Below are positions 1-64,000 of a stretch of DNA of 64,000 bases, one piece after another. Position numbers and translations under genes: made by a program. The notes beneath the pieces are model-generated. The model ran no database searches and had not been told where the DNA came from. It saw only the letters and a list, made by a program, of their open reading frames with translations. Location: assembly GCA_030142905.1 (NCBI GenBank), contig JASJOG010000257.1, positions 124,001 to 188,000 of the forward strand, given 5' to 3'. The DNA comes from Heliopora coerulea. Lineage: Eukaryota; Cnidaria; Anthozoa; Scleralcyonacea; Helioporidae. Position 1 is the first letter of the stretch. Each line of letters opens with the position of its first letter.

Positions 1-241
1 AATTATTTATTTATGTATTTTGTTGTTGCTTTTGTTGTTCCAGTTGTTTATAATTGTTCATTATGGCGACTTTTTTTGAGCCGTAGAAATTCCTATGTCG
101 TCGCTATCGTCTTTGCCATTCTCATTTAATTAAATCGTGTCTGTTCCGTCTGTTTCACTCTGAGTACCTTTATTAACGTTCATATTATTTCTAACCTATC
201 CCTGTCTCGCTCAACTTCGTCTGCTCAATCCAACGCATTAG

Positions 242-382
242 GTAATCGCATCAACAAGCAACACCCAAGATATCTACAACCTTCCTGTGGGTTTCCGCAC
301 AGTTAAAGCGGAAAAAACGAACTTTTTAATCAACAACAAGCCTTTTTACTTCAAAGGGCTTAATATGCACGAGGACTCTGAG
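242..382 (+). CDS. GUSB: GUSB exon a
   Basis: In-frame exon of 47 codons ending ..GLN-HEDSE followed by a GTAAGT donor (phase 0). Acceptor is the AG at 240-241; the start is less certain than the end. It opens the catalytic barrel. Confidence 0.8.
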
Positions 383-3300
383 GTAAGTACAAGATATCGT
401 GATAAAATGTTGCGATAATAGTTGTCGAACGTTTAGTTAGACTTCATACGCGTAAATGGAGAAAGGAATGGCTTTCTTGCTAGCGGAATGAGTTTCGTAT
501 CAAGGTGAAAAGTCAACCTGGTATCTGATTTTTGAGACATTTCAAAGCGTTTGATAATTTGTTATACTGTACATTCCAAAAATGTATTTTTACGAGAATC
601 ATATCCACGCCAGTCAATATTCGGTTACATTTACGAAATCAGCGTGAAAAAACTTTGAAGAAAAGATACAAGCCGTAGCGTTCTCACGTTTTTTTCTTGC
701 TTCAAAAGATCATTTTTATTGCTAAATCTAATGAAAATTTAAGGAGTACCTTGGGCTTTCGCACATAGCACTATAATTGTTTTATTTTTACCGATTTAAG
801 TGAATTGGTGTTTTGACCTATCATTTTTTTAACGCTTCCTGCGCTTTCTTTGGGCGCCGCGACATTTGTACAGAAGCAGACTCAAGCAAGTACAAAAGCA
901 AGTCTACGCTGGCTTCCAAAAGCCCATACATTCCATTCTTCTTTTATTTCATTGATAAATTACGAGAAAGTTTTCTACAACAGAAGCTAGATAGGTCGTC
1001 ATTACTGATTTTAAAATAAAGTTGTTTTTATTTTTGTTTTTGTTTTTATTCCTGTCCAGATTCGAGGAAAAGGAATGGACTATCCACTGATATTAAAGAA
1101 TTTTAATTTAATCCAGTGGTTAGGTGCTAATTCATTCCGCACCAGTCACTATCCTTATGCAGAGGAGATTATGAACTTGGCGGACGAACGCGGAATTGTG
1201 GTTATCGACGAATGTCCTGGTATTGGTATAAGAGCGTAAGTTACTTCGTATAATCAAGGGCCGTGCTGGGACATTGTCTAGTTGACATTTATCACATATC
1301 TGAGAAATGATCTAATGTCCTCGATCTGGCAAAGTAATCAATATTTTAGACCATTTTCTGGTCAGTCTTTCAATATTTATATCGAACAGCTGGTTGTCAT
1401 ATTATCAGCAGATGATAAAACTAGCGTCATGTTATGACGATGGAAAAATTGTCCTGGTTGACTATTAGCGATAGGCATAACATAAAAATGTGCAAACTGT
1501 ATTCAGCACTATTTGTGGTGCACAACATTTGAATTTGCTATCAACTGAGCTTTTGTCGCTTTGACTCCGGAGTCCATCAGAGCATTGAAACACGATGAAA
1601 CTCTCATGAAGTCACAAGTCAAAAGGACGAAAGCACTGCTGGTAACAAATTTACATGGTGTACACCCCCAATAGCGCCGAATACATGAAAATCGTCATGC
1701 AAACATACAAAGAATGAGTAACTGTACAAACCGTTTTATCGTTCTCAGCCCAAATTTCGGACCAGAATCCTTGGCTCACCATCAGGCTGTAATGAAAGAA
1801 CTTGTACGACGTGACAAGAACCGTCCTTCTGTTGTCATGTGGTCGGTCGCCAACGAACCAAGCTCTAATTTACCACAAGCTGAACCTTACTTTAGGTAGG
1901 ATTTCGTGTAATGATGCCACAAACAGAATATCTAAAAACTCAATGAAACTTCCTGATATTTACAAATGTTATTCTGGTATGTGATTTGTTATTTGGGCGG
2001 CGGAACAGGTGTGACTGATCTGACCTTGGTCGCTCCGGTAATTTTCCCAATGTCCAAAAATATTCTGCAAGCTGTGTTATGTCATAACCTTTCTCTACAA
2101 AACAACACAGAAATTGTTCAAGAAAGTAATGGCAATAAAGCTATTGACATGGGAGTATGTACTAACCCATGGAAGAAATTTAAACTGAATCCATCGCTCC
2201 ACAAAAACTATTCTCAGCACATGAAGAAAACGCATCAACATAAATAACACCAACGTAAAACACCCACAACCACAACAACAATAAACAAGAACAATAATAA
2301 ACAACAACAACAATAAACAACAAAGACAATAAATAACAACAACACTAAACAACAACAATAAACAATGACAATAAACAACAACTGCAATAAACAACAACAA
2401 TAATAAACAATGACAATAAACAACAACAGCAATAAAAAACAACAGCAGTAAAAACAACAGCAATAAAAACAACAGCAATAAAAGCAATAGAAATAAAAAC
2501 AACAGCAATGAAAACAACAGTACCAACAACAATAACAACAACAACAATAACAACAACAAAAATAGCAACAATAATAACAATAACAACAACAACAACAATA
2601 ACAATCACAATAACAATAAACCCAACAAAAATAACATCAGCAACCGTAACCACACCCACAATGACAATATCTGCAATAGCCGCGACAGTAACAACAACTA
2701 GAACAACAACAGCAACGGAGACACTATTAATTAAAAGGAAAGAAAAAAGAAGCAGCCACAGCAATTATGAAAAAATTGTCATTCATTTCCTCTAGCCACG
2801 TATACAGTACCTCTCATCCCAGCAAACGAAACATGGTTGTTATTCATCCTTGGTTAAGTCTTTTCTATCATTTAGGTCTGTTATTAGTTACACAAGGAAA
2901 CTTGATTCAACCAGACCCGTAACGTTTGTTACCAATCAGACCCCGACGACCGACAAAGCAGTAAGACTATACGGTTTTCTTTTAGAGGATAATAATGGAT
3001 CTCTCTGTCGGGGCATTGCACAGAATAAATATCATTTGAGAAAGACTGATTCCTCACTATAATTCTTATAATTGATAACGCGTGTAGATGTGTTATATTA
3101 ATTTTGATATCTCTATTCATGTCACCCATCAGTGGATCAGTCTGTCATCCTCTCGAAGAATATATCGCGTTTACGCTCTGTCACATGAAATGGAATTTGT
3201 ATATTATGTAGAAGATTTTCGAATGTCGGAATCTTTAGGAATGAAAGTATTTTTTTAACATAAGATTCTAACGCAGGCTTGGATTGGCCATTGTGCCATC

Positions 3301-6300
3301 GCGCCACAGAACAATGGCTGAATATTTAACGGTAGCCAGTCCAAACCTGTTCTAACTCTCGAAACGTCCTAAACCATATGTAAATTCCATTTTCTCCTCT
3401 CAGTCTGTTTACCTGTTGGTGTCCATGCCCTATTTTAAAAAATATTTAATGATGCATCAATTGCAGTACATATGGTTACCCAAGGCAGCCTTAGAAATAG
3501 ATTTTGCTAGGATGATTTGCCGAGCAAAAAGGAAAATGGATGTACAAAAATCACAAACTAGGGCAGCAAAATAGGATCTTTTGTTTGCTGTGATAATGGT
3601 CAGCGGTTAGTGCTCGTTGCCATATACTACTTCAAATTGCAAAATGTAGTATGTAAAATGAGGAAATCGATTTTTGGCGGGGATGAGACACCATAGACAG
3701 CTGTGCTTAATTAATTGCAGTTTATTTTCAGTGGTGTAAACCTTAAATGAGAGCCAATACAACAATCCATTATAGCGATTTTAATGATACACACTTTCCA
3801 TCTTTAATAACGCACATTTGGGATTAAATAATACACAAAGAGTGTATTAATACACACTTAAAATAGGTCTTGTTGGTGACAGAAGTTGTGGGAACCACTC
3901 AGTATTTTAATAAATTACAAAACAATGGTAACTTCAAATGTTGTTAACGTTTTCATTGATTTTACGTTTCGATTAACTTACAGTCATCAACAGGAATCAC
4001 GATTGAATCATGACTGATGACGACTGTAAGTTAGTCGAAACTTAAAATCAATAAAAATGTTCACAACATTTAGAGTTACCATTGTTTTGTATTTAGGCGA
4101 CAGAGATTGTCTTGCTTGGGGACAGTTGTGGTTATGTGGGTCCCTTTGTTTCGTTTCTTGTAGGTCCACTTCGTCGATGTTGTTTGTCGTAATCGTTACT
4201 ATTCCTGGTACCACGACTCTGGACATCTCGAACTTATCCAGCTGCAGTTGGAGTACGACTTACGAGAGTGGTTCCTTCATTTTCAAAGACCTATCATTCA
4301 ATCGGAGTATGGTGCGGGAACCATTGCTGGTCTCCACTCGGCAAGTTCATTGTTAAATTATCCGTTTGATTCGGGGGGGGTTCTTGTTTTGATTTCGTTG
4401 ATGATCCGTAGCACGGATCCTCCACCAGTGTTAAATTAAGTGTTTGTTATTATTAGCTCGGTAGAGTCACGCTTTGACGAGTTGCGGGATCTTTTTTTGG
4501 ATCATCAAAACAGAATACAGAAACTAAGGTTTGCGAATATTCAGCTGTAGCAAGAAGTTCTTCTGACTCTAGGTTCTCTTCTTGGTGACTAGCTTTGTTT
4601 TCTCTGCTCGTCTGCCCTCTTCGTTGGCTCCTCTTCGTTGGTTATCTCTTTTCTGCTCTCTCTTCTGCTCTTTGCTGTTGGGAAAGAAGCATCTCTTTTT
4701 ATGCTTTTGGTGGGCAGTTTTGGTTGACAGTGACTGACAGTAGAAGTTGACCAATCAGTACATTCTGACCAAGTCTTTCACTCTGCCGGGTGAAGGCGTT
4801 GTTGGAGGCGTTGGAATGTAACATAATTAAGAAGGATGTTTGAAAAAGATTTTTCGGTACCAAGTGTATATAGTTCTTTGTAAAATTATAATAGTAGAAT
4901 CAGAATGTACTAGTTCTCATCTCAGTTATGTTATTTCACAGTTTCACATCGTATTTCGACCTCAAATCTGATCTGAACAGAATTACATCACATCTGGAAT
5001 TCAGCAAAGTAGCCAATCAATATAGGTGGGACTAATACAAACCTGACCAAGGATTTAACAACACCAACTTGTACCTTGACCTTACATTCGACTACATAAA
5101 CAAAAACCTTTTAAGCCAGATCGGTAACTATTATCCATGACATTTTCGAGAGGACTACAATAATTATGATGCTGGTTACAAAAATAAGATAACAACTTTG
5201 CATGTCTAAAACCAGACAAAACTCAAACAAACATTACAACTTTCGTGATACGATCGTCTACCTAGAATTTAGCAGCTATTTTCACAATAGACTACGTTGA
5301 AGTTTGAAAAATTCCATTTAGTTCATAATGACATAAATTGCCGACCACCAAGTTGATGGAATGTGTGTTTCATAACATCATGATTAACAAATTCTTTTCA
5401 ATAAGCCAGCTTAGTTATCTTAAATTCCGTTTAGGCAGGCCATTTTAGTCGTGAGTTTATGGTTACTTCATCGACAATCTTAGGATGATTGTCGTAAACA
5501 CTGCCAATTCCACTGCAATATTTCGGCGCCTTTTTAAAGCTTCTCGAAAACATCAACAACTTACTTGTGAGACACAACGAACAACTTAAACTAATATCAG
5601 AATTTGCCAATAGCACGTGAAGTGCGCCAAGTCATACCTATAAAGAGCTATATTTATTTGGTGCCAAAAATATACACGGGTTAGACCTTCCACTGTGAGA
5701 GACATCGCGTTGGAATACAGGCCGTTTTAAAGGGAATTTTGATGCACTTTTCACATTGGTGAAAAGATGCCGTCAATTTTGGGGGAAATAATGACATAAA
5801 TTATACACTCTGATAATGTTGCGTGACGCGACGAAACGTTACTGCACCTAATCAAACTTTATTTTTATCTTTTTCATGGGTTTATGCCCCGTTTTGTGCT
5901 GGGCACTCATATTTATTCTAAAGCTACGATTTCCGCCTGGCTCCTCGCTTGCAACTTATTTGAATTATTTAGTAAAGATATTTGATTAGAAGTCTTTTTC
6001 TCAGAATCCACTTAACACTCAGACAGGAGTTTATTATATTCTAAATATGTCATTGCCTTAAGATTAGCTTCTCCAAAATCTTTGTCATTCTGGATTGGAC
6101 TGATATTGTTCTATAGTTACTGCTCTCTGTTTTGTCGAGTGATATTGGCTATAACTTCGGGATTATCTTTTAAAAGTTCGGGTGATACACGATCGTGTCC
6201 AGTAGCTTTTGATGTTCTTGTGCTTGACAGCATTTTCTGCAATCCATATCTTAAAATCTCACCAACTTGTATATCATGGCATGACATACGTTTCCAGAGT

Positions 6301-9300
6301 TACGTCGCTAATGCGCTATTTCTAAATCATATAAGATCCAATATCCTTTAAAAATGTGCTTTAAGCATTGGCTGTGTTCTGGTTTGGTCAGAATATTCCC
6401 ATGTTAGTATCCATGTTCTTAGTGTTCCAATTTGTATTAGTAAAATGACCATTCGTTTCCCACGATTCTTCAAGCTTTTTGTTGTTTTGGTCAAGAACAC
6501 TTTTAAATCACTGGTGTGAGTATTTTGGCTAGGTTCTCCGTTGCTCTTTTAAAATATTGAGAATTGCTTATTTTGTTATGGAACGTCAGTTTTAAGTTAT
6601 GGTACATGATCGTTTCCAACCCTCTTATCGTTCCAATAAATGTTTGTATTCAAATGTATCAGGTTGGATCCTCAGTTGCTGAAATTCGTAAGAAGTGTAC
6701 CAGGTCGAGTAAAGAGTACTAAATATAATTCTGACTTAAAAACAACTTGAGAAGTATACTTAAACTGTCCTTCACAAATCATCGAGTACCTGATATCTAA
6801 AGCTATGTCTGCACTACAACGGATAGCTTATCATTCCGCCACAAAAAATACTCCGGCCTGGTATGAACAGAAATTGCCCAGAATTGGAACTAGGCGTTCA
6901 TTCTATACCGGATGGCGCTTGCTCCGGTACGAAAACCCTAACGGATAAGGTGTTTATTCACACTTAAAAAATCATTAAGAATTCATGAGGAAAATACAAA
7001 AGAAAATCATAACCGTGTCGTGTCTTTATATGTGATAAAGACACGTGTGACTTTATCTTGAATTTCTCTTCAAATTTTCCTCAATACATTTAGCCTTAGA
7101 AAACAGAAATTGCCAAACTTACATAAGGAATTAGCGTATAAAACGTTTCTTTTTTTAAGCCGTTCAAAAAACTCTCAGTACGTGCTTTATCGGACCAAAA
7201 ACACTCGTCTTCTGCCTCGTGTTTTATATCCGATAAAGCACTCCTGCTCGTTTTTTAAACATTACATAAAACTCTAATTTTGGCACAGTTTGTGTGCCGG
7301 AGCGATGCTGCGCCGTTTCGATCTTGTAAGTGAATCGTCTTGTACCGGATGGATGTTCGTCCACACTGTACAAAAGAATGGCGCGAAAACTTATCCGATA
7401 CAAGACGATTCACTTTCAATATCGAAGCGGCGAAGTATCGCTTCGGCACAAAACCTGCGCCGAAATCAGCTGATTTTATGTGTGAACAATCACCCTGTCC
7501 GATGTGGTTTTCGTGCCGGAGTAAAAACTATACGGAAGAGTGAAGACAAAGCCTAAAAGGCTAATATTGGGACCTGACTCGAGACGACAGAAGCTAGACA
7601 GACATTGGACGACCGCCTACTCGCCTAATACACACAATAAACTACTCAACTCGCCGAATTACTTAATAAGCTGAACAATAAAAGTTTCCTACATAAGGTT
7701 GTGATTCTACGTTGTCTTCTGAATTATGTGTGTGGACGATAAGAAGAGTCTTTTTTACCATTGGATTTTATTTACGAGTTGTGTCGTGTCTAGGTCTTTC
7801 GACGACAAAACTCCAAGGACACGAACTTAACACTTAAGCTTCGAAATTAAGTGTTGTCAGCACAAAATGAATATTAAAACAATGGGGAAATTTACATACT
7901 TGTGATTGTTGCTCCAGTTGAATTTCTTTTTCTTTTGGTTTAATGCAAGCGAAAAGACTCCTTTTATCTATGGCCAAACAGCAATTACCTGAAGGGTACC
8001 GTGACCCAAGGTTTTTTAACGAAAAGTGTAGAATTGCACTGTTTTTATCGCAAGAACTGATGAACAATGGCATTTTCTTGGAAAAGCATGGAAACTGATG
8101 GAATAAATGACACCAAATATTAATTTTGTATTTTATCCCATCCCAAAATGTGGTCGTTTCTATCGTTTCCGTATCGCAAAATTTGTTCCAGTGAGACTGG
8201 TAGGCTTGTGGATGATTACCTTTACCTTGTTCGCCCAGTAATGCTTCCATCAGGATTTTAACACCTCGCAAGAAATTTTGAAAGTATAAAGCCGTGTTCT
8301 GTCTGTAAATTCGCCGTTGAACTCTTTGTGTTGAGATGACGATGAACGCTTCGTTGAAAATACGTAAAAGTTGAAGGTTCGTATGCTACGCCATTCTTCT
8401 GTTTTACGAAAGTTTTACAGTGAGAAAAAGTACGTCTTTTACTTTCCTCTACTCCTTCTTCTCTCGACAAAACTTGCAGAAGGTTTGCTTGTCGTATTTT
8501 GTTGTATGTTTTGTATTTTCCGATTTTTGGTCAGCAATAAAAATGCAAAACTCTCATGTTTTCTTTGTTTATTTCATCGGTTTCGTAATTCGTGTCATCT
8601 TTGTTACCAAAGTCTTTTACCTCCGGATGAATACTTAGCATAAATCTTCATCATAGCACTTCTACTAGAAATTTTTAATTAACTTTAAGACAATGTAGGA
8701 TTTATCAATATTTTAATATAAAAAAATATCGAAATTTTTTTTTTCAATCATAAGCTATCCGTAATGCTGGTATCCGACCGGTAACCTATGAGAATACTCC
8801 GCTTTTAAGACGGAAAGTGTTGCCATCAACTAAAATGTCTTTCTTCAAAGTGAAAAAGAAGTGATAAGTTTCATCCAAAAACGACAAGAAATACGTCAAG
8901 ATCGCAACTAATACCGGGTCTTGATACGAACATCCGTTGTTTAGCAGTAGAATTGTCCGGATGGATCCCATTGTTTACAAAACCGTTAAAAGTTATTCTC
9001 GCCAAACGTTTTGTTGTAATAAAACAGAGTCAAACTTTTAAACGTAAATATGACGACGAACAGTTTAAATATAAAACAATTTCCAGTTTGGGTTGTTAAT
9101 ACTTGTGTGCAAATGTTGTCTTTTTCTTATATTGCATACCCTCTTCCAGTTATGGTAAGGGGGATTTGTCTTTTTGACAATTTTGAAAAATTATCTATGT
9201 TACTTCGACTCTTGAGAGATATATTGGCAGGGTGGGCGAGGGGTTGTTGCGTGCACGTATTTATAGTTTTGTGAAATAGAGGACAATGGAACGGATGATT

Positions 9301-11797
9301 CGTAACATTTATTCAGCGGACAAAACAATGTTAATGCTCAACTGAAAATGTCGGTAGTGCTCCTTGGGCTTTTGTTGTGAAAATCACGAACGATTGTACC
9401 ATCGTTATAATATTGTGCTGTCGTTACGCAAAGGCGAAAACAAAAAAAAATGTCTTTATTTTCGTCACCATGGCCGCGTTTCCGAATTTACCCACGAGCT
9501 AATCACGTCGTCAGCACCAGCATTACATCTCCAACAGCAGTCAACATTATGATTTTTAAATGTATCTTCTTAGCCATCATAAAGAAGGTAAATTTTAACT
9601 TTTTTCTTATTCATTATCTTTGATAGAATCCTCCTTTAATGTTCACTGAAGACTATCAGGTTTGTGGCACAATTACTTCATATTAGATGGGAAAGGCAAT
9701 GTTGTATACCCGAAGGCTGGGGGGGGGTCAAATGATTCAGGGATACATTTATACCGTGCGGCGGGTAGTGCTTCCAACAATGAAGGGAAAAATTGAACTC
9801 TACAACAACTGCTGGTGAATGATTTATTCTTCAATGTCAAATGTGTACCTATTTAAAGATCCGGGAGTATAATTTTGCTAACTAAAAACTAAATTTAAAT
9901 ATGTTTTGTTTCTTAAGAGATTGGCCGAAGGGTTGATTTTCAGTATTTTACTGTTTATTAATTTATTTATTTATTTATTTATTTATTCATTTATTTATTT
10001 ATTTGGTTGGTTGGTTGGTTTGCTGATTGATTGGCTGGTTGGTTGGTTGGTTGATTGGTTGGTTGGTTGGTTGGTTGGTTGGTTGGTTGGTTGGTTGGTT
10101 TGCTGGTTAGTTGCCTTTATTATGCACAGTTACGACATCTTTGGACCCGAAAAACTAACGTTGTCATTGTTTTTCATTGTCCTTTGCGTTCAATGCATTG
10201 CTATTGGTTTGATTTTTCTGGAGAGCTTGTATTCACTGAGCAGCACGGGGATTTTTTTTTAATTTAAATTGAACGAATATTCTCTTTGGTAGAGGACTTT
10301 ATCTATAGGTTCTCGTGCTCAATGGCTTAAGAACTTGAAAGGAATAATCGCTGAGTACTGACCCCGAACTAATGAAGTTAATAAAATTGACAACGACGAT
10401 GAATTAGCAAAAGAACGCGTGTACAAAAACGTTATTTCCCGAGAAATAACAGAAAGCAACGAACAGACCGAGAAAAACTTATTACTTATATTTTCTGACG
10501 TGATGGTAGCATGAAGAACTTATATTAAATCTTTTTTTAATTAAGTTTTGTCAAGGCTATAAACAGTTGAATGATATATATGTTTGCTAGGTGGCAACAA
10601 TCCAACAATACTTTCCTGTTTTTGACAAACTTCGTAAGGAATTTTTCGTGGGCGAGTTAATCTGGAATTTTGCGGATTTCATGACCATTCAAAGTAAGTA
10701 TTGTATTGTGTCATCGGTAAATAATAAATGTTTTATTGCGTTAAGTGACAATAATAGTGTATCTGGCCTTTTATTTCGGGGAGTGCAGAAGGTAGGCTAG
10801 GAATGATGTTGGGGGCAAAGGGTTTGGGTAGACTGTATCGTACGCTTCTACCGTGAATGGAAATCCTACCATGAAAACCCTTCGACTCTAGTTCCGTAAA
10901 TGGGGTACGCAAGGGATAAAAACAATCTGGGCTGGGACATACCCTTGTGATCTTCGCTCATCACTGATGTGAGCACCTGATAAGGAAAAGCCATCCTGAG
11001 TGTGAAAATTCATTGTCCGCGTCGTGTGTCTAAATTTCGGAGAAATGGGAGGGGAAACAACCATTTTAACAAGTTAGTATGATCATGTCCACGTCTTTAT
11101 TTACAAAAATGTGTGTGTGTGGAGGTAGCGTAACTAGGACATTTCTTGTGGGGGGCCTTGAGGGGCCCAGAAAATTTAGGGGGAATAACATCACGTTCAA
11201 ATTATAGGGAATGGCTCTCAAACATTAAAATGTCATCTTTCACACTGCAATTGCAGAAATGTCAAACTTTACGTAATATTTAAAAACCGATTTATTTAAA
11301 AACTTCTTAAAAACTTATTTAAAAACTCCTTCATGTACAAAGGCACATGTATCTTTATCACATATATAGATCCGATACGCTTATGATTTTCTTTTGTCTT
11401 TTCCTCATGAATTTTTAATGAATTTTATAATTATATTATATAAACTTTCCTTTTATTACATTACAGTACTCAAGAAGTTAGGGTGGCCCAGCGAATTTTT
11501 TGGGGCCGGGGGCCCCCAGGTCACCGCGGTAGTTACACCAGTGGTGGGGGTGGGTGGGTGTGTGTGAGAGAGAGAAAGAGAAAGAGAGATATGAGAGATA
11601 AACTGTACACTGACCATTCCTTTTGTTACTAAAATTTATGTTTTCCTTTTCCAGCTTTTAAAAGAGTGAATGGAAACAAGAAAGGTATCTTAACTCGTCA
11701 AAGACAACCAAAAGCGGCAGCATATGTTTTGAGGAATCGTTACTTGAATCTTACAACGTCTGATTTATCAAACAATGACGCCGAGAACAGGGTTTAG
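242..11797 (+). CDS. GUSB: Beta-glucuronidase, 3' seven exons (5' part outside window)
   Basis: Lysosomal glycoside hydrolase family 2 enzyme that removes terminal beta-D-glucuronate from glycosaminoglycans. Exons read: 242-382, 1060-1235, 1749-1895, 2876-2960, 4164-4340, 10591-10693, 11655-11797 (TAG stop). Frames join with consistent phases (0,2,2,0,0,1). Family landmarks in order: [50 protein letters not shown] (NEP Glu is the family acid/base), [40 protein letters not shown] (SEYG Glu is the family nucleophile), [13 protein letters not shown] and [13 protein letters not shown]. The signal peptide and N-terminal sugar-binding/jelly-roll part must lie upstream of the window. Relative to the family, about 12 residues (normally DPP..FTEEYQ-like) are missing between the exons at 4340 and 10591. 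Either a micro-exon was not found or the locus is damaged. Identification is firm; integrity is uncertain. Confidence 0.93.
383..1059 (+). other. GUSB intron
   Basis: AT-rich intron between GTAAGT and CCAG. Nothing else recognised; the 68-codon frame inside shows no features of a gene. Confidence 0.7.
1060..1235 (+). CDS. GUSB: GUSB exon b
   Basis: Follows a T-rich tract and CCAG acceptor; starts IRGKGMDYP and ends [11 protein letters not shown] with a GTAAGT donor in phase 2. Contains the conserved [15 protein letters not shown] block. Confidence 0.92.
1749..1895 (+). CDS. GUSB: GUSB exon c (acid/base NEP motif)
   Basis: Acceptor TTCTCAG; encodes [20 protein letters not shown] and then [10 protein letters not shown]. 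The Glu of NEP is the family acid/base. Donor GTAGGA, phase 2. Confidence 0.92.
2240..2735. repeat. (AAC/AAT)n microsatellite in a GUSB intron
   Basis: About 500 bp of interrupted AAC, AAT and CAG triplets. It produces long Leu/Val or Thr/Ile frames on both strands, which are not genes. Confidence 0.95.
2876..2960 (+). CDS. GUSB: GUSB exon d
   Basis: Acceptor TTTAG; encodes [20 protein letters not shown] and a DKA end; GTAAGA donor, phase 0. Confidence 0.9.
2961..4163 (+). other. GUSB intron with a small fold-back
   Basis: Intron between exons d and e. At 3915-4080 there is an inverted repeat: a segment with acaatggtaacttcaaatgtt... is matched in reverse around ...aacatttagagttaccattgt. The rest is unremarkable AT-rich sequence. 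Confidence 0.6.
4164..4340 (+). CDS. GUSB: GUSB exon e (nucleophile SEYG motif), GC donor
   Basis: Acceptor CTTGTAG; encodes [20 protein letters not shown] through [16 protein letters not shown]. The Glu of SEYG is the catalytic nucleophile of the family. The only donor that fits the end of homology is GCAAGT at 4341, a GC-AG type donor rather than GT. Confidence 0.9.
5810..5915 (+). mobile_element. Penelope-like element 3' tail with hammerhead-like core
   Basis: CTGATAA - short stem-loop - GAAAC at 5810-5837 is followed by a GTTTATGCCCCGTTTTGTGC/TGGGC tail. The tail resembles the 3' tails of the two clearer Penelope fragments at 11.9 and 13.3 kb. CTGATAA departs from CTGANGA, so the ribozyme is probably inactive. 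Upstream coding is too decayed to assign. Confidence 0.45.
6960..7260. repeat. Dispersed repeat copy (family also at 11.3, 48.9 kb)
   Basis: Contains an ATTCATGAGGAAAATACAAA-type segment, then a TATATGTGATAAAGACACG-type segment, then GTGCTTTATCGGA. Similar text recurs at 48900-49190 and, reversed, at 11330-11420; the GCTTTATCGGAT part also recurs near 63310. Class unknown. Confidence 0.65.
9959..10102. repeat. (TTTA)n followed by (TTGG)n microsatellite
   Basis: About 45 bp of TTTA units, then about 95 bp of TTGG/TTGA units. Explains the Trp/Leu/Val-rich frame here. Confidence 0.95.
10591..10693 (+). CDS. GUSB: GUSB exon f
   Basis: Acceptor TTGCTAG; encodes [14 protein letters not shown] and then [21 protein letters not shown] donor, phase 1. 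Separated from exon e by a 6.25-kb intron. Confidence 0.9.
11122..11542. mobile_element. Degenerate hAT-like MITE in last GUSB intron
   Basis: Ends look like inverted copies: GTAGCGTAACTAGGAC near 11126 and, on the other strand at the right end, CACTGGTGTAACTACCGCGG. Internal GGGGGGCC blocks lie near both ends. The ends resemble the CAGTGGCGTA-type hAT termini elsewhere in the window. No clean 8-bp target duplication seen. Confidence 0.4.
11655..11797 (+). CDS. GUSB: GUSB terminal exon
   Basis: Acceptor TTTTCCAG; encodes [18 protein letters not shown], then RNRYLNL and a short tail, ending in TAG at 11795-11797. The tail past the conserved end is about 15 residues. A Penelope-like element begins within about 80 bp downstream, so the 3' UTR may run into it. 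Confidence 0.9.
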
Positions 11798-11944
11798 GGA
11801 AGAACAGCGATGCATTCATACGACAGTGAGAACGAAGCACGGACGAGAGAGGTACCAGGCGGTAATCGTAAACGAAGAAGAAATAATAAAGCCCAGCAAA
11901 AAACACGCAAAATAGGCATAAAGGTTTATTAGTATAATTCTAAC

Positions 11945-11972
11945 GTTTCGTTGCTGCACGCAACGTCTTCAG
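11945..11972 (-). ncRNA. Hammerhead-ribozyme-like core in Penelope tail
   Basis: On the minus strand: CTGAAGA, then a perfect 5-bp stem GTTGC/GCAAC with loop GTGCA, then GAAAC. This fits the hammerhead core CUGANGA-helix II-GAAA. Hammerheads are established components of Penelope-like elements. Helices I and III were not verified. Confidence 0.6.
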
Positions 11973-12108
11973 AGAAAGAATAACTTATATTACAAGGTGA
12001 TAAATATTATAGTGGTTATGTTACATGATATGTATTAACGAGATATTGGCGTAAGAACGGAAATGGGAAAGACAAAAGGAAACAGCAGACTGAAATGTAG
12101 TGGAAATG

Positions 12109-12444
12109 TCAAGAAACGAAAAGTCTTAGAGAAAGTGGAAAAGAGCCGATGTTGGCATTAAGCGATGGATTGAGTTTGCGGATAAGAAGACTTTCTCTGA
12201 CGAGAAGTTCAGAGTTGAAGGGAGAAAAAGACAAGATAGTGAAATCATCAGGCGAGACAGGGTATCCAGTGTCACAGTGATGTGACAGGATGCTTGTCGG
12301 AGGAGGATTGGCTCGCTTCTTGCCAGTAAGTGCAGAGATGCCCAAGTGCTCTGAGATTCGTGTGTGGAGAAGCCGACTTGTCTGGCCGACATACAACGAA
12401 CTACATCGTTGACACTTAAAACGGTAGACAACACGAGATCTCAA
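12109..12444 (-). pseudogene. GIY-YIG endonuclease domain of a Penelope-like element
   Basis: Frame of 111 codons with YRFKCQRCSSLYVGQTSR: the Cys pair and YVGQT motif of the Penelope-type GIY-YIG nuclease. It continues with R.SEHLG, SILSHHCDTGYPVSPDDFTI and LLVRESLLIRKLNPSLN, the standard end of these polyproteins. Upstream RT sequence is separated by a stop, so this is part of a dead polyprotein and the first ATG is not a meaningful start. Confidence 0.85.
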
Positions 12445-12957
12445 GGCCCTGGGAATCCTGTCCTTAGAGACAAAAAAGTGAGACTATCGGACAGGACAGA
12501 AAACAAAGCAGAGGTTAATGTGAGGAAAAGCACTGGAGCATAACTTCCGAATCTGAGTGCGAATTTGGAGGCTATGTTGTCCAGTGTAGGAAAGACTAAA
12601 GTAAACGATCTTCTTAGGGGCGAGGGAAACTTTGGGAGAGGGTGAGAAAATCTTATCTAGAAACCGGCGAGTACATGTGTCTATGAACGAATCAGGATAA
12701 CCATTAAGTAAAAGCGTTTTCTTAAGATTTTGAAGATGCGAGTCAAAAATAACATAGGAGGAACAAATACTAAAATAGCGATTAAGAAGGGAAAAAATTA
12801 ATCCTGTTTTGTAAAGGGAAGGAATAAAGTTATTGTAGTCAGTGTATAAGCCAGTAAAAGTGTGTTTATGAAAAACAGAAGTAGAAAATGAGCCATTGGT
12901 TCGTGTTATAAGAATATCAAGGAAAGGTAAACAGTTGTTGACTTCAGTTCTTGCGTG

Positions 12958-13368
12958 AAATTCACATCATTGTCACATCAGTGTGACACTGGACACCCTG
13001 TCTCGCCTGATGATTTCACCATCTTGTCTTCTTCTTCGTTCAACTCTGAACTTCTCGTCAGAGAAAGTCTTCTTATCCGCAGACTCAATGCATCGCTTAA
13101 TACCAACATGGGCTCCTTTCCACTTTCTTTATTTTAAGACTTTTCGTTTCTTGACATTTCCACTACATCTCAGTCTGGTGTTTCCTTTTGTCTTTCCCAC
13201 TTCCGTTCTTTCGCCAATATCTCGTTAATACATATCATGTAATATTTAACCACTATAATATTTATCACCTTGTAATATGTTATTCATTCTCTGAGAATGT
13301 TGCGTGCAGCAACGAAATATGCCTATTTTGCGTCTTTTTTGCTGGGCTTTATTATTTCTTCGTTGAGA
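12958..13368 (+). mobile_element. Second Penelope-like 3' fragment, opposite orientation
   Basis: Plus-strand copy starting in the GIY-YIG C-terminal coding part (HQCDTGHPVSPDDFTI, LLVRESLLIRRLNASLN) and running to the same TTTTTGCTGGGCTTTATT tail. Its hammerhead core at 13299-13325 reads CTGAGAA..GCAACGAAAT and is degenerate. With the minus-strand copy it forms an inverted composite, a layout common for this element class. Confidence 0.8.
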
Positions 13369-14344
13369 ATGAAGCAGTCAAATCTATTCCTGCTAATTTT
13401 TTTTTTTCAATCTTCGAGAGAAGAATAAATATTCTAAGCATCCTACCAGTACCAAAATTATATAAAGTTCAGTGCAAATAGAAAAAATTAAAACTATTAT
13501 AATCAAAAAGACAATGTTGATGATGATCACGATCATCATAATGATGCTTATCAAGATAGCAATGAGAATAATAATGATAACAAGAAAAAATAACTATAGC
13601 AACGACATTTACGACGACGACAACGATAAAGATGGTAAAGACGATGACGACGGCAGTGAAGTTGAAGACGACAATGACATTGACTATGTCCTGAACCGTA
13701 ACCCTAATCCTAATCCTCCCCCCCCTAACCCTTACTCTAAGCCCCACCCTAACCCTAACCCCTTATCTTCATGTATTATACAACCCCTAACGTAGGATGT
13801 TGGTGGCTCACTGAGCTTTGTACCGGGATCCAAATATCTGAATTTATAAACTTTATCATCATTTTCACATTCATTTTTGTACACAATGGCTATGCTCCTT
13901 TACCGCCCTCCCTAGGTTCGCCTATGGGTAAACGAAATGAAGAAGTTGTACCAAGGAGACTAGAAATCTGTCTCCTAATGGAGGACAACTCACCCCCATT
14001 CACACATATCATTGCATGTCATTGTCAAGGTCGCTTGATAACCTTATTTTGCGATATCCACATAGAGGAATCCCTTGCGAACCAGCTCTTAAAACAGATC
14101 GCTAGTATGTGGAGTGTTTTATATGGAATATCATATTTTCTATCGAATATATGGAATATTTTACCTCGTTGGGAGTCGGAAACGCTCAAGCACAAAGGCT
14201 TTCCTAAAACGGTGTTCGATATTGGAGAGCGTATCAAACGTACTTAGCTACCCTGAACCTAAGTCCCCATTAAACACGGAGCGATCGCATAAGAAGAGGC
14301 TGAGTTTCTCAGCCTGTCAATTATGATTGAGGAAAGGTCGCATG
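13369..14344. other. Intergenic, low-complexity and telomere-like tract
   Basis: AT/GAT-rich DNA (13500-13690) gives long spurious frames. Telomere-like repeats follow. The 158-codon plus-strand frame at 13771-14247 shows no recognisable family. Confidence 0.55.
13699..13766. repeat. Interstitial telomere-like repeats (CCCTAA-type)
   Basis: Interrupted CCCTAA/CCTAAT units with a C8 run. Degenerate, so an internal repeat rather than a chromosome end. Confidence 0.8.
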
Positions 14345-14737
14345 TTATTGGTCAATTGACTGCAGACTAATTTCCGGTGGACGAATATCACGTTCAATTG
14401 AGGAGAATATAGGAGATGAATTTGTTTGCAACGACGTTGCTGCCTGGATAGTATTTTGCGCCTGTTGGCCATTTGAACTGTTTTGACTGAGCCAACAATC
14501 CAAGAGCAACTGATTCCTCACGGTGTTGATCTTTTTACGTACTTCTACCAAGCGCCCTTCCTCATCGCGTTTCACTTCCATTTTGAAGCCGTAGCAGGCC
14601 TTGCTCTCTTTAATTGCACTTTCATTCTTCTGGTAGTAGGCTTTATTGCGATCATACTTGCTAAGCCCCGCCGAAAGCGGAGTTGTGCTTTGCGCAGAGG
14701 TAGAAGTCCGAGCGGTTGGATGAGAGCAACCGAGCAT
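14345..14737 (-). CDS. Hypothetical 130-codon minus-strand frame
   Basis: Uninterrupted frame from ATG at 14737 to TAA at 14345. Composition is protein-like: an acidic/basic helical centre (SKYDRNKAYYQKNESAIKES, MEVKRDEEGRLVEVRKKINT) and a Gln/Ser-rich tail. No family recognised. It lies in a relatively GC-rich patch 1.4 kb upstream of, and divergent to, the WD40 gene. Could be a single-exon gene, one exon of a longer gene or a decayed transposon frame. Confidence 0.3.
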   Translation of the reverse strand: MLGCSHPTARTSTSAQSTTPLSAGLSKYDRNKAYYQKNESAIKESKACYGFKMEVKRDEEGRLVEVRKKINTVRNQLLLDCWLSQNSSNGQQAQNTIQAATSLQTNSSPIFSSIERDIRPPEISLQSIDQ

Positions 14738-14989
14738 ATTTGTCACAAATGAATTTGAAAGTGGCGCCAGTTTTTGTTTATATTTATAATATTACAAGCT
14801 TCAAATATGCGCCAAAAAGAATACAGATGGCTATGACACATCGCGGACGTAATAAAATGTGAATCGTGCCCAAACACTGCGCGAGTAGGATGACTATAAG
14901 TGAATGAAGATTCGCAGGACGTCTCGAATAATTATAATACGACGTATAACAACCAGGAAAATTAGTAAATGTGGCATGTTCAGCCATTT

Positions 14990-16140
14990 ATTGCTTTATA
15001 TATTGTTTAGCTGTATTTTAAAAACACATTTTAAAAAAGTATTTCCGTAAGCTTTAGGCTCTAGGACACGCTTGTGGAGCTCTACGCTTTCCAGTTTAGT
15101 CGCACTTCAAAGTATCCGCCATTTAGAAACATGCAACCGCCATACGAAGCCAGAAATGTGGGAGGAGCTTACCCTTTTATAGCGTCGCTCCGTGTTTAAG
15201 CATTAAGCGCCGTCATTTTATCAGCGAGCAAAAAATTTTACCCTCCTACCGGCCCACGATTAACAAGCCGGACCGCAAGTACGCGTTCGTATCACCCTCC
15301 ATTCATAATTTTCTTCCATACTCTTCTCTGGTATCGTTTGGGGATCATTCATGCCGTGTGACATCGGCATATTCAGTGATGCCTGTCTATACAGCGTATC
15401 AAAATGTAAACATTTTTACGTAGGGGAAATCCAAATTTTCCTTGAGAAAAGGCGGAGCCTGTCACTCTACACCATTAAATGTAACGTGGCATGGCAGAAA
15501 GTTATTGGGTGTCGTCTTCCATTCATTGAGTCACCGTGCACGACCGGCCCTAAGAGATTCCGCGGTAGACTCAAACCTTGAAGGAATATTTGCACGACAA
15601 AACTCCCATTGTTCCTGAAATTTGTCGGCGAGAGAAGTATATTCCGGGTTTTGCAGGTTGCTCCTTGCGTGATTCCAGTTCCGGTGTAATCAATCCTCTA
15701 ATATGAAGCCGTTTCCGGAAAAACAGTAGTTTCACAAACGTCTGGGAACAAACTAGATCCATTCACCAATATTGATATCGCAGGGTCACTTGGTTATGCT
15801 TGAGTGATTACAAGAGAAGAAGCAACTGAGTTAGCGAAAGAAAAACATTGTCCTGTTCTTGCGGAAGGGTTCGACAGCCAACGACGAACGTGCCAAGACA
15901 ATTTTCAGACTGGGTTATAAAAATGCCACCCAGAATTCGATGAAAAGTCCTCTCCTATTAAACCTGGCAATCTACGAAAACAAACCAGTAAACTGCCTTT
16001 GCTGTTTGGTTTTGTGAGGAATTTTGGTCTACTTTAAACTGTGTTTATCACTTTCGTTTTTAATTTTATGAATGAGGAAATACCATCGTAATTGTCTGTG
16101 CAATTTATGAAAGTTCACGGAAGAATTCGGGAATCAAACT
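14990..16140. promoter_or_regulatory. Upstream region of the WD40 gene
   Basis: No gene recognised. The sequence is less AT-rich than surrounding introns and immediately precedes the ATG at 16141. TTTATAGCG at 15176 is TATA-like but too far upstream to assign. No repeat family recognised. Confidence 0.35.
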
Positions 16141-16782
16141 ATGAGTGTTGTTACGGAGGTTGTATCTTCATTAAAAGGACACAAATGGCAGATTTCTTGC
16201 CTCGAGTTCCAGTCGGCAGCTGATACAGTGTACCTAGCCTCGGGATCCTGGGACAAACAAGTGAGAATTTGGGACTTGAGTCGAATTGAAACTTGTACGA
16301 AGCTTAAAGGGGTCCACGAAGGGCCAGTGACAAGCTTGGCTTGGTATAGTAAAACCAAAGGGAACACTAATATCCTTGCCACAGCGTCGGCAGACAACAC
16401 GGCTTGTCTGTGGGATTGCACAACGAATAAAAACTTAGCCCGCCTCACCGGACATTCCGGCTGGGTTCTTGATTGCTCTTTCTCTTGTGATGGCCGAACA
16501 CTGGCAACATCATCTTGGGACACGAACGTTAAACTCTGGGATGTTGAGACTAAAAAGTGTGTGAGGTCGCTTGAGGATCACGAAAGTGGAGTGTGGACTT
16601 GTAAATATCATATTGAGAACCCAAATGTTGTATGCACTGGTTCCGAAGATGGCTCTCTCCGAGTGTGGGATGCGAGATCGACAACCTCGAAATATTTAGG
16701 GGGACATGACGACAGCGTTCGCTCTTGCTCTTGGTCGTTCGATGGCGGAGAGTATTTGGTGTCGGGCTCCGCAGATTCAAAG
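16141..16782 (+). CDS. WD40 gene exon 1
   Basis: 214 codons starting MSVVTEVVSSLKGHKWQI; carries blades 1-4 and most of blade 5; donor GTAAGA, phase 0. Confidence 0.95.
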
Positions 16783-19640
16783 GTAAGACTCACAATAAAT
16801 TTCCATTAAATACAGATTTAAAGCATTCCCGCTTTTCTTTACTTATTTAAGCTAAAGTCGATCCAAATTGTCTGTTCTTTAACGTTGAGCAATGGGTGCC
16901 AGTGTAGATAGTCGAGGATAACAAGATGCGATAACTTTGGGTGAAGCAACTACCTGAAATATACGAAAAGAAACTTCGACGTTTCGAGCGAAGGCCCTTT
17001 GGCTACTAAGTTCCCGACGAAGGGCCTTCGCTCGAAACGTCGAAGTTTCTTTTCGTATATTTCAGGTAGTTGCTTCACCCAAAGTTATCGCATTCTGTTC
17101 TTTAATGAACTATTAATCCCTTTCGTGTGGTAGATTTTCAAACTTAGGATCGCTCGTATTCAGAATTGTTCATTTGACATTCTTCGTTATTTTGGAATAA
17201 TGATTTTTGTTAACGATTCAACTTGATAACATTTACTTGTCAAACTGAATTTCTTAGCTTTATTATCACTGAACTTTAGATTTTTAACAGAGGGAAATTT
17301 AGTTCGGTTAAGAGCACACCAGGTTGTTTAGTAAACAGGGTTCTGAACAACTGACGCATCACAACATAGGAATGGGTTCGGTTTCCTGTACGAAACCGGA
17401 CCACCCGTTCGTTATTTCCAACAACTCGATGTGAGAAAGTTGTCTTTTTATTTCCCAGTTGAACGAAACTGTTCGGAAGCATACTCGTTCTATTCCCGCT
17501 ACTTCGTGACTTCATTTTCAACCCTGCGGCAACGTAGCAATTAACTTCCATTATGTAATTATCAGAGACTAGAAGACAACAGATACACACTAGGTGTGCT
17601 CTTCTTTGATTACCTCATTTTTGATTGTTTTGGTGCTCTTGACCTGGAAAAAGTTATCGTTGACAGTGATAAAACCTTTTGTGTCTGCGGCGGTATAATG
17701 TCGGTTGCGAATTGATATTTGCTGTGTTATTTTTAACTTGTTTTGACAGCGGCTCTTCGTTTTGAGTTAACGCTGTGTGCTTCGGGGAAAATGCATACGT
17801 TTGGAATTCAATGAAGTTTAAGGTCACTCGAAATCCAGCCGAGCTTATAAATTTTAACCTGTAAGTAATCAACAACCCGATTCGCATGAGACATTGGCAA
17901 ACTGATACAATGATTACTGGGGTTATCCGCAATTTTTTTCATGGTTTATTGGTTTTTGAATTTTGCATACAATAGCCATTTCGTCATTGTTTATCTTAAG
18001 CGGCCGCAAACGAAAATGAGTAAATTTTTATTTGCATTCTTCTTCTCCAAAGCAAAACAGCCTGTTTGCTTCGTTTGCTCGATATTTGCCGGATGACAAG
18101 TTATGTAACCTTTGAAAACAGAGTTGGAGCAATGTTCGTTTGATGCCAAATTAAGCAACGCAAGATTGAGACCCTTTGTCCGATTCACTATGTTTAAGTT
18201 GGTGCTAAATGCGTTATGGATGCGCTAGTTTGATTTCATATGTTTCAAGTATAATGGAAATGTCTAATTAGTTGAACGGCGAAGAATGAAAATTACAAGA
18301 AAAAAAAGTGCGGTGTAACTGTATAAGGCTGATAGACCGTAATGGATATGAGGTTCTGTTGTCTGTTGCAACATCATGTAAATTAAATGAGTGGGTGGAA
18401 ACTCAAGTTTATGATGTCTTTTTAAATGCACACAGAGTAGTTCAAGCATTTTAGGTGAGACAAAGAACCAGCACAGGGTAGAATTCAATACCTAAGGTAG
18501 TTATTTACACAACTTCAGTATTCCATATTGATAGCCATCTTCAAAGTAAAAATGGTTCATTCATTTTTGGATGACTAGCTATGTCAATAAAGTGCTGTGG
18601 TGAAGCATTTCTATGGCCTATTAACTTTCTTAAGGTTTAATGAATTTGAATTTGATGCTACAAATTTGAATAAAAGTAACAACTGTTCACATCCTGACAA
18701 AGTTGTTTACTTTACAAGCCATGATATTCATCTCAAACAGTACTGTAATTTATTAAAACTAAGAAGTGAAAAATGTTGCATGCTTCATACCATAATTGTA
18801 TAAATTTATTTTTCAGTACTTTTGGCTTCTACAGTGGGTGACGTTTCAACTTGAACAACTATTAGGCTTATTAATTTCTTATGGTGGTATCTTAACAACC
18901 AAGCATGTTGAGACTTACAGCTAGTTGTGAATTGTTAGATGTCTGTATTGTAAAACAAGTAAATTATATGTTGATAGCCTGGTCAGTCTCCTAATTAGCT
19001 TAAGATAGCCCCAGTCCCAGTTGAACTTCAGAGAGAATCATGCATCTGTTGAAAAGTAGTGTGAAAAATCTAGGAGTAAACTACATGACAGAGGCGATGG
19101 AAGCAATTCTTATGTGCCATGGCCGACAGCACAAGACCTAGTTAACGTGTTATATAATGGCATTACAAAAGCAACTTACTATACTGGGGGAATATAACAT
19201 AACAGGATGTCTGGTTTATTTTAACAAGTTAATGCAAGAGATAACAACATGCATTGACTGAAAGATTAAGCATTTGGTGTCAGGTAATAACTTATAATTG
19301 TCGACATCATTTGGAATGTTAACAACAAATGCCAGGAGTTGGGTTCAAAGTACCGTTGCATTTACATCACTGCCATAGAATTCAGTAGCAGCTAATTGCT
19401 GCTGTTAATCCTCCCTGTTCATGGCTTTCAGAAGTAATTATTGCAAGAGCTTTTAAACAATGAATGATGACTCACAAAAGCAGCAACACAAAGAAAAATC
19501 ACTAAGAACTTCAACAAATAAAAATATAAAAGTCTCATTGAAAAAAAAGTGTAATGGCTATGGTCATGGCAGACACAGCAGTTCTGTTGCCCTTGCATGA
19601 CAACATATGGTTACTACTGGTATTTCAGTTTGCATAACAT

Positions 19641-19674
<34 letters not shown>

Positions 19675-22600
19675 TTTTCTACTCTTGTGATCAAAACATG
19701 TTACTACTTCATGTATGCATTGACATGATCTTTAATTTTGATTTGTGTTATATTATAGATTATTCTTTGGGATTTCAGGCAAAATGTGGCCCTTACAAAG
19801 TGCCGTGGGCATGAAGCTGCAGTTACAGATGTCAAATTTTATCCTTTGGTTGGCAAAAAAAGATACCCACTGTTTCTTTCATGTGGTGACTATACTGTGA
19901 GGATGTGGCACCCATTGCAAGCCAGCTCTAAAGAACTTGTTAAGCTTAAACCACATAGTTTTGGTGCAGAGGTTTGTTGTTATTTGTGTTTGTTGTTCAA
20001 TTTTGGAAAGAATGGTATTGTCAAGTCAGGAGGGATCATTTACACAAAGAATTTATCCTGAGGAAACATGCCAGTGCCAGGGACCAAATTTAAACACCAC
20101 AATCAAAGTCTTCACCCAATTAAATTTTAGAGGGTCCAGCGACACTTGAAAACCTCTGTTGACTTTGCAGGGCCCATGACTTAAAAGTTAAGTTTGGTTT
20201 AGGTGAATGTAATGTTATGCAAAAATAGGCAAGTAACCTGCCAAGATATCTTCAGTCTAAAAATAGTGATTTTTATATTATACCTGGGTATAAACTAGCT
20301 GACTACTTAAGTGTGTTTTTTTTTCCTTTTTTTTAAAAAAAAAAATCATTTTTCATCAACAACTTCCTATGGCAATTGTTCTGAGCACACAGTAATAGCA
20401 GCAATCATAAACTACTGTTTATCTTTAATCCTTTCCAGTTCAAGGCATTTCTGATTGACAAGTAGAATCATCCAGCATTGGACAGAGTAAAATTAAAACT
20501 TTGGATATGGATATAAAGAGTTAATAAACATAAATAAAAACATCTGGTGTAGTATAGTGTAAAATATGGACCAAAAACAAAGGAAAAAACAATATCTAAT
20601 TTATGTTACCAAATGTCCATTATAATGGTCAATTCACTGTAGAGGAGAGTTTGGTAGGCTTTAGACCTTGCAGACAGATCTGGGAAATAAATTAATTGCA
20701 CTATTCTTAGAGCAGGTAGAAATTAGAGTAGTGTAGTAAGAAAGGAGACAATAACACATCGACACACCAGTCTGAAAAACTTTTACAAAGAAGCCTTCAG
20801 TCCAGCTACTGTTCAGTTTTTCCTTTTGCATCAGCAGTTTCTACCATGAAAAAAGGACTCCAATTTTGACTTGAACTTCTTGACCTATCAAATAGTATAC
20901 AGGAAAGTTCTAATTGAAATTAATTTAACATGATTTTCTCATTTCCACTTAGGTGGAGACCATTGCCATATCTGATGATGGAACTCTTCTTGCTTCTGGA
21001 GGACTTGATAATCAAATCATCCTTACAGCAATGGAAGTGCCAGTTGAAAAGCTTGAGGATGTTCCTGTCGATATGTGTAATGATCCTTGGACTGAACCCA
21101 AAATCAGGTCAAGGGAAAGGACAATTTCCAATAGTAAGTTGAGTTACTGGAGTGTTATTTTTTATTATTATTTTTTTCAAAAACGTTTATGTTTTACCTT
21201 AAACTTTTAGCCTTTTTATACATGTACATTTCTTCTAAATTTTTTTTATTTGCTTTACTAGCATTGCAATGCGCTATTGTCTTTCCTGAAGTTTTTCAAC
21301 TACCTAAGAGTAATATTAAGGTTTATTCAGTCGAGCATACTCCAGTCCTTGGTGGGAAGACGTTCTCGTAGAAAGGTGTTCATGTCTAAGCCCCTACATA
21401 CTGTATACGACGGATATAACGTGATGTGCAAAATTATGCTGAAGAATGATCTGGATAAAAAAGAAAATTATACTAATCCCAGAAATCTAGAACTCGGTGT
21501 CACAGGCGTTAATAAAGCAGGGAGGGGGTGTGACGGTTAAGCATCGGTCAGCAGAGGCAGTTGGCTGACAGTAGTTGGTAAGCCGTGATTGGTCCGCCAG
21601 TTGGGAGACCGCAATCAGCAGTGTAACAGCCTGAAATAGCGAGTTGTTGACAGGGGCGGGTTTAGGCGGGGGTACATCGGACGCACGTACCCCCTTTTTA
21701 TGATTAGTTGTCATGACTATTTGCTTGGCTACAAAACACAAGCAAAAACCATGTCGACAACTAAGAAGACTGATTATTTTCAAAGAGAATCGGGACAAAC
21801 AGCAAAGAAAAGAAAGGGTGAGTAGAAGAAATTCAAATTCAAGAAACACCGGAAACGACAGTTATGTAACGGAGGTTGATTGTTGACGTTCTCAGCATTA
21901 GTAAAGTAGAAGTAGAAGTAGTTCCCACATGTAAATAGTTGGGATGAACTATTTCCCGTTTATACGTTGAAATTGATTTCCCCTGCTTAGGGTACGCGAT
22001 AGAATCATTTCCCATTATTTAGGTAAGGTAAATTAAGGTAAAATCTTTATTTCGTCACACTAACCCATTCAACATACAGTTATTGGTTTCCAAGAGGGAA
22101 ACGTGATAAACAACAAACCGTTTTCAAATATGTACTATATTTACAAGTTATATCAAGAAAAGTTAAAGAAATGAGATAAGAAAAACAAACAAAACGAAAA
22201 ATATGATTATGAAAAGTTACCTCAGGCTAGCTTTGGAAATAATTGTATTAAATGAATTTAAAAACACTGCTTTTCTAGTCTCACTCGATGGACTGTTCCA
22301 AAGTTGTGCTCCACAATATCTGAGACTTTTTTCATGTAATCTGTTTTCGGCTTAGGCAAATAAAGCTTCGTATCCGAATTTCGTAAATTATGTTGTTGGG
22401 GAGCGGATGACATATTAAAGATCTCAGCGAGTAAGGAAGTTAATTCTTTATATAGTAGCGGAGATGGTCAACCAAGGGTAACGTAGAATATATAAAAGAT
22501 CAGAAAGTACTAAAAAAAGGAGAGATTCGAACCGATGGTCTTGGAGTGTGTTATTGCCACAACTCTGCCTGTCGCAATAGCTTAAAAGTCTTCCACTATA

Positions 22601-25600
22601 GCTGCACATAGTGGCATGCAGTGCCGTACCAAGGTGGTAATTCCTCTGGGGCAAATTCTGTTGAAGCCGCCTCTCCTCGGCCCGCTCTAATGTACCCCAA
22701 GCCCCTTATATAGTACAACTAAGCGAGGTACTTCTGTACAAACTAGTGTTTATAATGATTATTATCACAACTCGCACACCACCCAACTAAGGACAGTGGA
22801 AGGGATCTAAGCCTGCTACGGGCTCCCAGCATCCCGCCAGGTAAGGCCGCAACAGACATTGTACATTTCAGGGAACTTATGGGGAAAGGAAATTTTACCA
22901 TTAAAATGGATTTTAGGAAACACCCACGGGGCCAGCCCTTACTTGCCCAACTTATCCAGTAAGGTAGGAGTAAGGGATATACAGCCCTCTAAAGTCCCTG
23001 AAAGTACTCCCCGATGCGTATATACAGTTTGACCTTAACAGTACCCTGTTGCACTTCCAACCAATTAAGGTCAGTTTAGGCGTGCCACTGCAAGGGTTAA
23101 GTCTGAATATTGTTTTATTCTTAGACTACTGCATATCTATTTCAGCATTTAAGGCCAGTTCATCCTCAACCAACTAAGGTCAGGGGCATCGGCCTGCTGT
23201 ACAGATTTTCTTCTAGTCCTTGGGCTAACAGGGCAGGTTTGCCAACACCTGAAGGTAGTGTACTTGCAGCTGCCAGCCAATTAAGGCAAGCTGAGGCTTT
23301 CGGCTACCTGTCTACCCAGCTGGCAAGGCAGGGGCGGCCCTCCCTAGGTCATTTCATCAAAGCATGTTCGTTTTATGGAGGTCTCTGGCTCCGAGTCAAT
23401 GCCCTGCCTACCTATTTCTGGTTTTATCTCGGAGTTTCCTTCTCGTAGATAAGTTGCCATCCAAGGCTAAAAAGTCTTATCTACCCTTGGCTAAGGGGTT
23501 GCTGGCACTTGCCAAAGGTCCCACCCCGGACTCTGGTAGGCGGGAGCGTCCACATTCCCGTAGTAGGCTGAAGCTGTGCTTGTCCTACTCCAGTGCCTAA
23601 TAATAATAATAATAATAATTATTATTATTATTATTACTCAAAATGCAATTAAAAATTTGAAACTGACAATTCTGAGCCTTGACAACAGCAAACTCGTCAG
23701 TTATTAACGATGAGAAGCCGAGCCATTGAGTTAAAGTTTCGTTGAGCTTTGCAAAATATTTTTGAATCTGGACAAAAAGACCAAAAAATTCGAATTTTTG
23801 TTTCCGAAAATGTCGCCCCATAAAATTTTGCCCCAGGGCAAATGTCCTAGTCTCCCCTCCCTACCCGGTACGGCACTGGTGGCATGAATTTGTAAAACAA
23901 AAATGTGCTCCCCTCCTTTCTCAAAGTTCTGGATCCCCCCCGGTTGCCAGGTCTGGATGAACGTGGGTTAAGCAGGCAGGTTCTTAATTGACAGGCAGTA
24001 ACTATAAGAAGGAATGAATCAATAAAAAATAGAAGGCAAAAACAGAACAGAAATTGATTATTTGGGTTCATATGAGATACCGTTAACTGAAAATAAAATC
24101 CCATTTAGGTCTAGACGAATGCGATGGCTTACCTCATAGAGAAGATGGAATCGACAAGCCAGAGGAATTAAACAGGAAAAAAGAGTACTTGATCATTCCT
24201 CCACTAACTTCTGCTGCCGCGGTGTTAGAGGGTGCATTGGAAAGAAGAGACAGTCAAATGAATGGCACTGCTGCTTGCAATGGACAAATGGCTAAAAAAG
24301 GTGTCAAAACTCGACGAAAAGGGAGTAAGAGTCGTCCAAGACCAAGATCCCACCTCGGGGTAAACGGCTTGGCCAAACATTCGTCATTGAACTTGGAACT
24401 GTCGAAAACCTTGGCAAGTTTAAAGCATGTAAAGTCCAGATCCGATTCGGATCCGATGACAATTGACATTGGTAGGTGGCGTTTAGTTTAAAAGTTTTTG
24501 CTTGTGATCACCAGCTAGCAAATGTTAGTATCAAAGAGCAGTCAATAAAGTGGCAAGACGCGCAAAGTAATTCATATTACATCTTAGTATAATTACACAG
24601 GTGACTAACGAAAATCCTGCGAGGTGATTGGTGCAAAAATTACGTCATAAGTATAGGTCAGTTACCAAAACCGAAGTAACTACGAGGTAACTACGCCCGA
24701 GGCGCGAAGCACCGGGGTTAACGTAGTTATCGAGATTGAGGTAACTGACCTACGCAGTTCATGATCACACAGGCTTCATACAGAATCTTGTAGTGTAGTA
24801 TTATTCGATTTAGGTAATTAAAAATAAATTTAAACATTAAAACATTAAGTAGGGATTACTAAGTGATTTTAAGAACCGCAGCACATCAGAGAAAACCAAG
24901 GTGACCATGAACTGATACTCGATATTCAGCGACAGGTGAATTTAACAGTGAAGGCACAGAAGCAAAGTAGCGGTGACCTTTGAAAATGTTACCATGGAAT
25001 CTTTAGAACACCTTTTTCACTACTTTTCAACAATATTGACTTTCCCTTCGGCGAATAATTGTTAATTATGACACAATCAAATAAACCGTAAAACGAAAAC
25101 GATTAGAAACTTATTCAAAGGATAAAGTTGCCTTAAAGAAGCGAACTGATGAAGAGTTAAAAATTGTAAATAGTCAAAAAAAGTAGGAACCTCGTCGAAT
25201 TGTCGTTTCGTGAGTAAACTTTTAAAATTCTGTTGATTTTTCAAGAAAACATCTCAAAATCCGATGTTATGTCTACAAAATACAACCAATATACAGTGGC
25301 ATTTACTTTTTCATAGAAAATTTTAAATCCTTAAGACAACGGAGAGTCACTCACTTGGATTAAAATCGCAAGTACGACACAGAACAAGATTCAGCTTGAT
25401 GTATTTAGCCGAAGTAATGAAGGGTGAAAAGTTAAAAGGTTGATTACTGCCGTGACTGATCTCAAGAAGAGTTTAAAGTTGGAAATGGTCTAAAAAAAAA
25501 AAAAATTAGGAACCTTATTGAGTTGTCCTTTCGTGAGTAAACTTTTAAAATTCTGTTGATTTTTCAAGAAAGCATCTCAAAATCCAATGTCATACCTACT

Positions 25601-27053
25601 AAATACAACCAACATACGATGGTATTTAAATACAATTTATGCCTTTCCATACCTTCTACCAACATAAGGTGGCATCTGGAATTCTTTGAGACCAGTCACG
25701 GCAGTTATCAACCTTAACGTTTTACCTTCTTTATCACTGTCTACGTAGTATTCTATTCTTGTATCATTGATTAGAAGTAATGAAAAGTCCGGCTCGTTAA
25801 AAATCGCAGTTATAATTACAAATTGTACATCTGAAGGTGTCTCCTAAGAGGAGCTCTCTTGGGTAATTTTCGACAAGGGATTGGCAACTAAATGTGGTTG
25901 GGCAAGCATGCGTAGATAATAATCTTATCGACTTGTAATGTGTCATGACATCTTCTGTTCGCGTCAATGCAAGCTTTAATAAATAAATAAAATATAAGCA
26001 GGTCATAAAGTCAACTACAAGTATGGGGCAATAGTTTGAATCTTTATTTAAGCCTGGTTCTCATATCGTCCTAAGAATTGTAGAAATTGGCGACGTGCTC
26101 TGTCCCCGAGCGTCGGAGATCCTTACAATTTACGACAACATGAAAATATGTTATCTCAGATTGTCCACGACGCATATCAAAGAAAAAGAAAAAATCAGAA
26201 CCATTTCTATTTTTTCAGGATGTCCCTCACTGTCGCCGATGATTCTTACGATATATGAGAACATCATTTGCGTTAATCGCGGATATTTTAACCCACAATC
26301 TAATCCAAAATGGCAACTTCACAGATAGTGAATTACTTCAGAAACCTGAGAAAAGATGCCAACAAAGGCATCCGAGTAGAATTGACCGAATTCCTTTCGG
26401 TGTTTTGGCAAATGTGCCCGCACTCAAATTCTTCTTTTTCTCTTTTCTTTACATACCAGTCGCTTCTTGTTTTTGATCTACACTCAAACCATTAACTGGA
26501 GGAGTTTTCCGCGTAAAAATGACTTTTTATTGAAAGCGGCCAACTTGTCGACCTTTTCATATTTGGCTGGTAATTTTTCTTCCACTACGGTTGTTACGAT
26601 TCTTCAAAATTTTTTCTTGATCTGCATCTGTTTGCCCATGGCAAGATTTGAAGCTACTCTGGGAGAGTATGTGTTATAGATGAAACTATTCGAGAAAGTT
26701 TTCTGTCTGCAAGGTCAACCAAATATTCGTAGGAATTCATCAGAATTTCTGCGATGCGTTTCTGGCGCGTATGAAGCAGTATGATGACCGGGGATTGGTC
26801 AGCACGCCGTTGTTTGGACACTCTTGATTCAGAGAATATTTAGCAGCAAATTTTTTATTTTGAATTTCTAGTTGGTATATTTCTTTCCCCTTAACTTTAT
26901 CTTTTGCTGTTTATACCGCCAGGAAGGAAAAGGAATAGTCTGAAAAGAGAATATTCTGATCCTGATCGCGAAGAAATGGAAGCAATCACTAATGAAATGA
27001 TGGACCTTGCAAAGGTATTGGAAAACGAAACCGTGTACGAAAGCACGTTGTGA
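16141..27053 (+). CDS. WD40-repeat protein, 509 aa, five exons
   Basis: Exons 16141-16782, 19759-19971, 20953-21133, 24109-24471, 26923-27053; phases 0,0,1,1; TGA at 27051-27053. The spliced frame is 510 codons. Seven WD-type blades can be seen: residues ~14-46 (SWDKQVRIWD), ~57-92 (SADNTACLWD), ~104-134 (SWDTNVKLWD), ~145-176 (SEDGSLRVWD), ~187-219 (GSADSK/IILWD, split by intron 1), ~233-267 (CGDYTVRMWH) and ~280-311 (GGLDNQI). That makes one complete propeller, a protein-binding scaffold. The C-terminal ~195 residues are low complexity with a basic, nuclear-localisation-like run KKGVKTRRKGSKSRPRPR (~407-424) and a helical Glu-rich end. ATG is chosen because the propeller starts 13 residues later. 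The specific WD40 subfamily, and hence function, is not recognised. Confidence 0.92.
16883..17094 (-). mobile_element. 212-bp hairpin retroposon with 11-bp target duplication
   Basis: Flanked by CTGTTCTTTAA at 16872-16882 and 17095-17105, an exact 11-bp direct repeat. It is mostly a long perfect hairpin (ATGCGATAACTTTGGGTGAA ... inverse ...) plus a single-stranded tail with TCCTCGACTA and CCCATTGCTCAA. A second copy lies at 52527-52736. Variable-length target duplications suggest LINE-driven retroposition. The hairpin apex carries GACGAAGGGCC..CGAAACG, close to a hammerhead core. Confidence 0.8.
17106..19758 (+). other. WD40 gene intron 1 (3' part)
   Basis: AT-rich intron with no gene recognised. 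A T30+ homopolymer lies at about 19640-19671, and minus-strand frames around 17.3-18.5 kb have no recognisable family. Confidence 0.6.
19759..19971 (+). CDS. WD40 gene exon 2
   Basis: Acceptor TATTATAG; IILWDFRQNVALTKCRGHEA completes blade 5, then blade 6. Donor GTTTGT, phase 0. Confidence 0.9.
20953..21133 (+). CDS. WD40 gene exon 3
   Basis: Acceptor CCACTTAG; VETIAISDDGTLLASGGLDN is blade 7; donor GTAAGT, phase 1. Confidence 0.9.
21651..21822 (+). mobile_element. Possible hAT start: terminus plus first coding exon
   Basis: CAGGGGCGGG at 21651 resembles a hAT terminus. At 21751 an ATG opens MSTTKKTDYFQRESGQTAKK followed by a GTGAGT donor at 21820. Short charged leaders like this are seen in ZMYM1-like hAT genes, from memory of the family. 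No downstream transposase exons were found here, so this is a fragment, or alternatively an unrelated intronic exon. Confidence 0.35.
22040..22400 (-). mobile_element. LINE 3' fragment (CR1/L2-like), RT protein C-terminus
   Basis: Minus-strand frame from about 22400 to TAA at 22217: HNLRNSDTKLYLPKPKTD, SLRYCGAQLWNSP and FLNSFNTIISKASLR. This is the R-Y-x-G-x-x-LWN-x-x-P C-terminal signature of CR1/L2/Rex-type reverse transcriptases. It is heavily 5'-truncated, with a short 3' UTR down to about 22040. Confidence 0.75.
22619..23878. mobile_element. Non-autonomous hAT element with exact 8-bp target duplication
   Basis: Starts CAGTGCCGTACC and ends with its inverse GGTACGGCACTG. Flanked by GTGGCATG at 22611-22618 and 23879-23886. 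No transposase frame. The interior has several PuPy-rich blocks with CCAA(C/T)TAAGG-type repeats and a perfect (TAA)n/(TTA)n palindrome at 23597-23636. Confidence 0.9.
24109..24471 (+). CDS. WD40 gene exon 4 (basic tail)
   Basis: Acceptor CATTTAG, phase 1 in and out. Encodes the Ala/Arg/Lys/Ser-rich linker with KKGVKTRRKGSKSRPRPR; donor GTAGGT. Confidence 0.85.
24645..24760. repeat. Fold-back MITE
   Basis: Inverted ends TAGGTCAGTTACC / GGTAACTGACCTA and inner GTAACTAC blocks around a GC-rich loop (GAGGCGCGAAGCACCGGGG). No coding. Confidence 0.75.
25190..25760. repeat. Duplicated segment plus inverted ends (related to the 56.4-kb minisatellite)
   Basis: A ~120-bp segment containing CGTGAGTAAACTTTTAAAAT at ~25190-25309 is repeated at ~25508-25627. 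A TACTGCCGTGACTGATCTCA-like block near 25445 is inverted near 25690. The segment GGCAGTTATCAACC..TATCACTGTCTACGTAG at 25696-25750 is a single copy of the unit amplified at 56440-56950. Confidence 0.7.
26923..27053 (+). CDS. WD40 gene terminal exon
   Basis: Acceptor ATACCGCCAG; encodes RKRNSLKREYSDPDREEMEA and ends VYESTL-TGA. Phase matches exon 4. Confidence 0.85.
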
Positions 27054-29760
27054 CGTAGGTGAATGGCCTAAAAAACGTACGACCTAAGAAAGGTCCAATT
27101 TAAACGTAGTTGAAAGTTTGTGGATCAATCACTCGTGGAAGCTTCAAATCATTTTGAAAATCCAGAGAAATCTTGGTGGCGGTGGCCTTTCAAAAGAAAC
27201 CCTCCAAAATGGGTGTCTGAGTTGGTGCGTTTTTTGTGGTGGAATGGCCGTGGTATTTGAACCCTGTTCTGCAAAGTCGTGCCACCCAGTTTTGACTTTT
27301 GAAGTGACCAGTGTACAGAAGTGAATAATTGGATTTGACTGAAACTATTGTCCTACGATATAGTATCTTTGAAGTGACATAGTACTACATAGAATTTAGT
27401 TTACTTTCAAATTTCTCAAATAGTATTTGTAAAATAGCATTCCATTATGCAAACTGAATTTTAGTATTGTCAATTCTGGTAAAAGTTCAACCCAGAAAAA
27501 TACAAATTTAACAAAAAGTTTTTCAGATAAATAACACGAAGGTGCGTTACACGTCCTTGAAATTTTAAATTTAGAAAATGGTTGAGTATCGAATAGAAAT
27601 ACGTGAGTTTTGGAATTTGCTCACTGTTGTGCATTATAAATTACCCCTGGCCACTCATCATCCAGTCGAGAAATTATTTCAACGTCTCTCGTTTAAGAGA
27701 TTTTTTGCATTTTGGTTTCCGAGGCCTTGTGGCTAGAAAACGAACTGGGGCTTACTGGAAAGAATTTCTGAGACAGTGATTATTGTTGGAAGAATTTTCC
27801 TGTCTCACTTTGTTCTTGAGAGATTTAGATTTGCTGGTGTTAGTGCGATTGTCTATGACGCCACACTGATACAAGACACTATCGGAAAACCATGTCTTTG
27901 AAGTGATCGCACAAAATCATACGAAATTCTGCACATAAATGCATCTCATAAACCAAGAAGATCAAGACTACAGTTACAAAGGTAAGATCAGTTCCCAGTC
28001 TCTTTCACTTTAAAACAATTATTCGTTTCATTCGGTACATTCGGTGCAGTATATATTAGCAAGGTTTACCATTGTAACTTTATGTTTGCATAAAATTTCT
28101 GCGAAAACGCGCTTTTGTATGGTCGAAATAAAAAAGGCATCGATGAACTAAACATCTACTACCATAATGTATGAAGTGAGAAATGAGTTATGAAGACACT
28201 ATCTTAGTTTAAAGGAACTTTTTGATTGTTAAAGATTGGGATTTACAGTTTTCCCTATCCTCGCCTGGTTCTTGAGATATTAAGGCTCGTTTGATATGGC
28301 AATAACTCAGTTCAGAGGTGCCACTCAGGATGACCTTTAGAGGGAGATCTCCCTCTCAAAAGCATCTCTAAGTGGGTGGTTTTTTTGTAAATCATAGACC
28401 ACCTGATTTGATCCTAATTTTTCCAAGAAAATCATGATGTTGGCAGTGAGTGCATTATTCTCATTTCAAAAATTACCCCTTATAGTTATAAATCATAGTT
28501 ACAAAAGTTATAAAAATTAGTCCTTATAAGTTAAATAAATTATAAAATTTATACAAATGAGTCCTTATAAATCAAAGTTATAAAAATTTGTCCTTTTAGC
28601 GATATCAGCACCGCGCTGACCGCGCTGTGTGGTGGTAAATAAACATGCCCCATTAGTGGTAAAAAATGACGGTGAATTTTAATCGTCAATATGGCTTGAA
28701 AGCCAGCCGGAGATTCCGTAAAAAACGCTACGAAATCCGGAGATCTCCCGCCTGAGCGGGAGAAGTTGCAGATATTGAAGACGGTATTCATGATTTCCTG
28801 GTAACTACTTATGCAGTGTGACGTGTTCAGATTGTTTTTTGCATACCAAATGATCGACAGCAAATCAAGAATTAACTGACCAATAGGAGAGCTACAATGT
28901 CCAGTCTTTAATTTAAATGGTTCCTTCGAGTAAGGGAGTTTCCTCCAAACTTATTTTTTCCGTTCATTGACATTTTACGGCGCGGATCCAAAGGCAGGAC
29001 CACGGGGACGCACGCGTCCCATTTTACGCACATGGTGCGCGCGCATTTAGGCCGATGTTGCAAATGTACACTATTGACCTAGCGCTCCTCGAAATAAGCG
29101 CACTAACCTCAGTTTTCATAACTCCTTTTCTCAATCGTAATTGGAAGGTAATTCTACATTCCAAGGACCCAAACTTACTTCGCAGCTCCAAAATCCCTCC
29201 CCCCCTCCTCGTTTCTAATAATAACGTAGATCTGCCACTGTGTTCAGTCAACCTCGTTCCGAAGGTACGAAGTTGGTGTTCATCACTAATCTACTTAATA
29301 TAGATCAGTGGTGTTCATTCTGTAGCCTGTTATGCTGAATAAATAACATCACGTCCGTTGTATTTCACGCCCATCTCACTCCCACTCGTTTAATTGGAAC
29401 TTTTCATGGCAGACGTCCATGAATCGCTTAACAAATGGGATTAAAGTGTGTATCTGACTCTGATGTTAGGTAAGAATGTTTGCTTGATACTATATTTTCA
29501 ATTTTGGGGGAAAATATGTTGTCATGAACTTCTTTCATACTATCAATTTAACAAATACACATACGGTGATTAGCAAAAAGGTTGACCCAAGATAGGCTTA
29601 GTAGATCATTTGCTTCACAAATTTAAAGAGTGCTAGGACAAACGTTCATTTGTGTGTATGAAATTCTGATCAAATTTGGCGTGCTTTTTGATTCGTTAAT
29701 CTATGATGTAATTTTAAATTTTTCAAAAGACACAGCATTTATCTTAAGTGGTCAATCTTT
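27054..29760. other. Intergenic, no gene recognised
   Basis: AT-rich sequence with minor palindromes (28310-28390; GGAGATCTCC blocks at 28341 and 28738). Short frames have no recognisable family. Part of 27054-27500 is probably the 3' UTR of the WD40 gene. Confidence 0.55.
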
Positions 29761-29814
29761 ATGCAGACAAGTGTGTATGTAAACGTAATGTGTGTATGTA
29801 AAGTGTGTATGTAA

Positions 29815-29845
29815 ACGTAATATACATATATAGTATATGTATATA

Positions 29846-29881
<36 letters not shown>

Positions 29882-30000
29882 TATATATATATATATATAG
29901 TATATATATATATATATATATAGTATATATATATATATATATAATATATATATATAGTATATATATATATAATATATATTATATATATTATAGTAATAGC
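29815..30000. repeat. (TA)n microsatellite
   Basis: About 180 bp of TA repeats with GTA interruptions; further TA tracts lie at about 30400-30425 and 30612-30661. Confidence 0.95.
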
Positions 30001-30004
30001 AATA

Positions 30005-30205
30005 GTATTTCGCTTACCTCAAAGCTGCAACAATCTGTTTCATCCATGGGGAATCTTCAGGCAGAAAAGGCAGATTTTGAAATGCTGGCTGCTTATATGC
30101 TTGCTGCCGAAGCATGGGTGTGTAGGTGTGCCTTTTCCGTCTGAAGATTCCCCACGTATGAAACAGACTGTTGCAGCTTTGAGGTAAGCAAAAAACTATT
30201 ACTAT
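30005..30205. repeat. Fold-back MITE 1
   Basis: Arms of about 60 bp: GCTTACCTCAAAGCTGCAAC..GGGGAATCTTCAG and the inverse CTGAAGATTCCCC..GTTGCAGCTTTGAGGTAAGC, with a ~60-bp loop. Placed directly after the (TA)n tract. Confidence 0.85.
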
Positions 30206-30610
30206 TATTTGTTCTACCTATACAGTATTGAGCACTCTTTTGTATTTCGTAAACCAACACTTTCCTTATATGTATTATATATATTATATATTATAACTTC
30301 AAAATTGTAAAAACTTTATTTAATAAAGTACATTTTGGGGTCCATATATTTTATTTTAAACTTGATGTCAAGTGGGCTTGTGAAGATTATATACATAGAT
30401 GTATATATATGTATATATATATTTATTTGTATGTATGTATGTATGTATGTATGTATGTATTTATGTATGTCTATATATATATGAGAACTATTGGTATAAG
30501 ATTAACCACTTGGGTGAGATGATATAAGGATAATACTTCTTCCAAGTGAATCGAACCATACCGGGTAAGTAGAGAAGAACTCTACTTGACTGTGGCTGGG
30601 AGAATTATCC

Positions 30611-30664
<54 letters not shown>

Positions 30665-30730
30665 GAACTAGTAGAGTCCAGATCAAAACCATATGAATAG
30701 AGTGCTCAATACCAAGGTAGAGCAGAATAA

Positions 30731-30913
30731 GTTGACAAGACAAAAGCTTGGGTTATTTCATTTATTTACTACAATATTGCTTTGTATGGCAAGCAAAGCC
30801 TGCCACACTCATCAGGTAACATTTATTTACCTGATGAGTGTGGCAGGCTTTGCTTGCCATATGAAACAATATTGTAGTAAATAAATGAAGTAGCCCAAGC
30901 TTTTGTCTTGTGT
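30731..30913. repeat. Fold-back MITE 2, near-perfect hairpin
   Basis: Arms contain CAAGACAAAAGCTTGGG..GGCAAGCAAAGCCTGCCACA and their inverse, separated by only about 10 bp. The transcript would form an ~85-bp hairpin. Confidence 0.9.
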
Positions 30914-31320
30914 ACTTATATATACACACACACACATATATACAGAGTTGGTGACTCTAGTCAGTGCATAGATGCAAGTCCCACTTGAGCAGTCACATCT
31001 TTTGACTTGTGACTTGATTTGGACTTCCCTTTAAGACTTCACTAGGGACTAGGTGTTTTTTGCAGTTCAAGACTTGCCTCTGGTTTGAAATTACAGTTAT
31101 TGATGTTGCAACCAAATATGGAGCAAAACACAAGAGGAATTAAGTAATCAGCAACATCAAATGCCATGTCAAAAATGAATAAAACTAAACAAAAATTTGC
31201 TAATTTTGCCATGTAGTCTGTGTTGCCTATTCACCCATAAGTCTTTGAGCACACATTTTTAAAGTTGTTCAGTCACAAGATTTGGTCCCAGAGGTCTTCT
31301 GTCACAGCCATGATTAATTA

Positions 31321-31424
31321 GTAGATAATTATTTTGGCACACAGCATTATTGGATATAATGCAGGCAGAGGCAAAAGCTGCTTGTATTATATCCAGTAAT
31401 GCTGTGTGCTGAAGTAATTATCTA
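31321..31424. repeat. Fold-back MITE 3
   Basis: AGATAATTA..GCACACAGCATTA..GGATATAAT inverted around a ~25-bp loop. Confidence 0.85.
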
Positions 31425-31699
31425 TTATAATTACGGACCCTTACCAAAAGCCATTATGTTTTCTCTATGTTATGTCAGGAAATGCAGCACACAAAGTTTT
31501 ACAAACTTGACTTGCACAATTTTGCTCGCTGCATTCACTGATATAATGCTGAGTGAAAACAGTAGGTTTTGATGCGGGTCAGTAATTATAACATTTTTAA
31601 AACAAGCAAAAATTCTCTTTCAATTGACAATCTGAATCTGTGTTGTGTGATTTAAATTAAATTTTTCAAATGATAAACTTACTAATATTCACTTCAGAT

Positions 31700-32400
31700 G
31701 AGATGTTGTTGCTGGTGTTGGTGTAAACAGTGGTGTTCATGGTTGTTGTGTTGGTGGTGATGATAGTGATGTTGGAGTAGTTGCTGGTGTTGATATGAGT
31801 GTTTGTGTTGGTGTTCTTGCTTGTTGTATTATTGGTATTGATGTTGGTGTTGGTGCTACAAGTTATTGGTGTTAATATTTCAGTTGGTATTGGTGTTGCT
31901 GTTGCTGCTGGTGTTGCTGTTGCTGCTGGTGTTGCTGTTGCTGCTGCTGGTGTCAATATTTGGGTGTTGTTGCTGGTGTTGATATTGGTATTGGCACTGT
32001 TGCTGGTGGTGATGTTGGTATTGGTGTTGGTGTTGGTATTGGTGTTGGTGTTGGTATTGGTGTTGGTATTGGTGTTGGTGTTTGTGGTGGTGGTGATGTT
32101 GGTGTTGGTGGTGGTGGTGATGTTGGTGTTGGTGTTGTTGTTGTTGCTTGTCTTGATATTGGTGTTGGTGTTGTTGTTGGTGCCGTTGCTGGTGTTGAAG
32201 TTTGTTTTGTTACTGGTGTTGATATTGGTGTTGTTCCCAAATGTTAATATTGGTGTTGGTGATGTACATGTTGGTGTTGGTATTGTTGTTGTCATTGTTG
32301 GTTTTGCTGTAGCTGTTGATTTTGCTTTTGGTGTTACTGTCAGTGTTGGTGTTATTGCTAGTGTCAATCATAGTGTTGGTGTTGACATTAGTTTGATGAT
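31700..32400. repeat. (TTGGTG)n-type hexanucleotide tract
   Basis: About 700 bp of interrupted TTGGTG/TTGCTG units with almost no stops in several frames. It explains the long Gly/Val, Leu/Val and Thr/Asn frames. No signal peptide, splice pattern or non-repeat domain supports a gene. Confidence 0.9.
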
Positions 32401-33355
32401 GGTGAAGAAGACAATGTCACATGCCACACACTTTTATTCAGTTATCAACTTACCCAGCTATTGACTTCCAGGTAAGGTAACTGGATAGTTGGAGGGTTGC
32501 ATGATAACATTAGGTGGACAAAGTGGAGCATGGTATTAAACAGCTGAGTTGAGTTCTACATTCTATTTTCTAAATAGCACATACAACACACAAGCAAGAG
32601 TCAAAGGTGCAAAGCTTTTCAAGTTTTTGTTATTTTTAACTGTAGCTAGCATCTGCACTAATGGCAACCAGACAAGATGTTGCTCCCTATTAAATTACAT
32701 CCAGATGCAATAAAAGAAAACCTGTCAAGGTCATCAACAGTTGATAACTTAATGTGAGTCAGAAAGCTCTAAAATCATTCCTTGGAATTTGTATCACAAT
32801 TTAGCATCCAAAATTTTACCCAAGAATGAATCTTTTGATGGTTTACTAGGTTGTTCTCCAAAAGTAAAACTTTGCCAACAGGACTTCTACTGTGCTGACA
32901 ACTTCTGACAAACAGAGCATTGGGGGTGCAGAGGGTGCATTTCTCTATGCTCTTGGTGTCTAGCCCATGAAGGTTTGTTACTTGAAGGCTGGTGTGTATC
33001 CCTTATAGAGCTTTGATACTAAACAAGTTATGTTGAATTTATCTTGAAAACAAAAAAACTTATGCCTGCGCCATATCAAAGCCAGATTGCTATAAGTAAG
33101 ATAAAAAGGGAGCCCTTTTTGTCCACTTGAAAATATCTGATCTATAATGCCAATTCTGCATTCCACTATGTCTATTCTACTCCTACATGTATTTCGGGAA
33201 AAAAGTTATTCTTTTTTTTTTTTTGCCAAAGGGATACGAATATCAGAAAATAGTTCTCAGAAATGACTTTTTGTCTGTGACTCAATATCATGGGCTACTT
33301 TAAAATACACTTTCTATTATTTGACAGTTATTTGCTTCAGTATCAGCAACAATCA
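32400..33355. other. Intergenic, no feature recognised
   Basis: AT-rich sequence with no coding family or clear repeat seen. Confidence 0.5.
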
Positions 33356-33359
33356 ATCA

Positions 33360-33915
33360 ATCAATCAACTTTATTAACTTGTCAGTCTTTGCTAGCCTAG
33401 GGAAACTACCCTCTACTAATTGGGGACACCTGTGATTTAATTTAATTTTAAAAGAAAGCTATCAACTAAGTATTAAATTATCTAACTTAAACAATTTTAA
33501 AAAGTTAATACACTCCATAAAACTGGTCAAAGATATTGATATTATGAGTTACACAAAGTGCTATTTGAACAATTATCGTCATCCATTAACAAGTTTAAAT
33601 CACATTTACGAATGCGATTTTTAAAAGTGCACAGTGTGGGTAGGCTTCTGACTTCCCCCGGTAGCTTATTCCACAGTTTTAGTCCTAGGTATCTGGGGGA
33701 ATGTTTACCGTATTTCGTTGTCTTAAATCTAGACATGGGGGGTTGAAATTCCGATACCCTTAAGTTATACGGTGAGCCATGTGAAACTGATAGCAAATTT
33801 TAGGGAGGTAGAGTTTGTTTCACCTTAAACATCATGAAAGCGTTGTCCTGAAGTCTTCCATATATCAGAATCATTAAGTTACCTCTATTCAATAGGGCTT
33901 GATAGCTTGTTCAGT
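33360..33915 (-). mobile_element. LINE 3' fragment (CR1/L2-like)
   Basis: Minus strand, reading from high to low: LNRGNLMILIYGRLQDNAFM, one stop near 33800, then SPYNLRVSEFQPPMSR, KTTKYGKHSPRYLGLKLWNK and LPGEVRSLPTLCTFKNRIRK. This is the C-terminal end of a CR1/L2-type reverse transcriptase. The 3' end runs to a (TTGA)n-type tail at 33351-33370. 5'-truncated and inactive. Confidence 0.82.
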
Positions 33916-33919
33916 TAAT

Positions 33920-34600
33920 AACGTTGTTAACAAGTTAATAACGTTTTAATAACGTTTTATTCTGCTCCTTAATTAGATGACGGTACCGACAAAGCACAAG
34001 CCGGGTTTTTCAGGCATAATTGGCAATGTCAAACGAAACTTGGCAAACATGAATGGTCTGGATGTTGTTAAAACCCATTACGAAGGTACTACCTTGTTGC
34101 AAATGGAAGTAATAATCTGCAAGTCGCGATGACTCGTCCAAGGTATCTTCACCAAAATTAATCTTTTTTCTTCCAAAAACTTTCTTAACCACGGAAATTG
34201 TACTACAACTTGGGAGATCACGTTACTTAGTAATCGTATTATACAGTCACCCAAACGAAATACGTTAATAAGTTTTATTGAGGTTTGATTCGATTTTTTA
34301 AGAAAATTTGGCTTGAATGCACATCCATTTAGATGTTGTGTGGTAGACAATTACAATGCTTAACTTAGCGATCAACGTCTACTGCTCAGTGGTATTGATG
34401 TAAAATTCCGTAACTGCTGTAATTTAAAACACCTCAAAACTACGACTTGGCCGGTAAAAGGTTAATTAGATGCGATGAACAATTAAGATTGCCACCATTT
34501 TGAAGCTGTAAAGAATTTTGGCATCTGATCCGAGTTCACAGCCCGAATCAAGCAAAGCAGGTCCAGGGACATGATCACCTGTTAGTAATCCCTCTGCTGT
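33920..34600. other. Intergenic, no gene recognised
   Basis: AT-rich; AATAACGTTTTAATAACGTT short repeats near 33920-33960. Two overlapping minus-strand frames show no family. Confidence 0.5.
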
Positions 34601-34619
34601 AGACATTCAAGTTTCTTTA

Positions 34620-34850
34620 GACGTCTATTGTCTTCAGAGATCAATTCTATACTTGTTCAGAATCATCCTCAGAGATACATGAAGAGAAAATTTTTTCATT
34701 ATTGTCTTCAGAGACCAATTTTATACTTAGAATCATCCTCAGAGATACATGAAGAGCAATTTTTTTCATGATTGTCTTCAGAGACCAATTCTATACTTAA
34801 TCATAATCATACTCAGAGATACATGAAAAGAAATTTTTTTCATGATCATC
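34620..34850 (-). repeat. ~70-73-bp tandem repeat, three copies
   Basis: Units begin TTGTCTTCAGAGA at 34629, 34702 and 34772 and contain AATCATCCTCAGAGATACAT. The last motif is the reverse of the hammerhead-like CTGAGGATGATT seen in the neighbouring 254-bp repeat, so these are amplified pieces of it. Confidence 0.8.
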
Positions 34851-34879
34851 TGACACTGCCGAAGTCAACTGAAAAATGT

Positions 34880-34952
34880 TGACTCGAGAGGGATTTGATC
34901 TCGCTCCATCGGGATACCGGTCTGCCGCTCTACCTGATGAGCTATCGAGTCC
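34880..34952 (-). repeat. tRNA-like module (pol III-type boxes)
   Basis: GACTCGA/TCGAGTC acceptor-like ends, D-arm GCTC..GAGC, GAGATCAAATCCC B-box-like arm and a CCGGT anticodon-loop region. The anticodon stem does not pair well, so a repeat-borne relic rather than a working tRNA gene. Confidence 0.6.
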
Positions 34953-35041
34953 ACAGGGATTTGAGGCGAGTTTTTATTCAACTTAAGTGCACGAGATATT
35001 CCCGCGACAACTTAAGGCTTATTCATCGGAGGATGTCCAAT

Positions 35042-35071
35042 GTTTCAATTCTATTTCAGAATCATCCTCAG
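35042..35071 (-). ncRNA. Hammerhead-ribozyme-like core
   Basis: Minus strand: CTGAGGA, 6-bp helix II GATTCT/AGAATT with loop GAAAT (one G-U pair), then GAAAC. It matches CUGANGA-helix II-GAAA. Helices I and III and the cleavage site are not established by eye. Confidence 0.5.
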
Positions 35072-35189
35072 AGATACATGAAGAGAAATTTTTACATGAT
35101 AATCGGACACTGCCGAAGTCAACTGAAAAATGTTGACTCGAGCGGGGTTTGAACTCGCACCTTCGGGATACCGGTCCGCCGCTCTACCT

Positions 35190-35400
35190 GTCCGAAATTC
35201 TGAAATAGAATTGAAACACTGCACATCGTCTCATGATAGGCGTTGAGTTGTGGCGAGAATATCTCGCGTCCAATCCCTGTGGACTCGATAGCTTAACAGG
35301 TAGAGCGGCGGACCGGTGTCCCGAAGGTGCGAGTTCAAGTCCAGCTCGAGTCAACATCTTTCAATTGACTTTGGCAGTGTCGGATTATCGTGAAAAAATT
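35190..35400 (+). repeat. Inverted copy of the tRNA-like/hammerhead repeat
   Basis: Plus strand: ATTCTGAAATAGAATTGAAAC core half (no CTGANGA), the same spacer, then a tRNA-like module at 35281-35353 with TAGCTTAACAGGTAGAGC and GCGAGTTCAAGTCC. Joins the minus copies inside their tRNA-like part at 35190. Confidence 0.65.
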
Positions 35401-36188
35401 TCTCTCCAATTCTATACACTTCCCTAAACTTGTAAATACAAGTTATTCAACTGTTTTTCAATTTTTAGTTCAAGAATTATGCGTCATGATTTTCCCAATT
35501 ATCATTTCAAATCATAATTTTAAAACCAAAGCTTAAGAATAAGTTGGAAAACGTATCACCCTTGTATGCATGACTTTACTTTCGATTTCTAAAAACACTT
35601 CCTGTGGATGCACTAAAGTTACTTAGTTCGACTCATTCCAAGTATTCTACGAAATAATCAACCATGCCAAGGTTGCGGCATAAAATAACTGAACTTTAAA
35701 AAAGGATCGTAGCCAATATAAAGTGCACGTGTCCTTATAATTCGTTTATTAGAAGGACAAAGTTGGCACTCTCTTGCATTCCAGCGCAACTTCCCTTCAA
35801 TATGGGAAGAACGTCGGAACATCAGTCACCAACTGTCTTTCTCAAGACTATGCACTAACCTGGACGATCTACCTTTACTACTATATACCGATTCTCCAAA
35901 GTTCAAACCACTTACTTTAAAATCCACGATATTATCAAAGACGGCGAGTTTTTTGCTACTCATAATAACTATAGAATTCTCTATATAATATGTTTGAATC
36001 ATTTCACATCAATAGTCCCCTACCAGGTTCGCAGATCTCCTTCGCCAGTAAACAAAGATTTGAGAAGAAGCAATAGAGTGCTGAGTAAACCGTGAACTCT
36101 TGGTGAGATTTCTTGTGATGACAAAAGTGTTTACGGCACAAGCTCTGCATGTTTAATTAGATTTTGCAATCGAATATATTTTGAAATA
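35401..36188. other. Intergenic, no feature recognised
   Basis: AT-rich sequence with no coding or repeat pattern seen. Confidence 0.5.
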
Positions 36189-36339
36189 CAGTCAAACCTG
36201 TATTAAGCGGACACCCTCGGGGAACAGGCCAGTGTCCGCTTGATAGAGTTTTCATTAATAGGAATTATATGAGATTCAATTCGGGACTTTACAAAGTGTC
36301 CGCTTAATACAGGGTGTCCGCTTAATACAGGTTTGACTG
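36189..36339. mobile_element. pogo/Tigger-like MITE
   Basis: Terminal inverted repeats CAGTCAAACCTGTATTAAGC / its inverse, about 27 bp, flanked by TA on both sides (36187-36188, 36340-36341). TA duplication and CAGT..AACC ends fit the pogo branch of Tc1/mariner. Confidence 0.85.
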
Positions 36340-36341
36340 TA

Positions 36342-37185
36342 ACTTAAAACTATTCTTACACCAGTAACTTCTACACCTAGTGTGAGTGTAAATATCTCGG
36401 GTTCTACTTAACACAATGACATTGACAAAGCATGCAGATTTTTGAATCTTTGTTCACAACGAAAACAGCAACATATTCCATTCTCGTGCAAAAACAAATG
36501 AACCTTTCATCAGTGGCGAAGCTGACGATAAATGATCGGTCATGCTATTGTGACTTCAGAGTGAATGCGAGCGCCGAAGGCGCAAGCCCCCTCTCGGGGG
36601 GTCCAAAGAGCATGCTTCCCCGGAAAATTTTGAAATCTGGAGTCTTGGAAATGCCATTTCCTGCATTTTGAGGATAGTTTTTAAGAATTCTGAGCATCAC
36701 AAAATGTTGTTTAAAGTAAGCAAAGTTCAAAATATTTTGGGCTGTTTTATCTTATGTCAGAGCCTATTGCCACGCTTATGGAGCACTGACAAAGCTGTGA
36801 GTGAATCCAACATTGATAGCCATGACTGATGAGCAAGTCTAGCCCAACATTACTGTTTAACTAAACATAGAAGTGGAGACTTACTGTAAGTGTAAAATAT
36901 TTACCATGATTATGCTTGAAAAATACTTAAGTGAATTGGTCCTCAATGCTTTTTACACTGAGTTCACCTCAAGTCTTCTTTCATGAATTTGTTCATTGCA
37001 TTCAGTTTCACTGTAAATGGCTTTTCTTTCCTTTGTAAAGATTTTTCACTGAATTCATCACATCATGCATGCAGATGTACAAATAGCAGGCAGCACATTC
37101 TTAACCAGCAATAAGTCATCACAGTAATGAATAGCTTGAAAATCCCATGGAGAAACAGAATCGCTGAATGAATATTTCTGACACT
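36342..37185. other. Intergenic, no gene recognised
   Basis: Contains a GC-rich GCGCCGAAGGCGCAAGCCCC segment at 36570-36600 (dispersed-repeat-like). Otherwise plain AT-rich sequence. Confidence 0.5.
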
Positions 37186-37665
37186 TCATACAGCAACTTG
37201 TCTATTTAATCAGCAAAAAGTCATCATATAATAATGAACCACATCAATAATAATCTGTCTGAATGTATAAATATCATAATATTCCAGATGATACAGAAAG
37301 TCCTTTACAAACTTGATAATGTCATGGTGAAACTGACCCTTGATACAGCAACTTGTCTATTTAATCAGCAAAATATTTATCATGGTAATGTACTACATTA
37401 AAAATGACCTGATTGAACGCATGAATGTCATAATATTCCAGATGATAAAGGAAGTTCTTCACATACTTGAAAATGCCACGGTGAAACTGACACTTCATAC
37501 AGCAACTTGTCTATTTATTCAGCAAACATCATCATACAATAATAAACCACATCAAAAATTAATGATCTGCCTGAATGCATCAATGTCATAACATTCCAGA
37601 TGATACAGAAAGTCCTTCACAAACTTGAAATGCCATGGGGAAACTGACACTTTATACAGCATGAT
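37186..37665. repeat. ~155-bp tandem repeat, three copies
   Basis: AGCAACTTGTCTATTTA recurs at 37192, 37347 and 37501; each unit also has TCATAATATTCCAGATGATA and GTGAAACTGAC. Copies are about 80-85% alike by eye. Confidence 0.85.
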
Positions 37666-38245
37666 GTTGTGAAACTCCAGGTCGAAAGAGCAACTAAGGC
37701 CAGCAAAAGAGACGCTTCTTGTCTTCACTAGCACATAGTCAATCCTTCTTCGTATACCAAACCTCTTGGAACATCATGTCCCTCGTCTTGATCATGAGCT
37801 TCGGCATAGGTCTTCGACTAACGATAACTTTCTGCTCGCTCACATTTCTTGCAGAAAAAGACTTCCTCAGAAGCTGAGATATGACGCCCCAGTCGTTCTG
37901 AAGATCCGCATGGTTGACTTTGATCTATATTCGCCCTTATTCGCTATTTGATCGCTGTTAGTATTGCTACTGAATTTTAAATAACAAGAGTCGTGCTATT
38001 GGAAATCAGCATGACCTGAAGCCCAAAACTGGCAAGGTACGCATCCGCAAGAGATACTTCAGCCAATCCAATGACGCACAAATTTCGGCTACGTCCTGCT
38101 ATCTGAGATGAGCATTACTGGCTACAGGTCACCAATGCACGTAACTCACCGCATAATTCACTTTCGAAGCAAACATCCATTTTCAAGCATGTAAAAAAAT
38201 TCTTAACTCTGCAAAATATTTGGCCATGCTCAGCATGACCAGCAT

Positions 38246-38311
38246 GACCGCTAACTTCGCCACTATTCTTTTCACCTTAGCCATCGCTGTACCTGTCGCT
38301 GTTCTCAAAAT
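38246..38311 (-). pseudogene. Dead copy of exon 2 of the secreted acidic gene
   Basis: Minus strand: a TGCTTTCAG acceptor at 38312-38320, then codons for DFENSDRYSDG followed by TAA (38277-38279), where the live copy has TTA. Homology fades shortly after. The matching exon 1 is absent from this arm, so the copy is a pseudogene. Confidence 0.8.
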
Positions 38312-40355
38312 CTGAAAGCAGACAAAGATAAAATGAGTTGGTTGGCCGATAACAATTTCAGCTAAAATTTCCTACAGATAAAGTCCCATGATTGTTTGGC
38401 TCTTTTAGTTTACTAGGGCTCTTTGAAATCTTTTTGTCAGACTATACCATAGGTTGTCCTTTCACTTCAAAGAAGTTGGGTTGTTGGCTCGCTCTTTTCT
38501 TAAACTGTTTTAAAACTCTTAGTCAGACAAACGCATGCGTTGTCCTTCCGCTCCATAAACGAAATGAGTCCTCCTTTCAAACAACTGCTCTGTTCTCAAC
38601 GAATCTGATCTAGTCTAAAACATATCTAATCTAAACTAATCCAGTGAACAAGTGCATGACATTCACTCACCGGCAACCAAATGTTTGCTTGCAAATGAAA
38701 AGGATTCCGGACCAAGCTATCGATTAAATGCTTGTTGATAAAATGTCTTATTGGTGAGCCCAGGCCAAATAATGGGGAGTTTAAGCAAGCTAGTACGGCG
38801 ACAGCATTTCACAAAGTAGCTTAACTTACGCAGTGGAATAGAATAACATTCTACTAACGTTGTAATGAATTGTGAATGTTGGTTACGTCTCTGAAACTCT
38901 TCTCAGCACCTCTGGTCAATATGTTTACATTTATAAGATCCGAAATGTTCTATATATTATGTCAACGAGGTCGTGGAACCGTGGACATGTTCTCGACTAC
39001 GCACTGTGTAGAAGTGGAACGGTGTTGAAAATACACCAGGGACTACAAGTTATTCAGTTCTTTTGTTTTGAATGGCTATTTCTATTGTAAGAATACGTCC
39101 GCACAGACATTGCCGTAGTGTTTGCTTAAACTCCCTAATATCGATTCCTAAGTGTCGAAACCCAAAACGCAGTATTCATTGTTCAAGGGGCTTAACAGTA
39201 TAAAAAATAGTTTATGCACGCTTATATACGTCAAGTTTTAACTAACAAGAACTCTACCTAAAAGTATTTAAAAATGTGCTCCAGTTACTAACCACCTTTT
39301 GACGTGTTAGCATTTTTAAACCCATAGCAACTTCCAAAGATCTCAAGTTGAGGGACGTGGTGTGTATAATTATACAAACCTATCCCTACTCTTCTCGGCC
39401 AGAGTTCATGTTTTAAAGCGCGTATGCACAGAAATTCCCTGCCACCGAGTTTCACCCCTCGCCCGGGATTCTTCAGTCTAAATAATGGCACTTTGCACCG
39501 TCGGATAGGGGAATTAAAAAAATCCCGTAATGTCGTTGGGATTTTAATCAATATTAAGGCTGAAACACATTGTGCAGTCGCCGTGATCGAGCGACCAGAG
39601 CGACTGCTTTGAGCGGGTTGCCATGTTAAGGGTTGATTTCATGGAGAATTTCAGCCCGGCATTCCGATAAAATACTTGAAAAACGGAGCCCGCAGTTACA
39701 TGAAGAAAGTTTCAGCCAGGTTTGGGCTACCCAGGCAGAAAAATCCCACGTAATCGCGCGAAAAAATTTTAACTCGGGTCGAAAAGATGTTGACAGACGT
39801 GGGAAGATGCAAATTGCCAAAACAACATAGCCTACCGACAAATTCCTACCTGGGTTCACTTCCAGTTTCAGTTTCTGCCCGGGTTAAGATATTTCATGTA
39901 ATCGGGACTTTTTTCATTTTTTCATCGGGAACGGCCTGCCGGGCAGAAATTTTCCCATGAAATCAGCCCTCTTAGTCCCTTGGTCGCTTTGATAGTTTGA
40001 CATGTTGGACTTTGGGGCTTGGTCGTTTCAGTCGCTTCAGGCTCATTGGCTGAGGTTCGGCTAATTTGCTCGAAACAGCGCGTTCATACTCGAGAGCAAA
40101 CAGCATAATGGTGTGTTTTGGGGATGCTTTAACCCTTTCACTCCTGAGCTTTTTAAAAGAAATTATAAATTATTCAATCTATTCAAAATCCTTTTTGAAA
40201 TTTATTCATGCATCGAATCTGCATTCATTAACTCGCGCTCATAGGCGCAGTTGGAGGCAAATGATTAATAAACTTGTCTAGAAATTATACAATATTACAC
40301 GACCTGAAGGACAAAAATTATGAAAACGAATGAGCGAAGCTTAACGCGTGGGGCT

Positions 40356-40740
40356 AGAGTGCAGTTCAGCGGACGCACCTGGATGCTGACCAGTATATTG
40401 CCGATTCAATAGCCAAGTAAAGTGAGATATGGCGGCAACATTTTAGGAGACACAACCCAAGGAAAAATGAGTTTATTAAAAGTATTATATTGACATATAT
40501 TTAGCAAGGGTTAGGATTAGGGTTAGGGTTAGAATTGGTTGTAGAATAGTACTGTAAAGTTTCTTTATTTTTGGTGAATTGAGTGATATCTTCGTTGAAT
40601 AAGACTATTTTACGTTCGAAAGTGGTCACGGCTGCATTTTAATTTCCCGTGGAAAGTTCATAATATTTGCTGTTGAGCCGACTGAAAAGATCAGCGGCCA
40701 GGTGCATCCGTTAAACTACACCTGTACCACGCGTGGAATA
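40356..40740. repeat. Fold-back element with internal telomere-like repeats
   Basis: Inverted ends GTGCAGTTCAGCGGACGCACC / reverse GGTGCATCCGTTAAACTACAC enclose (TTAGGG)n-type repeats at 40506-40533. The same element is in the right arm at 49466-49848, with telomere-like repeats at 49657-49699, so it predates the duplication. Confidence 0.8.
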
Positions 40741-40909
40741 GAATCAGAGAGCGAAATAGAAACTGAGTGACTTTTCTTCTCAACGAAGGACCGACTAATT
40801 GCAACAACACATGAAAAATTCGGAAAGTCATTCGAAAGTAAAGATAAAATTGTTATTCATCCCCTCGCAATTCTCGAACGAAACTTTTCTTATTAAAAAT
40901 CATTAAAAT

Positions 40910-40913
40910 CTTT
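40910..40913. other. Deletion junction (CTTT microhomology) in left arm
   Basis: Left arm reads AAAATCTTTGCTTAG. The right arm, reverse-complemented, reads AAAATCTTTATTTAAG at one edge and AACGCTTTGCTTAG at the other, 1,977 bp apart. Shared CTTT at both edges indicates a microhomology-mediated deletion that removed exon 1. Confidence 0.8.
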
Positions 40914-41914
40914 GCTTAGATTAATCTGGTTTTGACAGATGACTGCCTTTTTAAGTATTCCCAGTAGCAAAAGCCCACACAAACCACGCCCTACGGAATA
41001 CAGCAGTGCATTTTTAGTATTGTTTGAAAGTTAATATGGAGACACATCTGTCAAAAATAACGAAACGAAAGGTCGATATATCAGAGAAATTTTTCTTGTT
41101 CTTCAGTTAGATTATGCAGGTAAAAATACTGACAGTCAAATGTCCCGCCGAAAAGACGAGAAAATATTTGTCTCAAAGGACAGACTACATGTTGCAATAA
41201 GTAGAGCAAAAATACTTCGCATTAAAATAAGACAAAAAGACTTTTTCATGACAGGGATGCGATATTAACAAAAAATTGTCACTCTGTCTTACCAAGCCTC
41301 CTAACCAGGTGTGCGAAAATTAGTAAATTTCATATAAACATTTCTCTTATTTCAAAATTATTCTAACAATGAACTCATAAAAAGTGAACCAAAAGCTAAA
41401 CGGTAAAAGAAAGGACTCAGGTTGAAAATAAAGTTTCGAGAGTCAAAATCATACATTTAAGACCCAGATGGTACAAGTTGCGAAAAATGTAACTTTTAGG
41501 CTTTGTTTGGTTGCGGGTCGAAACCGCGACCCCCCAGATCTAGTGCAGTACTCTGCCAACTGCACCACGAATCTCATTGCCGAGGGCACGGGCAAGGGTT
41601 CTGCATTCACGAGGATGGTAATGCTGATGAAAGTAAGGGTATATTCGAGGAGTATCACGCATTTACAGTAGATTATATGATTATCGTGAGATCGAATGTA
41701 GATTGTTAACGTTCATCGTTGAAAACATCTCATTGATAATACATATCTATTGTCGAGTGAAATTTATTTGTGCTGATCTTCTTACCACAGTAATACATCG
41801 ACATACATTCAATTCCAAAATCTTCGCGTTTCTCAAAATCTACCTCACAGAACGAGCGTTATAATCCGCAGTAAGTGTTACTGCTAGTTCTGCTAAAGTG
41901 CAGAACAGATTTGC

Positions 41915-43879
41915 CACTGGCGTAGCTACGAATTTCTTCAGGGGGGGGCGAAACTATAAATTTTCCGACAACTGGGCGTGGTCAAGTGGGCGTGGTCAAA
42001 GGAACGTGGTTAAAAGGTGTGGCTTTTAAAAACTGTGTACAGATGAGACATCATCAAGGAATGAACAAGAATATCTTTATTATATTTAATATTTACATCA
42101 GATGGCGATATATGTTCGCTATGAAAAGCCGGCTGCCATTTTCAAATCAACTAAGTGTGAAGAAATGGTAATATGCTAGTATATAAACATACAATTTCAG
42201 GTATTATCGAATAGGTAGATCGAGGTAGATCAAATGTTTCTATCGCTATTTCTCTTCAAATGTAATGTACTCAGACAGGCTACACACTGAACACAGAGTT
42301 TTAACTTTTAACGTTGAAAAACGTTTTATGTCACGTCCATGTGAATTAACACATTATTTAAAAATTCTTCTTGTTTTGTCGTTCAGGAACGGCATTTGGA
42401 GTTCTCGAATCGAAATATTCGAAACAATTTCACGATTGATAGAAATACAAGCGAGATTCGACAGGCGTTTTTCCGTCATGGTACTGCGCAAGTATGTTTT
42501 CACACGTTTTAAGCAACTGAAGGCTCTCTCGTCATGTGCTGATGAGACAGGAATTGTAAGTGCCAGTTGTAACAATGTTGCAATGCTTGCGAACTGGCCT
42601 GTCAAGTTGTGCGTCTCCAAAAACACCAAAAGATCTTCAGCATCACGGGGAACAGCTTCACCGTCCACTAAGTCCCACGCGTTTAGTAACGCGTGTACAT
42701 TCTTGTACTCCATGACGACTGTCTCCTTCGCAGGCAGGTCATTGTGGTAGAATGAGCACAATGTTTCCAGTTGCTCCAAACTGGATTCCTCTGGAACCTC
42801 CACATGCTTGTCAATGAAGGTGGTTGGGGAGATGCAGTCAAAGGCCTTCAGAACGCCAACCGTCGTATCATTGAAGCGCGTCTTCAAATCAGTGACGATT
42901 GTATCTAGAACGACATTGTATACGTCAATTCTAAATCTTTCTTGAGCATCAACAGCAGCTTCTTCAGCTTGGTCTGACTGTGGCTCATCGAAGAACCGCC
43001 GTCTTTGTCGCTGTCTTCTCGTTTCAAACTCAGCTGGGAGGTCAAGTGAACTGCAAAGTTCCCTTGCTTTCCTCAGTGTGGCATCAAAGTGGTCGTTGTT
43101 GGACCTCATGGTGGAAAATTGGCGGATACACGCTTCGATCAAGTGACACGATACCCCAATGTTCAGAAAAGGCCCCTGAACTTTATCAGTTGCCGCTTTC
43201 GTGATCACCAATATGTCAAACCAAAAGTGGAGAAGTACAAGGAACTCGAACTTCTTTAGGCCGTTCAGAAGGCCATTAGCATCGGACAGACAACTAACAT
43301 CGAGTTGACGCCACGATTCTAGGTCACTTTACTTACCTATATCTGTTTAACTTTTATTGATGAAATGTCACAAATGAGTTCGCAAACAGGATCGTGAACA
43401 GAATGAAACTGTACGTAGAACAAAGCTATAACTGTATAACACTCTATGATTCTAGTCAAACAACACAACAACTCAACAAGTGAAATACGAGATTTTACTC
43501 CGCAGCTAGTAAACAGCTGTCCATCGGAAATAATTAGTGACAGTTTATGGACAATATGGTCAACACCGACAACACGTGAAAGTTTTTTCGCAATTTGGTA
43601 AGCTGTTGCCCACTTATAGACCAGTGTAAAATATTTAGTGACAACATACAGCGCAGATGCCGCAGAAAAACGAAACAGACATTGTATTTGTATCATTTAC
43701 TATTTACTTTCTTGGTAAGAATGGTTCTAAAGTACAAATATATTATACGTGTGAATAATTAATTACTTTGCCAGTTCGCTTCAGAATTTCCGACAAGCTT
43801 CCAAATTTTCCGACAAACGGCACCCAAAACGTCCAGTGGGGGGCGGTCGCCCCCCTGTTCCCCTGTAGCTACGCCACTG
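41915..43879 (-). mobile_element. hAT transposon, internally reduced
   Basis: Ends CACTGGCGTAGCTACG and, inverted, CAGTGGCGTAGCTACAGG, each followed by a G-rich run. Contains the C-terminal part of a hAT transposase. Flanks (AGATTTGC / TAATTTAC) do not form a clean 8-bp duplication, consistent with rearrangement at the arm boundary after insertion. Confidence 0.85.
42354..43330 (-). pseudogene. hAT transposase C-terminal region (ZMYM1-like)
   Basis: The open frame continues above the ATG at 43211 up to about 43330 (ESWRQLDV..GLLNGLKKFE). Landmarks: HLIEACIRQFSTMRSNNDHF, LPAEFETRRQRQRRRFFDEP, and the dimerisation end LLQLALTIPVSSAHDERAFS..LKRVKTYLRSTM..RLSNLACISIN of hAT/TTF-ZMYM1-like transposases. 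The N-terminal zinc finger and first catalytic residues are absent, so it is not functional alone. Confidence 0.88.
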
Positions 43880-43963
43880 TAATTTACGTCACGCCCCAGA
43901 TATTCCTGCCCAAAGAAAATTTCATGAATTGACGTAGGAATATTTGGGGCGTGAGGTAAATTA
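43880..43963. repeat. 84-bp hairpin MITE abutting the hAT element
   Basis: TAATTTACGTCACGCCCCAG..ATTCCTGC inverted against GTAGGAATAT..GGGGCGTGAGGTAAATTA. Starts at the first base after the hAT terminus. Confidence 0.8.
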
Positions 43964-46253
43964 CAAAGGCACGACATGAAATTTCATCTGCCTTATTCTA
44001 ACATGATTACTTTAATGTGTTAAGTAGCACAGTTTTTTTTTTAATGAAAGCCTTAAGGTTCGAAATTTTTAGAGCCTTATCAAGTGTAATTTTTCTTTAA
44101 ATCTGACAAACTTACCGAAGTACCACATTTAGACCAAGTTTAAAATTATAGTTATGCCCATGTGATGTTACGATCAATTCCTGTTCAAAATTTGAGTGCA
44201 ACATGGAACTGTACAAAAAATAGAGTTAATGGCATAAGTGTCACACTTTGTCAAAATCTGGAAAGTAATAGCGAGTGAGATCGGCAAACACGAAGACAAA
44301 GTGGTGGACGTCAATGCCATCGATGTTAGTATCAAATTGTCCACGTTGAAGCCAACCCATTAAGTATGGCTATTAAAAATTGGCTTGAACGATCACTTGC
44401 GAAATACGCCCGAGAACGTTAAGAGAAGGATTCAGTTGGCTGGAATTCAATAAGCTGCTCATGTTGACCTTTTACAGATCTCGATTAAACGGCAGAATGG
44501 AACGAAAATGTATTTATTCAATTTATCTCTCATGTTGTGATTTGATGTCGATCAAAAATCGCCGAAAACGTTTTCTTCAAATATACAACTTCCAGAACGG
44601 CTTATATATATTGAGTAACCGTGTTCACAGTAAACTTAAATGTTACATTTTACATTAGTTGGTGCATTTTGCTGTACAAGCATTGTTAAATTAACGCCCA
44701 TTAGTTGCGTTACAAATTCCTTCGATATTGTCCGAAATTGGGTCCGAAACTAGTCCGAAATGGAAAAAATACGCGTCCGAATTAAACTTTCCAAAACTTT
44801 TCGGCCCGAATTTTCACTTAATGTGTAATACCATATGTATTGTGCCCGTATTATTGTGCAAGAAATAGCATAGGTGTCAGAGTTAACTCGTTAGTCGAAA
44901 CAGACCCGGCACTTAGTCAGTCAGCTTACAAATGTACAACAACGCTTTGTAATTCAAATATATATTTACTCAAGTTATAAACGTCTTCAACTGCAGACCT
45001 TGCGTGAAAACAGTTATCTTTTGACGCAGTGATTACTGCTGAAATAATTCAGAAACAGGCCACCGAAATTGTCATGAACTTCCATTTTATCTTCATCACC
45101 TTATCGCAAGTTGATCGGGAGAGTGCTTGATGAACCAGAATTATTATAATTTCTATACTGATACTTCCTCCTACTCTTTGCAAAGAACTGTTTGTCTTAT
45201 GCAATCGAAATACAAAATGTCTTTTGTTCTGTCCATGTCTGCATGCAGCCTGTCTGTTCAAGGGACTATTTCCCCTTCTATTTTTTCGGAAGATTACCAG
45301 TAATTCTCATTATTTTTTAATGAACAGTCCTGGTCGAAGACTTTCCCTGAAGCATCTACCTTTTCATTGGTTGCGAATCTCTATATCTTCACCTTGACCA
45401 GCAAGTAATTGAATTTGTATTAAAATATATTCAACGTCCACTAATATTAATTTAAGAATCTCGGCTTGAAATGCGGCTGGAGGCCTTTATAGATGTACAT
45501 TCCTCTATAGGAATTTGCTAACTCTAGAACTACGCGGGCGTTTAGGTCTGCTTGTGCACGAAGGTCTGTTAAAACTTTTGAGCGATCTTAAACTGGCTGC
45601 TGTTATTGCATAAGCATATTTCACAATGAGTAAAGTTTAATTGGAGGATACGAATGTGATAAAAAGAAATTTTCCGCAAAGAAAGAGACATCAAAACTCT
45701 TCAAAATTCCACCCTCTGCAGCACAATTGTTTTGATCGCACAGTTGCTTTTCCTTTTGACTTTGTCAGCTATCGCCCCTCAGAAATTCCTTATAACTATA
45801 AAAGGTAATCATGATGTTTTAAAATAAGAATTTTTTAAATTTTATTTTGACAGTTTCAAACATGTATATAGACTCGTACATGGTTTCCTTTCTCGGGAAA
45901 CACACATCTAAAAGAAAAACGTGTAGATTGTTTGGAAAGGTATCACCAGAGCGCGGTTCTTTTTTGTCATGATGGAAGAACTCATGCCACGTTTTCGGTT
46001 TCAAAATCGACTGTCTATCGTCATACCTTAGAGCTATTTTCTTGTTTGTTCTTTTTAAAACCTTTGGTAGAGCCGTCTTCTTAGATCCCGCCGAGCTTCG
46101 CATTTTGAACAAACAGCTGGATGTCCCTATACTCCCTTTCTATCCAGAAAAAAAGAAATATGTACTAACGGAGACTGAATGAAACTTCTATCTGTGCCGT
46201 TGTCCTGATTGCGGCAAAAACATTCATACGTGTTTTTCTCCCCTTATTCCACT
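43964..46253. other. Unique spacer between the inverted arms
   Basis: No gene assigned. A 97-codon minus-strand frame at 45819-46112 (KTALPKVLKRTNKKIALRYD..) is protein-like but unrecognised. The rest is AT-rich. Confidence 0.45.
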
Positions 46254-47244
46254 GCAAATCTGTTCTGCACTTTAGCAGAACTAGCAGTAACACTTACTGC
46301 GGATTATAACGCTCGTTCTGTGAGGTAGATTTTGAGAAACGCGAAGATTTTGGAATTGAATGTATGTCGATGTATTACTGTGGTAAGAAGATCAGCACAA
46401 ATAAATTTCACTCGACAATAGATATGTATTATCAATGAGATGTTTTCAACGATGAACGTTAACAATCTACATTCGATCTCACGATAATCATATAATCTAC
46501 TGTAAATGCGTGATACTCCTCGAATATACCCTTACTTTCATCAGCATTACCATCCTCGTGAATGCAGAACCCTTGCCCGTGCCCTCGGCAATGAGATTCG
46601 TGGTGCAGTTGGCAGAGTACTGCACTAGATCTGGGGGGTCGCGGTTTCGACCCGCAACCAAACAAAGCCTAAAAGTTACATTTTTCGCAACTTGTACCAT
46701 CTGGGTCTTAAATGTATGACTTTGACTCTCGAAACTTTATTTTCAACCTGAGTCCTTTCTTTTACCGTTTAGCTTTTGGTTCACTTTTTATGAGTTCATT
46801 GTTAGAATAATTTTGAAATAAGAGAAATGTTTATATGAAATTTACTAATTTTCGCACACCTAGTTAGGAGGCTTGGTGAGATAGAGTGACAATTTTTTGT
46901 TAATATCGCATCCCTGTCATGAAAAAGTCTTTTTGTCTTATTTTAATGCGAAGTATTTTTGCTCTACTTATTGCAACGTGTAGTCTGTCCTTTGAGACAA
47001 ATATTTTCTCGTCTTTTTGGCGAGAGATTTAACTGTCAGTATTTTTGCTTGCATAATCTAACTGAAGAACAAGAAGAATTTCTCTGATATATCGACCTTT
47101 CGTTTCGTTATTTTTGACAGATGTGTCTCCATATTAACTTTCAAACAATACTAAAAATGCACTGCTGTATTTCGTATATCAAAATGTCATTCAAAAGTGG
47201 CCTTTGTAGGAATCGGTAGGGCGTGGTTTGTGTGGGCTTTTGCC

Positions 47245-47315
47245 ACTGGGAATACTTAAAAAGGCAGTCATCTGTCAAAACCAGATCAATCTAAGCAAAG
47301 CGTTCATTGTTGAAC
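47245..47315 (+). promoter_or_regulatory. Likely core promoter of the secreted acidic gene
   Basis: TACTTAAAAAGGC (about 47250-47262) is TATA-like and lies ~55-65 bp upstream of the ATG, leaving a short 5' UTR. The same block is kept in the left arm near 40950. Confidence 0.4.
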
Positions 47316-47415
47316 ATGGAGGCCAAGAAAACTCTGCTAATTCTTGTTCTTTTCGTTTCCCTATGTGATGAAACACAGGAAAGCCCAATGAACGGATTTC
47401 TAATCCGAGATGTTG
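47316..47415 (+). CDS. Acidic gene exon 1: signal peptide
   Basis: 33 codons plus one base; hydrophobic core [11 protein letters not shown], then a polar DETQESP start of the mature chain; donor GTATGT. ATG is the first after the promoter-like block. Confidence 0.75.
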
Positions 47416-50400
47416 GTATGTATTTTATTATCTTTTTTCAGTGACTCATTCTGATATTTGGAATGCACTGTGATTACAAACCCCATTTTTGTGCACTTCT
47501 TCATACTTTACAATAATTTTGTCCTTATCCGAATGTTTACACGTCACATAGCTTAAAGTCTATCTAGCTGATCATAAGCCGTACTTTTTCACTGTTCATG
47601 GACGCAACGAGTGCTTTATAATGAATTCATGCAGCCAAACAGTCATCTGCTTTCACGTTTAAGCGAAACTTTCTGTGTACAGGCAAATTTAGAGGATACG
47701 ATTATCGCATATGGTTATTCGTCCAGATGCAATTTCCGTCTGAAGGGAAGAATTACTGGTTACAGTTATTTCGTAAATTTTGCCATGCGTCCGTAAGACT
47801 TCGTAAGTGGCTCGTATATCAAGACGAACAATTGCATGCTACGATTGTCTCGTTTAAAATGAACGAGTGAATTAGCTTAAGGGCTGAAAAACACTGTGCA
47901 GTCGGTGTGGTCGCGCGACCACGGCGACCTGTTGAGTGTGCGCACTGGTCACGCGACTAATGAAAACACATTGACCTCGACCTTATGAGCGCGACTAAAC
48001 CAAAATGGCTGCGATACAACGAACATGAGTTGTTGCAATAGCAACAATAATTACAAAAGCGACGGAACCGCCGCGGCGCTTTTTTTCATTGCTGCGTTTT
48101 ATATTTTTTTTCAGTTGTTGAAGCACTCACTGATTTTTCTTCGTGTTACTGCTTTTGTGAGTCATCGGTGATTTTTTAAAACCTCCCACCGCTAGTCATT
48201 GATTTTCCTTACCGCTTTTGTGAGTCATTGTCCGTTTTGTTAAGCAAATTGAACTGTGCTGTTTATTGACTAGAATGTTTCAGTTATAACTTATTATCTG
48301 ATATCAAATGCTTAACCTGTCAGACAATGCATGTTGTTATCTCTTGCATTAAATCATTAAAATAAACCAGACCTCGCTGTTGTAATGCTGTTATATTTGT
48401 TAGCTAGGCCTCGTGCTACTGGCCGCGGCACATAAGAACTGTTTCCGTAACCTCTCAATTAGTGAACATGAGAACAGCGAGCGAAACAAGGAAGGAAGTA
48501 AAAGGTGGTGCGTTTGTCAGATCAACAGACAAAGAACAGGGCGATTTTTCTCAGCTCTTCATTTCATATTGTATTTCTTGTCCGTAGCATAGTTAAGCCA
48601 TTTTAGTTCGGGGGCTGTCCAGCTTAATTTGACCGAATATTGTATCCTTTAACAAATTGCCCGAATTTAATTTGTCGCGCATTCAGGCCATGTATGGTGC
48701 AGCCTCGCTCTTTCAGCCTAATTCGTAAATTAAATATAAACCAGCAATCAAGAGGGATTTTGTCCTACCTTACCAAACCAAATTTTGCCCGAATTATTAT
48801 CTAGCTTCGCCTGAATTTTCTGTTTTTTGACAAACTAAGTAGAGGTGTCACACCCGCGCCATAAACTACGCCCCTGTATTTCTGTGCATATTGTATTTTT
48901 ATAATATATTAAAAATCATTAATAATTCATGAGGAAAGTACAAAGGAAAATCATAACCATGTCGTGTCTTTATATGTGATAAAAAGACGCCCACTTTTCT
49001 CTTCCAATTTTCTCGGCTTTGAAAACACAAATCTTAAAACTTTCTTCGCGAATTTGCGTATTAAGGGGTTTGTTTTTTAAGCCGTTCAAAAAACTCACAG
49101 TACGTGCTTTATCGGATCAAAAACACTTGGCTATCGCCTCGCGTCTTATATCCGATAAAGCAATCCTGCTCGGTTTTTAAACATTACTTAGCAATAATTT
49201 AATTTGTATATATCTGCATTGTACGGGTTGTAGGAAGAGCACATTTTAAGTGATCGTGACTCCGTGCTTAAATAAAGATTTTAATGATTTTTAATAAGAA
49301 AAGTTTAGTTCGAGAATTGCGAGGGGATGAATAACAATTTTATCTTTACTTTCGAATGACTTTCCGAATTTTTCATGGGTTGTTGCAATTAGTCGGTCCT
49401 TCGTTGAGAAGAAAAGTCACTCAGTTTCTATTTCGCTCTCTGATTCTATTCCACGCGTGGTACAAGTGCAGTTTAGCGGATGCACCTGGCCGCTGATCTT
49501 TTCAGTCGGCTCAACAGCAAATATTATGAACTTTCCACGGGAAATTAAAATGCAGCCGTGACCACATTCGAACATGAAATGGTCTTATTCAACGAAGATA
49601 TCACTCAATTCACCAAAAATAAAGAAACTTTACAGTACTATTCTACAACCAATTCTAACCCTAACCCTAATCCTAACCCTAATTCTAACCCTAACCCTTA
49701 CTAAATACATGTCAATATAATATTTTTAATAAACTCATTTTTCCTTGGGTTGTGTCTCCTAAAATGTTCCCACCAAATCTCACTTTACTTGGCTATTGAA
49801 TCGGCAATATACTGGTCAACATCCTGGTACGTCCGCTGAACTGCACTCTAGCCCCACGCGTTAAGCTTGGCTCATTCGTTTTCATAATTTTTGTCCTTCA
49901 GGTCGTGTAATATTGTATAATTTCTAGACAAGTTTATGTAAGAGTTCAAGCCGACGTTCGAGGGCTTTAACTAACTTATTTCATGATAAGATGCATTTTC
50001 TAACAAAAGGATTTCATTTGGGACAACATGTTTTTGACATGTGAATGTATAAACATTGGACTGAAATAAAATGGTTGATTGGCATTTAACAAAAGGTTAA
50101 TGTATTTCCTAAAAGGATTTTACAAGTAGTGATTTTTAATATCAATGCAGTTTTTTTACTGGAGGGCGTCTTACAAGTGATCAGAGTTATTTGTATTTGG
50201 TCGAGTCGCAAGTAAGTAGGCTATGAATTAAAAAGTTTATCACGTCATGTTTTCGGACCCAAATATTCGCTCTGAATTTCTTTGAAATGAAAGAACTTTT
50301 TGCTGATATTGCAAACGACGAATCAATTAAAGAAAGGAAAAGATGACAATTTGTCAATAAAGAATTTCAAAGATGAGAGAAACATTTCATTTGTGACGGA

Positions 50401-53400
50401 CGAAGAGCTGGAGAAATGGAAGGCGTTGAGGATTACTGCAAATACTAAGATCATGTCTGCTTGGGGAGTTCGTTGTTGGGCTGAATTGGCAGGCGTATGT
50501 AATGTGAAATCTAAATCCGTTAAAGAATAGTTTACCGATCGATATGGGAAGAAGCGCTTTCAGTGAGATTAAGAAATCTTATCAAACTTATAATATTAAG
50601 AGGAAATTCCCGTTGTTTTTGAGAAGTGTACATTTTTGGTTTCGAAGGATTTTCACGTATTTTCAGAAGGAAAATGTCGAAGTTGTTAGAGTTGGTGTAT
50701 GTAACGTTAAAATCTTAAATTGTGTGCAGAGGAATTATACATTTAGTCAAAGTAAGTTTAGTAAATTAAATAAGGTTTCGAATTATAAATTCAAGGGATG
50801 TATATGATTTCCTAGGGATGTATACATATACATCCCTGGGAAGCTCAGCATACATCCCTTGAATTTATAATACAACATTATACTTAATTCATCAGCCCCA
50901 TTGTTCCCTGCTGAATATCAAATTCCCTCCCCGGGCTATCAGTCACTCGATTGTTTGACGAGTATGTAAGCTAAATAAAGGATCATGAATAACAAAGAAA
51001 ATGCCGTCAGTTATTAAATAATAACCATTTGCCTCCAACTGCGCCTATGAGCGCGAGTTAATGAATGCAGATTCGATGCATGAATAAATTTCAAAAAGGA
51101 TTTTGAATAGATTGAATAATTTATAATTTCTTTTAAAAAGCTCAGGAGTGAAAGGGTTAAAGCATCCCCAAAACACACCATTATGCTGTTTGCTCTCGAA
51201 TATGAACGCGCTGTTTCGAGCAAATTAGCCGAACCTCAGCCAATGAGCCTGAAGCGACTGAAACGACCAAGCCCAAAAGTCCAACATGTCAAACTATCAA
51301 AGCGACCAAGGGACTAAGAGGGCTGATTTCATGGGAAAATTTCTGCCCGGCAGGCCGTTCCCGATGAAAAAATGAAAAAAGTCCCGATTACATGAAATAT
51401 CTTAACCCGGGCAGAAACTGAAACTGGAAGTGAACCCAGGTAGGAATTTGTCGGTAGGCTATGTTGTTTTGGCAATTTGCATCTTCCCACGTCTGTCAAC
51501 ATCTTTTCGACCCGAGTTAAAATTTTTTCGCGCGATTACGTGGGATTTTTCTGCCTGGGTAGCTCAAACCTGGCTGAAACTTTCTTCATGTAACTGCGGG
51601 CTCCGTTTTTCAAGTATTTTATCGGAATGCCGGGCTGAAATTCTCCATGAAATCAACCCTTAACATGGCAACCCGCTCAAAGCAGTCGCTCTGGTCGCTC
51701 GATCACGGCGACTGCACAATGTGTTTCAGCCTTAATATTGATTAAAATCCCAACGACATTACGGGATTTTTTTTTAATTCCCCTATCCGACGGTGCAAAG
51801 TGCCATTATTTAGACTGAAGAATCCCGGGCGAGGGGTGAAACTCGGTGGCAGGGAATTTCTGTGCATACGCGCTTTAAAACATGAACTCTGGCCGAGAAG
51901 AGTAGGGATAGGTTTGTATAATTATACACACCACGTCCCTCAACCTGAGATCTTTGGAAGTTGCTATGGGTTTAAAAATGCTAACACGTCAAAAGGTGGT
52001 TAGTAACTGGAGCACATTTTTAAATACTTTTAGGTAGAGTTCTTGTTAGTTAAAACTTGACGTATATAAGCGTGCATAAACTATTTTTTATACTGTTAAG
52101 CCCCTTGAACAATGAATACTGCGTTTTGGGTTTCGACACTTAGGAATCGATATTAGGGAGTTTAAGCAAACACTACGGCAATGTCTGTGCGGACGTATTC
52201 TTACAATAGAAATAGCCATTCAAAACAAAAGAACTGAATAACTTGTAGTCCCTGGTGTATTTTCAACACCGTTCCACTTCTACACAGTGCGTAGTCGAGA
52301 ACATTTCCACGGTTCCACGACCTCGTTGACATAATATATAGAACATTTCAGATCTTATAAATGTAAACATATTGACCAGAGGTGCTGAGAAGAGTTTCAG
52401 AGACGTAACCAACATTCACAATTCATTACAACGTTAGTAGAATGTTATTCTATTCCACTGCGTAAGTTAAGCTACTTTGTGAAATGCTGTCGCCGTACTA
52501 GCTTGCTTAAACTCCCCATTATTTGGATGCGACAACTTTGGGTGAAGCAACTACCTGAAATATACGAAAAGAAACTTCGACGTTTCGAGAGAAGGCCCTT
52601 CATCGGGCCGACGAAGGGCCTTTGCTCGAAACGTCGAAGTTTCTTTTCGTATATTTCAGGTAGATGCTTCACCCAAAGTTATCGCATCCTGTTATCCTCG
52701 ACTACCTGCACTGGCACCCATTGCTCAAGATTTTATCCCCGTTATTTGGCCTGGGCTCACCAATAAGACATTTTATCGACAAGCATTTAATCGATAGCTC
52801 GATTCAGCAACGAAATGTTGGTCCAGAACCCTTTTCATTTGCAAGTGAAGATTTGGTTGCGGGTGAATGCATGTACTTGTTCACTGGATTGGTTTAGATT
52901 AGATATGTTTTAGACTAGATCAGATTCGTTGAGAACAGAGCAGTTGTTTGAAAGGAGGACTCATTTCGTTTATGGAGCGGAAGGACAACGCATGCATTTG
53001 TCTGACTAAGAGTTTTAAAACAGTTTAAGAAAAGAGCGAGCCAACGAGCCAACTTCTTTGAAGCGAAAGGACAACCTATGCTATAGTCTGACAAAGAGAT
53101 TTCAAAAAGCTCTAGTAAACTAAAAGAGCCAGGCAATCAAGGGACTTTATATGTAGGAAATTTTAGCTGAAATTGTTATCGGCCAACCAACTCATTTTAT
53201 CTTTGTCTGCTTTCAGATTTTGAGAACAACGACAGGTACAGCGATGGCTTAGGTGAAATGAAGGTCGTTAACACGAATGAAAGTACGTTCCTCAAATAGA
53301 ATATCTGTATTTTTCTGTTGAGTTTATAGACAATAGTGTTTGACCAGGAACTAAAATACTCGTACAATCCATGATGAAGAACATTCGAGATTCGATTGGC

Positions 53401-56400
53401 GAATAATTTGTCGTACGACGTGCTTACCAGTAATATATCGACAAATAAGGTGACGATTTGCACCTTTTTCACCCTTGCTGAAGTAAAAGGCGATTTTCAA
53501 TAATATTATCTAACACTCATTAACAATACGTGAGCAAAACACAAAGGAAGTCAGTACCGAGACGTAGTTTCGTACCTGATTTTAATTAGTATAGAATTTC
53601 GTCAATTTTAAACCCGATTTTCTCTTTAAATACGGATTCGTTTGACATGTAGTACTCTACACTCGAAAGTCGTGTTTCATGAGATATCCAAACACCTCGA
53701 AATTGTTTAAAAAAAAAACTCGGCTATCGCCTCGTTTCTCAACCCACTTCTTGGTATTTGTTTGTTTCAATGGCTTTTATAAAAATACTATGCTGGGCTT
53801 TCATATTTATACTCCGATGAGTACAAGTGGTTTATTACTTGAAAAACGTTATATGACTACCGTTTGCGGGCCTGTCACTTTATTCATATCATTTTAAATC
53901 AGTTATTTGCGTATACCACTGCTGTAGCTTTATCTGTATTTATTGATAAATGTAAGTCAAATTTATTTCCTTACGAAAATTTCACGTTATTTCGCATGTG
54001 AAAAACATATGGAATTGGAACATTTTCGCTTATAAAATTTTCATTTCACATATGAAATGGGAACATTTTTACATATGAAGTACCTAAACCAAATGTGAAA
54101 GGAACTGGTTCAATATTCCACATATAAAATCTTTGGATATGAAATGTCTATTCTACGCATGAAAAGGAAGATTCCCGTACGAAAATTAATTTCACAAATA
54201 AAATTTTCATTTTACTTATGGAATTGGAACAATTCACTTATGAAATATTATTTTCACATGTTAAGTTGAATGTTAAATTTTCGTAAAGGGACAGCGAGTA
54301 CATTCTCTCATTTCCTTTTTTGCATTAGACTTGGTTCCCTCCCAGCATGCGTATTTATATTGTCTGTGCAACGAATAGTACATTGGGCTCGAAGATATAG
54401 GTTTGGTTCTTTCATGTAGGGTATATCTCTCTCGTTCGTTCCGCTCACTCAAGAGATATCGTTCTTAATTTCCAGTCAGTGGCGTGAGTGAGAGAGGGCC
54501 TGAGGGACCTGTGCCCCCCAAATTTTATTGAACTGTTATAATTATCGCCTGAAATATCACACAGACACCTTAGACTGCATCGATTCAGTATCTACATGGG
54601 GACGTGATGTTCAAAATTTAACCAGTAGGTTTACTCACCGGGCCAAAATTCGCTTTAGCCGTGTTTTCAGGAGTTCTTCCCAAGAATCTAGGTCTAGCCA
54701 CGTTACTGTTGCCAATCAAGCATTATAGCCATATCTTGAATGATAGATAAACGTTCGTCAAGCTCTTGCTTCAGAAAAACGATTTCTGAGCCCCAGACAG
54801 GAATCGAACCCGCAACCTTCTGATGACCGGTGAGACGCTCTAACCATTGAGCTACCAAGACTCAGATGGCGAGTTAAGGTGCAAGTTCGACGAATGTGCG
54901 GCCTAAGGAGCAGCCATCATATGTTAATAACGTTATTGATGTGATATAACATTATGTATATAACATATGTGGCTGCCGCTTAGGTCGCACATGTGTCCAA
55001 CTTGCACCTTTGCTCGCCATCTGACTCTTTGGTAGCTCAATGCTTAGAGCCTCTCACCAGTCATCAGAAGGTTGCAGGTTCGATTCCCGTCTGGGGCTCA
55101 GAAATCGTCTTGCTGAGGTAAAAGCTTGACGAACGTTCACCTGTCATTCATTCACGAAGAGAAATTCAGATAGATGAATGATCTTCAAGCTCTGTACTCA
55201 GAAAATGATTTCTGAGCCCCAGACGGGGATCGAACCCGCAACCTTCTGATGACCGGTGAGAAGACCATATTTAAGTTGCTCTTAAAATGCAGAAAATGCC
55301 ATTTCAGAGACCTAAGAATTGAAAACGTCCTGTGGGCAAAGTCTCCGCTCCTAGAAGGCCTGCGCTTCACGCCCGGCTGTCATCCCCGGTAAATTCATGG
55401 CTATATGCCTGTGCCCATCCAAAAGCAATGGGCTGGCTACGCCAGTGAATTATACGGGTTATTATCGAAAATCATCTATCATTCAAGATATCTCCAGGCT
55501 AGCTCCCACATTTCCAACATATATATATCGCATAGCCATATTTTCTTTTTACTGTATTTATCCTATGCTTTTTTATTTTGATCTTTAGATTCGAATGACG
55601 GTGATGATGACGTTGACAACGCCGAGAGTGACAGTTTCAATGAAGGCGACAAAAGTACGAAAGATTTGCCACCGCTGATTTAATTACTCATAATCTGACT
55701 TCTACTTTGATTACGAGTTTTGAGTGATTACCGTTAGTAACTGATTGAAACTTGAGGGGTTTTTTTTAAGTGAGGATAAGACATGATAGAAACGACAGTG
55801 GGTTACTGATAAAATATTCAAAGCTTTTGATTTATAATTCTAATTATAATGTCATGAACAACTATTTTTTCAGGTCCTGCCGTGACCAATGAAAGTGACG
55901 ATGTCTGGGACGACCTCATTGATGATTTCAGCGAAGACGAGAAGGATAATGAGGAAGAAGGTTTGTTCTGAATCTGAAACTTATTGTTATTAGCTCCCTA
56001 TTGTCAAGAACCCAAAACTGAAGATTTTTGTGAAACCTGAAGATTTTTTAAGTTTCAGCAATTTCAGGGAAAAATTTCATGATTAACAAAACCGTTGCAG
56101 CCTGGTCGCATGACGTGAGGAAGGTTAATAATTGGCCTAACTCAGCTTGCCTTGGGCAAAGTTTAAAGCTTCGACCACACTGCGCAATGATCACGATAAA
56201 AAAAATCATTCGCCTATAAAATGTCTCTTAGCGGTCACACTACATCGATAACGATAAAATTATCGTTGAACGACAACGGTTTTAAAATCGCCCACCTGAA
56301 CGATTTTTTTTGGGCCGCACGATAACGATAGGTTTTTAGCCAATCAAAACTCTGGTTTGAAACATGTTCAGAACACGTTTCTTTCCTGACGAAGGGCCTT

Positions 56401-59400
56401 TGGTCGAAACGGTGATATTCTTTGAGATCAGTTACAGCTGTTATCAACCTTTTAACTTTTTACCTTAGTTATCACTGTCTACGTAGTAATCTACTGTTAT
56501 ATCAATTATGGCAGTTATCAACCTTTTAACTTTTTACTTTATTTATCACTGTCTGCGTAGTAATCTACTGTTATATCAATTATGGCAGTTATCAACCTTT
56601 TAACTTTTTACCTTATTTATCACTGTCTACGTAGTAATCTACTGTTATATCAATTATGGCAGTTATCAACCTTTTAACTTTTTACCTCATTTATCACTGT
56701 CTACGTAGTAATCTACTGTTATATCAATTATGGCAGTTATCAACCTTTTAACTTTTTACCTTATTTATCACTGTCTACGTAGTAATCTACTGTTATATCA
56801 ATTATGGCAGTTATCAACCTTTTAACTTTTTACCTTACTTATCACTGTCTACGTAGTAATCTACTGTTATATCAATTACGGCAGTTATCAACCTTTTAAC
56901 TTTTTACTTTATTTATCACTGTCTACGCAGTATTCTATTCTTATATACTTAAGAATTATCCTGTATTTTCTATTAGTTTCAATACCAAGTTATTTCGAAG
57001 GGGAAGTAAAATTTTCAGAGACAAAGTTACTCCGTATACCCAGAATATGACTTCTGGGTGTTCGTACAAAGCTTTCATTTAATAAATTATTAGGTCTATG
57101 TTTTTAACAAATCAATTGTTGGTTATCGTTTTAGATTCAGACGTAAATGACAATCGTGACGACGTGAATCGCATCGAAAAAGATTACAAAGACGAAGACA
57201 TGGATTTTGGTAAGGGATACGGTTATTAGAGCTTTGGTTGTACCACTTTTTCCACGAACCAGTTTATTTTTTTTTTTCGGGGGAGGGTATTACTGTCGCT
57301 CAGTACGCATGTTGTCAAAAATCAAAAGTACGTCTTGAGTACTAGCTCTCACTTTAAAACTTATTATAAAACCGTATTTATACCAGTGAACTCGATTTCC
57401 ATATCTGGAATGCTAACTCCCAGTCATTTGGCCGAGCAAAAAGTGAAGCCAAGATGGCCGCCCATGGAGGTAATTTTTGTACGTCAGTTTCAGTCCTCTT
57501 CGCGGAAGGGGGGACTGTGTAGGGGACCAGAACTGACGTACAAAATTGCCGTCCATGGGCGGCCATCTTGGCTTCACATTTCATTGCCCAGTTAGCATTC
57601 CAGATAGAAGGATCGAGTTCACTGGTTTATACAGCCTGATGCAAACACGAGGAGAGGCTGGGAGAACTCTCAAGCGACTGTGTAGACCTCGACCTTCAGT
57701 CTCGGGCGTACACAGCAGCTTTCAAGGTCAGCCAAACTCCTCGTGTTTGCACCCGGCTATATGAACACGACAAAACTGTTTTTATTTCTTAAATAGTGTA
57801 CACTTTGATTCGAGAATGAGGTGTGAACATCGAATCGATAGTTTCTAGGGTTATGTTGTGGGCAGGGGGGAACTTAGAAACTCGTGACTTCCGCGTTCTA
57901 AAATTACTTGCGATAACCCCGTGTCAACTTGAAAAGTTGAATAGAGCGGGATTTGAACTCGCATCTTCGGGTTTGCCGGACCACTGCTCTACCAATTGCA
58001 CTATCGCGTCAATTGGGAACAGTATGCTCGTTTTATCCAATTTAAGTGCACGAGAGATTCTCGCGACAACTTAGTGCTAGATAACCGTGACGATGTGCAG
58101 TGTTTCGACTCTATGTCATTCAATTTTTTCTGATTCTGAAATATAGTCGAAACACTGTACATCCTCACGGATATCGAGTGTTAAGTTGTCGCGACAATCT
58201 CTCACGCCCTTAAATTGGATAAAACGAGCATACTGTTCCAGTTGACTTGATAGCTCAATTGGTAGAGCAGTGGTCCGGTAACCTGAAGATACGAGTTCGA
58301 ATCTCGTTCTAGTCAACTTTTCTAGTCGACTTCTAGTTGACTTTAACAGTGTAGGTCAATTCCTGAAATATTCTGTTCACAGTACCCTGAGGATGATTCT
58401 GAAATAACCCCGTGTTGTGGGTCACTTTTTGTTTCAACACTGCTGGACGTCATCTATGCATCAGTGACTGAAGACATAGAATAAAATCTAGAGGATAAAA
58501 CAAATACCGAAAAATTATAATTTTATACTTGTTCGATTCGAAAACGACTTTGTAATTAAGTCGAGATATTACCGTAATCACGTCCACGTCTTGTTATCAA
58601 CTCAAGTCTTGGGTTCTCAAGATGTCAGTATTTTTCGGAATTTGTTTTATCCTCTGTTTTATGAAATTTTCTGCTAGCACTGGATTTTAGAGTGGAATTT
58701 GTCACTTTTAACATACAGTGCTTTGAATATAGTGAGCTATGGAGTTCAACTTGTTTGGTAGAGTTGATCAAGGCAAGAGAAGTACAGTACTTTCGAAGTT
58801 TGTTTGAAATAATACCTGCGTTCCTAGTCCTGAAAGCAGTCTTTGATTTCATCGATCAGTCCTATCGAAAAATATCAAATTCCCGTTTTTATAAATCCGA
58901 TTTCTTTTTTTCATGTGTTGAAAAAAATGTGATGTAGAGGTAACAAAATCTTTGACACACCTACTCTTTTTCAAGAGGACTCCATCAGAATAAAAATGCC
59001 CCAGCCCTCCCCAAGCTGGGACAGGATATAGATTCAGACGTAGACATCGATATAGACGTAGACCTAGACGTAGAAGTAGACGTAAGCCTAGACGTATACG
59101 TACACGTACACGTAGATATAGACATAATCGTAGACGTAGACAGATCACCCGTGCGGTGGCCGGGTTTAGAATAGCACCGAGGTATCCCTGCCTGTCGTAA
59201 GAGGCGACTAAAAGGGTTGGCGTCAGGAAGGACATCCGGCCGTAAAAACCTCAGTCCCAAATATGAAGGTTTCTGATCGGAAAAATACTTATGCTACGGC
59301 GTACACGGTAATCGACGCTCAGGGACAAACCCCGAACCCTGTGAAAAGTAAGCAAGGGGTAACGCAGCAACCAAAACTGGAAAAAACGGTTAAAGAAGCA

Positions 59401-62400
59401 AGTGGAAAATCTGAGAATAGGAAACTGGAATGTAGGATCAATGACTGGGAGAGGACGAGAAATTGTAGATGTGATGGAGAGGAGGAAGGTAGAGATTCTC
59501 TGCGTGCAGGAAACAAAGTGGAAGGGGAATACGGCCCGTCAACTAGGAAATGGATATAAATTACTCTACTCAGGATACGACACGAAGACTAATGGGGTAG
59601 GAATAATACTGAGTAAGAAAATGACGGAAAAAGTGGTTGAAATTGATCGATACTCGGACAGGATAATGAGGGTGAAATTAACAGTGGGAAAAGAATTATG
59701 GAATGTGATATCTGCGTATGCACCTCAGGTTGGGAGGCCATGGGAGGAGAAAGAGTCTTTTGTGGAAGAGCTAGAACATATGATAAGGAAGATACCTGGA
59801 AATGAAACGTTAATAATTGGCGGAGATCTTAACACACACTTAGGAGAGCGGAATGCGAATTATAGAGAGGAACATGGACAACATGGGTATGGTACTAGTA
59901 ATGAGGAAGGGGAACTGTGGCTGGAGATGATGGAAGCGAACCAAATCTATGCAATTAATACCGGTTTCAAGAAGAGGAGAGAGCATCTTATAACTTATAA
60001 GAGCGGGATTAATGCCACGCAAGTTGATTACATCTTGGTACGGCAAGAGGACAGGAGCAAAGTGAGGAACGCAAAAGTATTGCCCTACGAAGCAGTAACA
60101 AAACAACATAGGCTGCTGGTTGGAGACATTTCAGTTAATGTAGAGAAGACGAGGATAAAAGTAAAGAGAGCTTCTAAGACCAAAGTATGGAAGTTGAAGA
60201 CACGTGCAGAAGAATATAATGAGAATATTAAAGAGCGATGCTTAATGGAAATATGGGAAGGTCAAACAGGGGATGAGATGTGGGAAAAAATATGTAGAGT
60301 ATTGTATGAGGAGGCGGAAAAAGTTTGTGGAAAATCAAAGGGCGGACGCCCAAGGAAAAAGGAAACGTGATGGTGGGAAAATGAGGTGCAGATGGCTATA
60401 AGAGAGATGAAGAAAGCGTACAAAGCACTAGGGGATGGTTTAGCATATCAAGATGAGTATAAAAAGTGGAAGAAAGAAGCAAAACGTGCTGTGGCAAGAG
60501 CAAAAGAGAGAGCATGGAAAGACTGGTATGATAAACTGGAGACGAAAGAAGGAGGGGATAAGATCTATAAAATAGCTAAACAGAGAGGTAAACAGAAGAA
60601 AGACATAGAACAGATGACAGCAGTGACAGACAAAGAAGGAAGAATCCTCACTGGGGAGAAAGAAGTAAAGGATAGATGGAAAGAGTATTTTGAAGAGTTG
60701 CTAAACATAGAAAATGGAAGAGACGACCTAGAAGAGAATGAAATAGTCCATGGTCCAGTAGAGGAGATCTCCGTAGCAGAAGTGAAGAAAGCGGTTGAGA
60801 GCCTGAAGAACGATAAAGCTGCAAGACCTACTGGGATAACCGCGGAGCATTTTAAATACCTAGATATGGAGGGAATTGGATGGATAACAATGTTGCTTAA
60901 TAAAATTATGGAGGTGGAAACAGTTCCTGTGGCTTGGACTAGGAGTTATTTGATTAAGATTTATAAAGACAAAGGTGATCCGTTACAATGCAAGAATTTC
61001 AGAGGAATAAAGTTGCTTGAGGTGGGACTTAAGGTGCTAGAGAAGGTTCTGGATGGAAGATTAAGAAAAACAGTGAAGATAGGTGTTGCTCAGTTTGGTT
61101 TCCAACCAGAAAAGAGGACAATAGATGCAATGTTTATCTTGAGACAACTACAAGAGAAAGTTCTAGAAAAGAGGGAGAAACTGTTTGTGGCATTCTTAGA
61201 TTTGGAAAAGGCTTATGACCGAGTACCCAGGGAAGTTGTCTACTGGTGTATGAGGAAAAGAGGAATACCGGAAAAATTAGTGAGAATAGTTAAAGCAACA
61301 TATGAGAAGGTGACAACAAGGGTGAGAATGCCCTTTGGCGATACAGAAGAGTTTGAGATCAAAGTTGGCCTGCATCAAGGGTCAGCTCTGAGCCCTTTTC
61401 TTTTTATCTTGGTATTGGATACACTTACGGGCATATTGAGACTGCTATACCTTAGGAGTTACTTTTTGCTGACGATATTGCATTGATTGGGAGAACGAAA
61501 GAGGAATTACAGGGAAAGATCTTGAATTGGCAAAACGAACCGAAAAGGGGAGATTTGAAGATGAGTGTAGAGAAGTCAGAAATCCTGGTGATGGAAAGAA
61601 ATCAAGGAGCAGTTGTTAGGATAGTGGACATTAACGATAAGGAGTTAGTACAGGTGGAGGATTTCAAGTACCTGGGGTCAGTGCTGGAAGTAGGAGGAGG
61701 CTCGTGGAAAGCAGTGAAGCAGAGAGTAAAGGTAACGTGGATGAAATGGAGGGAAATATCAGGGGTCACTTGCGATAAGAAGATGCCACGGAAGTTAAAA
61801 TGCAAAATTTACCGGACAGTAATAAGACCGGTGCTGTTATACGGAGCGGAATGCTGGACAATGAGGAAAAAAGAAGAGAATTTGCTGAAAAGAACGGAGA
61901 TGCGAATGTTGAGATGGATTCTGGGAGTGTCGTTAGAAGATAAGATAAGAAATGATGAAATCAGAAGAAGATGTGGTGTGGTATGCATTGCAGAGAAGGT
62001 TAAAGAAGCAAGGTTAAGATGGTATGGACATGTATTAAGGAGAAGCGAAGAAGAGCCAATTAGAAGTATTACGGAACTAAACATAGAGGGAAACAGAGGA
62101 CGGGGGAGACCTAAGAAGAGATGGTCAGATTGTGTGAAAGAAGATTTGAATGAGAAAGGACTAACATCAGATATGACGAGGGACAGAAGCTATTGGAGAA
62201 CCAGAATCCGAGCAGCCGACCCTGGGACAGTCTGGGACTAGGGCTGTGTAAAAGAAGAAGAAGAAGAAGAAGAAGTAGACGTAGACAGATACAGACGTAG
62301 ATATAGTTGTAGACGTAAACCTAAACCTAGACCTAGACCTAGACCTAGACCTAGACGCAGGCACAGATGGAGTGACAGACGTAGACGTAGACGTAGACAT

Positions 62401-63237
62401 GCGCTAAGATGTAGATTCAGAGATTGGTGTTGACGTAGACGTAGAATTAGACATAAACGTTGGAACAGACGTAGATAAAAACGTTTACAAAGACATAAAG
62501 AATGACACGCGCGTTGACGTAGGCGTAGATAACGATCTGGCTGCAAGTGCAGCAGCAGAAGTGTACAAGTGAACTTATAAATATGATTTTACTCACATCG
62601 TTTTCTCTTTAGTTGTAGATGATGGCGACGACAGTACAAAATCAGCGTCTGATTTGATTTACAAGGCAAATGCGAGTAAGTTTACGAACATAACGCTTAA
62701 AACATACACCAGCAGAAAGGCGTATTTTTTATTGATACTTTATGTATTATATAATTAGTTAAATACAGTGACGTACCCTGTGGGGGGCCAGGAAAACCTG
62801 CCCCCCCCCCCCTCTCCATAATCATTCCAAGTCCGTCGGTACATCCGAGTAAACCGTCGGTACATCACTGGAGAAATAGCAAAGGAATACTCTTCCCTCT
62901 TTATTGTCCAGTAACAAACTTTTTATACGAAATTCCTTGTAACTACTAAAAAGATTTCGACGATTTCTACTTGAGTTTTTCGAGTTACTTACTGATTTAC
63001 CTCAACAACATGAATTATTAAAGTTGTTGTTTTGTTTTTATCCTAATATTCTCTCGCTTTTGTCGCAATATTTTTGTATCAACTGTAGACAGCAATTTGA
63101 AAAAAAAGGAAGAGAAAAGAAAATGGTACATGAATACAATCCGTGTAACAAGTCTACGTCACCACTGTGTCCATGAAGTTAATGGACACAGAAGTGACGA
63201 AGACTACAAGAACATGTTTTACATAGTTTGTCGGTAA
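47316..63237 (+). CDS. Secreted Asp/Glu-rich protein, multi-exon, novel
   Basis: Exons: 47316-47415, 53217-53282, 55589-55654, 55874-55960, 57135-57209, 62613-62675 and a candidate last exon 63089-63237. Every intron is phase 1 with AG acceptors and GT donors, and the spliced frame is open: 201 codons plus TAA if the last exon is right. Exon 1 is a signal peptide ([20 protein letters not shown]). Exons 2-6 encode 20-29-residue acidic modules, e.g. [20 protein letters not shown] and [20 protein letters not shown]. The end is basic (KKKEEKRK) followed by a short segment with two Cys. It is inferred to be secreted; acidic modules could bind Ca2+ or mineral, or act as a propeptide. No family recognised. 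Symmetric exons permit duplication or skipping without frameshift. Further exons between 57.2 and 62.6 kb or beyond the window are possible. Confidence 0.72.
47416..49277 (+). other. Intron 1 of acidic gene, part unique to the right arm
   Basis: Holds a GTGCAGTCGGTGTGGTCGCG segment (47895-47935) related to one near 39570, and a dispersed repeat copy at 48900-49190. No other gene. Confidence 0.55.
49935..51018. mobile_element. ~1.08-kb block present only in the right arm
   Basis: Absent from the left arm at ~40268. Contains a short frame at 50300-50530 ([20 protein letters not shown]) of unknown family and a hairpin at 50786-50868 (TTATAAATTCAAGGGATGTA / inverse). Ends are not clearly repeated, so insertion versus left-arm deletion is open. 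Confidence 0.45.
52527..52736 (+). mobile_element. 210-bp hairpin retroposon, second copy
   Basis: Same family as 16883-17094. Flanked by CCCCATTATTTGG (52514-52526) and CCCCGTTATTTGG (52737-52749). The left arm has the uninterrupted single site near 38770, proving a recent insertion after the duplication. Confidence 0.88.
53217..53282 (+). CDS. Acidic gene exon 2
   Basis: 66 nt, phase 1-1; acceptor TGCTTTCAG, donor [26 protein letters not shown]. Conserved with the inverted dead copy at 38246-38311. Confidence 0.75.
53500..54470 (+). other. Acidic gene intron 2, AT-rich
   Basis: No gene. 53950-54290 is rich in short TTCACATATGAAAT-type palindromic words (loose, self-similar repeat). A degenerate copy of the dispersed repeat lies at about 53510-53740. 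Confidence 0.5.
54477..55447. mobile_element. Probable hAT-type element carrying a tRNA-like palindrome
   Basis: Starts CAGTGGCGTGAGTGAG and ends with inverse-type GGGCTGGCTACGCCAGTG. Interior has CCTGTGCCCCCCAAA and GCCTGTGCCCATCC near the two ends, typical of degraded hAT termini. No matching 8-bp duplication found. Confidence 0.45.
54780..55110. repeat. Palindromic pair of tRNA-like modules
   Basis: Minus-strand module ~54785-54863 (TAGCTCAATGGTTAGAGCG, GCGGGTTCGATTCC) is mirrored by a plus-strand module ~55018-55100, with the flanking AAGTTGGACACATGTGCG-like text also mirrored around ~54950. A third, truncated minus copy starts at 55212. Anticodon stems are poor; these are repeat relics. 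Confidence 0.75.
55589..55654 (+). CDS. Acidic gene exon 3
   Basis: 66 nt, phase 1-1; acceptor ATCTTTAG after a pyrimidine-rich stretch, donor [26 protein letters not shown]. Confidence 0.75.
55874..55960 (+). CDS. Acidic gene exon 4
   Basis: 87 nt, phase 1-1; acceptor TTTTTTCAG, donor [26 protein letters not shown], the most acidic module. Confidence 0.75.
56386..56411 (+). ncRNA. Hammerhead-like core upstream of minisatellite
   Basis: CTGACGA, helix II GGCC/GGTC (one G-U pair) with a TTT loop, then GAAAC. Fits CUGANGA-helix II-GAAA. Leads directly into the 74-bp tandem array. Confidence 0.45.
56440..56950. repeat. 74-bp minisatellite, about seven copies
   Basis: GTTATCAACCTTTTAAC starts units at 56440, 56514, 56588, 56662, 56736, 56810 and 56884, an exact 74-bp period with very few differences. 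Each unit holds the palindrome CTACGTAG. A single related unit lies at ~25696. Located in intron 4 of the acidic gene. Confidence 0.95.
57135..57209 (+). CDS. Acidic gene exon 5
   Basis: 75 nt, phase 1-1; acceptor CGTTTTAG, donor [26 protein letters not shown]. Its start ATTCAGACGTA recurs at the start of the (GTAGAC)n tract at 59031. Confidence 0.75.
57380..57630. repeat. 250-bp fold-back element in intron 5
   Basis: ACCAGTGAACTCGAT...GGAATGCTAACT...GCCAAGATGGCCGCCCATGG inverted around a short loop. Each arm holds AAGATGGCCGCC, resembling YY1-type sites. Confidence 0.88.
57935..58345. repeat. Inverted pair of tRNA-like/hammerhead-family repeats
   Basis: tRNA-like modules at 57936-58013 (-) and 58242-58317 (+; TAGCTCAATTGGTAGAGC, ACGAGTTCGAATCTCG, acceptor TTGACT/AGTCAA), with AAGTTGTCGCGA spacers and GTCGAAACACTG between them, as in the 34.9-35.4-kb copies. 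CTGAGGATGATTCTGAAAT recurs at 58386. The anticodon stem is degenerate. Confidence 0.72.
59019..59145 (+). repeat. (GTAGAC)n tract, left part, exon-5-like start
   Basis: ATATAG/ATTCAGACGTAGAC at 59025-59044 copies the acceptor edge and first codons of exon 5. It then reads as alternating Asp-Val/Ile/Leu codons up to the LINE insertion. Either an expanded duplicate of exon 5 or a microsatellite with coincidental coding. Confidence 0.55.
59146..62274 (+). mobile_element. Near-full-length RTE-type LINE with 16-bp target duplication
   Basis: GTAGACGTAGACAGAT flanks both sides (59130-59145, 62275-62290). The 5' UTR holds TGCCTGTCGTAAGAGGCGAC; the 3' end is a short (AAG)n tail. Encodes apurinic-type endonuclease and reverse transcriptase in one frame. 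Target-primed retroposition into a hexanucleotide repeat. Confidence 0.92.
59363..62241 (+). pseudogene. LINE endonuclease-reverse transcriptase, three lesions
   Basis: Endonuclease: [48 protein letters not shown]. Reverse transcriptase: [68 protein letters not shown] (catalytic ADD kept). C-terminus: [20 protein letters not shown] and [20 protein letters not shown], typical of RTE-type elements. Lesions: TGA at 60368, a one-base-type frameshift near 61440, and TAG at 61453 just before ELLFADD. Few lesions imply a young copy. The true start is unclear (open from 59363). Confidence 0.9.
62275..62546 (+). repeat. (GTAGAC)n tract, right part, with a cryptic acidic exon
   Basis: Continues the hexanucleotide tract after the LINE. 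From GTAG/ATTCAGAG at 62415 one frame runs 132 nt, phase 1-1, to a weak GTGCAG donor at 62547, encoding acidic [20 protein letters not shown] sequence. No pyrimidine tract at the acceptor and a TAA just upstream, so only a candidate exon. Confidence 0.4.
62613..62675 (+). CDS. Acidic gene exon 6
   Basis: 63 nt, phase 1-1; acceptor TTCTCTTTAG, donor [26 protein letters not shown]. Confidence 0.72.
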
Positions 63238-63293
63238 ATCTTCAATTATATCCCCCCGCCTCCCCCAACACCACGGACCTCGTTACGCCACTG
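62766..63293. mobile_element. hAT-type non-autonomous element containing the candidate last exon
   Basis: Ends CAGTGACGTACC and, inverted, CAGTGGCGTAACGAGG. Flanks GTTAAATA (62758-62765) and TTTAAATA (63294-63301) match at 7 of 8 bases. G/C runs near both ends. Interior hairpin at about 63158-63203. Confidence 0.75.
63089..63237 (+). CDS. Candidate terminal exon of acidic gene, inside a hAT element
   Basis: Acceptor GTATCAACTGTAG; the phase fits exon 6, and the frame runs 49 codons to TAA. Encodes [10 protein letters not shown] (dibasic KR site) and a segment with two Cys, ending YIVCR. The exon sits wholly inside the hAT-type element 62766-63293 and overlaps a hairpin (GTGTCCAT..ATGGACAC). 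It may be an exonised transposon or a false exon. Confidence 0.4.
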
Positions 63294-64000
63294 TTTAAAT
63301 AACGAGCAGGAATGCTTTATCGGATTTAAAACACTAAGCGATTGCCCACTGTTGCAAATCATACAAAACACGTGTTGCGAGTTTTTGAATTACTTCAATT
63401 AAAAAATACCAAACGGATTCCCGTGTTTGGATACTGTGATGCAAATACGTGGCAGGAAATTTTCCGTGTTTGGATTATTGAACTCTAAAAAGACTGAAAC
63501 GATACCTGGAAACTGAATTATGAAGCCAACATGGCGGCTGACTTCTAGGTCAATTTGCAGGTCATTTCAGTCCCTTACGCGATAAAACACGCAACCTATT
63601 ACGAAAAACTTTACCTAAATTTCAGAGTTTTTGACAGTTTCCTTTTTATTCCGTAGTAAGTAGAGGACAATGTCGGTAGGACTGCATATTTGTCAGAATT
63701 AACTGTCAATGAAAAATAAAGGTTCCATGCAATTTTTTCACATTCGTGTTTTTGACCTACATGGCTGCCCCCATTTCGGCTTCATTCAGTCGTAAGGCCT
63801 GGTACGACGAGATATTGTCCTAGTCTTTTTAGAGTTCAATGGTTTGGATATTCTAATCCAAACACGGGTATTAACCAGTCAGAGCTCGCAAACAAGTCAC
63901 GTTATTTTATAAGCATAAACTCCTTAACACGCTAATTCGCGAAGAAAGTTTTAAGATAGTTTTCTAAGCCGAAAAAATTTCAGGAGAAAAGTAAGCATGT
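63294..64000. other. Downstream region, repeat-like
   Basis: Contains dispersed-repeat text (GCTTTATCGGAT at 63315) and inverted GTGTTTGGAT / ATCCAAACAC words (63424-63865). AATAAA occurs at 63715. No further exon could be supported. Confidence 0.5.

Follow-up and report, generated by a model that had tools for sequence, protein, structure and literature searches.

Acidic mini-exons at the locus

The window analysed here is a stretch of 64,000 nucleotides (C176:124001-188000 of the host genome, which comprises 430 Mb in 769 contigs). It carries on its forward strand six short exons, E1 to E6, listed in Table 1 together with the features discussed below; exons lying beyond its right end are numbered by continuing the window numbering. 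The sequence-only reading had described a signal-type exon followed by five exons of 66, 66, 87, 75 and 63 nt, phase 1 throughout and in one open frame, and this arrangement is confirmed at the positions given in the table. Specifically, E1-E6 are bordered by AG and GT, all junctions are phase 1 and the spliced product reads as a single open frame. In a first-stage model, in which E1-E6 were joined to an exon ending at 63237, the open frame extends to 201 aa, again with phase 1 at every junction. When sites were scored with a generic splice matrix, none of the six donors of this model ranked below the 87th percentile of the GT sites of the window, and none of its six acceptors below the 84th percentile of the AG sites.

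A simple hydrophobicity scan of positions 40000-64000 gave two signal-type start exons ending in phase 1, of which E1, encoding a putative signal peptide, is the stronger. Upstream of the E1 start codon lies ACTTAAAAAG, which resembles a TATA box. Across E2-E6, 45 of the 119 residues are Asp or Glu.

The significance of this composition was assessed through an acidic-exon scan employing generic splice matrices, thresholds set at the weakest observed scores and a D/E content of at least 25%, and covering both strands of positions 1-63237 of the 64,000. E3-E6 emerged as the sole phase-1 acidic candidates on either strand, forming four loci within a 15.9-kb stretch. E2, at 24% D/E, lies below the cut. 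In the other phases, the scan returned one phase-0 cluster at 59016-59150, made of GTAGAC simple repeats beside the LINE, and a single phase-2 match at 12278. When the same count was made on 400 order-3 Markov sequences of equal length, the phase-1 number was 0 in 388 of them and 1 in the remaining 12, while the maximum over the three phases was 2, seen once. Over its six exons this is a real multi-exon gene, which the sequence-only reading recognised correctly.

Exon duplication among E2-E6 was considered and rejected, most of the ten pairs compared not rising above shuffles. The exceptions were E3-E5 at the protein level (p 0.04) and, at the DNA level, E3-E4 (p 0), E3-E6 (p 0.02) and E3-E5 (p 0.03), values which derive from 300 shuffles each, are uncorrected for the ten pairs and possibly reflect composition. 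In addition, neither the 201-aa model nor its C-terminal part found a relative among 5.8 billion proteins at word-sharing sensitivity, and Pfam held no family for the 201-aa model (best E=3).

Table 1. Features of the locus and of three paralogous astacin loci; pro-region and enzyme labels follow the preferred reading given in the text
Feature	Position	Strand	Description
TATA-like box	47254..47263	+	ACTTAAAAAG; ends 53 nt before start codon; read from sequence
E1	47316..47415	+	start codon, hydrophobic signal-type stretch, first pro-region residues; ends phase 1
E2	53217..53282	+	pro-region mini-exon, 66 nt, phase 1-1
E3	55589..55654	+	acidic pro-region mini-exon, 66 nt, phase 1-1
E4	55874..55960	+	acidic pro-region mini-exon, 87 nt, phase 1-1
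E5	57135..57209	+	acidic pro-region mini-exon, 75 nt, phase 1-1; in-frame alternative acceptor at 57141
LINE-type endonuclease/reverse-transcriptase ORFs	59402..62241	+	in E5-E6 intron, outside gene product
E6	62613..62675	+	acidic pro-region mini-exon, 63 nt, phase 1-1; final coding exon of the gene within the window
Transposon-like repeat, 528-bp	62766..63293		intron after E6; ends CAGTGACGTA / TACGCCACTG
A7	64852-65034 (C176:188852-189034)	+	aspartate-switch-like motif FEEDI, polybasic site KRAARKR, predicted mature enzyme start
A8	67957-68068	+	N-terminal astacin exon
A9	71981-72159	+	astacin exon (PF01400 match C176:195979-196164)
A10	73740-73850	+	astacin exon (PF01400 match C176:197736-197855)
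A11	from 77472	+	last astacin exon
C30 signal to switch exon	508543 to 509709		candidate exons
C457 signal to switch exon	898173 to 903207		candidate exons
C9 signal to switch exon	923228 to 924398		candidate exons

The repeat containing the exon that ends at 63237

The terminal exon of the first-stage model, 63089..63237 (+), was rejected, since it is a hairpin-containing stretch of the 528-bp repeat. A genome search with the 201-aa model, in which 150 of 263 candidates were scored, returned the gene's own E1, E4 and terminal exon and at least 147 other places, all of them matched over terminal-exon residues; paralogues of E1-E6 may exist elsewhere in the genome. When the 19 best-scoring other copies were compared, homology crossed both exon borders in 18 of them; one copy (L017) aligns exactly to 62766-63293 with 82.7% identity, and another (L012) to 62764-63293. 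The interval 62766-63293 is firmly a repeat. Nine of the 19 copies are members of a second, distinct repeat family, whose similarity to the element is confined to its right part (63078-63294) and which has a common left flank of its own (83-98% identity in the pairs listed).

The repeat has inverted ends (CAGTGACGTA/CAGTGGCGTA), and the window copy is flanked by GTTAAATA and TTTAAATA, 8 bp long and equal at 7 of 8 positions. We provisionally class it as a hAT-type MITE, an assignment based on general end and flank rules: shared with that class are the CAGTG-type ends, the 8-bp flank repeat of the window copy (7/8) and the presence of many copies. Against this class, a simple test found 8-bp flank repeats in none of the 19 other copies, and nine of those copies fall in the second family.

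The exon could nevertheless be read as the end of a separate secreted acidic protein, with a basic two-cysteine C-terminal peptide following KKKEEKR and released as a small cationic peptide. Consistent with such a product, 48 codons are open up to the stop, the charge turns basic, an acceptor AG is present and 11 of the 19 best copies are free of in-frame stops; in addition, the fraction of synonymous changes in codons with a single difference is 0.25, slightly above the 0.17 expected and in the sense of constraint, an excess which we attribute to the copies having been chosen by protein similarity. Against this stand the location of the exon in a repeat matched so widely and beyond both exon borders, the in-frame stops in 8 of the 19 copies and indel differences in 15, the about equal mismatches per codon position across the 19 (0.089, 0.120 and 0.110), and an acceptor (-0.41) that is the weakest in the 201-aa model. 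We consider this reading highly improbable. A cationic or antimicrobial peptide precursor was likewise dropped, its last exon being repeat and not evidently constrained among copies. The exon also holds a 55-nt palindrome, matched by none of 2000 codon shuffles, with 2.2% of the 149-nt tiles of the window scoring as high. The terminal-exon peptide had no confirmed homologue in viral contigs and no PDB match.

The repeat could also contribute as an exonised segment, with the astacin described below as the main product and a minor truncated transcript for a free acidic secreted peptide. A usable acceptor and a stop are available inside the repeat, and an AATAAA lies at 63715, but the frame is not consistently preserved across repeat copies, and we hold this combination to be quite improbable. 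As a separate observation, an ORF for a hAT transposase C-terminal dimerisation domain, at 42354-43211 on the minus strand, is a possible relative of the mobiliser of the repeat.

Astacin exons beyond the window and a proposed acidic pro-region

Beyond the right end of the window, the same contig carries exons of an astacin metalloprotease (A7 to A11), the first of which, A7, is a phase-1 exon 2.2 kb past E6. Joining E1-E6 to these exons gives a frame without a stop from E1 through the whole astacin domain, with exons in order, on the same strand and contig, and with compatible phases (1 at E6-A7 and A7-A8, 2 at A8-A9 and 1 at the later junctions). A11 ends either at a TAA, yielding a 385-aa protein, or through an in-frame phase-1 GTAAGT donor at 77580. 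In the assembled protein, PF01400 covers residues 198-383 and profile positions 2-189 of 189 (E=6.9e-62), which corresponds to a complete catalytic domain. After splicing, residues 280-291 hold the HEXXHXXGXXH zinc-binding motif as HELMHALGFWHE, the Met-turn SXMHY is present as SVMHY at 335-339, and the four conserved cysteines of the astacin catalytic domain as C230, C252, C272 and a Cys in the last exon. The switch-like motif in A7 reads FEEDI against FXGDI, with F, D and I retained and G replaced by E. Sequence matches in the PDB (n=17) comprise astacins, meprins, tolloid-like/BMP1, hatching-type and related metallopeptidases. Lastly, candidate MAM exons lie 3' of the astacin domain. Joined provisionally, they match MAM above the cut-off (E=6.6e-15); two of the pieces taken singly score 17.4 and 24.2 bits, under the 26.4-bit cut-off.

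These data argue that E1-E6 form the 5' coding part of the gene for a secreted metalloprotease of the astacin family (M12A) that also carries MAM modules, a reading to which we assign a probability of about 0.85. The splicing of E6 to A7 on which it depends is deduced from the genomic arrangement. Upstream of A7 its frame stays open as far as 64590 and contains no ATG, so that A7 must be entered by splicing. In the hydrophobicity scan for signal-type start exons, the interval from 62601 to A7 yielded none ending in phase 1. The phase match and the structure of the paralogues described below favour one gene. The weakest point of the one-gene reading is the A7 acceptor, an in-frame AG after a long pyrimidine-rich stretch, whose score is low (-3.92); an exon scan of the contig with an acceptor cut of -2.5 missed A7. 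The departure of FEEDI from FXGDI, the lack of any relative of the 201-aa model at the sensitivity given above, the merely candidate status of the paralogues' signal exons and the C512 locus described below also count against it.

The inferred junction and this weak acceptor would also suit a gene for an independent acidic matrix or Ca2+-binding protein, of which E1-E6 would be the detected part and the terminal exon would have been missed, the astacin then having its own undetected first exon. However, besides the lack of a phase-1 signal-type start exon from E6 to A7 in that scan, the seven listed phase-1 terminal alternatives for E6 that lie between 62725 and the end of the window (acceptor > -1.5, at least 15 aa) are either repeat (62792 and 63089) or runs of 23-47 aa, and the phase match and the paralogues speak for one gene. 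We regard the independent gene as improbable.

In the preferred reading, that of an astacin gene, the sequence-only reading is therefore amended at its 3' end: the gene end proposed at 63237 is given up, its exon lying within the repeat and a better continuation, from A7 onward, lying outside the window. With it goes the support for an undescribed secreted acidic protein with a C-terminus of its own, as the terminal exon offered is repeat, and nothing was found in support of a skeletal-matrix role. The propeptide option raised at the same time fits, since the acidic exons precede a switch-like and cleavage exon and a full astacin domain on the same contig and strand and in the same phase. In place of an undescribed acidic matrix protein, the gene thus represents a known enzyme family in variant form. 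The case shows how an ordinary protease pro-region can come to look like a new acidic protein through the combined effect of a window edge and a repeated element.

With meprin-like astacin and MAM proteins (PF01400) the predicted product shares the full catalytic domain, the zinc site and the Met-turn and, as far as predicted, a signal-type start, a pro-region and downstream MAM exons. It differs from them by FEEDI instead of FXGDI and by five additional acidic mini-exons of phase 1, which encode 119 aa and separate the signal exon from the switch exon. Coral secreted acidic matrix proteins, e.g. those of the SAARP and SAP types, are likewise secreted and have an Asp/Glu-rich stretch, whereas the acidic stretch found here precedes a protease domain. 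As regards the family at large, PMC9848320 describes astacins as secreted, with pro-regions of 34 to 486 residues, and FXGDI as common to animal astacin pro-regions, its aspartate replacing the zinc-bound water. Cnidarian astacins are reported in Wnt processing (PMC8191133) and in nematocysts (PMC3627010). An acidic or aspartic acid-rich astacin propeptide was not found in the open literature searched, from which we do not claim its absence from print.

A PF01400 search of the genome gave 98 matches, and the regions upstream of four paralogous loci (C30, C457, C9 and C512) were scanned. Three of the four (C30, C457 and C9) follow the same splice logic: they have an EGDI-type switch exon in phase 1 and, ahead of it, a candidate signal exon that also ends in phase 1. 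The signal exons are candidates from a simple hydrophobicity scan, which listed other start candidates at each of these loci too (rows: C30, 2; C457, 5; C9, 5). None of these three showed an acidic phase-1 exon between the candidate signal and switch exons; in C30, acidic candidates appeared further downstream, at 514493 (part of a catalytic exon), 516082-516333 and 521077. At C512 the scan gave no switch exon, and no acidic exon either. The three short-pro paralogues (C30:514321, C457:906223 and C9:929090) resemble the E1-E6 gene in having a switch exon in phase 1 and similar pieces of the catalytic exons, and differ from it in the stretch between the candidate signal exon and the switch exon, where no acidic phase-1 exon was found in any of the three. 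The acidic mini-exons apparently occupy what is a single phase-1 intron in the three relatives; such a position would explain the symmetry of all of them.

As to how such a zymogen might work, the pro-region as cut (177 residues) has a net charge of -40, and the catalytic domain (190 residues) one of +10, with a pI of 9.4. The charge matching is suggestive only, because the paralogue catalytic exons vary, with mixed charges exon by exon. We propose that E1 would encode the signal peptide and E2-E6 a long acidic pro-region, probably disordered; A7 would supply the switch-like FEEDI motif, the KRAARKR site and the mature start, with A8-A11 completing the catalytic domain and the MAM exons following. 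The enzyme would be secreted as a latent zymogen, in which the FEEDI aspartate may occupy the active-site zinc and the acidic tail (-40) may shield or chaperone the basic catalytic domain (+10), until a cut after RKR would remove the FEEDI segment together with the tail and yield the active enzyme. The tail would thereby contribute to latency electrostatically, as a removable latch or an intramolecular chaperone.

A different use of the tail within the same astacin gene would be mainly that of a decoy substrate or a Ca2+-binding storage tail, rather than a latch. The acidic composition of E2-E6 is compatible with it, and proteases of the astacin family reportedly prefer substrates with acidic residues at the prime-side positions, which we count in its favour. 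This alternative concerns the mechanism only, its odds not being additive with those of the other readings, and we give it a minority but real chance. Returning to the latch, we advance only tentatively, and as an unlikely proposal, that an ancestral phase-1 intron between the astacin signal and switch exons gained five symmetric acidic mini-exons, forming an exon-modular electrostatic latch. If true, any subset of these phase 1-1 exons could be skipped with the frame kept, and splicing could tune the strength or the place of the zymogen hold. If spliced as predicted, the gene would offer a clean test case for symmetric exon gain altering zymogen latency, because the same genome has paralogues apparently without acidic exons.

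Other duplicated and repeated sequences in the window

The interval 38266-41914 is an inverted partial copy of pieces of 46254-53262, taking in the upstream region of the gene, stretches of intron 1 and 46 nt of the 66-nt exon E2. It is without E1, shows AAAG microhomology at the junction and carries a stop in E2; because E1 is absent and E2 is interrupted, it is uninformative on conservation. Identity reaches 99.3% in its middle tract, 38765-40270, against 90.6-94.6% in the other pieces, a difference that suggests gene conversion. An insertion at 52527-52735, flanked by CCCCATTATTTGG/CCCCGTTATTTGG, is absent from the inverted copy, and a related palindromic element lies at 16885-17099.

Palindromic elements with tRNA-like sequences were found at 54737-55150 (tRNA-Thr call at 54788-54861) and at 57923-58330 (Rfam tRNA at 58244-58315), with similar tRNA-bearing repeats at 34829-35403. 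A tandem array at 56427-56946 has a period of about 74 bp, shifted copies being 88-96% identical, and a diverged unit of it lies at 25681-25766. Finally, an intact 222-aa ORF with WD40 repeats is located at 16141-16809 on the + strand, and its best other relatives, both unnamed, are 85% and 83% identical.
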